Of a DNA stretch of 64,000 bases, positions 1-64,000 are shown piece after piece. This DNA comes from Pleurostoma richardsiae. Lineage: Eukaryota; Ascomycota; Sordariomycetes; Calosphaeriales; Pleurostomataceae. Each line of letters starts with the position of its first letter. Position 1 is the first letter of the stretch. The stretch covers positions 1,054,001 to 1,118,000 of the forward strand of contig JANBVO010000001.1 of the NCBI GenBank assembly GCA_030052745.1. The letters run 5' to 3'. A program made the position numbers and the translations under genes. The notes beneath the pieces are model-generated. The model saw only the letters and a program-made list of their open reading frames with translations, did no database searches and was not told the DNA's origin.

Positions 1-1377
1 GCGGCAACTGGTAAAGGCTCATAGCGAGATTGACGAGCAGGAGAAGGCCGAGGACGGCGCCCATGGACGTCGTTCGGAGCTGGGTCCGCCCTAGACCGGA
101 TCCGGCCTCACGTCGGTCGCCATCCCCATTCTCAGAGCTTCTTGGACCGTTGCCTTCCTCCACGTGCGGCCCCATGGCGACACGAGTCCGGCAGACTTTC
201 ACTGAAAGTCGTCAGAAGTCGGATCCCGCTGGATATCAATAGAATTGCTGAGCAAGAGTGGTATGTCCACAAGAGGACTCATCAAAATGAAGATGCTAGA
301 CAAATTGCACGAATCCCCGATATATCGCTGGTACGTGGGTGCAGCAGAGGTGTGACGGCTGCGTGTCCTGCCACTGAAGGCAGTTGATGTGAGGTTGTAC
401 GTGGGTGCACATGTTATCAAGATAAGAAAAAGATATGCGTTTTACGATAGAAGGTTATGGTATGCATTAATCGAAGAATTATGCAGCTACTTGAGGATCC
501 TCTTGTGTCCGTGCGAATGCCATCAGTCTGGCCCCGAAGCTGTGACCTCCCGTTTGACCCCTCTGTACCTACTACGTAAGTACTTTCCCCGATCCTTCTG
601 TCATGACATGAGGTCAATTTTTTTCACAGTTTCCTGTAGCCGGGCCTTTCCTTGGGCGTTTACGGAGTCTCTCGCGACCTTCAACCAATTAAAAGGTGCC
701 AGCTCAGGGACCAGCGATCGCTGAAACACAGCAGGGTCGGTGTCCTCGTCAGGCCAGGCGCCTCAAGTCAGGCTGTACAGTCCCGCAGTTTTCGAACAGC
801 GTCCTTTGCTCATCGACCTCCTGTCTTCTACGCCTAAGAATCAGTAGAGGTCTAGCCACATTCATATTAGGGCCTCCACGCTGCGAGAGCCAGCGTAGCA
901 AAGATCGTTGTCTTCCATTTTAGAGTCTAGTGCCTCCAAAATCCCGTCTTCATCTACTTTGACGCCCAGCTCTTGTGGTTGAAAGGCAGGAATTACTTCT
1001 AACTTGTCTAAGGAAAACCGAAGTTTCAAGGTCTTGGTCGCCGAGATGAGGAATTTTCTCCTCGTTTGTAACGCGCTCGGCGGTACGCTCAGGCTCTGTA
1101 AGCTTAGGAATCAATGCGACGGCTTCAGGCGCACATTGCATAGCCTCCTCACATTTAGTTGCAGGCTGCGCCGACTAAGCCCAACCCATTTCTTGGGAAC
1201 TTACACTATACCGTTCGTTGACAGATTGTGGCAAATTGTCTGCAATGAGGCGAACATATGGTGAATTGTAAGGTTGTAGTCCTAATATTAAAATAAAAAA
1301 ACAAGACCGTTCCCTGCCAAACCTCTGGTATTCAGACTCGACGGTTTTTCAGAGGACTCGGAGATGCACCTGGCGCG
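1..1377. other. Intergenic stretch, no supportable gene
   Basis: Only short overlapping frames on both strands without recognisable domains or codon bias are seen. The last 120 bases before the HET-domain gene are AT-rich around 1290-1310 and probably form part of its promoter. Nothing else can be supported. Confidence 0.5.
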
Positions 1378-2778
1378 ATGCGCTTGATTCGTACGGGCTC
1401 GCTTGAGCTCAAAGAGTTCACGGGAGACATCTGCCCTTACTCGATCCTTTCACATACCTGGGGGGATAACGAAGTCACCTACCAAGATTTGCGAGACGGG
1501 CGTGCTACAGAACGGGGAGGCGGCTACGAAAAGCTCAAAAGCTGCGCCCGCGCAGCAAGCTCGCTCAATTCCAAACATATTTGGATTGACACATGCTGTA
1601 TTGATAAAACCAACGGTGCCGAGCTCAGTCACTCTATCAACCAAATGTATGAGTGGTACGGAGAGGCCACTGTCTGCCTGGCTTATCTGGTCGACGTGCC
1701 GTCCCACGATGATCCTCTCGTACCAGGATCTCGCTTTTCCAAAAGCAGATGGTTTACTAGGGCCTGGACCCTTCAAGAACTCATCGCACCACGAGAGATC
1801 ATCTTCTTCGCCAACAACTGGACGAGAATCGGGACTAGAACAGAACTCTCGGGCGTTATATCCAGAATTACTGGTATACCTGTGAAGTTCTTGCTAAGGG
1901 AGTCTCACCTCAGAGAAGCGAGCGTCGCACAGCAAATATCCTGCGCTTCGAGGAGACAAACAACGGTAGTGGAAGACATCGCCTACTGCCTACTGGGAAT
2001 ACTGGAAATCAACATGACCCTAAATTATGGAGAACGCGAAAATTCCTTTCGGAGACTTCAGGAAGAGATCATCAAAAAATCGGACGACCAGAGCATCTTC
2101 GCCTGGAGAGCAAGCGAGGACGTTGAAGTAGTCAAATTTGATGGTCCGCTGGCATCCTCCCCGGCTTCTTTCCGGCGGTCGGGCAATATCATCAAAACCC
2201 CGCTTGCCCAGGCTGCAGAGCTTTCGATGGGTTTTCAGACTCCCTTTAGTCTCAGTAATAAAGGACTTCATATCACAGTACCTCTGGTACAAACCAATCA
2301 AGGGGTTCTGGCTATCCTCGGCTGCAGCGACGAAACCGCGAGCAACAGTGGGCGGACGGCAGTCTGGCTGAGGGCCGTATCTGCAAATGGGAGCCTGTAC
2401 CAAAGAATCAAGCTCGGCAAGCTAGCGACGGTCGACCTGGATGACATACGAAAATTCCACTACCAACACATCTGCATCCAGTTCACCTATCCTCACCAGG
2501 TGAATCCATCCCGTCTCGCAAATACGAGCCAACGCCTTCTTTCCCTCGAAGACATCTCTCGGCCTAATCTTTCTCCCTCGACATCTATCCAAGCCAGTCT
2601 TCAACCTGCGACCATTCATCAAGCCGCTCCCCATCTCGAAAATTTGGTTTGGGTGCTTATGCTGGGGTGGAATTTGATAATGGCCATGATATACATTTTG
2701 CCTGTCTCCATTAGCTGGCAAATGTCTGCCAGCTCCTTGTGCGTAGCTATCGCGACAATGGGATGGGCGGTACTCTGA
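1378..2778 (+). CDS. HET-domain (heterokaryon incompatibility) protein with C-terminal membrane segment
   Basis: A single uninterrupted frame of 466 residues. The N-terminus (MRLIRTGSLELKEF, then YSILSHTWGDNEVT) is the hallmark opening of the fungal HET domain. The domain continues through IWIDTCCIDK, the MYEWY motif and RAWTLQELIAP, so it covers roughly residues 1-170. HET domains trigger cell death after fusion of incompatible hyphae and are structurally related to TIR domains. The middle (residues 170-420) shows no recognised repeat or NACHT motif. Residues about 420-466 hold two hydrophobic stretches (LVWVLMLGWNLIMAMIYIL and a final one), suggesting membrane anchoring, which is less usual for the family. 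The ATG chosen is the family's normal start. It faces the 3' end of the permease at 3140 and is unlikely to belong to the metabolic cluster. Confidence 0.85.
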   Translation: MRLIRTGSLELKEFTGDICPYSILSHTWGDNEVTYQDLRDGRATERGGGYEKLKSCARAASSLNSKHIWIDTCCIDKTNGAELSHSINQMYEWYGEATVCLAYLVDVPSHDDPLVPGSRFSKSRWFTRAWTLQELIAPREIIFFANNWTRIGTRTELSGVISRITGIPVKFLLRESHLREASVAQQISCASRRQTTVVEDIAYCLLGILEINMTLNYGERENSFRRLQEEIIKKSDDQSIFAWRASEDVEVVKFDGPLASSPASFRRSGNIIKTPLAQAAELSMGFQTPFSLSNKGLHITVPLVQTNQGVLAILGCSDETASNSGRTAVWLRAVSANGSLYQRIKLGKLATVDLDDIRKFHYQHICIQFTYPHQVNPSRLANTSQRLLSLEDISRPNLSPSTSIQASLQPATIHQAAPHLENLVWVLMLGWNLIMAMIYILPVSISWQMSASSLCVAIATMGWAVL

Positions 2779-3139
2779 GTCAATGTCATTTTCATACTGT
2801 CGAGAGAAATGACACCTGCTTCCGTTCTTTGATTTTTGTAAGGAGTTGTAACTGACTTTGACTCTGCGGCCTAGAACATTAGTACCTGGCCTTGGCGATG
2901 GCTGCGGCCACATTTGCTGCTGATATGGATCTTGCACAAGAATTTACTCAGATTTCGACTCGAACAACCGTAAATCTCTTCATTAGAATCGGAACTCTAT
3001 GACTTGGCGTGCCGTTGCGTCTCTCTATGACAGAACGTGTTCTCATCTCATACGCGAGCTGGTCTGGTAAGAGCTGCTTACCGATGAGATGTTTGTGGTG
3101 TACCCGGAAACCCATTATCCTCTCTATACCTTGACCCTT
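2779..3139. other. Convergent 3' region between HET gene and permease
   Basis: This 361-base gap separates two genes that end towards each other. It should hold both 3' UTRs. No coding frame or repeat is supported. Confidence 0.5.
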
Positions 3140-5139
3140 TTAAACGCGTAGCTCCTTGCTCTCTACCTGCCCACCATCGACCGTAGTAACTTCATGTCCT
3201 TCCAGGACCTTACCTGCCTCCGAGTCCTCGTCGGAGCAGATTGCCTCCAGGTACGGCTCGTGGATGCGAGCGCCCTCGGGCGGGAAGATGGTGGCCACTA
3301 TGCTGTACGTGATGAACCCGCCCAACCAGCCTGTAAATACGTCCGTCAGTACTGCCCGAGAACCGAATGGTTGAGAGAAACGGGGCACCACTTACCGATA
3401 AGGAAGGTCATCTGGAAGATACGGCTCCACGCCTGGCCGTAGTCCTCGCCGCGCACCGCGGCGGCCAGCCCCGGCAGGGACATCCAGATGAGCAGCACCC
3501 AGCACCCGATGGCGCGCAGGTTGAAGCCGCCCGTGTACCAGTAGATGCTGGACTTGTTGCCGATGTACAGATCTGGCACCTTCCAGTTGCGGCGGCGGAT
3601 GACCCAGAAGTCGGCCATGTACATGCCGGTCAGGGGGCTGAGGAAAAGGCCGATGGCGGACAGGACAGTTGTGAACGTCGCCGCGGAGTTGACGAAGTTC
3701 CAGGGGCAGACGGCAAGGCCGATGCTGGCTAGGAGGATGGACCCACGGCGGGCGTCGAGGTACTGCGGCAGGACGGAGGTCAGGTCCATGCCGGCGGCGA
3801 CCGTGTTTAAGGAGATGTTGATCTAGCACTTTTCGTCAGTATTTCGGAAGCCCACCAACCGGATTTCAGTTTGCTTACCGCCAACTGGCTGACGAACCAG
3901 CCAAAACCAGCGAAGAAGGTTCCCGCACGAGCCGCCGAGCTGTAGTTGACGTCCTGGATCTTAAGCAGCAGCGTGATGGGCTGCCAGATAACCTCGCCGT
4001 ACATCTCCCGGCAGGCGCTGGTGACGAGGATGCCGAGCGTGGCAACGACGGTAAGGCCAACCGGGCTGGCAATCCACATGCCGATCCAGACTGCACTGGG
4101 CTTCTTGGCATAGCGAGACCAGTCGGCGTGGCGGACACTGGCGCCGGTGTAAGCAGAGCAGAGGATGCAGATGGCCTGCAGGAAGACAAATGCGCGGTTC
4201 CTGCGCATCGAAGTTAGTGAATGTCGAGAATTCATGGTCCTGAAAGCACTGTAGACTCACGCTGGAGTGAGATCCTTGGTCGGAGACAGCACTTCTCCTG
4301 GTCCGTGGTTGGTGACCATGGCCCAGATGAACATGCCGACGATCGTTGACAGAACCATGTAGAAGGAGATGCGGAAGAACATTGGCAGTCTGTAGGGAGG
4401 AATGAAGAGGAAGCCGTAGAAGATGACTTGGTAGATGAGCGTTCCGATCAGAGCCCGAGTCGTGATGTTCGCGCTGTGAATGTCAATACCGGGCTGCAAG
4501 AAGTGATCTGGTAAACTTACCTCTCGGGAATAGTGTTCTTCATCCTGTGGAAGGTTGGGAATATCGAGGAGAGCATGACTTCCATGGCCAGGCCGCCCCA
4601 GTAAGATTGCATGCCGCAGCTGTTTCCATGTTAGAAAATTCATGCTCCTTAGCAAATCTTCAAGCCGAATCACGTACTAGATGCAGTTTGTGAAGCACTT
4701 CAGCACCACAACAATGTAGCTTCCGTACATGCCAAAGACGGTTCGGCTGAGCATAGGGAAGCCCAGATGGTACTTTCTACCGGGCTCACCGCAGGTATGG
4801 GCGACAACAGCGCAGATGAAAACAGCGACGATGACCGCGCCGATCGACTCGGCAACGTTGAGGCCATTGGCAATGAATGTTCCTCCTTTAGACCAGAAAC
4901 TGGCTGAAACTGCTCCGGTAACCCTGTTGTCGTTCCCGGTCAGCATGAGCTCGCTTGTAAGCCGGGGAGAGTACTGAGTCTCACCAATACGCCACAAAGG
5001 TGTTCGTCGTGTAAGTTCGGTTCTTGGGCAGCACCGGGAGAATATCCTGGTTGGTCCATCGATCAATGCGACGGTGGTCCTCGTTGTCCTTGATGGCGAT
5101 AGCCTCCTTGGCTCTCCGTAGGGCGTCGGTGAATGCCAT
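3140..5139 (-). CDS. NCS1 (Fur-type) nucleobase/allantoin/hydantoin permease
   Basis: Seven exons on the minus strand: 4985-5139, 4678-4923, 4521-4619, 4261-4473, 3879-4200, 3396-3822, 3140-3330. All introns are GT-AG, 51-61 nt or similar, and the joined frame gives 550 residues. The product starts MAFTDALRRAKEA and contains family landmarks: IDRWTNQDILPVLPKNRTY, the GESIGA-like segment (VAESIGAVIV), CGEPGRKYHLGFPMLSR, VLKCFTNCIYCGMQSYWGG, and NFVNSAATFTTVLSAIGLFLSP, spread over about 12 membrane spans. The Fur branch of NCS1 imports allantoin, uracil, uridine or purines, and bacterial NCS1 Mhp1 carries benzyl-hydantoin. The neighbouring racemase, hydantoinase and carbamoylase make a hydantoin-like substrate the best guess. 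That substrate is inference; the family call is firm. The cytosolic C-tail is acidic. Confidence 0.9.
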
Positions 5140-6018
5140 GTCGCCGCTTGGTGAATTGTCGAGTTGTGTTGACGCTCTGGCCCCTGCGAAGTGACAACGA
5201 CAACGACAATGGAGTCCGAGATATTATAGGTCATCCGTGTACTGCAAAACAGACACAACTAAACTAATTCAGCAGGCAGATAAGAAGACCGGGGTTGGCG
5301 GCTCGGTGCACACTGGATTAGGGCTCTGCACGCGCGCAAGGTTCTGCGTGGCGTTGACAACACGGCGCACGGCTTGGCACCTCGGGTCGCTGTGGAAATC
5401 CGGGGAGGCCTAGCCAAGTGACTTGTCGAGGCTGATTGCTTATCTTTACCCCTTGACGATACGTAAGATAGAGAGATACGTTGGCCGTCGGCACACGCGA
5501 TGGAGTCGGTCTCCACATGGCACATAGGCCTGCCCTTCACTTGCGGATCGGGGTCCGGCCGGCGCTCTCAGCTAGCACGGGGAGCACAGCAAGTTGCTGT
5601 CTCTTGGGCCATTGAGACTACTGACTAGCATATTTTCGGCCAATAGAGGAAACACAGGAACAAGGGCAAAGTTATCTATTCCTACGGGCTCAGAGAGACG
5701 GGCAGCGAGTTGGTGAGTTGCTCGTGTCATGCAAAGTCTGGGCTGTTTCCAGGGTTGAGTCATGAACCGCCCCGGAAGGATTGATCCTTCACAAGCGTTT
5801 CTACTCCAAGACATCTACAGATATTGTTATGCTCATATGAATCACTAAACACCAGCGTTCTTCTTTAATAATGACTGTATTTGCTAATCCCCCAGAACAA
5901 TTGAAATTGGACAGTGACAGACTAATGACATCGGACAGATCATCAGAAGGACAACACGGGGTGCATGTTGCCCGTAAGCTATCAGTATTCTATGACCTTG
6001 CCCGTACTACTTGAATCG
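5140..6018 (-). promoter_or_regulatory. Permease promoter region and racemase 3' flank
   Basis: This 879-base gap lies upstream of the permease ATG (5139) and downstream of the racemase stop. It holds three WGATAA-type words: 5278-5283 (+), 5440-5445 and 5672-5677 (both minus). Such words bind AreA/Nit2 GATA factors that switch on nitrogen scavenging. The count is only slightly above chance for this length, so regulation by nitrogen is a hypothesis. No gene is seen. Confidence 0.3.
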
Positions 6019-6831
6019 CTAAAGCCATTCCTGTCCTCTTCTCTCCCGGCCGGCAGCCGCGCTGCGATACGAACCTCCCTTTGCCGTGCCCAGACCTTCC
6101 CGTACCAATGCTGTCAAGAAGTGGACTCCCATAGCAACGCCGTCCACTACCATGGCCTGGCGGCCCTCCATATCAACAGCCTTCCTGCACGCCTCGTGCA
6201 TCTCCGTCATGCCCGCGCAGCCGAGGCAGATGCAGTCCGCTCCCTTGTCGACCAGCTTCTTCGCTGCCGTAGCCAGTCCCGCGTAGACCACACTCTTGGG
6301 CTTAGACTCCAGCTCCAGCACTGAGATGTGGCCGGTCTCGCAGCCGACAGAGTAAGCGGCGAAGCCGTAGTCGACGGTCGACTTCGCGTGCAGGACGCTG
6401 GACCGCTCACTGGTAGTCACAATGCCCAGGCGGTCGCCGCACATGCGGCTCGCGTACAGGGCGGCTTCCATAATGCCCATGGCCGGCTGTGTGTACTCCT
6501 CCCGGAGCATGGCGATCAGCGGATGCGCCGAGAAGCACGCGACCAGGAAGCCGTCGAACCGACCGGGGCTGCCCCGGACCAGTGGGGCCAGGGCCCGGAA
6601 GCAGTCTGCTGCCGAGAGGGTCGCGTCTACCCTGCCTTCGACGGCGCTGGGGCCGGAGGGCGGGCACGTGAAGCCATAGACCGTGACGTGCGGAGGCAGC
6701 GTGGACTCGATGCTGCGCAGGCAGGCGGCGGTCATGGAAGGGGTGCAATTGGGGTTGATGAGCAGGATGTTGATGGGCCGGGTGGACTGACCCGTCACCG
6801 AAGGGAGGCTCTCGGCCGCCGTCGATGCCAT
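6019..6831 (-). CDS. Asp/Glu/hydantoin racemase family protein (hydantoin or allantoin racemase-like)
   Basis: An intronless gene of 270 residues. The start is set at MASTAAESLPS because the conserved fold begins at PINILLINPNCT (about residues 19-30); the open frame continues upstream to 7374, but that part is Arg/Pro-rich and unlike the family. The two catalytic cysteines of the superfamily are visible: Cys99 in VACFSAHPL and the second in CLGCAGM (around residue 207). GIMEAALYASRMCGDRLGIVTT matches the hydantoin-racemase/DCG1 branch. In bacteria this enzyme interconverts L- and D-5-substituted hydantoins, letting a stereospecific hydantoinase consume both. Fungal DCG1 relatives racemise allantoin. 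The hydantoinase and D-carbamoylase 3-6 kb away favour the hydantoin role. Lack of introns contrasts with the intron-rich permease. Confidence 0.85.
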   Translation of the reverse strand: MASTAAESLPSVTGQSTRPINILLINPNCTPSMTAACLRSIESTLPPHVTVYGFTCPPSGPSAVEGRVDATLSAADCFRALAPLVRGSPGRFDGFLVACFSAHPLIAMLREEYTQPAMGIMEAALYASRMCGDRLGIVTTSERSSVLHAKSTVDYGFAAYSVGCETGHISVLELESKPKSVVYAGLATAAKKLVDKGADCICLGCAGMTEMHEACRKAVDMEGRQAMVVDGVAMGVHFLTALVREGLGTAKGGSYRSAAAGRERRGQEWL

Positions 6832-7479
6832 AGCCGAAGTTTGGATTTCGGGCAGTGATCTGGCTGTTGCCACGGGCTGAAACTGTGATCGTGTCCTGCT
6901 GGTACCTCCTCTATTCCTGTACGTTATAGTACTGCATCTAGGCCGTCTAGTCCCCTTGCCCGTCTCGCCCGGCGTTGGTGGTCTTCGGCACGGCGAATAT
7001 TCGAGAACATCGATCCATATTGTCCGGTGTCCCAAATCTCCATGCGCCGTGTGGGCGCCGTGTACACACCTGCAACTAGACGCCGCTGGCCGACGGGCAG
7101 GGTGACGGCGTCTTATCAGGGGTCCCCAATGTGGGCCGGCAAGCCCGATCCTCCTCCCCGGCGCTCCACAGCCAGATAAGGGTCGGCTCATGAACGGCGG
7201 GCACCGGGGCCAGCTGTGGGTTTCAGTTCCATCGATGAGCGGGCGCCGTGCCGTCTCTGGATCATGCCATCTCAGCTTCAATCGGACCTCAATCGGCCTT
7301 GACGCAGCTACGGAGGCGAAATCACCGGTGGCCTTAAGACTTGTGCACAGCAGCGAAGATCGTGCAACAAACACTAATTAAGTCGTTGCTGCGATAACCA
7401 CAACGCTTGAGTAGGTCGATTGACATTGTCGACTGTTCATCTCAAACCACAGCCAAGTACACCTTTGTTCTTCGTCGCC
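6832..7479. promoter_or_regulatory. Divergent promoter between racemase and dioxygenase
   Basis: A 648-base head-to-head intergenic region. Two strong GATA-factor words occur in opposite orientation about 55 bp apart: CTTATCAG at 7112-7119 (minus TGATAAG) and AGATAAG at 7174-7180 (+). Two such words are close to the chance expectation, so this is only suggestive of AreA/Nit2 control. Several CGG triplets are present but no clear spaced palindrome for a Zn2Cys6 regulator was found by eye. Confidence 0.35.
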
Positions 7480-8783
7480 ATGCCTCACTCAGTCACTACA
7501 GTTCTCAGCCCCGCGGATGCACCCATGGAGGGTGTCGCCGGTGTCATCGACGGGAAACTCGTACTTTCGCAAGGCATCTCCCGTACGCTCCGCGCCGGAG
7601 GCGTAAGCGGAAACTTTGACAAGATCCCTATCATTGACCTCTCACCACTCACCTCCGGGACGGCCACACCCGCCGACATGGACAGGCTCATCGAGGAGCT
7701 CCGCGATGCTTGCATGCGGGCCGGCTTCTTCGTCATCAAGAACCACGGCATCGACTGGGCAATTGTCGAGCGCGCCTTCGAGGGGCTTAAGCAGTTCTTT
7801 GAACTTCCCGCAGAGAAGAAGATGAAGGTGCACCAGTCTCTCAGCTCATCCTTCATGGGCTACGAGGAGCCATACTACACCAACGTCGATCGCTTAAAGA
7901 AGGGCGGTAAGTTGGCTGTTATCTACGGCACGAGATATGAGCCTTCAACTGACGCTGTTGGTACAGATCTCAAGGAGTCCATGACTACCGGCTATGAGCC
8001 GGAGCTCGATCCGGAGGGTGCGGGCTACCAGCCCGAGATCCTCTATCGGAAGAACCAGTGGCCAGATGATGAAGACGCGCCGCTTTTCAAGCCTGCTATG
8101 CGCGAGTACCGCGCCGCGTGCCTGGGGCTGATGCGGAAGTTGACGAGGACCATGGCCAAGGTGATCGGAATTGACGAGAAGTTCTTCGACAAGAAATTCA
8201 CCTACCCAGTTGCCGGCATCCGCGGGCTTTATTACCCGCCCCAGGATCCCGACGACGATGACTCTACGGGTCTCGGAGCGCATACCGATGTGCAATGTGA
8301 GTCGTCCGTCATCTCCAAACTTGCATTCTACACGCTAACCATCTGCCAGTCATGACTATGATAGCCCAGGACCCCTACGACGTCGAGTCCCTCGAGGTGC
8401 TCAACGCTGCGGGCCGCTGGATCCGCCCCAAGCTGGAGCCCAAAACTTTCGTCGTCAACCTGGGCGACATGATGGCGCGCCTTACCAACGACGTCTACCA
8501 GAGCACCGTGCATCGGGTGCGCAACCGGACGGGCCGCCAGCGGTACTCGCTGCCCTTCTTCTTCGGGCTTAATAACGACGAGCTCGTCTCGCCGCTGCCC
8601 CAGTTCATCACGCCCGAGAGCCCCGTGAGCGAGGGCTACGAGCGCGGAATGACGGCGTACGAACACTACAACCGCCGCATGCAGCGCGCTCACCACAAGC
8701 ACCCCACGGCCACGGGGAAGTGGGAGCCGGGCCTGCCCAAGGGGATGACCAAGGTTGACGGCGTTGTTGTCGAGGGCATGTAA
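7480..8783 (+). CDS. 2-oxoglutarate/Fe(II)-dependent dioxygenase (isopenicillin-N-synthase-like fold)
   Basis: Three exons (7480-7906, 7967-8296, 8350-8783) give 396 residues. The first intron is 60 nt, in frame and stop-free, so it could be missed; removing it restores the family motif KKGDLKES...GYEPELDPE. The second intron is removed to give GAHTDVQFMTMIAQD. N-terminal DIOX_N domain: KIPIIDLSPL, then RAGFFVIKNHGI. The iron triad is the His and Asp of HTD plus the distal His of YQSTVHRV; the 2-oxoglutarate Arg lies in RQRYSLPFFF. The start MPHSVTTV is preferred to the upstream ATG at 7420. Substrate cannot be read from sequence. The divergent promoter shared with the racemase suggests hydroxylation or side-chain trimming of a hydantoin, or of the D-amino or 2-oxo acid made from it; that is inference. 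Confidence 0.88.
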
Positions 8784-9188
8784 AGGAGTCATGTAATGAT
8801 ACAAACATAGGGAATTAATGCAACTTTATGACAAATGAATAGACCGTCAAGTCTATATGCTCAGCTGTCCTTGTGTTCTAGCTGCAAGATACACTCGAAC
8901 AACACCGTGGGTTACTCACTCTTTCAAAACTCTTCCATTGTAAAATGTAGACTTCCCCGCTGAACTCACATAGGCATGGGACCCGGTACTGCTAGACATC
9001 AGGAGTCGGGACAGAAACACAAGGCCAGACTTGGGTTTGTGTCTTGTAATATAAAATGAAAGGATGCCCGCATAGCACACGGGCATAAAAGTTGTCTCGG
9101 TATCATGTCTCCAGTTCTATTTTTCTAGCACGCTGCTCTATTCACTCGTACTCCTCTTTCCACTATGTACAGACTTGGCACCGCTTCC
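8784..9188. other. Convergent 3' region
   Basis: A 405-base gap between the dioxygenase and hydantoinase stop codons. It probably holds the two 3' UTRs. No gene, repeat or structured RNA can be supported. Confidence 0.5.
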
Positions 9189-10970
9189 CTACATCCAGTA
9201 CCCCCACTCCCCTCTCGCCATGCCCGTCGCCGTCCTCCCCGTCATACCCGTCAGGATCGTCGACTTCTCCCTCTTGAGGAACTGCCCATCTCCCATCTTC
9301 ACCTTAACGCCGCCGGCGTCGCGGTCCCATGCCAGCTGTCCCCGCAGGAACACCCAGCGCGGCCAGTTGCGCACCTCGACGCCCTCGAACGGCGTGTAGT
9401 CGATGCGGTGGTGCAGGTCCTCGTTCCTGATGACGAACCTGCGCTGCTGCTTCTTCGCGCCGTTGACCCCGTTCGCCGCGGCGGACGACGCAGCGGCCGA
9501 GGGCGCCTCCTCCGGGTACCAGATGACGATGTCGGCGTCAAAGCCTGGCAAGAGGCTGCCCTTGCGGCCGTCCAGGCCGTACAGCTTCGCCGGGTTCGTC
9601 GAGGTCAGCTGGACGAACCGCGGCAGGGATATGCGCACCTCGCCGCCCGCGTCGGCCGGGCCGGCCGTGCGGTTGAACAGCAGCGGCAGCCGCGTCTCGA
9701 TGCCCGGCAGGCCGTTGGGCACGCTGCGGAAGTCGGCGTGCGGCTTCCCGTCGCCGTTCGCGGCGCAAAATCCTTTCATCTTGCCGCAGGGATGGTCGAA
9801 GGCGCTGGGGGCGTGGTCCGACGACACGACGGTGAAGGTCCCGTTCGCGAGGCCCTGCCACAGGTACTCCAGGTCCCGGGGGTCGTGCCGGAGCGGCGGC
9901 GCACAAATATTCTTGGCGCCGACGAAGTCGTCGGGGCCGGACCGCAGCCGGTCGCTCAGCAGGTATAGGTACTGCGGGCACGTCTCGGCGTGGATCGGAA
10001 GTAGCCGCTGCTGCGCCTCGGTGACATGCTTGATCGCGGCCGGGGCGGACATGTGCACGATCAGGATCGGGGTGTCGGTGACCTCGGCGAGACTGATGGC
10101 CCGGTATGTCGCTTCGCTCTCCGCGATCTGCGGCCGGGCGACGGAGTGGAAGAAGCTCTGTGTGTTGTTGTGTTCTGCGAGTCGCCTGTTGTTTCCACAT
10201 TAGCTTCCATTACCATCAAGGGGAGTGTGACTTCGCCCTGGCGAGAGCTTACTTTGTGATCTGCTCAATCATATCGTTGTTCTCAGCGTGGATCATTGTC
10301 GTGATCCCGAGGGCCCTTGCTCGCATCATGATGTTGAACAAGTCTCCATCTCCCAGCTTCAGGGGCTGGTAGGTCATATAGAGTTTCACGCTCGTGATCC
10401 CCTGACCTACTAAGGCGGGCAGCTCATTCTCAAGAACTTCCTCATTCGGGTTGGTGATAATGGCATGGAAGCCATAGTCGCAGAAGGCATTGCCCGTTGC
10501 CTTCTTGTGGTACGCTTCGATGGCGGGCCATATGCTCTCTTCCTGCCGCTTCTGGGACGCAAATGCGATCACCGTTGTGTTTCCGCCAGCGATCGCCGAT
10601 CGCGTACCGCTTTCCCAGGTGTCTCCTGTCGGCGCATTATCCTGCTCGATATGAACATGCGAGTCGACACCACTGCGGCGCATGTTAGCTCAGTAGTCGC
10701 ATGTGATGAATGATGTGCCACATATGGAGCTTTCGACTTACCCTGGCGTGATATAAGCACCTTCTGCGTCGATGATCTGTGTCTCACTGCCTGCTTCAAG
10801 GTCCCGGCCTACCATTGCGATCTTGCCATCTCGCACGCCGATCTCGACGCCAGGCGGAAGGATTTCCGTCGCCGTGACCTAGGACCAAGATCTATCAGTA
10901 TCACGAGACAACGAGCGAAGTGCGCCGGGCTTACAATGAGACCATTTCTGATAATGAGGTCCAACATCAT
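9189..10970 (-). CDS. D-hydantoinase / dihydropyrimidinase
   Basis: Four exons on the minus strand: 10935-10970, 10742-10878, 10253-10672, 9189-10185, giving 529 residues; start MMLDLIIRNGLIV (second ATG at 10967 also possible). All metal-centre landmarks of the amidohydrolase superfamily are present in order: GGVDSHVHIEQ (two His), TSVKLYMTY (the Lys that is carboxylated), MIHAEN, LIVHMSA, and SSDHAP (Asp). Other family signatures are YPRxL-like CPQYLYLLSDRL and NGLPGIETRLPLLFN. The enzyme opens cyclic ureides: 5,6-dihydropyrimidines in the normal host pathway, or D-5-monosubstituted hydantoins to N-carbamoyl-D-amino acids. The adjacent D-carbamoylase and D-amino-acid oxidase point to the hydantoin reaction. 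The last intron (10186-10252) and the others are ordinary host introns, so any acquisition is not recent. Confidence 0.9.
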
Positions 10971-11664
10971 GAAAGGAAAGCTCGGCCAAGCACTGAGGCT
11001 TTCTGGATTCTGGAATGCCCACCTGCTAAACAGTCACGCAGAACTCGAAGGATGGACGTGTCCGGCCGCCAATGTGCAGGTTGCAAGCGAGAGGAAGCTC
11101 CGGGAAAGTGAGCAAGCAACCTTAGCCCACCGCGACCGACTGGGATCAGCTACCATGCTCCCTCGTGCAGGGCACGCTGCACCCGCATCTAGGGGTCCTT
11201 TGCAGCGCTCTAGCCTGCATCTGCATCTGCATCGCCCAGCCGTTAGTAACGCCTCTGACAAAGTGGTGGTGGCCGTCGGCCAGGGGGTGTGGGTCTCAGG
11301 CGGCGCCAGCGCCGGTCGCCCCCCAGAGATAACGGGCAGCGTCTTCTTTGGTCCATGGCCCGGCGCCTCCGCGCGCTACCAGCCATCGCCGCGCCGGTGG
11401 TCCACGGGCAGTCAATCGCCCGCGAGACGGGAGAAGATGCAGCAGATGCGACTGTCGAGGCGGCACGGCGCCGGCGGCTCGTTGTTGGACCCTGCAGATC
11501 AATCGGCAGAGCCACAAATAATGTACAGGAGCTTAGAACCGACGAGGGGAACAAACGTAGCGAGAAAGGGGGAGACAGTGATAACAGACGGACAGACAAG
11601 AACCTAGGCACTCTAAGAGACGCATCTCGAGCCTCTGTATCGTATCGGCATTTACAACCCCATC
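10971..11664. promoter_or_regulatory. Divergent promoter between hydantoinase and carbamoylase
   Basis: A 694-base head-to-head region. GATA-type words occur at 11327-11332 (AGATAA) and 11579-11584 (TGATAA). A short CTGCAT tandem run lies near 11216-11232. A long frame from 10936 to 11607 crosses the region but has no domain and an early start inside the hydantoinase exon, so it is not called. Confidence 0.3.
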
Positions 11665-12723
11665 ATGGCCACCTCCCGAAAGCTCACCGTCGCCGCCGCG
11701 CAGCTCGGCCCCATCCAGCTGGCAACGCCCCGTTCCGAGGTCCTGAGCCGCATGCTCAAGCTCCTTGACGACGCCGCGAGCGCCGGGGTCCGGCTTGTCG
11801 TCCTCCCCGAGCTCGCGCTCACCACCTTCTTCCCCCGGCACATCATCGAGGACCCCGCCGAGGTCGCCAAGTTCTACGAGGTCGAGTCGCAGGAGCAGAC
11901 GCTGCTGGCCAGCCCGAACACGAAGCCGCTGTTCGAGAGGGCTAAGAGCCTCTGCCTAGATGTCTCGCTCGGCTACGCTGAGCGGTGGACGGATGGCGAC
12001 AAGACGACGGACTACAACACTATGGTGTACTACTCGGCCGCGGCGGACAAGATCCTCGCCAAGTACCGCAAGGTTCACCTCCCGGGCACCAAGGAGCCCG
12101 TCAGGCAACCCAACGTTGCAGAGCAGCTCGAGAAGCGGTACTTCACTCCCGGCGACCTCGGCTTCCAGGCCTTCCGCGCCCCGGGCCTAGTCAGCGGCGC
12201 CCTCAAAGCCAAGGACATCGTCGCGGGCCAGGAGGCGTCAAGCGAGGGCAAGGGCGACCCGATCCTGGGCATGCTCCTCTGCAACGACCGCCGCTGGCCC
12301 GAGGGCTGGCGGTGCTACGGCCTGCAGGGCGCCGAGCTGGTTCTGCAGGGCTACAACACCCGGGGCTACGCGCCCCAGAACCCGGGCACGCCGGAGGAGC
12401 AGGAGCAGCTGGCCGTCTTCCACCACCGGCTCTCCTGCCAGGCGGGCAGCTACCACAACGCCTGCTTCAGCATCAACTGCGGCAAAGCGGGGTACGAGGA
12501 CGGCGGCCTGCTCATCGCGAGCTCCATCATCGTCGCGCCGGGCGGCAAGATCATCGCCGAGTCGAAGACGTCGGACGATGAGCTGGTCATTGCCACGATC
12601 GACTTAGCAGAGTGCCGTTTCAACAAGGAGGGCGTGTTTAACCTCGGGAAGCACCGGCGCGTGGAGCACTATAACCGGATTGTCGAGCAGACGGGTGTCA
12701 TAGAGCCCCCGTTCTTAGAATAA
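11665..12723 (+). CDS. N-carbamoyl-D-amino-acid amidohydrolase (nitrilase superfamily)
   Basis: Intronless, 352 residues. The carbon-nitrogen hydrolase catalytic triad is visible as Glu49 (VVLPELALTTFFPR), Lys136 (YRKVHLPG) and Cys206 (LLCNDRRWPE). The phrases LPELALTTFFPR, RKVHLPGTKEP and CNDRRWPE belong to the D-carbamoylase branch of bacteria such as Agrobacterium and not to beta-ureidopropionase. The reaction is N-carbamoyl-D-amino acid to free D-amino acid plus CO2 and NH3. It is about 50 residues longer than the bacterial enzymes (roughly 304); the extra length includes a segment around residues 175-203 just before the active Cys. Codons are strongly G/C-ending and there are no introns, unlike the hydantoinase next door. 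This fits an origin by transfer from bacteria, but that needs a tree. Confidence 0.92.
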   Translation: MATSRKLTVAAAQLGPIQLATPRSEVLSRMLKLLDDAASAGVRLVVLPELALTTFFPRHIIEDPAEVAKFYEVESQEQTLLASPNTKPLFERAKSLCLDVSLGYAERWTDGDKTTDYNTMVYYSAAADKILAKYRKVHLPGTKEPVRQPNVAEQLEKRYFTPGDLGFQAFRAPGLVSGALKAKDIVAGQEASSEGKGDPILGMLLCNDRRWPEGWRCYGLQGAELVLQGYNTRGYAPQNPGTPEEQEQLAVFHHRLSCQAGSYHNACFSINCGKAGYEDGGLLIASSIIVAPGGKIIAESKTSDDELVIATIDLAECRFNKEGVFNLGKHRRVEHYNRIVEQTGVIEPPFLE

Positions 12724-12879
12724 TGATGATCGATGGATGGTAGCTCTGAGGGTGATATAGGTTGAAAAGATATGCATTGGCGCCATAGGAATCAAAACAT
12801 CGGGTATAGATACCATAATCCAGACTACTTCCCTGTCTCATCCCATAGCCCGGACTCCAGTACTCCTGTTCGTTGTCCC

Positions 12880-15343
12880 TCAGCGTGAGCCGCCTTTCCC
12901 AATCTGCCACTCTCTGAAGAGAGCCTCCGTCCGTCGTAGACTCGCGCTCATTAGCCCCTTCTGACCGCCAGCGCCCCTCTCCGCGAGTCGTAGTGCCCAT
13001 CTCCACCTCTTCGCCAGGGCTTGGAGCTCAGAGTGTACCCCCGAGAAGAAGAAGCTGGAGTCTTGTGACGGACTGCCTGCGCTAGAAGGACTGTAAGCCT
13101 GAGCAAGTGCCGCAAAATGAGTCGGTGATTCCTGTGGCGGCGAGAAACCTGTTGGAGTAGCCCCCTGCGACGCCTGGGTGAGAACAAGAAGATGCATTAG
13201 GAATGTAGAGCCGATAGCAAAGTTGTGCTTAGACCCTGCAGAGCGGTTAGCATATGGCGCGAGAAGGACATAAGAGCCCGTCGAGGATGGGGGGTGGGAG
13301 GGGCTTGAGCATACAGCTGTGCCAGAAGCTGTCCCAGTCGGCGGCTGTCAGACTCTCGATAAAGTTGACCAGCTCCTTAGCCGATCCTAATGCACCCTGG
13401 ACGACCGCGACTGCTCCCTCGCTATCCCAGAAAGATGGCTGGTCCGATAAGCTCTGCGCCGTGAGCGCGGCCATGGCGAGAGGTCGTAATAAGGCTCGGA
13501 ATAGGGATAGGTGTGCGACAACGTACGCCAGTCGTAACGAGCCGGTGCTGCTGAGGTCGTTATCTATCCCACTGCTGCTTCCAGGTTGGGATTCGGCAGT
13601 GCTGCCAGCGCCATGTGTGAGCCGTAACGACGGAGGGAGGGACTGATGCCACTGCATAAGCCGCGCCCGGAGTGGCTTTGCAGTGTTGAGGGCTAACTGA
13701 AGATCGCCAGTCGTGCTCCTCATAGCGCGAACTGTGAAGAAGGCCGTGTTGATGTCGCGAAGGATAAGAGTGAGCGGTACGAGGTAGTAGAACTGATGCG
13801 CATGTCGCTCACTGCCACGGACGTCTTCCGATCTGACACCATCATCGCGGAAGTCATCCATTTCTAGCAGTGGCACATCGCATTGATCCAGGTCAATATG
13901 ACTGGGCATCCCTTGCCCAAAGGCTGTCCAAGTTTCCGTGACAAATACCGCCCACCACAGGCGTTTTCGAAGGCGCCGCTCCCACGGTTCGAGCATCTTC
14001 CAGCACGTCGGGTCCCTGTTCAAACCTAGGGTCTGGCAGCTTGCTACTACCATACCGCAGAGCCGCCAGTTGACGGATGCCTCTCCGAACAGATCCTCGC
14101 GCGCCTGACGCTGCAGGACGAGGAGGGACGCCTGAATAGTGCTGAGGCGGACGTCGTGGGACTCTAGCTGGAGAGCGGTCCAGGCGATGCGAAACACCTC
14201 AGTCGGAGATGGCGCATCAGAATGCTCCACGCATAGCGCGTCGTCATATATGATGAAGGGGAGGCTCGTCGCGCAGATGGCGGCAACGAACGCTAGGGGC
14301 ATCTTGTCCACGTCATCATCGGTGGTGGGAATTTGGCGGGAGCTTAGTATGGGGAATGACGGGCTGATGAAGTGAAAGAATAATCGTATGAGCTCGCGGG
14401 CAAACGAATTGCTAATCAGTTTCCTGAACTTCAAGCGCAGCTGGTCTACGGAGGCCAGTTCAAGCTTAGGCTCCGTATTCTCCAGTCGAGGCGTGTCAGC
14501 AACGGTAAATACGGAGGGTGGTTGGAAATCGGCTGTGGATGCTTCGAGCGGGCTCGTGTACTGATATGTAATGGCAGTGTAAGGAGACTCGGACTGCAAA
14601 TGTGCATTACGGCGCCTCCTCGAGATGAGATAGCTGTCGAGCTCTCCGGAAGGCCCCACAAACCGATAAGATCGGCGTTGCTGATGCTCCAGGGTGATCG
14701 TCTTCAGAAGACCACTCCCAGTGTCCGGCGTCTGTGGTTCCAGCCTCAAGGCTTGACGCTCGGCTGGATGCTGCTGGAGCGCCTGGGTCTCCATCGTCTC
14801 ATGCTGAGGGTAGACCGGCGCGCTGCCCGAGTTGGCTATGTCGCCGAGTCCGAGTTCCATGGGGCCGAGTTGATCGTACAGCACCTGGATCGAGCTGAAG
14901 GGATCCGATACTGCCCCCGCCGACCCATCCGTCCCCTGCGCCGGAAGCTGGTCGTGGGCGTCGAAGCTGAAGTCGAAGTCGGGGATCGCGAAGTCCCCGA
15001 CCGGGATCATCAGCCCCGCATCGTGCTGCACGTCTTGGTGCTCCTCGTCCTGCCCGGGCTGCCGCTGCTCGCCATCCTCCGGGACGGCTGCCGGCCGCGC
15101 CGGCCGTCGACGTAGACCGGGCCCGTTGACGAAGGTACACGGGCGGCCCTTGGACCGGCAAAGCTCACAGGGCGGCTGAGTCTCGATGGCACACGCAACT
15201 TTGCGCGCGCGGCACAGGTCACAGGGCCTGTGGCGCCGAGATTTGTACCGGCGACTGCCAATGGGCTGTGAAGATAGCTGGGGCTGAGGCTGAGGCTGGG
15301 ACGGCTGCAGGGTCTGAGACGGTTGTGACAGCGGCGCTTCCAT
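12880..15343 (-). CDS. Zn2Cys6 transcription factor with fungal-specific middle homology domain
   Basis: Two exons, 13315-15343 and 12880-13235, joined over a 79-nt intron (GTATGC donor, CTGCAG acceptor) to give 794 residues. Without the splice the frame stops at 13247; with it the conserved FWHSWSKHNFAIG segment and a C-terminal LAKRWRWALRLAE motif are recovered. The binuclear cluster is Cys41-x2-Cys44-x6-Cys51-x7-Cys59-x2-Cys62-x6-Cys69, preceded by a Gln/Pro/Ser-rich tail and basic residues. The middle homology region includes LIRLFFHFISPSFPIL and WRLCGMVVASCQTLGLNRDPT. It sits inside the cluster between the carbamoylase and the D-amino-acid oxidase and is the obvious candidate for the pathway-specific activator, perhaps binding CGG-type sites in the divergent promoters; targets are inference. 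Confidence 0.88.
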
Positions 15344-15932
15344 AGTCGTGCGGGGTTGGAGACGGACGGCCGGGCGCTCATGTGTCGGAAGACACGCGCC
15401 CTTCCTGGTCCAGGCGAGATGCTGTTATGGATAGGACGGCATGGAACCCGTTTCTATCAATCCCTGTCCGCCCAGCAGGATTCGCTGTCGATAAGGCTGA
15501 TAGTCACGGTGTGGTCCTGCGTTGTTGTTCGCCGCCGCCGGTGAGAAATGGGGCGATGGTCCTCAAGATGTCACGTGTTACTGCCAAGCTGACAACATCG
15601 GGGTTAGGGGTAGGGTTGAAGTTCCCGCAATCGGCTGCTCTAATCGGGTTGGAACTTTCATATAAGTTATAGGCATCATCTTGTCACTGGGCTTACATTT
15701 CCGTGTTCTTGGTCTGTTCCTTTTCCAACCTGCGTTCGGTATCATCCTCCTCTACCTGTCATCACTACTGAAAACGCCTCGTCTTACCATCACAGACTCG
15801 AGGATTCTATTTTGTCTAGATAAGCCGGATATTCCTTTATTCGTTCGATTACTTTCGTTTTTAGTATTCTACATCCTCATGGTCGGCCGCATCATGTGGC
15901 CAATAGACGCGGCTGTCTATCTCTGCGTCATA
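15344..15932. other. Promoter of regulator gene and 3' flank of oxidase gene
   Basis: 589 bases. Upstream of the regulator ATG (15343) the DNA is GC-mixed and turns AT-rich from about 15640. A hydrophobic 85-residue frame at 15681-15938 (+) runs into the oxidase 3' end, lacks homology that I recognise and is not called. Confidence 0.4.
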
Positions 15933-17235
15933 TCATAGTCTTGCCTTCGACTGGTTCATCATGTGGTCCACGGCATGTTTGGCAGTTCCCCTACGGGCCA
16001 CGTCAACTATCCGTATTTTGCATATGGAGGTGCAAGGAACACTCACCAGGATGATTGGTACCCTGCTCCTCCAGCTCCATAGTTGTGTACCACGAGCTTG
16101 CCATCGATGGTTTCTGGCTCGACTCGAGGTCCTCCTTTCCTGCTCGCTATTGGAGGCGATTAGCAAATAAGCACATAGTTGTCGTGAGAGGCGACCACGT
16201 ACGCCTTAAGCCGACAGCATGATATATAACCTTCAAGTCCTCGGGCTTCCCCAACTCAGGGGCTAGGGCACAGCATCGCTTCTTGATGTCTTCTGCAAAG
16301 CCCAAGTCCGGTTCTCCGTTCCAGTCGTTGTCCACCCGGCATCCGCCGAGGATCACCCCTCCAGACGGGTGTCGCGGGAACACGTATGTCGTGTCGCTAT
16401 CGACCCTTCGAGGGGATCGGAAGTACATGGTCTTGAGCGGCGTCTTGGGTGTCTCTACAAGCATAACTTGACCCTACAAAGCCAGAGAGGTCAAGCTGTA
16501 AGCATATCATACGTAGCACCAGGTTAACAGATGAAAGTCACAAACCCTTGTCGGATACAGATTCTTGTCTTCGACCCCCCTGAGGTGATAGGAGCCCAGC
16601 CCCGTACAGTTGAAGTAGGCATCCGCGGGTATGTCCTGGAACACTTGCCGAATGTCTCCATAACTGGTTCTCCTCATCTCGATGCCTTGCTTGAGACACT
16701 GCGCGTTCAACCTTACCAAAATCATGTGAGCAAGAGACCGGTAGAGTTTACAAGGCAACGTGGGGCCGGAAACATACCAGCAGAGGTACCCCTGTGTATT
16801 GACCATGAATGTTGAAACAACCATCCCGAAGAACGACCCGCTGGGCAGCTCGTCCTTCGGGATCGGTTGAATGCCACCTGTAAGCTCATCGTACCATATC
16901 TTTCCGGTGCCTTTGCTGAGCACTTCCGCCTCCTCTATAGGCCTGTCAAAGAACGCCCGGATGGGCATGCGCGTGATGGCGGCCTCGGGGACGTTGTCGG
17001 CGAGGTAGGCGAAGCGGCGGTATGTCTCTGCGTCCCACTCCTCCTGCACGCCGTTGTCCGTCGCCATCGTCATCCAGTTCGCGCCGGCCCAAGGGGAGCA
17101 GTACTCCACGCTGCGATCACCGGGGAAGAACTTGGCGGCGATGATCACTTTCGCGTCCGGTATCCGGCTCTTGACTTCCAGGGCGGTTGAGAGGCCAACC
17201 ACCCCGGCGCCGAGGACGACATACTGCTTCGGCAT
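15933..17235 (-). CDS. D-amino-acid oxidase (FAD), peroxisomal-type
   Basis: Five exons: 16778-17235, 16546-16711, 16203-16473, 16047-16146, 15933-15990; the joined frame is 350 residues, the normal length. The FAD Rossmann motif is VVLGAGVVGLSTA near the N-terminus. EYCSPWAGANW, GQVMLVETP and VGLRPSRKGGPRVE (residues about 295-308, carrying the substrate-carboxylate Arg) followed by HNYGAGGAGYQSSWG are diagnostic of D-amino-acid oxidase. The C-terminus SKARL ends in ARL, a recognised PTS1 variant, so import into peroxisomes is likely, where catalase can remove the H2O2. The reaction is D-amino acid + O2 + H2O to 2-oxo acid + NH3 + H2O2. It would take the product of the carbamoylase. It diverges from the aldehyde dehydrogenase at 17872. 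Confidence 0.92.
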
Positions 17236-17871
17236 TACGATCTTAGTGACGGGTTTCGTTTATGACATGTAAGTGCCACAGAGGGATTCTAGCTTTGAGT
17301 GGCTGGTGGTACCGGGAACCGAGTACGGATTCCGGAGATATTACTATTCCTTCACCACCAATAGTTGTATCAAGATAGTAATCGAGTAAGACCGCTCGCT
17401 AGTGCCAGCCGTCCTAGAGCGGCCCGCTTGCGCTCTCTGGCGCGCCGATTACGGCGAGACGGCCGCACCTTTGTCGCTTGGCCGTGTGAAGCCCCACACG
17501 CGCATTGTGCAACGGCCGGGCAAAGAACGGACGGCATCGGCTGGACCCCTAGAGATGGACTAGTCGTGCCGATATTGTGGCCGTCTTCCGAGGAGTCAGG
17601 GAGTGAGCCTGGATCCTCCTCCGTGTGTCGCCGCGCCTAGTCTCCATTGGTTACAACGCGCAGCTGTAGCCTCTGTAGAGCAAACGTGGGGAACTGCCCC
17701 CCTTGGGAAAGTGGGTGGCTATCAAGCAAGCTATCTTCTCCGCAGGACTCCTTTAGCGCACAGCAGCACGCTCGCAGGTCTTCCACAGGCAAATGTGTGT
17801 TTGCGTCGCGACTCTTCCGTTCACAAAAACATCCCGGAGGAGGACATAAGACTGACGGAAGACCATCCATC
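17236..17871. promoter_or_regulatory. Divergent promoter between D-amino-acid oxidase and aldehyde dehydrogenase
   Basis: A 636-base head-to-head region. One GATA-like word (AGATAG, 17373-17378) was seen. The shared promoter suggests co-expression of oxidase and dehydrogenase. No gene is supported inside it. Confidence 0.35.
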
Positions 17872-19602
17872 ATGCCTGCGTTGAAAGACCCGTCGCTGCT
17901 CGTCGACAAGAATTACATCAATGGAGAGTGGATAGACTCGGAATCGAACAAGACATTCACTGTCACAGGTTCGCAGGAACCTGCCTGAATGCCCCGCGTG
18001 CCGGCTGACCATCCCCTCTTAGATCCCGCAACCGGCGAACTCATCGGGACTTGTCCGGAGTCCACCACCAAGGATGCACAGGCCGCGATAGACGCAGCCG
18101 CCACTGCGTTCCCAGCCTGGAGGTCTCTGACAGGCCGGGAGAGGTCACGCATTCTCCGGCGCTTCTATGAGCTTGTCATAGAGAACAAGGCCGACTTGGC
18201 CACCATCATCGCCTGGGAGAATGGGAAGGCCCTGCCCGACGCCAATGTGGAAGTTATGTTGGCTGCAGGGTTTCTGGAATGGTTTGCCGAGGAGGCGCCC
18301 CGGATTTATGGAGATGTAGTCCCTCACAGCGCCCAAGGGAACCGCATCACTATTCTGAAGGAGCCAGTCGGAGTATGCGGGCTGATCACACCGTGAGTGC
18401 TCCCTCTTGACTTTTGACTCAACCGACCCGCCTCAGCTACTGACGTCTTTCTTCCGAAGTTGGAACTTCCCGCTTGCCATGCTTGCGCGTAAGATCGGCC
18501 CGGCTCTCGCCACTGGCTGCACCACCGTAGTGAAGACGGACGGCGAGACACCTTACTCTGGCAACGCAATGGCTCTCCTGGGAGAACGTGCCGGCGTGCC
18601 CAAGGGCGTGATCAACGTGGTGACGGCCCTCAACAACACACCCGCCATTGGCGAGCTGCTCTGCCAGTGCGACACGGTCCGCAAGATCTCCTTCACGGGC
18701 TCGACTCGCGTCGGCAAGATCCTGATGAAGCAGTCCGGCGATTCCCTGAAGAAGCTGAGCCTCGAGCTCGGCGGCAACGCCCCGTTCATCGTGTTCGAGG
18801 ATGCGGACCTCGACGTTGCCGTCACCGGCGTCGTGGCCAGCAAGTTCAAGGTCTCGGGGCAGACGTGCGTGTGTGCAAACCGGATCTACGTGCACGAGAG
18901 CGTCTACGACGAGTTCACCCGACTCCTCGTTGAGAAGGTGAACGGCTTCAAGGTCGGGCACTCGTTCCAGGAAGGCACCACGCATGGTCCATTGATTGGA
19001 CCGCGGGCGATAGAGAAGGTCTCGCACCACGTGCAGGACGCAGTCAGCCGAGGAGCTAAGGTTGCTGTAGGGGGACAAACGATCGCCTCACTAGGTACGT
19101 GTCCTTTCGCCTTTCTCTACGGAGGACGAACGTAGCTGACAGGAGCACAGGCCCGAACTTCTTCCAGCCAACAGTATTGACGGATGTTGATGACAGCATG
19201 GCCGTGGCCCACGAGGAGACCTTTGGGCCGATCGCACCCCTGTTCCGATTCAGCTCTGAGGAAGAGGTAGTCGACGCCGCAAACAAGGTGGATGTCGGGC
19301 TTGCGTCCTACATCTTCACCAACGACCATGCCAGAGTGGCCCGAGTGACAGAGACCCTCGAGTTCGGTATGGTGGCGGTGAACACGGGAGTGATCGGTGA
19401 TACTGCAGCGCCGTAAGACTTCAACCCCTCTTTAGTGTAGCCTTCTGTCACCTGCTAACGCATTTCTGATGGCTGTAGGTTTGGCGGCATAAAACATTCC
19501 GGCTTCGGTCGCGAGGGAAGCAAGTATGGTGTGGATGACTACCTACAGCTAAAAACCGTTGTCTCGGGCGGAATATACGTGAAGCATCGCGTTAGGACCT
19601 AG
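17872..19602 (+). CDS. NAD(P)-dependent succinate-semialdehyde-type aldehyde dehydrogenase
   Basis: Five exons: 17872-17968, 18023-18392, 18460-19094, 19151-19412, 19479-19602, giving 495 residues. It opens [20 protein letters not shown] and joins cleanly to [13 protein letters not shown]. Landmarks: [27 protein letters not shown] (nucleotide site), [12 protein letters not shown] (general-base Glu), [13 protein letters not shown] (nucleophilic Cys), [11 protein letters not shown] and [17 protein letters not shown]. The last two are typical of the SSADH/GabD branch, which oxidises succinate semialdehyde to succinate in GABA breakdown. In this cluster it may oxidise an aldehyde arising from the amino-acid side chain or from the decarboxylated 2-oxo acid; substrate is inference. 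No C-terminal peroxisomal signal is seen (ends RVRT). Confidence 0.92.
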
Positions 19603-20357
19603 CAGTCTAGGGCGAAGCCCAATCTTGACATAACATATCACAGTCCTTAACATGATGCACAGTTTAAACCAAAGAAAGGTAAATTAAAGTATTACTATTT
19701 CCACTATGCTCTTACTACTAGCACTACGTTTTGTGAAAGCAACGTGATCACCTTAAGTGGTCTTGCTGCCAGGGCATTGACTTATTTAGCTCCTTACCTT
19801 CTTGGCTTACCTACTAGCCTACCTACTCCTCTTCTGACCTACCCGGGTTCTCTCTTAATTTCCCTACCCTCTGATCTGCCTAGCTGCACCTTATGGCGTT
19901 GTTTAACCTCTGGATATAAAGAGTGTGCCTAGGAACGGCTTAGGAAGTTGAAAGGCTTTCTGTCACATCTCAAAGCATAACGTCAGCAGAAAAAAGACAG
20001 TGTGCACGCAGGAATCCTCCTGTCAGAAATTATGTTAAAGCAAACAACTGTTAGTACTTCGACCTTGTTCGTCTTCTGATATATGGGACTATAGATCCAC
20101 GCCTCACAACGGATAGAAGACCAGCTACTACTTGGCTGACGATATTTCTAGCAATGGCCTTTTCTCGTAGGGGAACCCTCGCTGTAAGCTCACTGATATC
20201 CAAAACAAACGCACGCTGGCCATAAAACAGACTTCCAAGCGATCCCGCACTCAGCTCTGTAGGGGCAAATGTCCCCAGACTTGATTATATCCACACCTTT
20301 GACAAGCACCATTCTTCAATGTCCACCCTATGAAAGTGTACGCCATGGAATGGTATC
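19603..20357. other. Intergenic, CTACCT-rich
   Basis: 755 bases. Around 19780-19860 there is a run of TACCT/CTTACC words, the low-complexity motif seen elsewhere in the window at about 29.93-30.02 kb. No gene is seen. Confidence 0.4.
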
Positions 20358-20630
20358 TCAAATGCGAGACACGGGAAAGTTGTATGCCTGATTGCCATCA
20401 GCAAGTGTGCACCCTGGATCAATCTGTTTGAGGCCTACAAGTACCACCTGATCAGAATGTGAGGTAGTGCCGAAGAACTTCTTTTTCTCTGCCAATGTGC
20501 GCTTGTGAGTCACGCTCTCACTTGTATCGAAAGACCAAGTTGAGGAAGAGTCGTAGTCGCCTGCCCCTTTGGTGGAGCTGGAGTGCGTGGAAGACTTGGC
20601 GGGAAACACGGACTTGAAGCTGAAAGGCAT
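20358..20630 (-). CDS. Small hypothetical protein, 90 residues
   Basis: A single-exon frame starting MPFSFKSVFPAK. The protein is Ser/Thr-rich in its first half (a run including THSSSTKG and DYDSSSTWSFDTSE), followed by a Lys-rich stretch (LAEKKKFF) and a tail GCTLADGNQAYNFPVS. No domain, signal peptide or membrane span is recognised. Support comes from a TATA-like TATATAAAG on the minus strand at 20832-20840, about 200 bases upstream of the ATG, and from composition that looks coding. It could still be a chance frame. Confidence 0.45.
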   Translation of the reverse strand: MPFSFKSVFPAKSSTHSSSTKGAGDYDSSSTWSFDTSESVTHKRTLAEKKKFFGTTSHSDQVVLVGLKQIDPGCTLADGNQAYNFPVSRI

Positions 20631-21372
20631 TATGATCTCTCTTGTGGGTAACTCGGGGCTCTGGAAGATAGATGCTCAATGCCGAGTATACTGGGGTGAA
20701 AGGTGTAATACTCGGTTATCTCTTAATTGATGCGTCGAGAGCAGGAATTGGATTGTTAGGTATTATATGGTGGGCCCGACTGAGCTGCTTGATGAGAATT
20801 GTACAAACTCATCGAGGCCGTCATCTGCTCTCTTTATATACATCCTTTCCTCTCCCAATTGAGTAATTGACCATTTCCGATACTCTCTGGTAGCGTGGTG
20901 TCCGAGATCACCATCGGGCGGGATGACTTTCGAGCATAACCATTCGGAATCGGACTGAAGTCAAGACCGATGATAACCAACTTATTTTGGCAATACTCCG
21001 ATCTAATTTTCGAACACCGACATCTTCAGTTTTGAAAGAATTGATATCCGAGTAGCGGTGTTCGACGTAAACTCATCAACCACACCGACACCTCATTCAA
21101 CGTTCGAGAGAAAGGAATTGCTCCAAAGTCTTCAATGATCTTCTTGGCTGTTGATATGATGGAAACTCGCAGTAGAGCGAACTTCATGTCCGAACTATGC
21201 AAGCCCGACACCTAGATGTACATAAGGAAGATATATTATTGTGTTTTTATGCGAGCTACGCATTCTTATAAATTCTTAGACAACTGTATGGGGGGAGATC
21301 CCATATTATGTAGGGTACTAATCAAACTTTAGCAAGAAGAAGAGGTAGTCCCCCGGTCTCTTGCCGGCAGTA
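20631..21372. other. AT-rich intergenic region
   Basis: 742 bases with low GC. It contains the TATA-like box for the small gene at 20358-20630. Beyond about 20900 only short frames are seen on both strands, none recognisable. Confidence 0.4.
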
Positions 21373-23275
21373 TCAAAGCATAGGTACAATCTGCCCGAGG
21401 ATGTCGGATCGAAATATATCGCTGTTGTCCACCGCACATTTACACAAAGTCTTCATCAGAAGCGCCCTATACACCAGCAAATCGACTGTTGAAAGATCAC
21501 CCGTCGTCTTTTCAATAAGTGTTACGGGATCGAAACCATCCAGAAGCCGCCCGGACTCTGCAGACCATGCAAACCGTGCAGCCTCTGGATACTCCCATCT
21601 GTCGGCGACATGATGGAGCATCGAAACAACAGTTTCGATAAGCCCGAAGCATATCCTCGGCCCCCAGGCCGTCAAAGCTAACTCACCTGCAATAGCGTGT
21701 AAGAGTTCGCCCTCCATGCCATTGCCGACCCAGTCCTTCTTGTCTTCGTGATACGACAGGAGCACATTAATTGCCCTATGAGTATTTGCTGGAGTAATGC
21801 TCCTGAAAAAGTCTGCAGCAATAGAAGGTTGTATTAATGACCTAACGCGACTGGTGCCGGCAACTTCGTCGAGGCTTCTTATCAGACCGGAAACCGTGCA
21901 AAGCAGAAGGACTTTAGCCTTTAAATCTGGCTTCTGGCTGAGAACATTACAGACATGCTTAAGTTCTCTCAAGATGTCGTCTCGTTGCTGAGCGTCCTTT
22001 TCTGCAGTTCTTCGACTCATCCCGTAATAGGACGAAATCTTCTCGTCGCCTTCGCGGAAACATTGGAAGAATGCTGCCCATCCATTGGTGAAGAATGTCT
22101 CCTCGGCAATACTGATATCGTGGATATTCTTCAAGTTAGAGTCCTGGAATCGCGCCGATGCCCAAAAGGGGCTCTGGAAGCAAATTGTCTCTAGCACCTG
22201 TTCCGCCTTGGACGCCTTGTACGGGAAAAGACGAGGTGCGTCGCGCCGCCTATCACCTTCGAACAACAACCAGGGCAGTTGCTGATGGATAATAATATGC
22301 TGGACGATCTGGCGTAGATAATCCTTCTCCGTGTCCGCTAAATAAAGGGATTTGAATACGGCGGAAACCTCTTCTACGTAAGGGGCCAGCAGAGAGGGCA
22401 GGTCATAAGCCTCGTACGATCCCTTGATGTTTCCCTCATCAAGAGTGCCTCTCGCGGTCATGACTGTTCCAAGGAATCGTGAACTACGGTCAGCTTCACA
22501 ATGTGACGCGGGCTCTGCATAGGCGAGGAGAGCACGTATCTTGAAGGAAGTGCCGAGATGCAGTGTCCAGACCTTTCCCCCAGGACCGGAACACCGCGGC
22601 GGCTCCCAGTGTTGGGTAGGTGATAAACCTGATCTGGAAATCCGGCCCAGTGATCATTGGGTACCTTGACTCCGAGTCCAGGACAATCTTTTCACCGCCT
22701 GCAATCACCGCGAGAGAAACAAGGCACTCAACCTGGAAATATGCAGGTACAGCCTGAAGGTCTGACGGAAGGAAATCCGCGACTGTCTTCTGTAGGGGTA
22801 CATGGCCAAGATCCCCAGGTTTGTCAAGATGCAGCATCTTGAGAAACTCCATCCATGACGCCCCGTACTGTTCGACTTGAGAGTCTCCACCCTCTGATAA
22901 GAGAGACGTCACGGGGATGGACAAGCTATTTTTTAGAGCGAACACCCCAGAGATGGTTACAACAGGGGTTGACGAAGTCGTGCGAAGCCTCATCTCGTCG
23001 GAGCTAAACCTCTTCTCATTGAGACTCGACCAGTGCCCGATGGCGTAACGGCTAGACTTCAGTCGACCAGGGCCCGCACTTAGAAGGGCCTGGAAGATGG
23101 AGACCACAGCGAAAAAAAGGGCGATGATGCCGATAACGAGCGTCACGACAAAACTCGCTGGGTCCCAGTTGAACTGGTTGCCCTGGGCCGCGACGGCATC
23201 TAGTAACGCAGCCAAAAGGCAGTCTGTCGTGTTGGCAGAGTCTCTGCAAATCTCTGTAATGTTTTCTCTGGCCAT
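21373..23275 (-). CDS. Conserved fungal membrane-anchored protein, frame interrupted
   Basis: Two long minus-strand frames (22496-23275 and 21373-22461, the second open further upstream) together look like one protein of about 620-635 residues. The N-terminus (MARENITEICRDS, then FNWDPASFVVTLVIGIIALFFAVVSIFQAL) has one membrane span and belongs to a fungal family of unknown function. The reading frame changes near 22572-22581. Either a G is extra in a run of five (22577-22581), in which case KVWTLHLGTSFKIRALLAYAEP continues in the new frame, or a 58-nt intron (22515-22572, weak GTCTGG donor, TATGCAG acceptor) joins the parts. I favour the single-base explanation because the skipped segment reads like coding sequence. 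It may be a genuine lesion or a sequencing error. Confidence 0.6.
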
Positions 23276-23818
23276 GGATCTGGATCGTTCCGGGCCTTCG
23301 AATGAGTAGACTTCTTCGTGCGCGATGTGGACTGATGTAAGGAAGAGAAAAACGAGTTGCGCCTAATGTGGCAGAGGAGCGAGAACATGCAGCCGAAGGT
23401 CGGCGATAACTGCAATCATGCCATTGGCCAACTGTGACTCAGGTGACAACGTGCATTTGGCTCAATAAATGTAAGTTAATCCTGATCATACCATCCTTCT
23501 TTAGCCCACCGATCGCAAGCTTCAGTGACGTGACATGACCTACACGATACGCCGAGATGACACTGCAACTTCTCGCTTTCGGAAAACGGCTTGTTCTTGT
23601 CAACAGAGCAGCGCATATAGAGATAGGCAGAGTCTGAGTCGAATATTTTCCAAGGATGAACCTAATTTGCGGCGCTGCCATCCATTCGGGGGATTCGAAG
23701 CTGGTACTACAAAGTCTGGATGTCTTTGGCATGCAAGATTCCTTAGACAACTAACCCCCTAATATCATAGACTACAGCAGGTGTTGTTTTCAACTAGGCC
23801 GATCAAACACCCATCGCA
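23276..23818. other. Intergenic region
   Basis: 543 bases between the start of the membrane-anchored gene and the stop of the PQQ dehydrogenase gene. Only short non-homologous frames are seen. Confidence 0.4.
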
Positions 23819-25331
23819 TCAACCCTTCTTGGATAGGAGATAGATCTCCCCCTCCGCGCTGTTATCGCTCCCCACAAAGAGCCCCCTCCCCGCGGGGTCC
23901 CACGACGCCGCCGACAGCCTGACGCAGTTGCTCTGCGTCAGGCCGTTCGCCTGGCACGACGACGGGTTGCTCGCCCAGAAGACGTCGCTGTACCCGGTCA
24001 TGCTGTCCGCCGGCGCGACCGGGTCGTACGCGCCGCTGGGCAGCCGCGTGAAGGGGATCTGCACAACCTTAAAGCCCGTGGCCGGCTGCCGGTCCCAGGA
24101 GCCGTGGAAGGTCACGTACATGTTCGTTGCGTTGGCGTCGAAGGCGTTCCAGATGGGCGCGCTGTGCGCCTGGAAGGTCAGCCGTGGGGCGGCGGCCTTG
24201 CTGTTGCAGCTGGCGTCGTTGAAGGTGTTGTTGGGACTGAGAACGAAGTGGCTGCCTGTCTTGAGCGCCCTGTTGTCGGTGAAGGCGGAGGAGTCCCAGA
24301 CCGAGTAACAGGTCGGATAGCCGTACCAGACGTCCCTGGTTGTGAGCGGGTCGCCAACTGTCAGACAAGAGTTTGGTCAGCGGGATGGGAACCAAGGCTC
24401 CGCCTTCCGGAGGCATGGACGTACGGTTATTCAGCTTCTCCGCTGGGTTGTCTTTGTGGATGTCCACCGAGCGACCACTAATGGTGCGGGTAAAATCCTG
24501 CGCCACCCAGCATCAGTCGCGATACGAGACAATCGGTATCATGGCACGCTGCTTACATCTCCGCTATTCTCGACCCCCCAGACGACACCGTTGGGGTCTG
24601 CGACAAATCCGATCTCGTTCCGCAGGCCGTACCCAAAGACTGCACCGTCCGTTTTATAGTTGTAACCGTTCGCGGGGGCCTTGCTCATGTCGAAGACCTT
24701 GATGATGGCGCGGCCGGTCGCCTTGTCTGAGGCAGCGTAATCGAGGTTCTGGTTGCTGCCGACCTGGAGCAGGACCATATTTGGCTGCGAGGGCACTACC
24801 AGGAGGTTTCTCGTCGAGTGAATCCCGGTGTCCATCCCGTTGACGACAGTCTTCTGAGTGCCGACCTTCATGGTGACGGGGTCGTAGCTCCACGAGTACG
24901 CCGTCCGCTCGGAGCTGGCGTACAGCGTCTTGCCGTCCGGGGTGATGGCCAGGCCGTGATTGAGCTGGATGCTCGAGACGAGCATGTTGGTGCTGTTGAT
25001 GCAGCCGTCGGGGCCGAAAGTGTGCACGGAGATGCCCTTCGTGGCCTGAGCAACAAGCATGTGGCCCAGGGGATCCCAAACGATGGTCCGGACCTGCTTC
25101 AAGTTGCCGGCGACCTTCACCACCTGCCATCCCGATGCAAGGGTGTAGGAGTATCGGATCGTACTCACGCCGCTACAACTGCTAGGAAGAGGCAGCGCCG
25201 GCACCTCGCCGCGGGCATGGCCTGGACAACCGTGAACACACATTCTTAGAGGGATAAACAAGAAGAGCGACAGGGAGATACTAACCGACAATCAAGGCCA
25301 AGACACCCAAAATTGTATCAGCAAAGCGCAT
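23819..25331 (-). CDS. Secreted PQQ-dependent sugar dehydrogenase (AA12 / sorbosone dehydrogenase-like)
   Basis: Four exons: 25286-25331, 24557-25221, 24425-24497, 23819-24357, 440 residues. The first exon encodes a signal peptide core (MRFADTILGVLALIVG), interrupted by the first intron. The body is a six-bladed propeller of the soluble quinoprotein type: GWQVVKVAGNLKQVRTIVWD, LNHGLAITPDGKTLYASS, YGLRNEIGFVADPNGVVWGVENSGD, HKDNPAEKLNNLGDP, WYGYPTCYSVWD and YVTFHGSWDRQPATGFKV. These match AA12 pyranose dehydrogenases first known from Coprinopsis, which oxidise sugars with pyrroloquinoline quinone and can pass electrons to LPMOs. There is no obvious fused cytochrome or cellulose-binding domain. 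Fungi are not known to make PQQ, so the cofactor is presumably taken from bacteria. Confidence 0.85.
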
Positions 25332-28300
25332 GATTGAGAGGATCGCTGCAGAAGTCAAGGGTTTGCCCTGGGAGATTGACGATGTCAGGCTGCCCGCCAT
25401 CCTCGCGACCGAGACGGACACAGCGGTCGCCTATAAATGGGATAGGAGGCGTTTCCTTTGTTTTCTTTTTTGGACCCCTTGATCGTCTTAACCGCAGAGG
25501 GTGGCAGGCTATTATCACGATAGTAGGCAAGTCCGTCATGTCCAATCTCTGAGCTCAGTTCTCTCGGCAGAATGCTCGCTGCTTCCTGGGGTATCGGCAG
25601 ATCCTTAAGCACGGTGCGATATACTCCGCTTGTCAATGCGGGGGCTCTAGTTATGGCACGCTAGATATATCAAATATATTAAAAGGCAAAAGCAGGGCGA
25701 GCCACGGTGGCGTAGATAGGAGAGGTGAAGCCCAGTCACTGGGATGACAGATGGGATGACCAAGTCCGTAGACCAGTTGCGCACCGCGCAAAAGTGCAAG
25801 GAGACTCACACCTCGGATCTCGTGTGAATTCGACTTCGCACATGAACTCACTTGCTAAGCTCTCGGCAAATGGCTGTGGTTATCATGGATAGACCGTCGC
25901 TGCAACCGGGTTGGGTCGTGATCTGACAGCGACATGGCTATTCGCCTGAGTGAAGTCAACCCCGAAAACGTTCGGCTTTCACACCGCCCTGTTTAGCAAG
26001 AGCACAGGGATCCCTGTTCACAATCTGCATGCCGACTGGGACGTACTCGATGCTAACTTCCCCCGTTGCAGTCGGTATCTGCAACGAAATGCACAAAACG
26101 GGGGTCGTTACAAGACGTCTCAGTCCGTCCTATCACCCCGATCAAGCGTCTCAGCGACGTGTTTCTGAGAGCACCATGCCTGCTTTTATCAAGGTACGGC
26201 GTCAACTTCCCGAACAGCAAGACTCGATAGCTCGCAGACCCAATATCAGGCGATGAGAAATACCACAAGTAATCCGATACATCAGGTCGAGCATTGTTTA
26301 TTTCTTGAACATGACATCAGTCAATGCTCCCATATATTAGCCCATGTGAGACGGCAACCCAGAAGCATCTATGATACAGCAGCTTTGGGGGACGGAAGCG
26401 CTCGAAGAAGAAGACGTGATGTCGACTGTCCTCGGCGGGAAGCGGCGTCGAAGGAGAATTGCATGTCGCCACCCGGCCTATCGAGGCAATCAAGCGATGC
26501 CGACATTGCTGTCTCGGAAGGCGGCAGAACAGCTATGCTCTTCGGCGGTGTCGGCACGTGTGGTGATCAATCACACCAGTGGAAGGAACGGGCCGGCGCA
26601 TTCGTGACGAGTCCGACCATCAAGGATGCCATGTTGGCTGTTCGATGGCGTCTCGAGTAATGACACCAACAACCAAGCGAGCCAGTGCGGGCATTCGTTA
26701 ACAACAAGCCCGACGATACGCTCCGCCGAGTTCGGGGACGGGAAGTCCTCATCGGCTCCCAGGTTGCTGATATAGATCGGCACGAGAGCTGGCATCCGCA
26801 ATGACATTCCCGACAAATTTCGGCAGAAGCAACACCCAAGATCATGCAGTTTTCGGGGTTTAAGAGAAGCAATGCTCGAGACACGTCAGTGTGGTGAGAT
26901 ATTGGTGTGCCATAGCTCAGTCCCGAAGATGCTGTGTGACCTTGAGCTCCCAGAATGCGATATTTGCTTTTTCCTGAATGCCCAAGAGCAGAAGTCGTTT
27001 GGGCCTTATACGAAAAGTCGGTGAAAGGTCCGCATGCATGTCTTGTTCGGCCAAATGGGAGGCGGCCAGGCCGACTAGACGATGAGCAGGTCACCACGAA
27101 GTAATAGTCGCGGAGCAACCAGCAGACAAGGGGAGAATACGACATCTAGACGTCCCCTTCATGTATTGGAAGGTCGGAAATATTATTCTCCCCAGTGCAG
27201 AAGACCTCCGCAGAGCATGCTTGTCCGCCACTGTGCACGTCGCGCGTTCTTAGCTCACCGGTGAGTAGTGAAGCAAATTGACGGCGGAACGTATTGGAGC
27301 TAGGTGCGGTAGACTGAACATAGGTAGTAAGAGAGCATACCGTCATGGAGTAGATAAATAATGCTTGAAAGAATCAATCAAACGACGAGAGGAGCAGAGC
27401 AGGGCATGAGATGTTGAACGGACGTGTCGATCACAGACATCAACACAGGTTCTCGCCGTCCACTGTGTCCTGTGCCGTGCGAGGCAGCCATCATGGGCAG
27501 GTGGCTTGTACCTGTCAAAAGCGGAACTGAAGAGCACCTCTTGGGGACAAGAGGAAAGAATCGAGTAGAGATCGTGCTGATGTCTCTACCTCCTGATGGA
27601 GGTACTCACGAGAATGCGAGACTGTCCGCGGAATTGTCTGTGCAATGACACGGGTGATGGCAGTCGACTTTCGTCGATGATGCCGACCCTGGCCTTGCTG
27701 TAGCCACCGACAGGATGAGACACACACCTTGTGCGACCAACCAGCCGTCCAGACCCTGTACCATCCAGGGCCGGGGGAATCCCGAACTCGAGAAAGCCAA
27801 TGAAATCTCCCGTGGATATGCAACGTTGGAGCGCCTCATTCATATATGCCACTACCCAGTCACAAGCCTGTAGGCGAAAACCTCGACACCAGCCATGGGT
27901 AACTGCTCGAAGGACCTTTATCTTTGGTGCGTTGGTGGACCACCACCACAATGTGTGGTTGGCGTATCGTGGTCTGCATTGCAAGAGTTCACCAGGCGGA
28001 CAGACATGACTGACACAAGCCACCACTTCCACCGGCATGCTCGAAATCCTCCCTCCTTTCTATTTCGAAAGGGAATGGCAGAAAAATGCCTTCTCAATGG
28101 CCTGCGCCAGCCACCCGAGATTCTCAACAAGCCACAGGCGGGACACCTGATTTCCTTAATAGTTTCTGCTTGGAGAGTCTGGCGCACATATCTCGGAGGC
28201 ACCCGCATGGTCCTAAAAAGCAGATTTATGGCCTGCTGCTGTACGCCGTGGATAATGCACGCCCATCTGCGCGTACAAAGTGGTTGCTAACTCAGGAGAG

Positions 28301-28820
28301 AGTAGACGGAGGGAGTTCCGACATGTAGACTCGGATTGCTTCTTCGCATGGACTCAACTCGGCCCATGACGCCACGATGCTACAGGTACATAAGACCAAT
28401 AGATCGCGGTTGTCCCGCATATGGATATCAGCTCGGGGATATGTGTCGGCGTCCTGACTGGTCGTGTGTGAGGCACTGCACGACATATTCGGCCCCCTCC
28501 AATCATCCCAGTCATCTGTCCCTGCGATTGACCGAGCAGGTCGCCGGGTGCCCCTGCTTCGCGAGAACTCGGACCGTGGAGCGGAGGATGCGGTGTCCAT
28601 AGGGCCTCAGGAGGTATATATCCCATGCCGCCCACGTCGCAAAACTCCTCTCCATTCGGTGGCTTTCTCACACACCTTAATAGGGCCGACTCTGTAAGCA
28701 TACATCGACTGACACTTTTGTTTATCTCCTGGTACGTCGTCGACGACTTGGTGGCTCGGTGCAACGGTTCTTAGACCACATTGTCTGACGCCCGAGATAT
28801 TCTCCAAACAGCAAACAGCA
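25332..28820. other. Long gene-poor stretch
   Basis: About 3.5 kb. Many frames of 60-190 codons overlap on both strands (for example 26567-27145 and 27586-28038, minus) but none has a recognisable domain, none links to another by convincing introns, and codon composition is even between strands. No terminal repeats, tandem repeats or transposase/reverse-transcriptase motifs were recognised. It may be decayed sequence or hold non-coding transcripts. Confidence 0.4.
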
Positions 28821-29290
28821 ATGCCAAAGAGAGCACCTTCCGGTTCCGAAGGAGGGCGGACATTGGGAAAGGGATGCAAGGATGCTGATGGGCACGGCAA
28901 GTAGACGCTATCCACCTGCGACCCGAGCTCGAACGGATACTGAACCTTCTAGAAAAATCAAGCAACGCTCCGGCACCAGGATTCGGAGCCGGTTCAGGTT
29001 CCGGATCTCGCCACTCGGCGGACAAAGACGTGCCAGTAGACCGGCCGTGGTCGGATCCGCAGCACCAAAACCCGGAGCGGTACGCGTACAACGAAACGCC
29101 GCTGGACCACTATCTCAATAGCTCCGCGTACCACGATCCATACAACACCATTGCTAGGATCGGCGAGGGAAGCAGAGCGACGAGCAGTGACGCCGCTGTC
29201 GTATTTCCTGTAAGCAATGCCACTGCTGGGTCGGAGAAGGAGGGGCCAAGGGGGCACCGGAAACAGTCTGCTCCAGCCAAGAAGAGATAA
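28821..29290 (+). CDS. Possible small gene, incomplete model
   Basis: An ATG at 28821 opens MPKRAPSGSEGGRTLGKG, and a second open frame from about 28886 to the stop at 29290 reads as a credible C-terminus: VDAIHLRPELERILNLLEKS, a Gly/Ser linker, RPWSDPQHQNPERYAY, NETPLDHYLNSSAYHDPYN and a basic tail ending KKR. The two parts are in different frames and no convincing intron joins them, so either an upstream exon is missed or the frame is broken. No domain is recognised. Confidence 0.3.
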
Positions 29291-30942
29291 CGACGCTCTA
29301 CTATCCCCGGCCCGTAACATCGGTAGTAGACTGCAGTTCTGTTGTCGGAAGAATTCAAGCCCGTATCGTTAGATTTGCTGCACATTTGCGTTTAACATAG
29401 TAAAGAGCGTACGGCGTAGACAGACAGTCCCAGAGTCGTGAAGCAGCAGCACATGACGTCGACGTGAGCCACCACCAGCTGAATAAGGTGAGGAAGAGTG
29501 GCAGAGCCAATCTCCCGCGTCTCCATCCTCATCCCAGTCTCGAGATCGGAGTTTGTATTGCGGGGTGTGGGCCGAGATCGATGGCCCACCGGGCCAGCAG
29601 CAGCGAAAACGAGCGACTGGGTCGCTGTCAGGTGACGTGGAGAAGCCGGTGACGAAGCATTTTCAGACGGGGAGTGCGGAGTACGAAGGAGGGGGTACGG
29701 ATTGGACGGACGCGTCTCGTGTCCAGGATCGCATCTCGTATTGTCGCGCGAAGCCAAGCCGATTGTGGATGCATTGATCACGCAAATAAACACAAATCTG
29801 GGCTTTTGGCCGGGCCTGTGTTGCCCAGAGGATTGGAGGAAAAGAAAGTAGGTAGGCTGGCTGGGTAGGCTGGCTGCACAGCAAGCTGGGGAAGACTGCA
29901 CGTGCCACTCCAAGGCATGGGGAGCTTACACTAAGGTAGCTAAGGTACCTACTTCACCTGCTTCCCAACACCTGCTGGTATGTACCTTGGATACCCAGGT
30001 ACTTACCTAGGTACGTACTACTGCGTATGTAAATGGTTAGCCTTGGCCATCCTCCTACTTTAAATAGACCTTCCCCTTCCGGGATTAGCGGTGGTCCCGA
30101 GCCGCGTGTGTCAGCAAAAACCAGCCAATTTGCGAGTGCGCCTGGGTGAGCCGGGGCTCCCACTCACTCGCTCACTCGGCCACCACCACCATCCCATCCA
30201 TCCACCGGCTCCGCCCTTGCATTCTTCCGCAGACTCCCTCCCAATCTTATTCAATTCTTCCCTTGCCCTTGACCTTCCCTCCCTACCCCTGCCACGGAAC
30301 CAACGGTCCTCTCCCTCCGCCCTCGTCGACGCCAAAAGAGCACACCACCAGCACCGGCACCACCCGCGCACCCACGCTCGTTTTGACCGCGAGGATAAGC
30401 CCTCAGACAACTCCCTCTGAGATCGAGAGACTGTCCGGCGATAGCATCATTCAGTCCTCACCACCACCGACTATGATCACCACGGCTGTCGCTCGCTTTC
30501 CTCTCCATTAAAGCACGGCCTCGAATACGAGATTGCCGACTCGGCGGCACAGACAGTCGCAAACCCTGGTCCTGCCTGTCAGCATTCCGCGCCCGAAAAA
30601 CCTCAACCCGGATAACCCCAGCCGTCGTCTCCTCTTCCTTCCTATAACCGACGTGACTCTGGGGTAACGTCCCAAAATCACCGCAGCGAACATCATCAAT
30701 CGGCGTCAAAAGGAGGCCATAACTGTCTTAGCCGCAGCGCTCGTTTGAAAGGGATATTCTGTGCGACTTCAAGACTGGTGGGCGGTGCATCCAGCCTGTT
30801 ACACCAGACAAGGAGACTGGCAACAGCGGCTCATTTCTCGAACCTCACGACACTGGACGTTGATTCTCGATATCATCCCACATAGATCTTTCAACTCTAC
30901 ACCTTTCCCCTCTCCTCCAGGACCATCCCTCAGCTCTTCACA
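29291..30942. other. Intergenic region with TAGGTAC motif cluster and long 5' leader
   Basis: 1.65 kb. Between 29931 and 30030 are repeated AAGGTA/TACCT/CCTAGGTAC words. Downstream, 30150-30940 is pyrimidine-rich on the plus strand (CACCAC, CCTCCC, TCTTCC), as expected of the promoter and 5' leader of the gene starting at 30943. No protein-coding gene is called. Confidence 0.45.
29931..30030. repeat. Clustered TAGGTA/GGTACCTA low-complexity motif
   Basis: Within 100 bases the words AAGGTAGC, AAGGTACCTAC, TACCTTGG, CCAGGTACTTACC and CCTAGGTACGTAC recur in both orientations. Such motifs are common in Sordariomycete intergenic DNA, near promoters. Weaker copies lie at 19780-19860, 38586-38600 and 40141-40165. 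Confidence 0.5.
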
Positions 30943-31885
30943 ATGGGTACGTCGATCTAGCCTCGATCCGATCTCCCCGCGCTCTCTTCCCCAGAGATCT
31001 TCGCACCTGTCAACCCTCCCTCTCCACACTCGCACCACCACCACCAGCAACCGCAACGGTCCTCGAGCCTGAGCTAACCCATCTCGCAGAGACGACTCTC
31101 GTGCCCTTCTCCACCCTGCCCAGCTGCGCCACGGCGTGCGGCCACCTCTACGATGCCAACGGCGCTTGCGTCCCGCCCGCCGTGGCCACCGCCGACGCCG
31201 CCACTTACGACGCCTGCTTCTGCTCCAACTCCTACCTGACCCCCTTCTCGACCGGCACTGCGGGCGTCTGCGACAGCGCCTGCACCGCCGCCGCTGACTC
31301 CGGAGGGCTCAGCAGCATCCAGGCCTGGTACACGAGCTTCTGCGCCAACGTGAAGGAGGTCGCCACTACCACGGCCACGACCACCGGCAGCTCCAGCAGC
31401 AGCACGTCCACGTCGAGCAGCAGCAGCTCGAGTAACAGTAGCGGCGGTGGTGGAAGCTGGTACGTGTCCTTCTCTTTCCTGACGCAGCGGCAGAGACAAA
31501 GTCCGCACCTACTGACCTCGTTTCTTCCGGACCGAACAGGCTCGACACCCACTGGCGCTGGGTCATCTTCATCGTCGTCGTCGTCGTCGCCATCGCCGGC
31601 ATCTGGATCGGCGCCTGCATCTGGCGGCGGCACTACCTGCGCAGGAAGGACCGGCAGTACGCCCTCGGCAAGACCCTCGGTGCCTCCACCCGCAGCGGCA
31701 CCAACCCCTACGGCCACGGAGGCGCCGGCGGCGGTGCCGCCAGCAACGCCAACAGCCAGCGCTCCGTCCACCTGCCCCAGCCGGGCTTCTTCAACCCCGC
31801 GCCGCTGTCGTCGGCCAACGTCTTCGAGGAGAAGCCCCGGAAGGTCAAGGAGAAGAAGAAGTGGGTTGTCAAGGAGCGGACGTGA
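30943..31885 (+). CDS. Cys-rich single-pass membrane protein with Ser-rich linker
   Basis: Three coding exons: 30943-30946 (only ATGG), 31090-31459 and 31540-31885, giving 239 residues. The 143-nt first intron is GTACG...CGCAG. The protein opens METTLVPFSTLPSCATACG and has about eight Cys in the first 85 residues (PSCATACG, GACVPP, ACFCSN, GVCDSAC, SFCANV), an ectodomain pattern reminiscent of small fungal cell-surface proteins. A Ser/Thr/Gly linker (about residues 92-124) leads to a membrane span (WVIFIVVVVVAIAGIWIGA) and a basic, Gly/Asn-rich cytosolic tail ending VVKERT. This architecture recurs across filamentous ascomycetes as an integral membrane protein of unknown function. A cleaved signal peptide is not obvious, so topology may rely on the internal span. 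Confidence 0.8.
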
Positions 31886-32901
31886 GAGTCTCTCCCAGCG
31901 AAAACAGCACCGACTCTCTCATGAAGCTTCTTCTCCTCTTTTTCCCTTCGGGACTGCTGGAATATAATCGGCTTGCTGCTTTTTCGCCTCTTGTGTGTTT
32001 CTTACATCATCGGGATCACGGGAGGAGGGGAGAAGGATACCTCTTGCCTGTCCTTCCCACTCACGAAGATCGAGTCCTGTCCTTTCCGACAGCTGTGTAT
32101 GTGGCGTGTGGTCTGGGACCCGGCGTTCATCTCATCCTGCCTTCCATACCTTTCCGTATCACCGCCTCATTGGGGAGTTTATTCTTTGGTAACGGGAAAG
32201 TCCTTCCATGCGGCCAAGCCTCCCCGTCACGGGGAGGCTGTCTGCTTAGCATATCTCATATCTATCTGACTAGGGTCTGAACATGGACATCGACGCGGGG
32301 TTTTCTATTTTCGCTATATTCATACGGGGTGGGAGGAGGCATGCATGTATCCAGACCAGCAACTCCACGGAGCCCTCATTTCTGAGGTCCGCGGGGACAG
32401 CTAGGGAAGCCATAAAAGACCGCCAGAGGTCATCATCGATCAAATTGTCTGCTTTCAGTGAACTCCAAGACTTGTTCGACTTCCGTCAATGGTAATCCGG
32501 CTCTGTATCCCTCAGTGATGTTATCTTTATCGACCTCACCCTCCACATTGGCGCCGCAGAGCGCACACCCTACTTGCGTGTCCACGATAAGTTCAGAGGC
32601 ACCCAGCGATGTGTTCATAGGATACTGTTTGTATTACTGCTTCCTACACGTGTGCTCTAGGACATATAGACAGTTTGTGCCGCCAACCCCTATGCCGTCA
32701 TCGCACTGTATCAAGCGTTGGCAGCCGTTTTTCTCATTTGCGTCGTCACGCTTTCCCATGCTCCGTTACGCCCCAATCCGTTCTATGATGCGCTCAATCG
32801 ATGATGGTCCCCACCCTGCTGGAGACCGCCTGCACTGCACCCTGGAAGGCCTGCCCGACGCTGTCTCGGGCGCGTCCAATATTCTCCTGCAAAACGGTAG
32901 T
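31886..32901. other. Convergent 3' region
   Basis: 1.0 kb between the membrane-protein stop and the debranching-enzyme stop. A minus-strand frame at 32433-32618 (61 codons, containing CALCGANVEGEVDKDN) looks somewhat coding-like but has no domain or partner exon that I can support. The remainder is probably 3' UTR. Confidence 0.35.
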
Positions 32902-35900
32902 CTAAGCCTTGCTAGGAGCATTGGCTTGCTCTTCGGCGGCATCCATGTACAGGTCAATCAGGCAACTAGCCGACCAAGACTGCGAAGGGCACTGTACGGG
33001 GCGTCATGTCAGTGATTGTCACCGTAAGATAGGGGGAGACTCGGAGTAAAACTGACAGAATCTGCACAGAACTCGCCGTTTTTCTGGGTCAACTCAGTAA
33101 GTCCGGCCCAGGGGTTCTCACGAATCATCTTCTTGCAGCCGATCAGGCGCCGAGTGACCTGCTGGAATGCCTCGGTCCGACCCTCCAGATCGCCGTTACG
33201 CCGGGCCAGGTCAAACTTGAGCAGGGCACGGAGGAAAAAGCCAGTCGGCCAAAGCCACTCGGGACCTTGGTGGTAGTTGCGGCCCTTGCTTGTCGCAAAG
33301 TCGGTGCTGTCTTCGCTGTTGATGTAGTAGGGCCGGTAGTTGAGATCCGAAGGATCGAGAGTGGCCATGCCGGTCGGCCCACGCAGGACCTTGTCAGCCA
33401 TGACAAGGGCGTACATGGCATGCTTTGGGTTGAAGAGGTCAGAGGCTACAGTCATGGTGATGGGAAAGTTGGGCCGTAGCTGGTAGTCTTCGTACTCCTT
33501 GCCGGAACGGTACAAATCTTTGTAGATGCCTCGGCGGTGGACGACCTTTGGGTTGACATCGTAGGATTTATCGTCATCCGAGGACAGGGGGATGTAGAAG
33601 CACCGCTCGAAGTTCGCCTTGATTGTGTCCGCCCATGTCGTGAAGGAGATCTCGGAGCCGTCGGCTTTCTTGACACTGGAGTACGGGTACTTCCCTTGCG
33701 AGCTAAGGTCGGCTACCCAGCGCAGGGCGCTGTAGGACAGGCCAACTATCTCGACGGCGCTGCCATCACGCGGCGTTCCGGGTACGCCCTTGGAGCCAGC
33801 ACGAACGCTCTCGCCCATCTTGTCCATCCATGTTCCGCAGTTGTGCTGGTTTCCGCCGCGAATGAAGCCCGTGTCCCAGTCGACTTGTATGTCAATCTGG
33901 AAACCAGGATCGCTCATCTGAGAATCCAGTCCAGGCCCAGCATTCGCCTCACGGAAAGACATGCCTCCAGCATGCCGCTGCAGTGCTTCTTGAATGATGT
34001 CTTGGATGGTGCTCTCTTTGGAATACGCACGAGGGTCATCATCAGGGAACCAAGTGTCGTCGTAGGGCAGGAAGCGCCGCTTGGTCTTCGCTTGCAAGAG
34101 ATCGAGCCCCTCCGGTGCAAGGCGTGTGTAGTCCTGGATGCATTGCAGGAAGAACCAGATCGAGTCGCGGGAGTTGTAGCGGGGATTCCTGCCCGAGCCC
34201 AAGAGGTTGGGAATCATGCCATGCTTGAGTACGCTCGCAAATGCGAGGATGTGTTCCTTGGCTTCTGGAAAGCGAGCTGTGCCAATGAGAAGACCCCGGA
34301 GGGAGATGAAGACATCGCGTCCCCAGCAGCGCGCCCAATCCACTGCAAAATGCGGCAGGCCAGCCGCAAGTGAAGGAACCAGGTGGTTTGGGTAGAGCGA
34401 CGCCGATTTTACCAACCCAACCTCTTGCACACTCACCATTGCCAGGCTCTGGACGAACCACTGGCCCTGCTGCACATTTTCGTGCATGAGAGTGATTCCG
34501 CGATCCCAACTAGCCAAGTACGCCGTCCGCATGACGAGAGCAAAGTAGCGGGGGAGCAAGAAGCTCGGGATCTTTCGAATGGCGTCAAACCGATCCCTGA
34601 GCCACGTCGTCGGTTTAACCAGCCGAGGGTATAAGTCTGACTTAGACGCTCTGTCAAGGCGGGCGACGATATAGTCTAGAGCCCATTGGCCCTCACGCAG
34701 GTGCTGACATAAGGGATGGGCAAGATTGTTGTCCCTGATGACGTCCTTGAGGATGCTCCACCAGCCTTGGAAGCCAGCGTAGACGAGGCTGCCATAACCT
34801 GGAACGGCATAGACACCGTGCTTCCCGTCGGTGGCGTCACGTTCCTCGGCCTCCGCGCGGTACATGACGAAGTTCAGATCGATCAGGTCGAGTTCTCCGA
34901 AAGCCTCACTTGCGCCAGACGTAACAAAGGTATCCAGACCCGCCGAGTGCTCCGCGGCGGGAATCCAAGTTTCGAATAGTGCAATGCTTCCGGGCGGGAA
35001 CTTGTCGCGGACGGTGATGATAGTCTCGTCGCCTTTGACCTCCATGCGAACGCCCGGGATGTCAATGACGCGACTAGGCAGTCCACGAAGGAATTTCTTG
35101 TCTTTTTGAACCTCCGCCTTGGCCTCATCGCCCGAGTCGACCTCAAGCATCCAACTGCCAAGATGGCGTGCCCTGGTGCCTGTCAGGTGAACGGCGTTGA
35201 AGGAGCCATTACCATTCCCATATCCCGGATACGCTGTGTGGGCAATCAGGAAGTAACCCTTCCGCGACTCAGGATGGACACGATGGACAGTGACGTATTG
35301 GTCCTCGTGATGGATATGGCTCTCGTCGTACCCGTCCTTCCCCATCAGTGTATGGATCTGGTTCAGCAATTTCTTGACACCCCCGATGCCATGCTTTCCA
35401 CCGCCGATCTTGATGTGCTCCTTGTTGGAGGAGTCGGAAGTGTAGAGCCTGGTCTCGTTCACGAGGTCCACAAGCTTCGGATAAATCTCGTCGTAGCCCA
35501 TGACACTACCCGTAGCACTGGCACACATGTTAACGAGAGCAGCGTTAGGGAGAGTATCCCTCGCATCGCGCTTCTGAGCTGGCACTTCATTGTCGTGGGT
35601 GCAGTCCATGAACAGAGCTTGGATGGGAGAGGGCTTGACGCGACGGATGATCTCCCTCGCATTCGCTTGGTCCCCGTTGGCAGCGTCGCCGTTCTCATTC
35701 GCGGCCTTCGCGTCCGCCCTGGAGACCTCGTCCACTTCGAAGCTACCGATGGGACGGCCACCGTGGCGGTGAACCAGCCTGCTCATCTCAGCCGTACTCC
35801 AAGCCTGCATCGCCTCACGGATCAGAGAGCTTAAGCCGAGTCGCTTGACAAAGACGTAGTCCGTCTCTTCGGAGCCGGTGAACAGCTCGGCAACTGTGTA

Positions 35901-37721
35901 CAAGTTCGGACGCACTCGACGAGCCTCGTCGAGGATGTGCTCGGCAACGTGTATCGGGGTGGAGTGCGCGTTGTCGATGCGGAAGCCCTTGAAATATTTG
36001 GCAAGCATGCGAGAATACTGCGTCATGTGGTCCCACAACCATGGACTGTCCTGGGGGCCGCTGCCATAGCGGAGCTTGACACAGTCACCCCAGACGATGA
36101 CTTCTCTGCGGAGGTAGACGCGAGACTGGGAACCAGCATTGTCAACGAGGGCGTTGCCGCCCCAGACCCAACCATTGTTGACGAGGACCAGGTCCTCCGG
36201 CTTGTGCTTCGCAGTCTTCTCGTTTCTGGGAAGACGCGTGAAGTATGTTTCGATCAGGGGGCTGGCGCCGCTGATCTTGCCCAGTTTGGGTCCGTGGTCG
36301 TCAAGACGCACATACTTGACTCGGTTGAAGATTTGCTGGAGGATCTCCGTAACCTCGGCGTCGTACTCCTTGTAAAAGGGCATGTTGACGACGTCTAGAA
36401 CTGACACGATCTTAGACCGGGCAGCGGCTTTATCAGGACCGTCGCCTTTTTCGCCTTCATACCTGCCAAAGATGGAAGACAGGAGTGCCGCAGATATCTT
36501 GGGGTCGATCTTCCTCCTGAACCGCTCCCCCAGGCGGTCATTGCCGCGAAGACCATGCTTGATCAAGAACGCCGCCTGGTCCTTCAAGGCGGCGGACTTG
36601 AGGCTGTCAGGTCCATCCGCCCCGATTGCGCCTTCGGGAAACTGTGCGTCGCCAGCGACCCACGACCCGACCGCAGCGTCAGCGTCACGGTCGACATTGA
36701 GAGCATAGTACTCCCACAGCCGGATGTTGCCAATGACCTGCTGCTTGACTGCATCCATGATCTTGATCAGATCGTCTATCGACTTGATCTCGTCAGGCAA
36801 ACCGAGCTTAGCAAGATTATAGCCGAGATCGAGCAGTTTCGTGTCAAGAAGATAGGCTGATTCCAGCCATGGCGCTGTAGTCAAGTTATAGCCCGCCTCG
36901 GGATGGTCCGACAGCCAGGGACTATTGTTTGCCGTGTGGTTGAGGACAATATCCGTCAAGCTCAACAGAGAGTGGTTCTTTTCCAGGCTGTCGACCATCT
37001 GCTGGACGTCGCTCTCGCCATTGGGGAAGCATGCGGGGTCCCATGCCAATTGGTCGTACAGGCTGTACGGCGAATTGGATTCACCACGGACTTGGAGAGG
37101 TGTGAAGTGAATCATGTTGTATCCTCGCTCGCTTATTCCCCGCAAATGACGCTCCCAGTCGTCTGGGTATGCGCCCATGAACTTGCTGATGACGGAGAAG
37201 ATGGACAGAGCGTCGAGAGGCAACGGCCGACCGTCCAGCTTAAGGCGCGGGGCGACATCGATGTAGTAGAGGGGCGTCTTCACCTTCTCTACGTCTGAGG
37301 AAGTGCTGTTGCCCAGGTCTTCGGCGAGTGGGGGTAGCGGCGCATAGCTGATGTAGTAGGCATAAACACCGGCATCGAGGATCGGAATCGAGATCTCAAT
37401 GTCTCGCGAGACGTCGGATACAAGACTTCGAAACCTCCCGGTCAGCTCACCTGCAGATCAATCGGGAATGGAGAGGGAGGGGGGGGCGTACGGGAACTCC
37501 TGGAAGACGTCTCTGTGGAAGTCGGCCCCCTCTTTGGGCACGTTTATCCACAGGCTGCCATGGCGGGCTATGCTCGAGGCACCTTCGATCTTGAAGCGGA
37601 CAGTGAATGGCTCCTGGGACCGAGGCGCCAGGTAGATGTATTCGTTAGGCACCTGGGGGGAGCCATCGTCGTTGAGCTCCAGGAGGTAGACCTCGTTGGA
37701 AACCATGGTTTTGGGTATCAT
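32902..37721 (-). CDS. GDB1: Glycogen debranching enzyme (4-alpha-glucanotransferase / amylo-1,6-glucosidase)
   Basis: Three exons: 37492-37721, 33057-37434, 32902-32991, giving 1565 residues, close to the usual 1530-1570 of eukaryotic debranching enzymes. The start MIPKTMVSNEVYLLEL is the first ATG (a second at 37706 is possible). Residues about 1-120 form the N-terminal domain (RHGSLWINVPKEGADFHRDVF, IPILDAGVYAYYISY). The GH13-like glucanotransferase follows with YNMIHFTPLQVRG, LTDIVLNHTANNSPW, GFRIDNAHSTP and TVAELFTGSEETD. The GH133 glucosidase half contains HFAVDWARCWGRDVFISLRGLL and WPTGFFLRALLKFD. The last exon adds CPSQSWSASCLIDLYMDAA. It removes branches in glycogen after phosphorylase. 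Intron 2 (32992-33056) was needed to recover the conserved tail; without it the frame ends at 33009. Confidence 0.95.
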
Positions 37722-40176
37722 GTTGGGGGAGAGGAGAGGAGCTGGAAGCTCGAGGGCCCCACGTTTTATCTAAGCTACCAGCACAGACGAGTGGAGCTCA
37801 TTCACGTGTGACGTGTGTCGACAGATGAGGCTGGGGGAATCGGCTGGTCGTGAGGCAGCGCAAAGGAAGGAGGCCAAGGCGCAGAGTAGTGTTGCCGGCT
37901 CCGAACAGTGAGGGATCGCGATTGACGGTAAGATTGCCAGAGCAGACAAGCTGCCAGCTGTCACAGCACAGGCGTTTTTCACTTGAACAAGAACAGGGAG
38001 TAGATATACAGAGGGCGTCGATGTAGTCGATGTACGCAGTAGGTGTGCAGGAGTCAACAGGATCGGCCAAAAGTTTACCAAGGAAGAGTATGGAGGAGAT
38101 GTGGGAGGTGATGGAGCTTTAAGAGGGAGCGGGAGCTTACTGCATGCCCGTTGGACGTGGACGTGGGCTGGAGTGGACGGCGCAAGAAACGGTGTCACCG
38201 GAGCTTCGATGGCGCGGGGCAGGTACATCCATGGATTGGTTTCCCGGTCGTACATCGGGGGAAGGACGACGCATCATCTTGGTGAGATGTAGCCGCGATG
38301 TACCTCACCTCAGGCGGCGATGTACCGCTTTGACAGCCCCGCCATTCGGCAAGGCACCGCACGTAACTGAGACAAGCGGCAGGCGGGTTGGAAGACCGCT
38401 ACTGTGCCTGCTTGTAGCCTTGAAGCATTTCCAGATCGGGACCACGTACGGACTTTCACAGTACGTGCTCCAGGAGATCGATTGCTAATGTCAACTGCCG
38501 GCGCAAATCCGGCGGCTTCGGCAGAACGCGTCTCTGAACGACGCAGCAAATCGAACGCTAAGACATCGTACCGAAGCGTGCCTGCCTACCTTAGGTACAG
38601 CAAGCAGCGCAAGTCTGCTATTTCTCCGCGCTCTCGTCGTGGCTCGACGATAAACACCTCAGCACTCAGCAGCCATAAACCTGGACGACGGTAACCCTGG
38701 ACGGATGCGGGCGGCTTGGGAGGATAGCATCGGTGCCAGCCAGCCAGCCAGCGCCTTACCCTATCCATACGGCCGGTCCCATTGCGAGCAAGTGCCGGCG
38801 AGACTTTTTAGTGTAGGTACGGGAAAGTCGATCATCCAGGGGGTTGATCAGGTAATGATGATGATATCTGCCCCTTATTACTTAGCTCTGGTCTCAACAA
38901 CGGACAGAGCCAGAGACCAGACGCTTTTCCGCCGCAATATGAGCTCCGGCTGCCCCGCCGCCGCCCGCGCCGTCCCACTCTTGCGTCCCTCAACAGCCCA
39001 GGTGAGGGGGTGAGGGGCCTTTGGGGCCCCAAAGGCCCCAATTCCCCAAAGGTCCAGAACATAAGCAAACCTCTATCAGAGGTACAGAACAACAGTACGA
39101 GTAACAGTGAAGATCTCAAAACGGGACAAACAAAACACACCGCTCTTCTTCTACTCCTAAATCCGTGAGGGTAGACGCTGGCTGACAGAGGTCCCGATGC
39201 ACCAATGCATCACATCTGCAGTCCGTCGTCATTGTCGGATGCTCCTTCCCCTGCTGAGCCTCCGTCCCGTCTTATCCGCCGACCACTTTAACCGGGCTTT
39301 ACCAGGACGGGGACACTGCGAGAAATTTTCCCATGCGGGAAACAACCTGGAAGCGCCTTTCGCAGGCGAGGAACCTGGTTACTGCGCTAGACTAGCGCCC
39401 AGGCACCTTACTACCTTCGAAGCCGCAGGCATTACGTCACTGAGTACCATCGAGCCCGCGGCAGGTACAAGTTGGACAGCGGGCGAGGTACCGCCAGACG
39501 CCGCGGCCGATAGCCTGGCCTTCGGCTCGCTCCTTGGGATCGCCTCGTCGACTGTCACCTCCCCGGTCCCTCGTTCCTGAACATCAGTCGGGGCTGCCGC
39601 CGGTGTCGCTCCATTGGTTGCAGAGAAGAGGCAAGCAATACTCCCTTCAGGACATCAGGGCATGTACGTTGCGATGAGAGCCGAGCCGGCGCATTACGCA
39701 CGGGAGTGATATACTGCATACAGAGAAGGCGACACCGCTGAGATGGCATTTCTGACAAGGTCAGCTCGGTTGAATTGAGAACAAATACTCGGTGAGGCAT
39801 CTACTCGTCTTTCCCATCTCCCCCCAGACGACCTCAGGCACGGACTGGCTTCAAGAGATTGGATACCTGAACGCCTGGGATTTGCAGTCGTTCATGCCCA
39901 CTTAATGATGTTCGTCATGTGAATACAAGCTTGCATTCAGGTAGACTGGTTCGACTGAGGTCATGTAAAAAAGCACTGCTTCTTTCCCAAGTCAATCCCG
40001 GTATCATTCGTTTTCGATGCGGCATCCGCACGTATCACTATTTCTCCCGTCCCAACTCTTGTTCTCGGGTATCGTCCCTTCCACCCTCGGCCCGCAATAT
40101 CCAACCGTGACCCCAATAATAAGGAATATAGGCAAAGCAGCTTAGGTAGGTAGTTAGGTAGACAGCCATGCAAAGA
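37722..40176. other. Intergenic region between debranching enzyme and glycerol-3-phosphate dehydrogenase
   Basis: 2.45 kb. The part next to 37721 is the debranching-enzyme promoter and leader. Frames such as 37770-38255 (minus, 161 codons, Pro/Ala/Ser-rich) lack homology. A GCCA tandem run lies at about 38729-38750, and a perfect 26-bp palindrome at 39014-39039. Nothing else is supported. Confidence 0.4.
39014..39039. repeat. Perfect 26-bp palindrome
   Basis: The arm GGGGCCTTTGGGG is followed immediately by its exact reverse complement with no spacer. A further GGGGAATTGGGG-like partial arm follows just downstream on the opposite strand (around 39041-39052, AATTCCCCAAAGG). It could extrude as a cruciform or act as a strong stem in an RNA. 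It lies in intergenic DNA about 1 kb from either flanking gene. Confidence 0.75.
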
Positions 40177-41642
40177 TCAATTCGGGAGGCTGTGGGCGGA
40201 TCTAGCGACGAGGTTCGGGATGTCGTCCACCTCGTTCCTCCCTTCCAGGATATCTGTTCCTCACTAGTCAGCGTAACATACTCCAAGAAATACAGGGGGT
40301 GTTTGGGAGACTCACGGCTGACGGCGGTGAAGAGCGGGTACGACTTCTCGAGGCCTCTGGTCTTCAGGAAACTGTTGACCTCCTTGGCCGTCGTCGTGCC
40401 CTGCAGCATCTGGCCGTTGAGCTCCGTCCGCTCGATCTCCTCCACGCTCACGCCCCTCTCGATCGCCATCTTGGCACACCGGAAGTTACGACCGCCCGAG
40501 CAGCTAGTGATAAGATCGGCAACGCCCGCGCTCTCCTCCGTGAAGGTCGCCGCCTGCACCGTCTCGCCGAAGAACTCCTTTCCGAACTTGACCATCTCCA
40601 TCAGGCCCACCCGCATGATCGCCGCCTTGGCGTTGTCGCCCCAGCCCCTCCCGTCCACGAAGCCCGCCGCCAGCGCCACGATGTTCTTGAGCGCGCCGCC
40701 CAGCGACACGCCCGCCACGTCTGACACCATCGACACGTGGAAGTACGGCCGGTGGAACAGCTGCGCGAAGGTCTCGTGGTCGAGCGGCGGGTACGCCGCC
40801 GGCACGGCTGTCAGCTTTGTCTTGGACGCGCGGCCGCGCGCGTCGCGGTGCTGCTGCACGGCAGCCTGGGCGGCGGGGTCGGTGGCTGGGGTGATGGAGA
40901 GGTCGATACCGGGGGACTGCGAGCGCGGCGAGGGGTTGCGCGAGCTGTCCATCGGCGGCGGGTCGTAGGCAATGGTGGTCTCGGACCACTTCTCCTGGGC
41001 AATCTCGCTGGCGATGTTGGCGCCGGACAGGGCACCGCAGTAGATGCCCAGGCCGTCGCCGATCCACTCAGAGAAGAGGGCGACGCCGTCGTCGGAGACC
41101 TCAACGCCCTTTATGCAGGAGATGCCTCGCGCAAAGGGCAAGATGTGGCCCTTGAGCTGCTTGGTGACGTTGCCGATGAACTGGTGGGGCAGGTTGAAGA
41201 CGAGCACCGAGGAGTCGCGCACGGCCTCCTGCAGCGACGGGTTGGCGACGACGTTGTCGGGCAGGCGGATCCCAGGCAGATACTTGATATTCTCGTGGTA
41301 CTTGTTGATAAGCTCGGTGAGCTTGTGCTTCTTGCCCTTCTCGGCGGGGTCGTAGTGTTTCGAGCTCTCAGGGACAGCCACCTCCTCCTCGTGCACCCAC
41401 ATCTGCACCACCTCCTCGAAGATGTCCGGGTGCTCCCGCGTGTTCTCGGCGACGATCTTGGAGATTGTCGAGCCCCAATTGCCGGACCCGATGACGGTCA
41501 CCTTGTGCCGCTTCGCGTACCCGCCGAGAGTCGCCATGTTGCGCTGGCAGAGGACCGACTTGACGATTAGCTTGTGATTGTGGAGCAGCTGGGGAATTCT
41601 TCTTGAGACAAAGAGGGGGGCTGCAGACACACGGAGGAGCAT
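40177..41642 (-). CDS. GPD1: NAD-dependent glycerol-3-phosphate dehydrogenase
   Basis: Two exons, 40316-41642 and 40177-40253, 467 residues. The NAD site is [61 protein letters not shown] and [18 protein letters not shown] (catalytic-Lys region) are classic. [14 protein letters not shown] and [15 protein letters not shown] complete the substrate domain. The final exon replaces an intron read-through and adds [17 protein letters not shown] 35-residue basic, hydrophobic extension ([18 protein letters not shown]) precedes the usual [12 protein letters not shown] start (41537), so two isoforms, one possibly organellar, could arise. A Pro/Ser/Ala-rich insertion of about 50 residues sits between [11 protein letters not shown] and the FHRPYFHV segment, as in many filamentous ascomycetes. 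It makes glycerol 3-phosphate for lipid and osmolyte glycerol synthesis and redox balance. Confidence 0.93.
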
Positions 41643-42771
41643 GCGGATGGGGAGGGCGAGGGGGAGGGGGGAGCGTGGAAGTACAATCGTGGCTGCTGAG
41701 GAGAGCGGGCGAGGCCAATCAAAAGGTAGTTATATGTTGTGGTGTTGGGATGTTGGCACCTGAATGGCGTTGAGTTGCTGACCGAGGAATAAGGCCTGGT
41801 TTGTCTCGTGCCCACACTTCACTTCGGGCGAACCTGCATTTTGCTGGGCCCGTCATCCATGCTTCAATGACGCAGGTCAAGGCAAAATGGCCGACCGCCT
41901 GCCTCTTTGGGAGGGAAAAGCTAGTTCAGTACCTATATCCCGCGCATGAATTGGTGCATTTTTTCGACATGTGAGGGTATCTCGCTAGCACAAGCTCTTG
42001 CCGGGTCCACTGGTGAGCTGCCGTCCCACCCAGGTCTAAAACCTTTCACGATCCTCAAATGGAGCCGAGGTGCGATGACTTCACAAATGGCCAGGGAATA
42101 TGTACAGACAAGCCGTTAGCCGCAGTGGGAGCCTCATTAGATCCCTGAAGCATCTGACATTGTCTCATCTGGAAGAACGTGCACCCAAAGTTGGCAGAGT
42201 CGAGATGCCGAGGTGGGCGATCGAGCCCGTGCTTGATCATCAGGCTTGGGTCTCTTCAGCTGTTATCTCTCGGACGCAAAGCTAAACCCAGAGTTGTCTT
42301 GTTGTCTGGAGTGCGCCATGAAATTCTTCATGCATTGTACCTGCGTAAGCACTTTGGCAGGGTGTCTTAGGTCGCCGCTTGGATACTGACTCCGGGGCCG
42401 GCTGAGTCTCCACCAGCTCCGATCCGGTCTGACGCTTGTCCGGCAAGATTACTAGAACACGGCATGGAAATTGAAGGTAGTCCGCCGGAGTGATCCGGTG
42501 TTTCTTGCTTCAGAGCCTTCAGACACCGAGAGGTGTAGGAGGGCCAGCCGGCCCTCCTACGTCTAATGCAGAGCAAGGATGATCATAGATTGTGTGGTTT
42601 CCGTTGAGATTGCGCCATCGCGTCCCTCCAACGTCAGCTCCAGATTCCGAAGATCCGACCATAGATGGAGAAGACATCTTCCTATATATGCTTCCCGTCT
42701 TCCGTTCCTCCCGGCTCTCTTGGGTATCAAATGAGTGATGATAGCTTTCAAAAATGTTAAAGTTGCTTTTT
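41643..42771. other. Intergenic region
   Basis: 1.13 kb between the Gpd promoter (right of 41642) and the stop of the cyclotransferase-like gene. Short frames only. A small inverted match (GGAGGGCCAGCCGGCCCTCC around 42538-42557) may be a transcript hairpin. No gene called. Confidence 0.4.
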
Positions 42772-44112
42772 CTACCAATCCCTCGTCAACAGGTTCATCT
42801 TCTCCCCGTATGCTCCGCCATCCGCCCCCATTGACACCGTCCGCCGTAACCGATCTCCGTCATTATCCTCATTCTCCACGGTCCGCTCCCCATCTCCGAA
42901 GACAGGCTTAAGCACCGTATCATACGCCAACCAGATCAGCCGAAATGACCCAGCCAAGGCAACGGCCAACCACGCCGGTACCTTGCCGTCTTTGTCAGCC
43001 AGCAGCGTCTCCAGCGTAAAGTACACCAGCATGAGCGGCACCACCGCGGCAAGGACCACGACCTGGCCCAGCCTCTGCCGCAGCGTCGTGATAGTATACG
43101 GCTGCAGCGTCGCCAACCACGCCTGGTACTCCGCCGGTAGCTCATGCTCTCGCGCGCCGTCTCGAATCAGACGCAGATACCGTGCTGACGGCTGCGCGTA
43201 CTCCGGGTCCGGCCGCACCGGCTTGAGCAGCAGCCGCCGCCACCAGTCCTTGATCTTCTTGACGGGGTCTCCCGGCTCGCACGCGCGCTCGGCAGGGAGT
43301 ACAAGAAGCTGCTTGTGCTGCTGCCCCTCCTCGTCGCCGGGGTTGTCGCCATCGGTGGGCGGGATCTGCGGCGCGTACAGCGTGCGCGCGATGAATGGTC
43401 GTGGAACGGGGAAGGGCGGCTTCTCGGGCACGGAGACGGCGGGGGGCAGCTCAAGACAGGGGACGAGAATCTCGCGATAGCTGCTGCCGCCGCCCTCGGT
43501 CTTGATGATGGTGCGGTAGTCGGCGGGCGAAACTTCATAGACGACGCCAATGAGGCCCTTGTCCCAGATCGGGTCGCCGTGGGACACTATTCCCACCTCC
43601 TCCTGGCTGTCATCCTCCCATATCCCAGTCTTGTCGTCTCGAGAGGTGTCACGGTCGCCCAATGTGGGAGGATCAGGGAGCTTCGGCGGTATAGGCGGTA
43701 GCTTGGGGATCTTGCGCGGCGCAGTGTTGGCGAAGCAGGGTTCGGTGTAGGGGATGCCGGGGAGATCGAAGGTCAGGCGCAGGGACGGGGCCGAAACGTT
43801 GAGCTGGGAGAGCGGGCGGATGCCGCGCCGTCCGAGGAACGTCTCCGCGGAGAGATTAGACCCATAGGCGAGGTACAGGATTGTGGAGGCTTTGCTGTCG
43901 GGATCGTCGGCGGAGGTGCAAGGGATAGGCTCGTCGGGACATGGAGTCGGCGAGGCGCTCGCAAGCCGTTCGGCGCTGGTGCGCGGAATGCTAGAAACGG
44001 GCGGGTAGTCGGGCCTCTCGACGGCAGGGCGGATGTTGAGATCGCAGAAGCGATGGAGGATGCCGCCCGCGAAGGGACAACCCCTGGTTGTCTGATCTTG
44101 CGAATGCGTCAT
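42772..44112 (-). CDS. Gamma-glutamylcyclotransferase-like protein with C-terminal membrane anchor
   Basis: A single exon of 446 residues. The GGCT fold begins with ILYLAYGSNLSAETFLGRRGI (about residues 77-97), the signature YGSN loop, and continues through LTFDLPGIPYTEPCFANT and GLIGVVYEVSPADYRTIIKTEGGGSSY, whose Glu is in the position of the general acid/base. The enzyme family turns gamma-glutamyl amino acids into 5-oxoproline plus amino acid, or cleaves glutathione; relatives such as GliK act in secondary metabolism. Two hydrophobic stretches near the C-terminus (VVVLAAVVPLMLVYFTLETLL and WLAVALAGSFRLIWLAYDTVL) suggest an ER or other internal-membrane anchor. N-terminal 75 residues are Pro/Ser-rich and probably disordered. 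It is a widespread fungal protein, so the call does not imply a toxin cluster. Confidence 0.78.
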   Translation of the reverse strand: MTHSQDQTTRGCPFAGGILHRFCDLNIRPAVERPDYPPVSSIPRTSAERLASASPTPCPDEPIPCTSADDPDSKASTILYLAYGSNLSAETFLGRRGIRPLSQLNVSAPSLRLTFDLPGIPYTEPCFANTAPRKIPKLPPIPPKLPDPPTLGDRDTSRDDKTGIWEDDSQEEVGIVSHGDPIWDKGLIGVVYEVSPADYRTIIKTEGGGSSYREILVPCLELPPAVSVPEKPPFPVPRPFIARTLYAPQIPPTDGDNPGDEEGQQHKQLLVLPAERACEPGDPVKKIKDWWRRLLLKPVRPDPEYAQPSARYLRLIRDGAREHELPAEYQAWLATLQPYTITTLRQRLGQVVVLAAVVPLMLVYFTLETLLADKDGKVPAWLAVALAGSFRLIWLAYDTVLKPVFGDGERTVENEDNDGDRLRRTVSMGADGGAYGEKMNLLTRDW

Positions 44113-44208
44113 GGTGGAGGTCTTGCTTGATTGATGCTGGGCTGAGCAGACCTAGGCAGCGTGAGCTTCCAAAGGACAGACGCCTCGCAACGTTTAAGGC
44201 GGCACAAA

Positions 44209-44575
44209 ATGAACAGCCGCCAGATCTCTGAGGAAAGCAGCCAGCCCGATGCAACGGGAATGACGGGCTTGTTTGGGAAAGGATTGCTACAAGCGTCAAA
44301 GGGGCTGACGATTCTCTCAGGCGCATCCGTCGTTATCCTCGATTCCGGATTGGCGTCCCCCACCCCGGCGTCGGCCCAAAACCTCCGAGCTGCTGACGAC
44401 GACGGAGCCGGGGACGATTTCAACTGGCGCATCTACCACCCGAAGGTGAGAAAATGCCCGTCTTACCACTTCATTGACTCGATATCTTTGGTAGGACCAT
44501 GGATTTGGATTTTGCACGAACTATCAAGAGGTCCTGTCACGCAGCTGTGTCTTCAACACCGTCCACCGCTGCTGA
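44209..44575 (+). CDS. Small hypothetical protein with Cys-containing tail, 105 residues
   Basis: Two exons, 44209-44445 and 44495-44575, joined over a 49-nt intron with GTGAGA donor, TTGAC branch-like site and GGTAG acceptor. The product begins MNSRQISEESSQPDATG, has a hydrophobic patch (GLTILSGASVVILDSGLA), an acidic stretch (ADDDGAGDDFNWRIYHP) and a tail with three Cys (GFCTNY, RSCVFN, HRC at the end). Splicing converts a frame with an unlike tail into one that continues smoothly, which is the main support. It is divergent from the cyclotransferase-like gene with only 96 bases between the ATGs. No function can be assigned. Confidence 0.5.
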
Positions 44576-44841
44576 TCGTTAACCGGAACAGACTGACCAC
44601 TTTGGACGCGCTAAAACACCACAGAAGCATGTCTACACAGGCAATGGAAATGGAGGAGTATCATTACATGACACAGCTCAACGCGGTTTTTTGATTCGAA
44701 TTCAGCCATGCAAGCCTAATTGAGGCTCTCTGCGGGAGCCGGATTTTGTCGAACTCTTGCCGACCAAGCGTCCTAAATCTAACACTAGATAGGTATCCTA
44801 GGACGGCACTGCGGCCAGCACCCACCCATGCAGACCGACAC

Positions 44842-45590
44842 CTAGTCGTCCTTCTTCTTTCGAGACTTCTCTGGATTCGCCAACGCATCCGCGTTCCATC
44901 GAGGGTCATCGCTCTCCTTGACCGGCGCCCAGCCCAGTTGGATCTGTTGCACGGTCAGTATGGCACAGTCCTATGTTTGTGCTCTCACTAGTTCTTGAAA
45001 AGGCAAGGCAACTCGCAGTCATACGCACCTGCATCGTCTTCTGATCCCAGTCCTTGGTGAAGCTACGGATCTTGCCGTCCTCCACCTCGAAGATGGCCGC
45101 CGCGCACCACTGGGCGTGCCGTCCCGTGGCCGGGATACCTTTGTAGGGCTTCCCGCAGTGGCTGCCCTCGGCTGTGTACCGCAGGAGGACGTGCCCGTCC
45201 TTAGCCCAGGCTTGGTCGAAGCGGATGATGTGCAGGTCCGCCACGCTGGCCATGGTGACCGCGTGCGAGTCCGCGTAGTCCATCGGCGTTTCGCAGCCCG
45301 GGAATGTCGCTGGCGAATAGAACCAGCTGTCAGGGTGGCAAAGGTGTCGGACGGAGTCGGCACCCTTGCTCTCCACGGGCGAGTAGGCTATCGACATGTA
45401 TTCCTTACACAGCTCGATGTTGCGCTATTAAGGTTCAGCAACCATTCCCATCATATTTACTAAACAGTCTTTCCGAATTCGGATTCCTTGCCCGTGTTCT
45501 TATGTGACTTAGTGTCGGTCAACGACTAACCTCTTCTTCTGGAGTCTGCTTTGTCGTTATGACAGACGGAGGATATTGTCGAGGAGGCAT
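44842..45590 (-). CDS. NTF2/SnoaL-like small protein
   Basis: Three exons: 45531-45590, 45029-45424, 44842-44943, 185 residues. It opens MPPRQYPPSVITTKQ and continues RNIELCKEYMSIAYSP. HLCHPDSWFYSPATFPGCET, ADLHIIRFDQAWAKDGHVLLRYTAEG and AIFEVEDGKIRSFTKDWD follow the alpha-plus-beta cone of NTF2-like proteins: helix pair, then long antiparallel strands ending in VEDGKI. The C-terminus (GWAPVKESDDPRWNADALANPEK) is a recurrent tail in fungal SnoaL-like proteins. Members bind or cyclise polyketides or serve as small-molecule isomerases, but many are uncharacterised, and no biosynthetic gene cluster surrounds it here. Confidence 0.72.
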
Positions 45591-47179
45591 GGTTGGCCCT
45601 GTTGGTGTCTCTGTGCTAATGTGAAATTCGAGGCTGAGATCGATACGGAGTCTGAACCTACCCGTCCTTTCCTGCTATTGATTCTACTGAAATGTACAGC
45701 GTTACAAGATCCATGAGATTAATATAGCGTCGTCACGGCCCGGTAGGCGGGGAGTACCTCGGGTCTATCGCCGGGTCGTAATGAGTGGTGACATCAGAGG
45801 AGCAAACCGGTGGCGTGTTCACCACTCATCGATTAATCGGAACTCCCGGAACTCCACTAATTCATTCAGATAGAGGTTGGTATTTACAATCTGCGTATGT
45901 AGTTGAGGTCATAGCAATTGCAGTGGAGGATGATGATATCAGACTTGATGGAGTACTATGTCTGATTCGAACAGTTTGAGCCTCATCGTCTACGACTCCC
46001 GATCTTGAACACCAACCCGCTATCTACTGGTAGTCCGTTTATTCAATACGCATATTACCCCCCTATATGCCGTCCTTTTCTTTCTCCCGCTTCCCTTCCT
46101 GTCAAGTCTCTTACCCCCTCCTTCATTCTGTCCCTGTTACAAGCCTTTGAGACCTAGCCAGATCGACTAGACAACATCTTCAGTTCTATGCTTACTTTCA
46201 AATCGCAATAATTGGTTGTAATCCCGTAGTTGGGATCGAATGGTGAAATTCTGACGCTAGGGAATTCATTGAAAATGAAATGATTATCTCGGTTGTGGCT
46301 TCTTGAGCATGCAAGCCATCACGTACAAAGGTGCCGACTGGGGCCTGCCTGCATAGCCGTCATGATTGATTCAGTCTATGGAGTACAACCCTACACAATC
46401 TCTACGCATCCAACGTCATGATTTCAAAGCAAAGAGCTGTCCTTGCCTCCTGCTTGCATGCGGCTGACTGTGTCCTTCTTCCTTCCCCATTCTCGGGCCA
46501 CATAATGCGATGTCATGGATGACTGTAAATAACGTTGACTTCAGGTCTAAGGCGCGGGGACAAGTGTTATGGCTGATCGATATGCTATAAACGTCAACAC
46601 CTACACGTTTGAAGTACCGAGACTCGTTGAAGTAACTTGAAGATATCAAGCGTGCACACTGATATCGGTAATACGCAGGGAATCCATCCCCTAAGTGCAG
46701 CCCTATTCCTGTTGTGGATGTCTTCCGTTTGGAACCGTCGCCGAGTTCAATTTCAGCGAGAAGCAGGGCGGACAGAAAAGTGACAGTTGAAACAACATCG
46801 AGAACAAGGCGCATATCAATTTGAGCCACGATTGATCACATCTCCTTGAACTTGCTTTTGTTTTATGTCACCATGTCTGACTTTCTGCTCTTTACTGAAC
46901 GCTAGCTTCAGCTGTAGCTGCGCCTATCTCCCATGGCCTCTTCAAAGAGTGAGGGGCGACAGCCGAGCTGGACGGCCCCCAATATGATAGCCAGCCTCTC
47001 CCTCACGGCCGTTGAAGGTATACGAGGCAAGCAATATTGACGCAGGATTATGCACCTGCCATTTCAAGTTTAGTGCTAGTCAATGAAGTTCCTTAAATAC
47101 ATATGGCTGCCTCGTTCTCCTCCCGCTGATGACCTTCATCCTCGATACCTTCGGCATTCTGAAGCCAAGCCGTTCATAC
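45591..47179. other. Intergenic region
   Basis: 1.6 kb. A minus frame at 46416-46829 (137 codons) and a short plus frame beginning MASSKSEGRQPSW at 46933 were considered but neither shows homology or a usable splice to neighbours. The rest is AT-moderate with no repeats. Confidence 0.4.
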
Positions 47180-48686
47180 ATGGCGGCGTCAAACTCGTCG
47201 ACTTCGACATGCAACTCATTCGAGGGGAATCCGGATTTCTATGGTCTCGGGATCCGGATTGGTATATATCTACAGTGGTTCGCTTCATGGATCGGTATCT
47301 TCGTTGAGCCAGGATCGGCGCAGTCAATGAACGACAACAACTCCATCTTCGTCTTTGCCATCATCATAGCTACTATAGCCGGGACTGCCGTGAAGGCAAT
47401 GAAGCCGGTCGAAGTGCACATCATGCTACAGTTCGCTTTCGGTTACTTCCTTACAGTCCTGAGCATGGTCGGCCTCCGCTTCCATTTGATGACCCCAGCA
47501 AGACTGGCCGGGTTTTGCGACAGGTGGGATCAATCTGACACGCAGATTAATGTATTCCCACAGTACCAGGAGATCTTCATGTTTCTAGAGTTCTTCAGGC
47601 CGCTCAAGCCGGAGTACCTCTCCTGGTTCGGCGTGGTATGGCGCATAATAATCGCCAATATCGTAACGGCTTTTAACGTCTATTTCTGGTTTACGGGGCT
47701 TAAAAAGCTCTCCGCTTCAGAGACGTGCTCGTTCGTGTTCATGTTCTCACAGCAGGAACTCGCTGGAAGATTGGTGGTCTTCTTCAAAGCCATGGCTATT
47801 ATTATCACCGTCTTCTTCTCGTACATTACGATTTGCTTCTTCTACGTGGCCTTCGTTGTTGCACTATTCCTGCTATTCTGCATCTACCGGGATCTTCTTC
47901 ATTTTTTCTTCAGGGATAGGGTACAAAGATCAGCTATGGAATTTGAGGTCATGTTTGAGAAGCTAAGGCGGATTGCGGATCAAGTCACATCAGCGAAAAT
48001 AGGATCGCTAGTGAATACGGGCCCTCCGGCCGTCATATCCACTATATTGACTTTGGGATATTGGGCAAAGTTCTGGACAAAGATTCCAGCAGAGGAGGAC
48101 ATCAGAACGAAGGACGTTCTCAAGATATGCGCTGTTTTGGCTAGCGCCGACGTCTCTATAGAGACTGAACGCCCCGAATCACCACAGCCATCGTGAGTGT
48201 GCACTATCTTTGAATGCGACATAATACCTTCCAATTGTAGACGAGGGACTGACGATATACCAGCTGGGGCCAGAAGATCATGTCGTGTCTCCTAAACGTA
48301 TGGACAGTTGGGACTATGATCTGGTTTATTATCAGCATCGAGCTCACCATTCGGTGGAATAATATCCAAGGCGTCAACGATATCAATACAACTGGGCAGC
48401 TGATTCCATTTGTTATTGGGTGTACGACCACAGCTCAAGTTGCCAAGAATGTGGTCATCGCTGTTATCAAAAAGGTATGATTCAACTTTTCTCGTTGCAG
48501 GAAGACCGCAGATACTGATAAATATAGGCCTATCCCGAATGGGCCAAGACGAAGGTCATCATCAAGGACACAATGGGCTACCCAGATGCTATAATTCAGA
48601 GACCAAGTCCGGAAGAGCAGAACACAGGTTGGGAAGACCATGCTTCTACCTCCAGATTGAAACGCCTAGCTAAAGTTGATGATTGA
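47180..48686 (+). CDS. Fungal polytopic membrane protein of unknown function
   Basis: Three exons: 47180-48192, 48264-48474, 48528-48686, 460 residues. Start MAASNSSTSTCNSF is chosen because the family motif NPDFYGLGIRIGIYLQWFASWIG normally lies near the N-terminus; an in-frame ATG at 47129 is the alternative. About seven hydrophobic spans are visible (IFVFAIIIATIAGTAV, MLQFAFGYFLTVLSMVG, VVWRIIIANIVTAFNVYFW, AIIITVFFSYITICFFYVAFVVALFLLF and, after the first intron, NVWTVGTMIWFIISIEL). The second exon motif WNNIQGVNDINTTGQLIPFVIG is diagnostic of a large ascomycete-specific family without a known role. The soluble tail is charged and ends KLAKVDD-like. It converges with the amino-acid permease. 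Confidence 0.8.
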
Positions 48687-49093
48687 CGATTATAGCAGAC
48701 AAATGATATTAAGATCACTTTTACTCTGATTATTAAATGTATGAGGGTAAGATGGCCCCTGCCGCGCACTGCATCCTGAGGGTAATGCTGATGAATCAAT
48801 GGCTTATTTTGACTCAGATGCCGAAGCCGAGAACCGTGTCTGAGGAAAGCGGTAGATCATCAGAAAGAGACCCAAGGATAGGGGCTATAATTAAGGTTTA
48901 CAGATGCCAAGGCTTGATGCCTATAGACCGATGAAACCCTGTTATGTTCTATCTATTATGTTGTGGAATTTAGGTGCCGCTCCTGTAATGTCCAGCTTCT
49001 CTCACGAGCACGACGTCAAGATTTCGTTTGCGATACAAATATGGGACCTCGGTTATGCCAGCATTTGGCCGTTTAACACGAGGGTCATTCCTT
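48687..49093. other. Convergent 3' region
   Basis: 407 bases between the stops of the membrane protein and the amino-acid permease. No gene or repeat is seen. Confidence 0.45.
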
Positions 49094-50835
49094 CTAAATG
49101 GGAACCTGGACTAGTCTTGTGATAGTTACACCATCATCAAGAACATCTGACCTCTCTTCTAGCTTGTACCCCCTCCACTTGGGAAGAAATACAGTCCAGA
49201 TGTACCAATACCCGAAGCCGAAAAGGATGCTGCAGATCAGAAGTCAGTCAAAAATCAATGGCTTTATTGTATGAACACTCTCACATTGCGACGCCTACCA
49301 AAGCGTACGTAGCGTAGAAGATTCCTCCGGTCCGTTCTTTCGGCGGGAAGAACGGTGCAGCGATAAGAGCAAGGCTGAGTACAATCCTCAGCACTACGGC
49401 CCCGACCCAAGCCTTGAAAGGTCTCTTTAAATCCGGTCGTTTGTATCGCAACCAGAGGAGGCCGCCTGAGATGGCAAGAGAGAAGAACTGCCCCGGGTAT
49501 CCTTCAACATCTAGGATGAACGAATAAACCTCGCTCGATGGTGGTAAGGTAATGACGAGCAGCGATGGGATGTAATGCACAATGAGTCCACCCATTGGTG
49601 CGTTGAATGGCTTCGATGATGCGAGAAAATCCGCATATGGCAGAAAGCCCTGACGCGCAATCTCTTGGTTCAGTCGAGCCTGTGAAGCACCAAATGTTAT
49701 CCTACTGCTCCCAGGGGTTCGAGAGGCACAAGTCTATACTTACTAGGGCATAGGTGACGACCATGACGTTGCCTCCCGCGGACAGGGCGACCGCTAGGGG
49801 TAATATTCTTCTTCCTAGATTGGGACCGAAACTTCTTTCGAAGAACAAAGCAGCGATCAACTCTCCGCTTTCCTTGATCTCATCGAGTGGCACAACAATG
49901 AAGTATGCGACGTTGATGAGGGTATACAAGATGCAGGCTGTCAAGAGCGCACTGAGGGAGACGGACTTGAGTGTCCGAACTGGATTCTTAACATCGTTGA
50001 GGACGTTGTTGACGTTGCTCAGACCCGCGTACGAGTAGAACACCTTGAATAGCGAGGTTGCAATGACGCCCCAGCTCCAGTCTGAGTCTTTCCAAAGCTC
50101 ATCCCAGCTCAGCTTGTGAGCTTTGTCGACGGCAGTCCTGCCAGGCTGAAAGATGACGGCGAAGATTCCGGAGAAGACCATAAAGATGATGAGTCCGACC
50201 TTGATCCATCCGAGTCCATTTTGAATGGCGACTCCCACCTTCGGTAGACACGCGTGCACCACTGTTATCCAGGTCAAGAGGCCCACTGCCAGGCCTTTGC
50301 GAACGGCATCGGAAGGGTCGATATCGAAGGCAAATAGGACGTATTGGCTGAAGACGATGCAGTTGCTCGCTGTAAAGCCCAGTACGACAGCTTGGACAGC
50401 TACCATTGTCGAGGCAAGGAACCGGGGATGCCGGTACGTGAACTCAAGGTAGACCTTTTCGCCGCCAGAGCGAGGGAGCATACAGCCATATTCGAGGCTA
50501 ACCGCCAGCCCACAGGCAGCAATAAGCGCTCCAAATGTCCATACCAGCAAGGACAGTCCGATACTACCTGTAGCCCGTACGACAGCTCCTGGCGTTGCGA
50601 AGATGCCGCTGCCTATGACTCGCGATATGACGAGGATGTACGCGGAGTGCCAGCTGAGATGTCGCCCAAGGTTGGACGTCTCGGGGAAGATGCTGTTCTC
50701 GATCGTCCTCGGGAGGTTCTCGACGGATCCGGTCTCCTCGTCTGTGGAGTCCGGAGACTTTGGCGCCTCGGGCGGAGCGTAAGCGCTATCGTCACGCTCG
50801 AGGAGCGGGCGATCCTCTTCTGCAGAAAACACCAT
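49094..50835 (-). CDS. L-type amino-acid permease (APC superfamily, Mup1-like)
   Basis: Three exons: 49744-50835, 49285-49679, 49094-49229, 540 residues. Start MVFSAEEDRPLLE; the frame upstream has no earlier ATG. After an acidic cytosolic head (about 65 residues) the APC fold begins: SWHSAYILVISRVIGSGIFATPGAV contains the GSGIF unwound first helix that binds the substrate amino group. Twelve spans follow, with SLEYGCMLPRSGGEKVYLEF, SYAGLSNVNNVLNDVKNP (helix 6) and ARLNQEIARQGFLPYADFLA. The closest fungal relatives are high-affinity methionine permease Mup1 and other LAT-type carriers, located in the plasma membrane and controlled by ubiquitination of the N-terminal tail. Substrate remains a guess. 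No regulatory site was recognised. Confidence 0.88.
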
Positions 50836-51508
50836 CGTCGCTTGCTTGTGCACGCACCAGTAGAAGAAAAAGACACCAAAAACAAAAACACAGCAATGTC
50901 TGAAGCTTTCTGAAATGATGGCTCAGAGAGAGCGCGGGTGAGAGACTCCTACTTCATGGCCTCGGAGGGCCGGATGTGATGCCGTGGGTGGCAGGTGCCC
51001 TCCATGTTGATTAGCAATACAACACGCGGAGGCATCCAAGTGAGACACGGCTGTAGCCAACGACGGGCCTAGGGGCCTGATTGCTCTGATTGCATCAGAT
51101 CTGACTGGGATGGCCGCATCTTATCAATGTCGGATTCCCGGCAGGATATGTGGCATATCGTCATCCGAGCTGTCGCGCACGCCATTTCAGGGGTTGGCCA
51201 TGTGAGACCTAAAATCCTCGGTTCAGCGCCTGTGACCTCGGGTGTGGTGAGCATTGTCCTACACCATCAGAACCATCTGAATTTACAAACAGTATTCTTA
51301 TTTTCCTAATTTTCTTTTAACCCGTACGCTTGACAGAATTTAGACTGTACAAGACGCAGGCTTTCATCCTAGGCTTCCATGGTATCGGCACTCTCTGTCC
51401 TCCCTGTGTTGCCGTGATATTGTGCACCGTAGACTAGAGTGTCTATGACCAGTTTTATGCGCGCCTTCTAGCTCTCAGTAGTCTCAAGCGTATCATCTTA
51501 AGTTACTC
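50836..51508. other. Promoter of permease and 3' flank of ABC transporter
   Basis: 673 bases. The first 150 bases upstream of 50835 would be the permease leader. No gene or repeat is supported. Confidence 0.4.
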
Positions 51509-54500
51509 TTATACGCCTGGTTTTACCAATGCTACCAGTTCATCATACTCGCCTGTGTTCCTCACCATATCCCAGAAGGGACCCTCACCCTTGATCAAAT
51601 CGGTTGGGGAGCCCATCCTGTACATCGGTAAGCACTTTCTGGCAAGGGAAAGTGGCGGAACTCTAAGAAGAGCGGGGGAGGGAACGAGAAGGCAGGAGCA
51701 GGTGTAAAGCCCAGGAAAAGCGTAGACTTACTCGAGAATCTTCCCTTCTCCCATGACGATGACACGGTCGTAGTCCATAATCGTCCTCAAGCGATGGGCA
51801 ATAGTGATGATAGTTGAGCCCGCAAACTCGGTCCGGATGAGGCTCTGCATGCGCGCGTCCGTCTCTTGGTCCACGGACGCAGTCGCCTCGTCCATGATGA
51901 CAACCTTCGAGCGGCGGCACATGGCCCGAGCGAGGCCAAAGATCTGTCTCTGCCCATTACTGAAGTTCTTCCCGCTGACCGCGACAGGCGTGTGCTCAGA
52001 TAACCCTGTGTCGCTGCTCCCGCGGGCCTCGACGCTGCGCCCCTGTATCAGACTGCACGCCGCGAGCACGGACTGCAGCTCCGTGTCGCCCAGCTCCCCG
52101 GCTGGGTCCAGGTTCGACCGTACGTCGCCCGAGAAGAGCACCGTCTCTTGTGGGATGAGGCTAATACCTCTGCGCAGCCGCCGCAATGGCAAGCGCGCGA
52201 TGTCCACGCCGTCGACCAGCAGGCTCCCCGCGACTATCTGCGTCGATCGCAACAGCGACAGAGCTAGTGTGCTTTTGCCGCTCCCCGTGCGGCCGATGAC
52301 AGCGACACGCTCCCCGGGCCGAGTGGCGAAGTCGATTCCGTGAAGGACGTCGGGCCCCGCGGCGGAGTAGCGCGCCGTGACGTCCCGGAACTCGACGCGG
52401 CCGGATGTCGGCCACGACGCTGGGACGCTGCCGGCACTTTTCTGGAGGGCGGCCTCCTGCTCCACGCTCTCCTCAGGCTCGATCTGCGCGTACTCGGAGA
52501 TGCGCTGGAAGGAGTTCAGTTCGACCTCTAGCTCATTCATGTTCCGGACGAGCGTCAGGATCGTCTGGCTGAGCCCGATGGCGTTGGTCAGCGAGAAGCC
52601 GACGAGGCCCGCAGACCCGGACTTGTAGTACGCGATGCAGCCCGCGGCGGCGGCGATGGTGGCAGCGCAAAAGTCGGAGCGCACCGACACCCATCGGTTG
52701 CAGTTGTACTGCGCCTCGCAAGCGCGCATGTAGACAGCGAGCTTGTCGGCTAGGATGCGTTGGAAAGCGGATGTCATGCCCCTGCGACCGCGGATGACGG
52801 CTATGCCCGCAGATGAGTCGCTGAAGTGAGAGAAGACGGGGGAGAAGCTGACGGCGCAGAGGCGCTTAACCGAGATCTCGGCGCGCGAATACAGCTCGCC
52901 AGTCGCGAAGCCGAGTAGGCAGAAGAAGCCTGCGGGGAGGGCAAAGATGGGCATGATGGCAGCGATACTGGCTAGGCGAAGCAAGAAGCGAAGACCGTTG
53001 TCGACGGTCATCCGCAGCCAGTCGACCAACACCGAGTCCATGGACTGGACGTCTAGGCCGAAACGGTTGATGATCTGGCCGATGGGAGTGCGGTCGAACC
53101 ACGGGATCGGCGCGTGGATGACGGCTGAGACGAGTCTCTCATGCATCGTCTTGGCGGCATGCCAGCCACCACGCTGGTAGTTGAAGTTGTTGAGGACCTG
53201 GAGGGACACGAAGGCCAGGACGGTGCCGACGTAGATGAGGAGGTATAGTTTGGACTTGGACGGGTCATCGTCTTTAGCAGTGGAACTTGTCCAGGTAGAC
53301 AGCCAGAAGGTGATGGAGAAGTAGGCAAGCTGCACCAGGAGCGCGCTCATAACCGTGAGCAGGGCAGCGGGATAGCCACCAAAGAGATACATGTACTTGG
53401 CAACTAGCTCTACTGATTAGGCCGGTTGCTCATGAAGTGATTCAAGTGGGACTTACTCATAGCGCGTGGAACACGTCCGGAGGCTCGCACCTCCTGGTGT
53501 TCGATCTCCCCTGAATCTGTGGGGCTCTTCACCAGCTGTGTAGGCTTGACCTGGGGCTCGTATTCATCCGACGACAGGCCTGCTGTTGAGTCGGAGCTCG
53601 TACTAGCCGCGATGTCTTCTTCTTCGACACTGATCAAGACATCCTTAATGACATTTTGGGACCGGATTTTATCTCTTATTTGCGACAGGTAGATTGTGCC
53701 CTGATCCAGAGTAACTAACATATCTGCATCGGCCACAGCAGCTGCCAGCTGTGTCACAAGAATGATGGTACGATCTGCTAGCATACCACTAGCAAAACAT
53801 CTCTCATATATCCGAGATGTTGTATGTATGTCAAGGGCTGAGAAGATATCGTCTAGGAGGAGCGTCGAGGCCGACGAGTACAACGCCCTTGCTAGTGATA
53901 TCCGCTGTTTCTGGCCTCCTGAAAGCGTAGACCCCCGCTCTCCGACATGGGTGAGATCACCTAACGGGAGCAGCGACAAGTCATTGATGAGGTCGCATGC
54001 GGCGACGGTTGTATTGTAACGGATCTCGTCATAGGGGGCGTAGAACAAGATATTCTGGCGGACGGTACTGTTCTGCAGCCAGGCGGTCTGGGGCACATAT
54101 GCCACATCTGGAGGGCAAGTCGCGGTACCGGACTCGAGCGTCGTCTCTCCGAGCAAAGACAGGAGCAAAGAAGTCTTGCCACTACCTGTTGGTCCTGTGA
54201 TGACGTTGAGCGCCCTCTCCCTGAACGAGATGGAGAAGTTGCGTAGTCGGAACTCAGCAGTCTGTGACACCTGAAAGGTCGCATTCACAAACTCGGGCGG
54301 GCCATCTGGGTGCCGCTTCTTCTCGACAGTCGAGTCAAAGAACCGATCAACTCGCTGAATAGATTCACGTCCCTGTGCAACCCACTGGGCGACCTTTGAC
54401 AACCAGACATACTGCGATCGCAGAGTCTCGGTAATGGCCAGTGATGTAAAAGCCATTGGAGCACGCAGTGGTCGGTCGGTAAAGAGAATAAGAGACGAGA

Positions 54501-56236
54501 ACATCGCAAGAAGGCTAACGAGGGAGAGCATGTCGCCCGTCATAGAAACCAGCATGGATGCTAGGTTTCTTCTCCAGATCCGCTGCTGCTCGGTAAGACG
54601 GATCTTGTTGATAGCTTCCGAGACCGTGGATTCCCATGCGAAGTACTTGAGTGTGCGGACTGAATGCAAATATTCAGAGATCTTTGAGAGCCGCGAATCC
54701 GTCGCTTCCATCACATGCCTGTGCATCCGGGATAATCGTCTCGAGAACAGAGCAGGCAGTGGCGTTAAAACAATAAGTACCACCACTCCGAGTAGGGAAG
54801 GCCAACCCAATAGCTGATATAGAAACGTCATGGCGATAGCCGTAGAGACAGCGCTGGCTGTAAAGGCGTAGAACATGTCCGAAGCGCTGGAGATAGCATC
54901 GGCATCATAAGACACTAAGGATTCTGTCTTGATTGAATTAGGTGCCGGGCAGTCTAGCGGGATGTCCGGCGCCGCATCCGGGGCAGCATCCCTATAAGGC
55001 CGATGCTTTTCGTCATTCAGGCTGTCGTTCGCGCGCGACCACATCATCCTCTGATAGACCTCCTGGACCACGGTTGCTTTAACCCGGACAAGCAGTCTTG
55101 TGCTCCAGAAGATGGCGCGCTGGTAGCAGACCGAACGGGCCATCGGCCCGAGGAACAATAGGGCGATCCATACGAACGGATGCACTATAGCCCTGCCCGA
55201 GTCTGGGCTCTCCAGATAGGCCAGGAGATGGAACATGGCAAAGGGCGCTGTGTACTCGACCACCGCAGTCAGAGCGGCCCAGAACATGATGACTCTGATG
55301 TCCTGCTTGAAAACGCGGATGAGGGCCTTCAGCGTCTTTCCGCCCCGAACACGGGCCTCGACCAAGCGATTCAGCCATAGCATAGGCGCGTCATACGCAG
55401 GCAGAGGCGGGAGGTCTTCGATGGCAAGATCCCTAGAGAAGCCCCTCAGGATGAGATATGTGAGCCATCCGTACGAGACGCAGCAGGAGAACCACGAGCT
55501 CGTCTGCTCAGGTGAGACGATTCCGGCCAGGTCCAGCTCAGCATCCTCCGGGTTTGGATCCTTGTGCTGCAGAAGACGGGGAGTAACGAATGCGATGAGC
55601 AGCACAGCGACGAGAGAGACCAATTTGAAGTTCTCAATGGGAGGCGGTGTGCTGTTTGAGCCGATGATGGCGAGTGGCAGGAGTAACTGGACAGCATCCA
55701 GGAGGGTGAGCGTGAAGGCCACAACGTTGACGTGGTGATAAACGGCTGCCCTCCACGTGCTAGACCTGATAACCAAGCGTAAAATACTGAGAGCGAACAG
55801 ATAGCCCAGAGCAGCCGGTTCTTTCCACGATCCTTGCCGAAAGGCTGAGTAGAAGGACAGGGACAGCGCTGTTGCCGAAGCAACTATTTGTGGAAGCGCG
55901 TGTGAAAGGGGAAAAGAGGTCCTCTCATAACGTCTCTTCGAAGATTTTCCGGAAGCAAGGAGCTTGTCCTTGGGCCGGCGAATGCCAAAAGCTAGGAAGG
56001 CCGGCCATAGCAGTAATATCAGTGACAGTGACATGCTTGCGAGGTGCAAGTTGCCCTTCGCAACAAAGTAAGACAAGTCTTCAATGCGGTGCTGCCATAA
56101 TGTTCTAGTAATCAGTTAGACAGCGTTGCGGGTTCCCTTGACGAAGGTAAACTCACCTCATGGATGGCTCTTCATCGTCTATTATTGACGCTGTATTCAA
56201 GGCCGCGAGGGGTATTTGCAGACTTGAGAAGTCCAT
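51509..56236 (-). CDS. ABCC-type (MRP/ multidrug-resistance-like) ABC transporter
   Basis: Four exons: 56157-56236, 53457-56104, 51732-53409, 51509-51617; the joined frame is 1504 residues, typical for full ABCC proteins. Order: hydrophobic N-terminal TMD0, TMD1, NBD1, TMD2, NBD2. NBD1 shows Walker A GPTGSGKTS, signature LSGGQKQR and Walker B LLLDD followed by Asp rather than the catalytic Glu, the usual degenerate site of ABCC NBD1. NBD2 shows GRTGSGKST, a variant signature FSNGQRQ and VIMDEATAS with the catalytic Glu. The 47-nt intron between 53457 and 53409 joins the two halves, and the last exon adds SPTDLIKGEGPFWDMVRNTGEY. ABCC pumps export organic anions, glutathione conjugates or toxins from plasma membrane or into vacuoles. 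No biosynthetic genes adjoin it, so the cargo is unknown. Confidence 0.93.
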
Positions 56237-56900
56237 CGTACGGTTAGGGCAGGCTTGCAAAGCCTCTCAGTGCTGAGTCCGGCGTGCGTTCCATAAAGGA
56301 TAACCACTCGCGGACAGGTGCGGGAAGGTTTGGTAGGCAGTCTCTGTCCTTCTATGCCAGCAGTGCCGCTCGACAGTATGTTACCGTTACTAAATCCTTG
56401 TCCGCCCCCGGCCATGGAGCGGACCATTCTGCTGTCTTCCCCTGGAATGCCGAAAGCGAGTGATCTGGCAGTGGCGGAGCCTCCCATGAGTGCTAGCAAT
56501 ACGATGTGTGGTCTTTGATGTCACACTTTGCTCGGAAGTTCTGGATCGGCAATTGAGTCCCGGGAGAGCGAGAATATTTCCCTATTCGGCAAGTATCTCG
56601 GTTGGATCGGCCGACTAACAAACCTGATTTATGAGCCGGAACAGAGCGGTGCGGATCCGAGGATCGCAAACCATGAGATGCACCGCGCCGATTACTAAAG
56701 AAAATGACAGGAAGGCCATTGGCGATCTAGAATTCTTCGTCTCTCGGCGGAACGACCGGCTGCTGCCGCTGCCGGCGAGAACAGACGCGCAGACACAGAA
56801 GAGAACCACCCAGAACATAGTAGAGACCATTAAATATCATTCAAGACTATGGTTATAGTTATTTTAGGTAGGTGAAGTAGCCAAAATGTGAAGTGACTTT
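56237..56900. other. Intergenic region
   Basis: 664 bases between the ABC transporter start and the carboxypeptidase stop. A minus frame at 56197-56499 overlaps the ABC first exon and is rejected. Nothing else is seen. Confidence 0.4.
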
Positions 56901-58789
56901 CTACTCTTGGGCCCAACTATCAAAGTTGCGAATCAAGTCTTGAGGAGGGAGTTAGCATGTCTACAATACAGCCGGATGTTATCGCGAAGGGATTAGACTG
57001 ACCATAGTAAACCCTGATTCCCTCTAAATGCGCTGTCATCTCCATCCGCTCGTCGATGGCATGCGCGTTCAGCCTCGTCCCATCCCTGGACGGCGTGTAT
57101 CGGTAGATATTCCTGGTCACGTTCCAGTAGTGTGTCGTGTCCGTGTTGCCCGTCATGATATTCCCGACTGGGACGACCGTTTTGCCGAGCCCGCTCTCCG
57201 CGCTCTCGAATACATGCCGTAGCGTGCCCGAGAAGATTGCCCACACGCTGTTGTTGCCCGTTGGTGATATGGGCGCAGGGGGCAGTGTCTGAAGAGCTTT
57301 CATCGTCAGTATCCCTCCTGACAAGGTTGACGTATCAATGTCTTTGGTGTCCACGCTCAACGGATCAAGGCCGCTGAAGTCGAGCTCATATTTCCGGGCA
57401 ATGGGGGATAGAACGTCGCGCATGTGCTGGTTGACGAACTCGACAGACTCGTGCATTGCCACGCGGTGGTTGACCATAAGCTGCACGGTCTCGGGAAGCG
57501 CGTTGACCTTGATGCCACCAACGATGACATCAACGGCCTGACTTGTCTGCATCAGCCATTTCTCCTCTCCAAGCTCCGTCGCAAGCTTCTGTGCAATCTC
57601 CTCCTGACCAGCATGCAGGAGGGCATCGCGTAGCCACGGCTGGACCTGGTCGGGGGAGTATTTCGTCTTGCACTCTAGGACTCTCCGAAATGGGCTGGAG
57701 TCCGTCAGGCGGGGTTGATAGGGCTTGCCTTCGAGCGCCAAGATAACATCCGCCATGATCCCAATTCCAGTGTGCGGCGGCGGTCGGGAGCTATGGCCGC
57801 CCTGAACCTCCAGTCTGAGCTGCACGTCGTAGTAACCCTTCTCTCCCACGCCCGGATAAGCGTATAACACGTCGCCAACGGTCTGCACGCCCATGCCTCC
57901 CTCGTCCATTGCGAGCAGAAAGGAGTCTCTGCCCCATTCTTCAACAAGCGCCTGGCTCAACGTCGTCGCGCCCTTTACTCCGCCTGTTTCCTCGTCGAAG
58001 CCGAAAGAGAGGACAATGGTCCGGCGTGGGGCAAAGGATTGCGATAGAAGAGCCTCAACGGCCGAAAGGACCCCGATTAGGACATTCTTGCAGTCTGCAG
58101 CCCCACGACCCCATACAAACGATCCGTCATAGTGGCCAGCGAAGGGTGGATAAGTCCATTTGGAGGAGACACCTGCCGGGACAACATCTTGGTGCGCCAT
58201 AAAAAGAATGGGCTTTAATGACGGCTCACTGCCTCTCAGTGTGTAAAGCAGGCCATATCGATTCACCTTTTTGAGCTCCAATTGCGAGTGTCTATGTTAT
58301 CCGTGTCAGTGGAAGATTCATTTCGAGGTAGAGCGCGTTGGCATGTACATACACGAGTGGAAAGAGTCGTTTCAGAACGTCGTGGAAGTCCCCAAAGGTC
58401 GCCCATCGAGGATCCTCGTCGACACCGCCATTGTCATCGTAGCTTTCTGTGGGAACACGCACCGCCGAGGTGAGACGCTCAATCTGCAGTCTTCGCTGTT
58501 CGGGACTCATGAGATGGTCGCTAGGCTTGAGGCCATCGTCATGAGATACAACCACGTCGGGTAGAGGACACCAGTCGGCCACAGCCTTCTCGCTAGCAAA
58601 GTGTCCATGACGCTCGTTTGCCGGACCGCGCAGAAAACGGCTGAGCGGTACGTGCGACGAGGTCAAGCAGTACAGAGGCACCAGGCACAGAAGAGTGAGC
58701 AGGCACAGGAGGCCCCGAAGGGGCAGCCGTCTGCTTGACGTGGCCGGCTTGCATGTCTCGAGTCCGAATGATAACAGGTCTTTCCCCAT
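56901..58789 (-). CDS. M20 metallo-carboxypeptidase (Gly-X carboxypeptidase, Cps1-like), membrane anchored
   Basis: Three exons: 58353-58789, 57003-58291, 56901-56938, 587 residues. The last tiny exon completes the family tail VYYDLIRNFDSWAQE. The N-terminus has a type II signal anchor (LRGLLCLLTLLCLVPLYCLTSS, about residues 23-45), as in yeast Cps1, which travels to the vacuole lumen through the multivesicular pathway. The di-zinc site is visible: FMAHQDVVPAG (His and the nearby catalytic Asp), VWGRGAADCKN (bridging Asp), SFGFDEETGG (catalytic Glu pair), and a dimerisation domain starting near GYYDVQLRLEVQGGHSS. The enzyme releases C-terminal residues from short peptides, especially with penultimate Gly, feeding amino acids to the cell in nitrogen starvation. 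Nearby permeases fit a scavenging role. Confidence 0.92.
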
Positions 58790-59798
58790 AGTGAAAGTTG
58801 GTTGAGGCTCGATGATCTGAAATCTGATTGAGCGAGTCCATCTGATGATGATATCAGTTGGAGGGGAGTTAGCGAGGCGACGGCTTTACCTAATTAAGAA
58901 GGCGGAATGGATCCGGAAGACCGGTTTACGGAGGCCCATAGGAGTGACTAACTCACTTTGAACCTGCTATCCTTTATCCTCTGCTTTTCGCGCTTGACAT
59001 GACACACAAGGCTGAGAAACAATGATTTTTAGTACCTACAAACTCATTATTGTACCCTATGAGGTACTGTACGTTATCTACTATCAAAACCTGAAGAGTT
59101 ATTGCACCACTGAAACAATGCCGCGGGTAAGGCTCAAACATGCTCTGGTGGCCTAAGGTGCTCGAGACATATCGTACTATTGTAGGTCGTTGAGTAGTAG
59201 GTATTGCGGATGCATAAGGTAGATCCTGCATCTAAAATTCGTGACAATCGAAAGGACTAGGGATTTGGGCAGTCCTAGATAAGCTTAATTAAAAGGATCG
59301 TAATTCAACATCGGCAAGGTAGCTGGGGAGGTGGATAGTGCAGCGGTAAACCGCGTCAGTCATTCGTAGACCTTCTACAACGCAATCCAGCTTTCATCCC
59401 ATGACCCTCAGACACGGCCCCCTTCCTGACTTGCCAGTACCAGGCCACCTGCTGACGCAGTGGGTAGATGGGAAGGGAGGAGGACAGAGCCGCAAACAAA
59501 TACCCGCAGCCGAAAGGCAGGGGGCGCAGTAGCTCGGGGAGCTGAAAGACCCTGAGGCTGGGCCTGGAGAAGTCGTTTTTCTTTTTCCTGGAAAAGTCGT
59601 TTCTCTTCTTGATCTTCGTTCGAGTCCACCGCGCAGCACGAGTCACAACCCTTTTTTTCCGCCGACACAACGACGTCGCAAAGTTGTGCAGGAATCAAGA
59701 AGATGTATTTATGGGATGATAGCGTCTATGGAAGTTCAAAGTTGCATATTGTCTGCCGGTAGCCGCCGACCAAGTATCTTAGATGTGTGATGAGCGAG
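58790..59798. other. Intergenic region
   Basis: 1.0 kb. It holds the peptidase promoter and the 3' flank of the second regulator. A short GAAAAGTCGTTT direct repeat with TTTTTC spacing occurs around 59569-59602. Overlapping minus frames at 59356-59698 are Arg-rich and unsupported. Confidence 0.4.
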
Positions 59799-61852
59799 TT
59801 AGATGATAAATAGTCCAGTAGACTGTCTCATGACATCCAGATAATCCAGCCTGACACCCTCCCGGCTCTGCCTCTTGATGACCTGCTCAAGGAGGACGCG
59901 CGTCTTGCTGAAGTTGGCACCCCAGAGCTCCGCCTCCGCGAACTGCTTCACCACCCACTCTTGGTACACCAGGTCCGTCGTCTCGATTCCGGCAATGAAG
60001 AGAATACGAGGCCAGATATTCTGCGGTGATGGCGGGCGCAGCCGGCCCACCCAAGAGGAGATGCGCACGATGCGCGCCGCCGCCGCCTCGGCCGTGATGA
60101 GTCTGGCCGGCATGCCAAGAGCCGCTGAGGCGGGCAACATGCGGTGGAAGCTGATGATGAGACTGTAACAAGCCGCCAGGAGCAGCAGGTAGTTGAAAGA
60201 GGCCGTGGTGATCTTGCCAGTAAGCGATCGTGGCGAGTCGAACATGGATGCCAGGATGGGTGCCACGTTGGCGTTACCCTCTAGCCGCTCTTGGATGAAG
60301 AGGAGGTCTGATTGCGCAGCTGCCCATATCGCAGCTGGTGGCGCAAAATCCCTGCGGTGGAAATGCACGATCCGGCCCTCTACCGTATCTAACTCGAACG
60401 TTAAGCGCAGGAACGGCTTAAGATCTACTGAGCCGGGGCCTGACCCAGATGGCGCGTCTGGAAATGCGATATCTAGGAAATCGTAGTCTGCGCAGAACAG
60501 CTCCAAGTTCTGCAGGAGCCGCCCGGTCCCTCCGACCCACGAGGCTCGGGCATCGTAGGTGCCGAGCCAGATTAGCACACGGACACCAATGCGACCAAGA
60601 GGAACAGCTTCTCCGCCTGCCTTCTGGTGGCGGCGGTGTGCATCGACGAGGTCGGCGGTGAACTCCAGGTGCCGGCAGAAGGACTCAATACCCCGAGCCG
60701 CCAGAAGCTCGAACTGTAGAGCAAACCATATTGTGACAAGGGAAAGCTCGAAGTGGTGAGCCACATACTGATCCCGATGCATGAGGGAGACGGCATGAGC
60801 GTAGCGTTGTTCAGCCTTTTCTATTAGGTCGGTGTCCGGTCGCGTGTGGCCTAGATGCAGAGCCGTCCACGCCATTATTGCGTTGTATAGCGGCGCATAA
60901 AACAATGCCATATTGCTGAATATCTGAGTGTAGATGTTCTCATCGCCTGGTCCGCGTACCTTGGTGTATTGAGTCATGACATTCAAGTAGTGTTGGATGA
61001 GGCCGTGATCTTCACTGTCGATGACAACTGGGCTGGCTTGTATACTCTCCTGTGTACTTTCTCGTCTGCTTTCTCTTGTGCTCTCCTGTGTACTCCCTCG
61101 TATACTCTCCTGAGGGCTGGGACAGTCTGTAGCCTCAGGATTGCACGTCGGGCTTACGGCCGACCCTGCTATCGACGCATCAGCCGGAGGCGTCTGAGGG
61201 AACGCCAGCCAGTCTTCGCCTGGTCCATCAAAGTTCATGTTCAGGTCGAAATAGATGGGCAAACCGCCGGCATTCAAGTGAGCATCATCAGTAATAAGCT
61301 GCGAGGCGGCGGCGATTGAGGCTTCGCCATCCTCTGGCTCGGCTTGAGCGTCATGGCCGGACGAGCCTTCATCTCGGGTCAGAATTTCTGCAGAGTTGTG
61401 GCTCAAGACATAGCCATCTGGGAGATTCCCAGGCCCTCTGGCATTTGAGGCTTCTGTGCTACTCTCCGCTGAGTTCTCAATGCTCTCCTGTGCTAAGGCA
61501 CGGGCTGGCCGACGCCCTCTGGGCAATTTGGAGGGCTTGGCATTTGAAGTCTTGTCTGTGACAGACGCAGCACTGATACTTGGTGACCGCTGCCCCGACC
61601 AAGGGGAATTGACGAAGCGCACACGGTATCGTGAAGTGTCTGCCGCGTTGCGGTTGCCAGTGCCGGGCTGGTACGAGCAGCTCAGCTCGAGACGCGCGCA
61701 GGCGGAACAGACCGGTTTCTTCTCGTCACACCGAACCTTCCGCCGCCGGCATGCCTGGCATCCTGGACGAAGTTAGAACACGGGCTGTAACTGCGGGTTT
61801 GCGGGGAGGCTATAAGACCTGTCTTGGACCTTGTGATGCGAGTCTTGGGCAT
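59799..61852 (-). CDS. Zn2Cys6 transcription factor (second in window)
   Basis: Two exons, 61819-61852 and 59799-61762, 665 residues. The first exon encodes MPKTRITRSKTG and the splice puts the cluster at once after it: Cys13-x2-Cys16-x6-Cys23-x6-Cys30-x2-Cys33-x6-Cys40 in GCQACRRRKVRCDEKKPVC. Such N-terminal clusters with a short first exon are common in fungi. A low-complexity linker follows, with a tandem (S/T)QES/TRES repeat encoded near 61035-61120. The fungal-specific domain II covers roughly residues 210-660 (QHYLNVMTQYTKVRGP, FYAPLYNAIMAWTALHLGHT, WFALQFELLAARGIESFCRHLEF). It is divergent from the Dal5-like permease, sharing a 498-base promoter, so it may control that transporter. Confidence 0.88.
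61035..61120 (-). repeat. Coding tandem repeat (TQES/TRES) in the regulator
   Basis: On the minus strand the words AGAGTATACGAGGGAGTACA, AGGAGAGCACAAGAGAAAGC and AGACGAGAAAGTACACAGGA-type units repeat every 12-15 bases and encode SIRGSTQESTRESRRESTQES. Similar shorter units recur near 61455-61500. This is an in-frame microsatellite likely to vary in length between strains. Confidence 0.55.
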
Positions 61853-62350
61853 GGTCACGGCTCCATTCAGGGGTGCGGTGCAGCGGGTGGAGCTCAGAAC
61901 CAGCGAGCCGACACGCCTGCCTCTGGAGGAGATGGCGAAAATTGCCGATTCACACTTCCAGTCTATTGAGAGACCAAAATAAAGAAACGACAAAACGAGC
62001 AAGAGGCTCGCCAAAACTTGGCTGGGAGATTGGATGAAGTGGTCATGACTTGTCGTTGTTATCTCCTCGCTTCCGAACTTACCGTATCCGTCGGTCGGCT
62101 CGGACCGGACAAGATCTGCAACAACACTAGTCCGAACACTGACTCGTAAGCGACGGGTCGGTCGTGCGATACCCAACGTCAGCCGATGCTGCAGGGAAGT
62201 CGACGCCGACGCCGCCCACGCGACTCCTGCGCACCCACAGGGCGCTGATAAGGACCATGAGCATATGGCTGAACTTATAAGCAGGCTGATCGCCTTGGAC
62301 GACGCACACCTTGATGGGCCCCTCCGCACTCAGTTTGAACGCCGGCCAAC
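61853..62350. promoter_or_regulatory. Divergent promoter between regulator and Dal5-like permease
   Basis: 498 bases, head to head. Spaced CGG/CCG triplets are present (for example TCGGTCGGCTCGGACCGGAC around 62092-62111), the class of word Zn2Cys6 proteins bind. Whether the adjacent regulator binds here is untested. Confidence 0.35.
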
Positions 62351-64000
62351 ATGGAGAAGATGACGGAAAAGGACACCGAGCGACCGGAAATCGAGCCAGT
62401 CTCCGAGGGGAGCTCGGCCGTGCTGAACGAGGTCGACAAGGCATACCACTTCGTTAAGGAGCATCATGCAGGACCCCTCAGCGAGGCCGAGAACAAGCGC
62501 ATTCTGAGGAAAATCGACCGCCACCTTTTGCCGCTGGTAAGGACCCAGCTATTCGACTTCACCAGGCAGTTGCCTGTGGCTAATAATGAAATTTCCAGAT
62601 GATCATCACTTATACCCTAAACTTCAGTAAGGAGCCTTTCATTCTATCTCTTCTCTCTCCGAGTGGGTCTCGGGGCGTCTCTGCTTCACATGGAGGCTGC
62701 TGATTCAACCGAACCCCTGACACAGCAACCTCCGGCCCCAGGACACATTATCAAACAGCCCAGGCGACATAAATGCTGACTTAAACCTCTCAGTGGACAA
62801 GAATGCTATGTCATACTCGGCTAACTTCGGCTTGATCGACGACAATGTGTGTATCTGACCCTTGGGCTCCAAGCTATGCTTCTCACCTTGCGACTTGGCG
62901 CTGACCCCTTGAAGCACCTTCATGGGAAGCAGTACAGCTGGGCCTCCGGCTCCGTATTTTATCTGGGTACGCATATCTACTACCAAAGAGCCAAGAAAGG
63001 CGGAGTGGGTGAAGCTGACTCTACGATTACCTCGCAGCCTACATGGTCTCGCAACCCTTCGTCGCCCGGCTGATCGTCCGCTTCCCCATCGGGCGATTTG
63101 TTGCCGTCGCCACGATCCTTTGGGGCATGGTGTTAATGTGTATTGCTGCAAGTAGGTCCTTTGCTGGGTTGATGACTGTTCGCGCAATACTCGGTTGTCT
63201 AGAGTCATGTATCAACCCGGCCTTCATCGTCATCTCCTCCCAGTGGTGGACCCGCGAGGAGCAGCCCCTCCGCATCACCTATTGGTACCTGGGCAACTCG
63301 ATCGGTCAGGTCTGTGGCGGCCTGTTGGGTTACGGTATCGCGCACATCAAGTACCATGCCGTGCCTGACTGGGCCTGGTTCTTCATCATCTTCGGTGCCA
63401 TCACGATCATCTACGGAAGTTTCCTCTTCTACTACCTGCCCGACTCCCCCATGAATGCCCGTTGGCTGTCGGATCATGAGCGCGCCCTGGCTGTCGAGCG
63501 GGTGCGGAGCAACCGGACCAGTATCGAGAACCACGTCTGGAAGTGGTCTCAGTTCAGGGAGTGCATGTTCGACATCCAGTGCTGGATTCTCGTCGCCACA
63601 TTCTTCCTAGATGACATCCCTGCCGGCGGTGTCGCTTCGTTCGGCAGTATTGTCGTCAAGGGCTTCGGCTACAGTACTCTTTACTCCACGCTGCTCCTGG
63701 TTCCCCTAGGCGTGATCCAGGCCATCTGTATCCTCTTCGGAGGTTTCATGACGCGGCGGTTCGCCAATATCAGGACGTGGCTCATAGCAGGTATGTCAAT
63801 ATCTCACAACTAACACATCTTTCACACCTGCTTGAATCAGTCACTTGCTTACTCTTTGAATAGGGTGCCAGATTCCTGCCCTCATTGGAGCGGTTCTCCT
63901 CTACACCTTGCCCAGATCGAACCAGCGCGGCCTGCTCGGGTCTTACTATGTGGTCCAAACCCACGGCATCGTCGGCACTCTCACCATGTCCCTCGTGGCT
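62351..64000 (+). CDS. MFS permease of the Dal5/allantoate (anion:cation symporter) family, 3' end beyond window
   Basis: Six exons seen: 62351-62536, 62599-62626, 62794-62846, 62915-62966, 63038-63790, 63864-64000 and continuing. Start MEKMTEKDTERPEIEP (a second ATG at 62360). Splicing yields the family order: LRKIDRHLLPL, MIITYTLNFMDKNAMSYSANFGL (first span, with the DKxxxSYA-type motif), GKQYSWASGSVFYLG, MVSQPFVARLIVRFPIGRFVA, TVRAILGCLESCINPAFIVISSQWWTREEQPLR and FYYLPDSPMNARWLS. Such carriers import allantoate, ureidosuccinate, dipeptides, nicotinate or similar organic anions. Exons of 28 and 52 nt are unusually small but keep the frame. The gene is truncated only by the window edge. Its link to a carbamoyl-acid import (N-carbamoyl amino acids resemble ureidosuccinate) is speculation. 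Confidence 0.88.

Follow-up and report, generated by a model that had tools for sequence, protein, structure and literature searches.

A probable pathway for hydantoin use through D-amino acids encoded by a gene cluster of the fungus Pleurostoma richardsiae

Hydantoin enzymes serve as industrial catalysts, and the first steps, in which hydantoins are opened to D-amino acids, are known from bacteria. In yeast, the DAL cluster encodes an allantoin permease, an allantoin racemase and an allantoinase. To our knowledge, no fungal hydantoin pathway is described, and in the titles and abstract beginnings listed for fungal hydantoin enzymes and clusters no fungal hydantoinase-carbamoylase-oxidase cluster was found. 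The Asp/Glu/hydantoin racemase family is traced in eukaryotes to 17 transfer events, 15 of them into fungi, and the member tested in Candida glabrata showed no clear role in D-amino-acid metabolism (available part of PMC5169069).

The window analyzed here, a stretch of 64,000 nucleotides from P. richardsiae, contains eight intact genes between positions 3140 and 19602, with open and spliceable reading frames. A first-pass annotation had described them as a hydantoinase cluster with its own regulator; the outer ends of our gene models equal its bounds, gene models and Pfam confirm all eight genes at their coordinates, and every family call is borne out. The features are as follows.

3140..5139, minus strand: NCS1-family permease (7 exons, 550 aa; splice model, PF02133)
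6022..6831, minus strand: Asp/Glu/hydantoin-type racemase (one exon, 270 aa; PF01177)
6832..7479, no strand: divergent promoter region of racemase and dioxygenase (648 bp; from gene models)
7480..8783, plus strand: Fe(II)/2-oxoglutarate dioxygenase (3 exons, 396 aa; PF14226 and PF03171)
9189..10967, minus strand: D-hydantoinase/dihydropyrimidinase-type cyclic amidohydrolase (4 exons, 528 aa; PF01979, TIGR02033)
10968..11664, no strand: divergent promoter region of hydantoinase and carbamoylase (697 bp; same head-to-head pair on C43)
11665..12723, plus strand: N-carbamoyl-D-amino-acid amidohydrolase, or D-carbamoylase (one exon, 352 aa; PF00795)
12880..15343, minus strand: Zn2Cys6 transcription factor, candidate pathway regulator (2 exons, 794 aa; PF04082)
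15933..17235, minus strand: D-amino-acid oxidase (5 exons, 350 aa; PF01266)
17236..17871, no strand: divergent promoter region of oxidase and dehydrogenase (636 bp; from gene models)
17872..19602, plus strand: succinate-semialdehyde-dehydrogenase (SSADH)-type aldehyde dehydrogenase (5 exons, 495 aa; PF00171, TIGR01780)

Six of the eight genes thus form three head-to-head pairs, namely racemase/dioxygenase, hydantoinase/carbamoylase and oxidase/dehydrogenase. The models of the hydantoinase and the oxidase are letter-identical to public P. richardsiae proteins (P0121 and P0241, respectively).

The locus is probably a nitrogen-scavenging cluster in which a bacterial-type D-hydantoinase process is combined with a D-amino-acid sink of its own, and 5-monosubstituted hydantoins, catabolized via the D series, are the rather likely substrates. 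In the presumed order of steps, the NCS1 permease would import a 5-monosubstituted hydantoin or a similar ring, the two enantiomers of which would be interconverted by the racemase. The cyclic amidohydrolase would convert the D form into the N-carbamoyl-D-amino acid, from which the D-carbamoylase would produce the D-amino acid with release of CO2 and ammonia. The D-amino acid would be oxidized by the D-amino-acid oxidase, probably in the peroxisome, to the 2-oxo acid, ammonia and H2O2. The SSADH-type dehydrogenase and the dioxygenase would probably handle the carbon skeleton or act in upstream modification, and the Zn2Cys6 protein together with a GATA factor would probably turn on the cluster genes.

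The firmest family call of the cluster is the D-carbamoylase; judged by homology, the amidase would be D-specific, scoring 262 bits against D-carbamoylase (1fo6) versus 35.5 bits against beta-ureidopropionase. Residues E49, K136, C206 and R209-R210, which we take to be catalytic or functional residues of D-carbamoylases, are invariant in the alignment, and the motif CNDRRW is kept. A structure predicted from 12 aligned rows (mean pLDDT 70.6, with poorly modelled parts at residues 139-166 and 325-352) served for the fold match alone, in which ranks 1-19 were all D-carbamoylases at 38-42% identity. In a plasmid collection, 145 records match the carbamoylase, all at less than 60% identity (best listed, Roseomonas, 48.1%), which gives no sign of recent transfer within that collection.

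The ring hydrolase passes the D-hydantoinase equivalog model TIGR02033 (412.1 bits, cut-off 393.25) and remains below the cut-off of the narrower model PRK13404 (524.4 versus 647). The NCBIfam name of its two best models is dihydropyrimidinase. Of the solved structures, that of the yeast dihydropyrimidinase 2fty, the Lachancea kluyveri enzyme, comes closest (378 bits); the D-hydantoinase 1k1d scores 298 bits. Residues H62, H64, K153, H185, H241 and D320, presumably the metal site including the carboxy-lysine, do not vary across 22 fungal rows. In the tree, the hydrolase groups with 2fty (support 91/86), the cluster-type enzymes forming a 100/99 clade with two paralogues from the same genome and with the yeast enzyme outside. 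The name hydantoinase used by the first-pass annotation agrees with TIGR02033 and the retained residues; in the strict sense of the name, the enzyme is a candidate, the nearest solved structure being a dihydropyrimidinase. The hydrophobic pocket was also set against that of 1k1d, but because of gaps in the loop alignment this comparison was given up, and no substrate claim is drawn from it. A genome search with Hydantoinase_A (PF01968) was set aside, this being a different family. In its available part, PMC5737690 concerns hydantoinase B/oxoprolinase.

With the yeast enzyme as best structure match and the two models so named, the cluster might serve uracil- or thymine-type dihydropyrimidine catabolism, the hydrolase being a dihydropyrimidinase, the amidase a beta-ureidopropionase and the SSADH-type enzyme acting on malonate semialdehyde; the presence of that dehydrogenase and of uracil carriers in the permease family (Pfam description) would fit. 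This reading is nevertheless improbable. By score and by fold match the amidase is a D-carbamoylase and differs in type from beta-ureidopropionase, a hydrolase specific for beta-ureidopropionate having been part of a refuting outcome in the first-pass annotation, and the path has no place for a racemase and a D-amino-acid oxidase. Moreover, the genome holds other candidates for these steps: a homologue on C50, which does not fall into the clade formed by the three cluster-type copies and whose partial frame stays under the TIGR02033 cut-off (377.9), is a candidate dihydropyrimidinase, and both C65 and C69 carry M20 carbamoylase-type genes that pass TIGR01879 and could act on beta-ureidopropionate.

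A DAL-like use of allantoin, in which permease, racemase and hydrolase would be allantoin permease, allantoin racemase and allantoinase, is highly improbable. The racemase (PF01177, 159.8 bits) matches the allantoin racemase 5lfd with 65.7 bits, close to the 75.5 bits for the putative hydantoin racemase 3qvj, and it carries both cysteine motifs of the family, VACFSAHP (starting at residue 97) and LGCAGMTE (starting at residue 203), the cysteines of which we take to be the two catalytic ones. The permease (PF02133, 275.1 bits, cut-off 23.5; TIGR00800 for NCS1, 334.1, under the cut-off of 353.1) matches allantoin permease models as well, but far below their cut-offs. The hydrolase, however, falls short of the allantoinase model's cut-off of 357.85 with 219.6 bits, while a separate candidate gene (C43:558381-559904) scores 410.6 on that model; the existence of this gene elsewhere disfavors the allantoin reading, which would also leave the D-carbamoylase and the D-amino-acid oxidase unexplained.

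The oxidase matches the fungal D-amino-acid oxidase (DAAO) 7ct4 with 232 bits, contains PF01266 and ends in ARL, presumably a peroxisomal-type targeting signal. Among its residues are R298 and R254. The latter aligns with Arg237 of human D-aspartate oxidase (DDO), which attracts D-Asp and aids its binding (available part of PMC8260693). Together with the high D-Glu activity of one fungal DAAO (available part of PMC6697736), this would suit a restriction of the same route to acidic hydantoins (hydantoin-5-acetate, hydantoin-5-propionate), giving D-Asp or D-Glu. Such a restriction is quite unlikely, though: R254 is near universal, being Arg in 119 of 120 listed relatives, and hence no cluster-specific signal, and the alignment at the human Arg216 column is uncertain. 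The fungal marker position, at which Asn denotes DAAO and His DDO according to a figure legend (PMC6697736), is occupied by the Asn of AGANW, as placed by reading the 7ct4-search alignment, and the His of fungal D-aspartate oxidases is absent from it. The ErtD hydantoin-5-propionate model gives 186.4, well under its cut-off of 650, for which reason an ergothioneine/hydantoin-propionate route was dropped; the titles and abstract beginnings searched contained nothing on fungal use of hydantoin-propionate.

The racemase-hydantoinase-carbamoylase core recurs. In the same genome, a second triad at C43, in which a repeat seems to split the racemase, has the order and orientation of that in the window. 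Carbamoylase, hydantoinase and NCS1 permease also occur together at a third locus (C83). For other fungi, co-location was scored as contigs of equal size in the lists of the best 120 of 7,986 carbamoylase, 7,833 hydantoinase and 1,346 oxidase matches, so that all counts are lower bounds: at least 30 contigs share hydantoinase and carbamoylase, at least nine carbamoylase and oxidase, and at least five all three, the own contig included each time. The three-gene contigs are those of P. richardsiae, Aspergillus steynii, A. ellipticus, Geosmithia morbida and Thozetella; with at least four other fungi, the proposed link to the oxidase holds, as does the core itself. Locus tags of hydantoinase and carbamoylase are consecutive or two apart in six named species, and those of carbamoylase and oxidase are adjacent in Phialemonium (VTK73DRAFT_9903/9902) and three apart in Cladophialophora (CLAIMM_01224/01227). 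In A. steynii, hydantoinase and racemase are annotated as a single 767-aa protein (P0124). Recurrence on shared contigs, near-consecutive tags and the duplicated triad argue for an association beyond chance, and the absence of synteny from all relatives, held out by the first-pass annotation as a refutation, was not what was found. Among 80 bacterial carbamoylase loci, 44 have a hydantoinase match and 19 a racemase match too (in 10 of these 19 the hydantoinase match exceeds 300 bits); none has a flavin D-amino-acid oxidase by tblastn or by a profile of 120 oxidases.

It is unlikely that the genes do not form one pathway, i.e., that dioxygenase, regulator and SSADH are chance neighbors of the core. 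A dioxygenase match is lacking on the C43 triad and, provided the annotation is right, at the point where hydantoinase and racemase meet in A. steynii; the survey of other species covered carbamoylase, hydantoinase and oxidase. Some oxidases also stand without listed partners: only three of the eight nearest relatives (P0242-P0249) share a contig with a listed carbamoylase and hydantoinase, only four of nine window-type carbamoylases in the tree, own included, lie on a contig with a listed oxidase, and none is listed on the carbamoylase contigs of P. salamii, A. cavernicola, Xylariales PMI_506, Xylariaceae FL1019 and Grosmannia. Against this view stand the repeated oxidase-carbamoylase linkage, the position of the dioxygenase inside the triad with a promoter shared with the racemase, the common promoter of SSADH and oxidase, the NCS1 permease at C83 and an enrichment of GATA sites over five promoters.

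GATA sites are a mark of nitrogen control in fungi. The five cluster promoters contain 18 (HGATAR) against 7.2 expected, a number reached by one of 2000 sets of resampled sequence, a control not matched to promoters and containing no ordinary fungal ones; four of the five (589-882 bases) have at least three sites, as do 13 of the 63 plain stretches of 690 bases taken from other parts of the window. No 8-mer is common to four of the five promoters, and the search for zinc-cluster motifs in them gave nothing beyond chance. CGG-N8-CCG is present in all five and absent from five C43/C83 stretches examined; in 113 of 500 sets resampled by a first-order Markov model, one or more of the 63 half-site patterns likewise occur in every one of the five sequences, and 14 of the 500 reach the observed number of two such patterns. 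The candidate regulator (PF04082, 89.2 bits) has C-X2-C-X6-C-X7-C-X2-C-X6-C from residue 41, spacing counted by eye, with PF00172 at 19.8, below the cut-off of 21. Of the "own regulator", the Zn2Cys6 gene in the cluster is borne out, but control of the cluster genes is not, no zinc-cluster motif being shared by the promoters more than chance allows.

The dioxygenase carries HTD, H and RQRYS, presumably the functional motifs of Fe(II)/2-oxoglutarate dioxygenases; thymine-7-hydroxylase identity was rejected, with 91 bits to thymine dioxygenase 5c3p versus 161 for the best PDB match, 9ovh, and the call stays at family level. The dehydrogenase passes TIGR01780 (672.0 bits, cut-off 646.35), matches SSADH 4v6h with 573 bits and scores below the cut-off on the equivalog PRK11241 (617.1 versus 828).

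More tentatively, at somewhat less than even confidence, the cluster may be a self-contained, transferable pathway taking racemic natural hydantoins wholly via the D series, with a cytosolic D-amino acid, a dedicated peroxisomal oxidase and its own importer and regulator, passed as a unit between Sordariomycetes and Eurotiomycetes, its core multiplied in one genome. If the proposed pathway is true, hydantoins or N-carbamoyl-D-amino acids would be indicated as real nitrogen sources of fungi, a natural reason would be at hand for many fungal "D-hydantoinases", racemases and D-amino-acid oxidases that are now orphans, and eukaryotic enzymes would become available to D-amino-acid work. The cluster makes testable the puzzle of racemase-family transfers into fungi (available part of PMC5169069).

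Compared with described systems, the Agrobacterium N-carbamoyl-D-amino-acid amidohydrolase (1fo6, 1erz) has E49, K136, C206 and CNDRRW in common with the fungal carbamoylase, which is 48 residues longer than 1fo6, about 24 of them directly before the catalytic cysteine (residues 172-200 align to 5 residues). The Lachancea kluyveri dihydropyrimidinase is the closest solved relative of the cluster hydrolase and lies on the same side of the tree, whereas the latter belongs to a separate clade and is partnered by a D-carbamoylase. The yeast DAL cluster likewise serves nitrogen use in a fungus and combines an NCS1 permease with a racemase-like protein and a cyclic amidohydrolase; in the window, however, the hydrolase is no allantoinase by model score, and D-carbamoylase and D-amino-acid oxidase are extra. 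In the hyu-type loci for the bacterial D-hydantoinase process of Agrobacterium and relatives, these three enzyme families are also encoded close together, whereas the fungal genes are mostly intron-bearing, with separate and divergent promoters, and the fungal cluster adds a D-amino-acid oxidase, a dioxygenase, an SSADH and a Zn2Cys6 gene.

The genome of P. richardsiae comprises 39.4 Mb in 136 contigs, and the cluster is located on contig C1 (2,408,833 bases). Its eight genes are arranged as follows.

Genes of the cluster (window positions, strand, assignment, basis)
3140-5139, minus, NCS1 permease, splice model
6022-6831, minus, racemase, gene model
7480-8783, plus, dioxygenase, splice model
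9189-10967, minus, hydantoinase, splice model
11665-12723, plus, carbamoylase, gene model
12880-15343, minus, Zn2Cys6 regulator, splice model with a single intron placed by eye
15933-17235, minus, D-amino-acid oxidase, splice model
17872-19602, plus, SSADH-type dehydrogenase, splice model

In the other spliced genes, splice-site score, frame and the peptide across each junction decided the choice of introns, and after splicing all eight frames are open. The hydantoinase and oxidase models agree at every residue with public P. richardsiae proteins (P0121 and P0241, respectively, in the database listings). Three gene pairs are arranged head to head, namely racemase/dioxygenase, hydantoinase/carbamoylase and oxidase/dehydrogenase, 648, 697 and 636 bp apart, respectively. 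Directly to the left of the cluster lies a frame with a heterokaryon-incompatibility (HET) domain (1297-2775, plus strand), and to the right (21376-23362, minus strand) are frames of 426 and 288 amino acids, neither with a Pfam match. Farther along, all on the minus strand, are frames for a glycogen debranching enzyme (33012-37457), a glycerol-3-phosphate dehydrogenase (40041-41729), an M20-family peptidase-type hydrolase (56923-58296) and a second Zn2Cys6 regulator (59802-61772); no link to the cluster is seen for the latter two, which are 37-42 kb away.

The Pfam families found agree with the family calls of the first-pass annotation. Against solved structures, the carbamoylase scores 262 bits with D-carbamoylase and 35.5 bits with beta-ureidopropionase. 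The fold predicted for it (mean pLDDT 70.6) matches D-carbamoylases at PDB ranks 1-19, followed by N-carbamoylputrescine amidase at rank 20. Residues E49, K136 and C206 and the CNDRRW stretch (its P-side neighbour excepted) are invariant in 12 aligned rows, in which the window protein is counted twice. Unlike the Agrobacterium enzyme, the fungal D-carbamoylase carries about 24 additional residues (about 172-200) right before the catalytic cysteine. The oxidase finds its best match in a fungal D-amino-acid oxidase (232 bits) and has ARL, a peroxisomal-type terminus, as its last three residues; [SAC][KRH][LM] ends are found in 72 of 120 relatives among the matches listed (best 120 of 1,346). The dehydrogenase exceeds the SSADH subfamily cut-off (672.0 versus 646.35), and the dioxygenase is a DIOX_N/2OG-FeII protein.

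From these assignments, a 5-monosubstituted hydantoin would probably be imported and its ring racemised, followed by D-selective ring opening and removal of the D-carbamoyl group; the resulting D-amino acid would then be oxidised in the peroxisome. The coherence of this pathway is stereochemical, since known D-carbamoylases are D-strict, a racemase would be needed for an L- or racemic source, and the oxidase suits a D product. The side chain of the hydantoin is left unassigned, because R254 of the oxidase (R in 119 of 120 relatives among the matches listed, best 120 of 1,346) is at the column of human Arg237, yet the position marking fungal DAAO or DDO is Asn, i.e., DAAO-like. Arg237 attracts D-Asp according to PMC8260693, and Asn denotes the DAAO type according to PMC6697736.

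Degradation of allantoin or of pyrimidines would be the competing roles. The racemase has both cysteine motifs and, as judged from its sequence, is not distinguishable from an allantoin racemase. The hydantoinase passes the D-hydantoinase/dihydropyrimidinase equivalog cut-off (412.1, cut-off 393.25) and scores below those of PRK13404 (524.4, cut-off 647) and of the allantoinase model (219.6, cut-off 357.85). The residues that form the metal site in this family do not vary among 22 fungal relatives. The top solved relative is yeast dihydropyrimidinase 2fty (378 bits), with D-hydantoinases next (298 bits). Both alternatives are weakened by genes elsewhere in the same genome, namely a separate allantoinase candidate (410.6 bits) in the case of allantoin and M20 carbamoylase-type genes in the case of pyrimidines.

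GATA-type factors are nitrogen regulators in fungi. Five cluster promoters (5140-6021, 6832-7479, 10968-11664, 15344-15932 and 17236-17871) contain 18 HGATAR sites, compared with a mean of 7.2 in resampled sequence, which served as the control in place of ordinary promoters; at least 18 sites occurred in 1 of 2000 resampled sets. This density is consistent with regulation by a GATA-type nitrogen factor. Among zinc-cluster motifs, none is conspicuous across the five promoters.

Another contig, C43, carries the closest paralogues of all three core enzymes (racemase 69%, hydantoinase 73%, carbamoylase 65%) within 3.6-8.7 kb; their order and orientation are those of the window, and no dioxygenase match was found on the fetched C43 stretches. 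The C43 racemase ends prematurely near residue 243 (C43:3500-4340, locus L032), and its lost tail matches the start of a further contig (C109:1-158, locus L037). A repeat element is the apparent cause of the break in both gene and assembly, as inverted copies of one end sequence are present at both breakpoints and the adjoining C43:2600-3400 has seven more genome matches (72-90% identity). A third locus, on contig C83 (46.7-52 kb, L035), combines carbamoylase (52%), hydantoinase (56%) and NCS1 permease; farther along is a frame resembling, by appearance, a fungal transcription factor.

In a hand-chosen carbamoylase tree of 44 rows (31 of 120 listed fungal proteins, the C83 copy and 12 of 80 bacterial loci), the 32 fungal rows split from the 12 bacterial ones with support 100/99, compatible with a single origin of the fungal enzymes. 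The C83 carbamoylase is on a long branch. Fungal classes are intermixed, 7 label changes being needed for Sordariomycetes and 4 for Eurotiomycetes. The window copy falls in a clade of 9 rows (100/99) with G. morbida, Grosmannia, two Xylariales and four Eurotiales, and the C43 copy elsewhere. The hydantoinase tree, also hand-chosen, has 50 rows (24 of 120 listed, 3 paralogues, 19 of 47 bacterial frames and 4 PDB chains). There, one clade (99/91) unites the window copy with those of G. morbida, A. steynii, A. ellipticus and P. salamii and does not include the C43 copy; the C83 copy branches below these, and the C50 paralogue and yeast dihydropyrimidinase, a long row of unsure placement, are outside. 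Between-class transfer and old duplication with losses would both fit these trees.

Linkage in other fungi was assessed for carbamoylase, hydantoinase and oxidase from lists of the best 120 of 7,986, 7,833 and 1,346 hits, respectively, proteins with contigs of equal size being counted as sharing a contig; dioxygenase, SSADH and regulator were looked at in the own genome only. Absence of the synteny in all relatives, named as a refuting outcome in the first-pass annotation, is not what is seen: own contig included, carbamoylase and hydantoinase share at least 30 contigs, carbamoylase and oxidase at least 9, and all three at least 5. Eight of the 30 carbamoylase-hydantoinase contigs are below 52 kb (minimum 9,614 bases). 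The numbers of the two locus tags differ by one or two steps in Pestalotiopsis sp. 9143b, Diaporthe vaccinii, Anthostomella pinea and Parastagonospora nodorum (tags of these latter two run in tens), Claussenomyces and Fusarium graminum. Oxidase and carbamoylase have neighbouring tags in Phialemonium thermophilum, and in Cladophialophora immunda their tags are three apart. All three genes share a contig in Aspergillus ellipticus (167 kb), Geosmithia morbida (844 kb), Thozetella (1.1 Mb) and A. steynii (1.7 Mb), with species names agreeing across the lists. As the listings hold no within-contig positions, a shared long contig indicates linkage at best, and co-location of the oxidase in Stachybotrys elegans (2.7 Mb) and Periconia (5.8 Mb) carries little weight. 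Hydantoinase and racemase of A. steynii are annotated as a single 767-aa protein, perhaps a gene-model merge; merged or not, they are same-strand neighbours. Counting against linkage, among the matches listed in the best-120 lists, 5 of the 8 nearest oxidases (P0242-P0249) have no partner on the same contig, and a linked oxidase is missing for 5 of the 9 carbamoylases of the window type in the tree. The cluster is real, recurrent and coherent; its function is a prediction from sequence.

Among the papers listed by searches of the open literature on fungal hydantoin enzymes and clusters, none describes a fungal hydantoinase-carbamoylase-oxidase cluster. Asp/Glu/hydantoin racemases transferred into fungi, with no clear role, are reported in PMC5169069. 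For comparison with bacteria, the best 80 of at least 576 carbamoylase relatives (43-48% identity, mostly Alphaproteobacteria by title) were taken. By tblastn (E 1e-8), 44 of these loci have a hydantoinase match, 25 a racemase match and 19 both; among the 44, 21 exceed 300 bits (39-42% identity), 2 stop at the edge of the locus and the remaining 21 are distant (22-27%). The oxidase was found at none of the 80 loci by tblastn, nor, within the stretches seen, by a profile of 120 fungal oxidases (E 1e-3), which recovered all five paralogous loci of the own genome that served as control. This absence is limited to the stretches seen because flanks are short at many loci, 49 of the 80 having near-full 10-kb flanks and 9 being below 10 kb in total. 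The fungal core is the racemase-hydantoinase-carbamoylase set already known from bacteria; the oxidase looks like a fungal addition to it.
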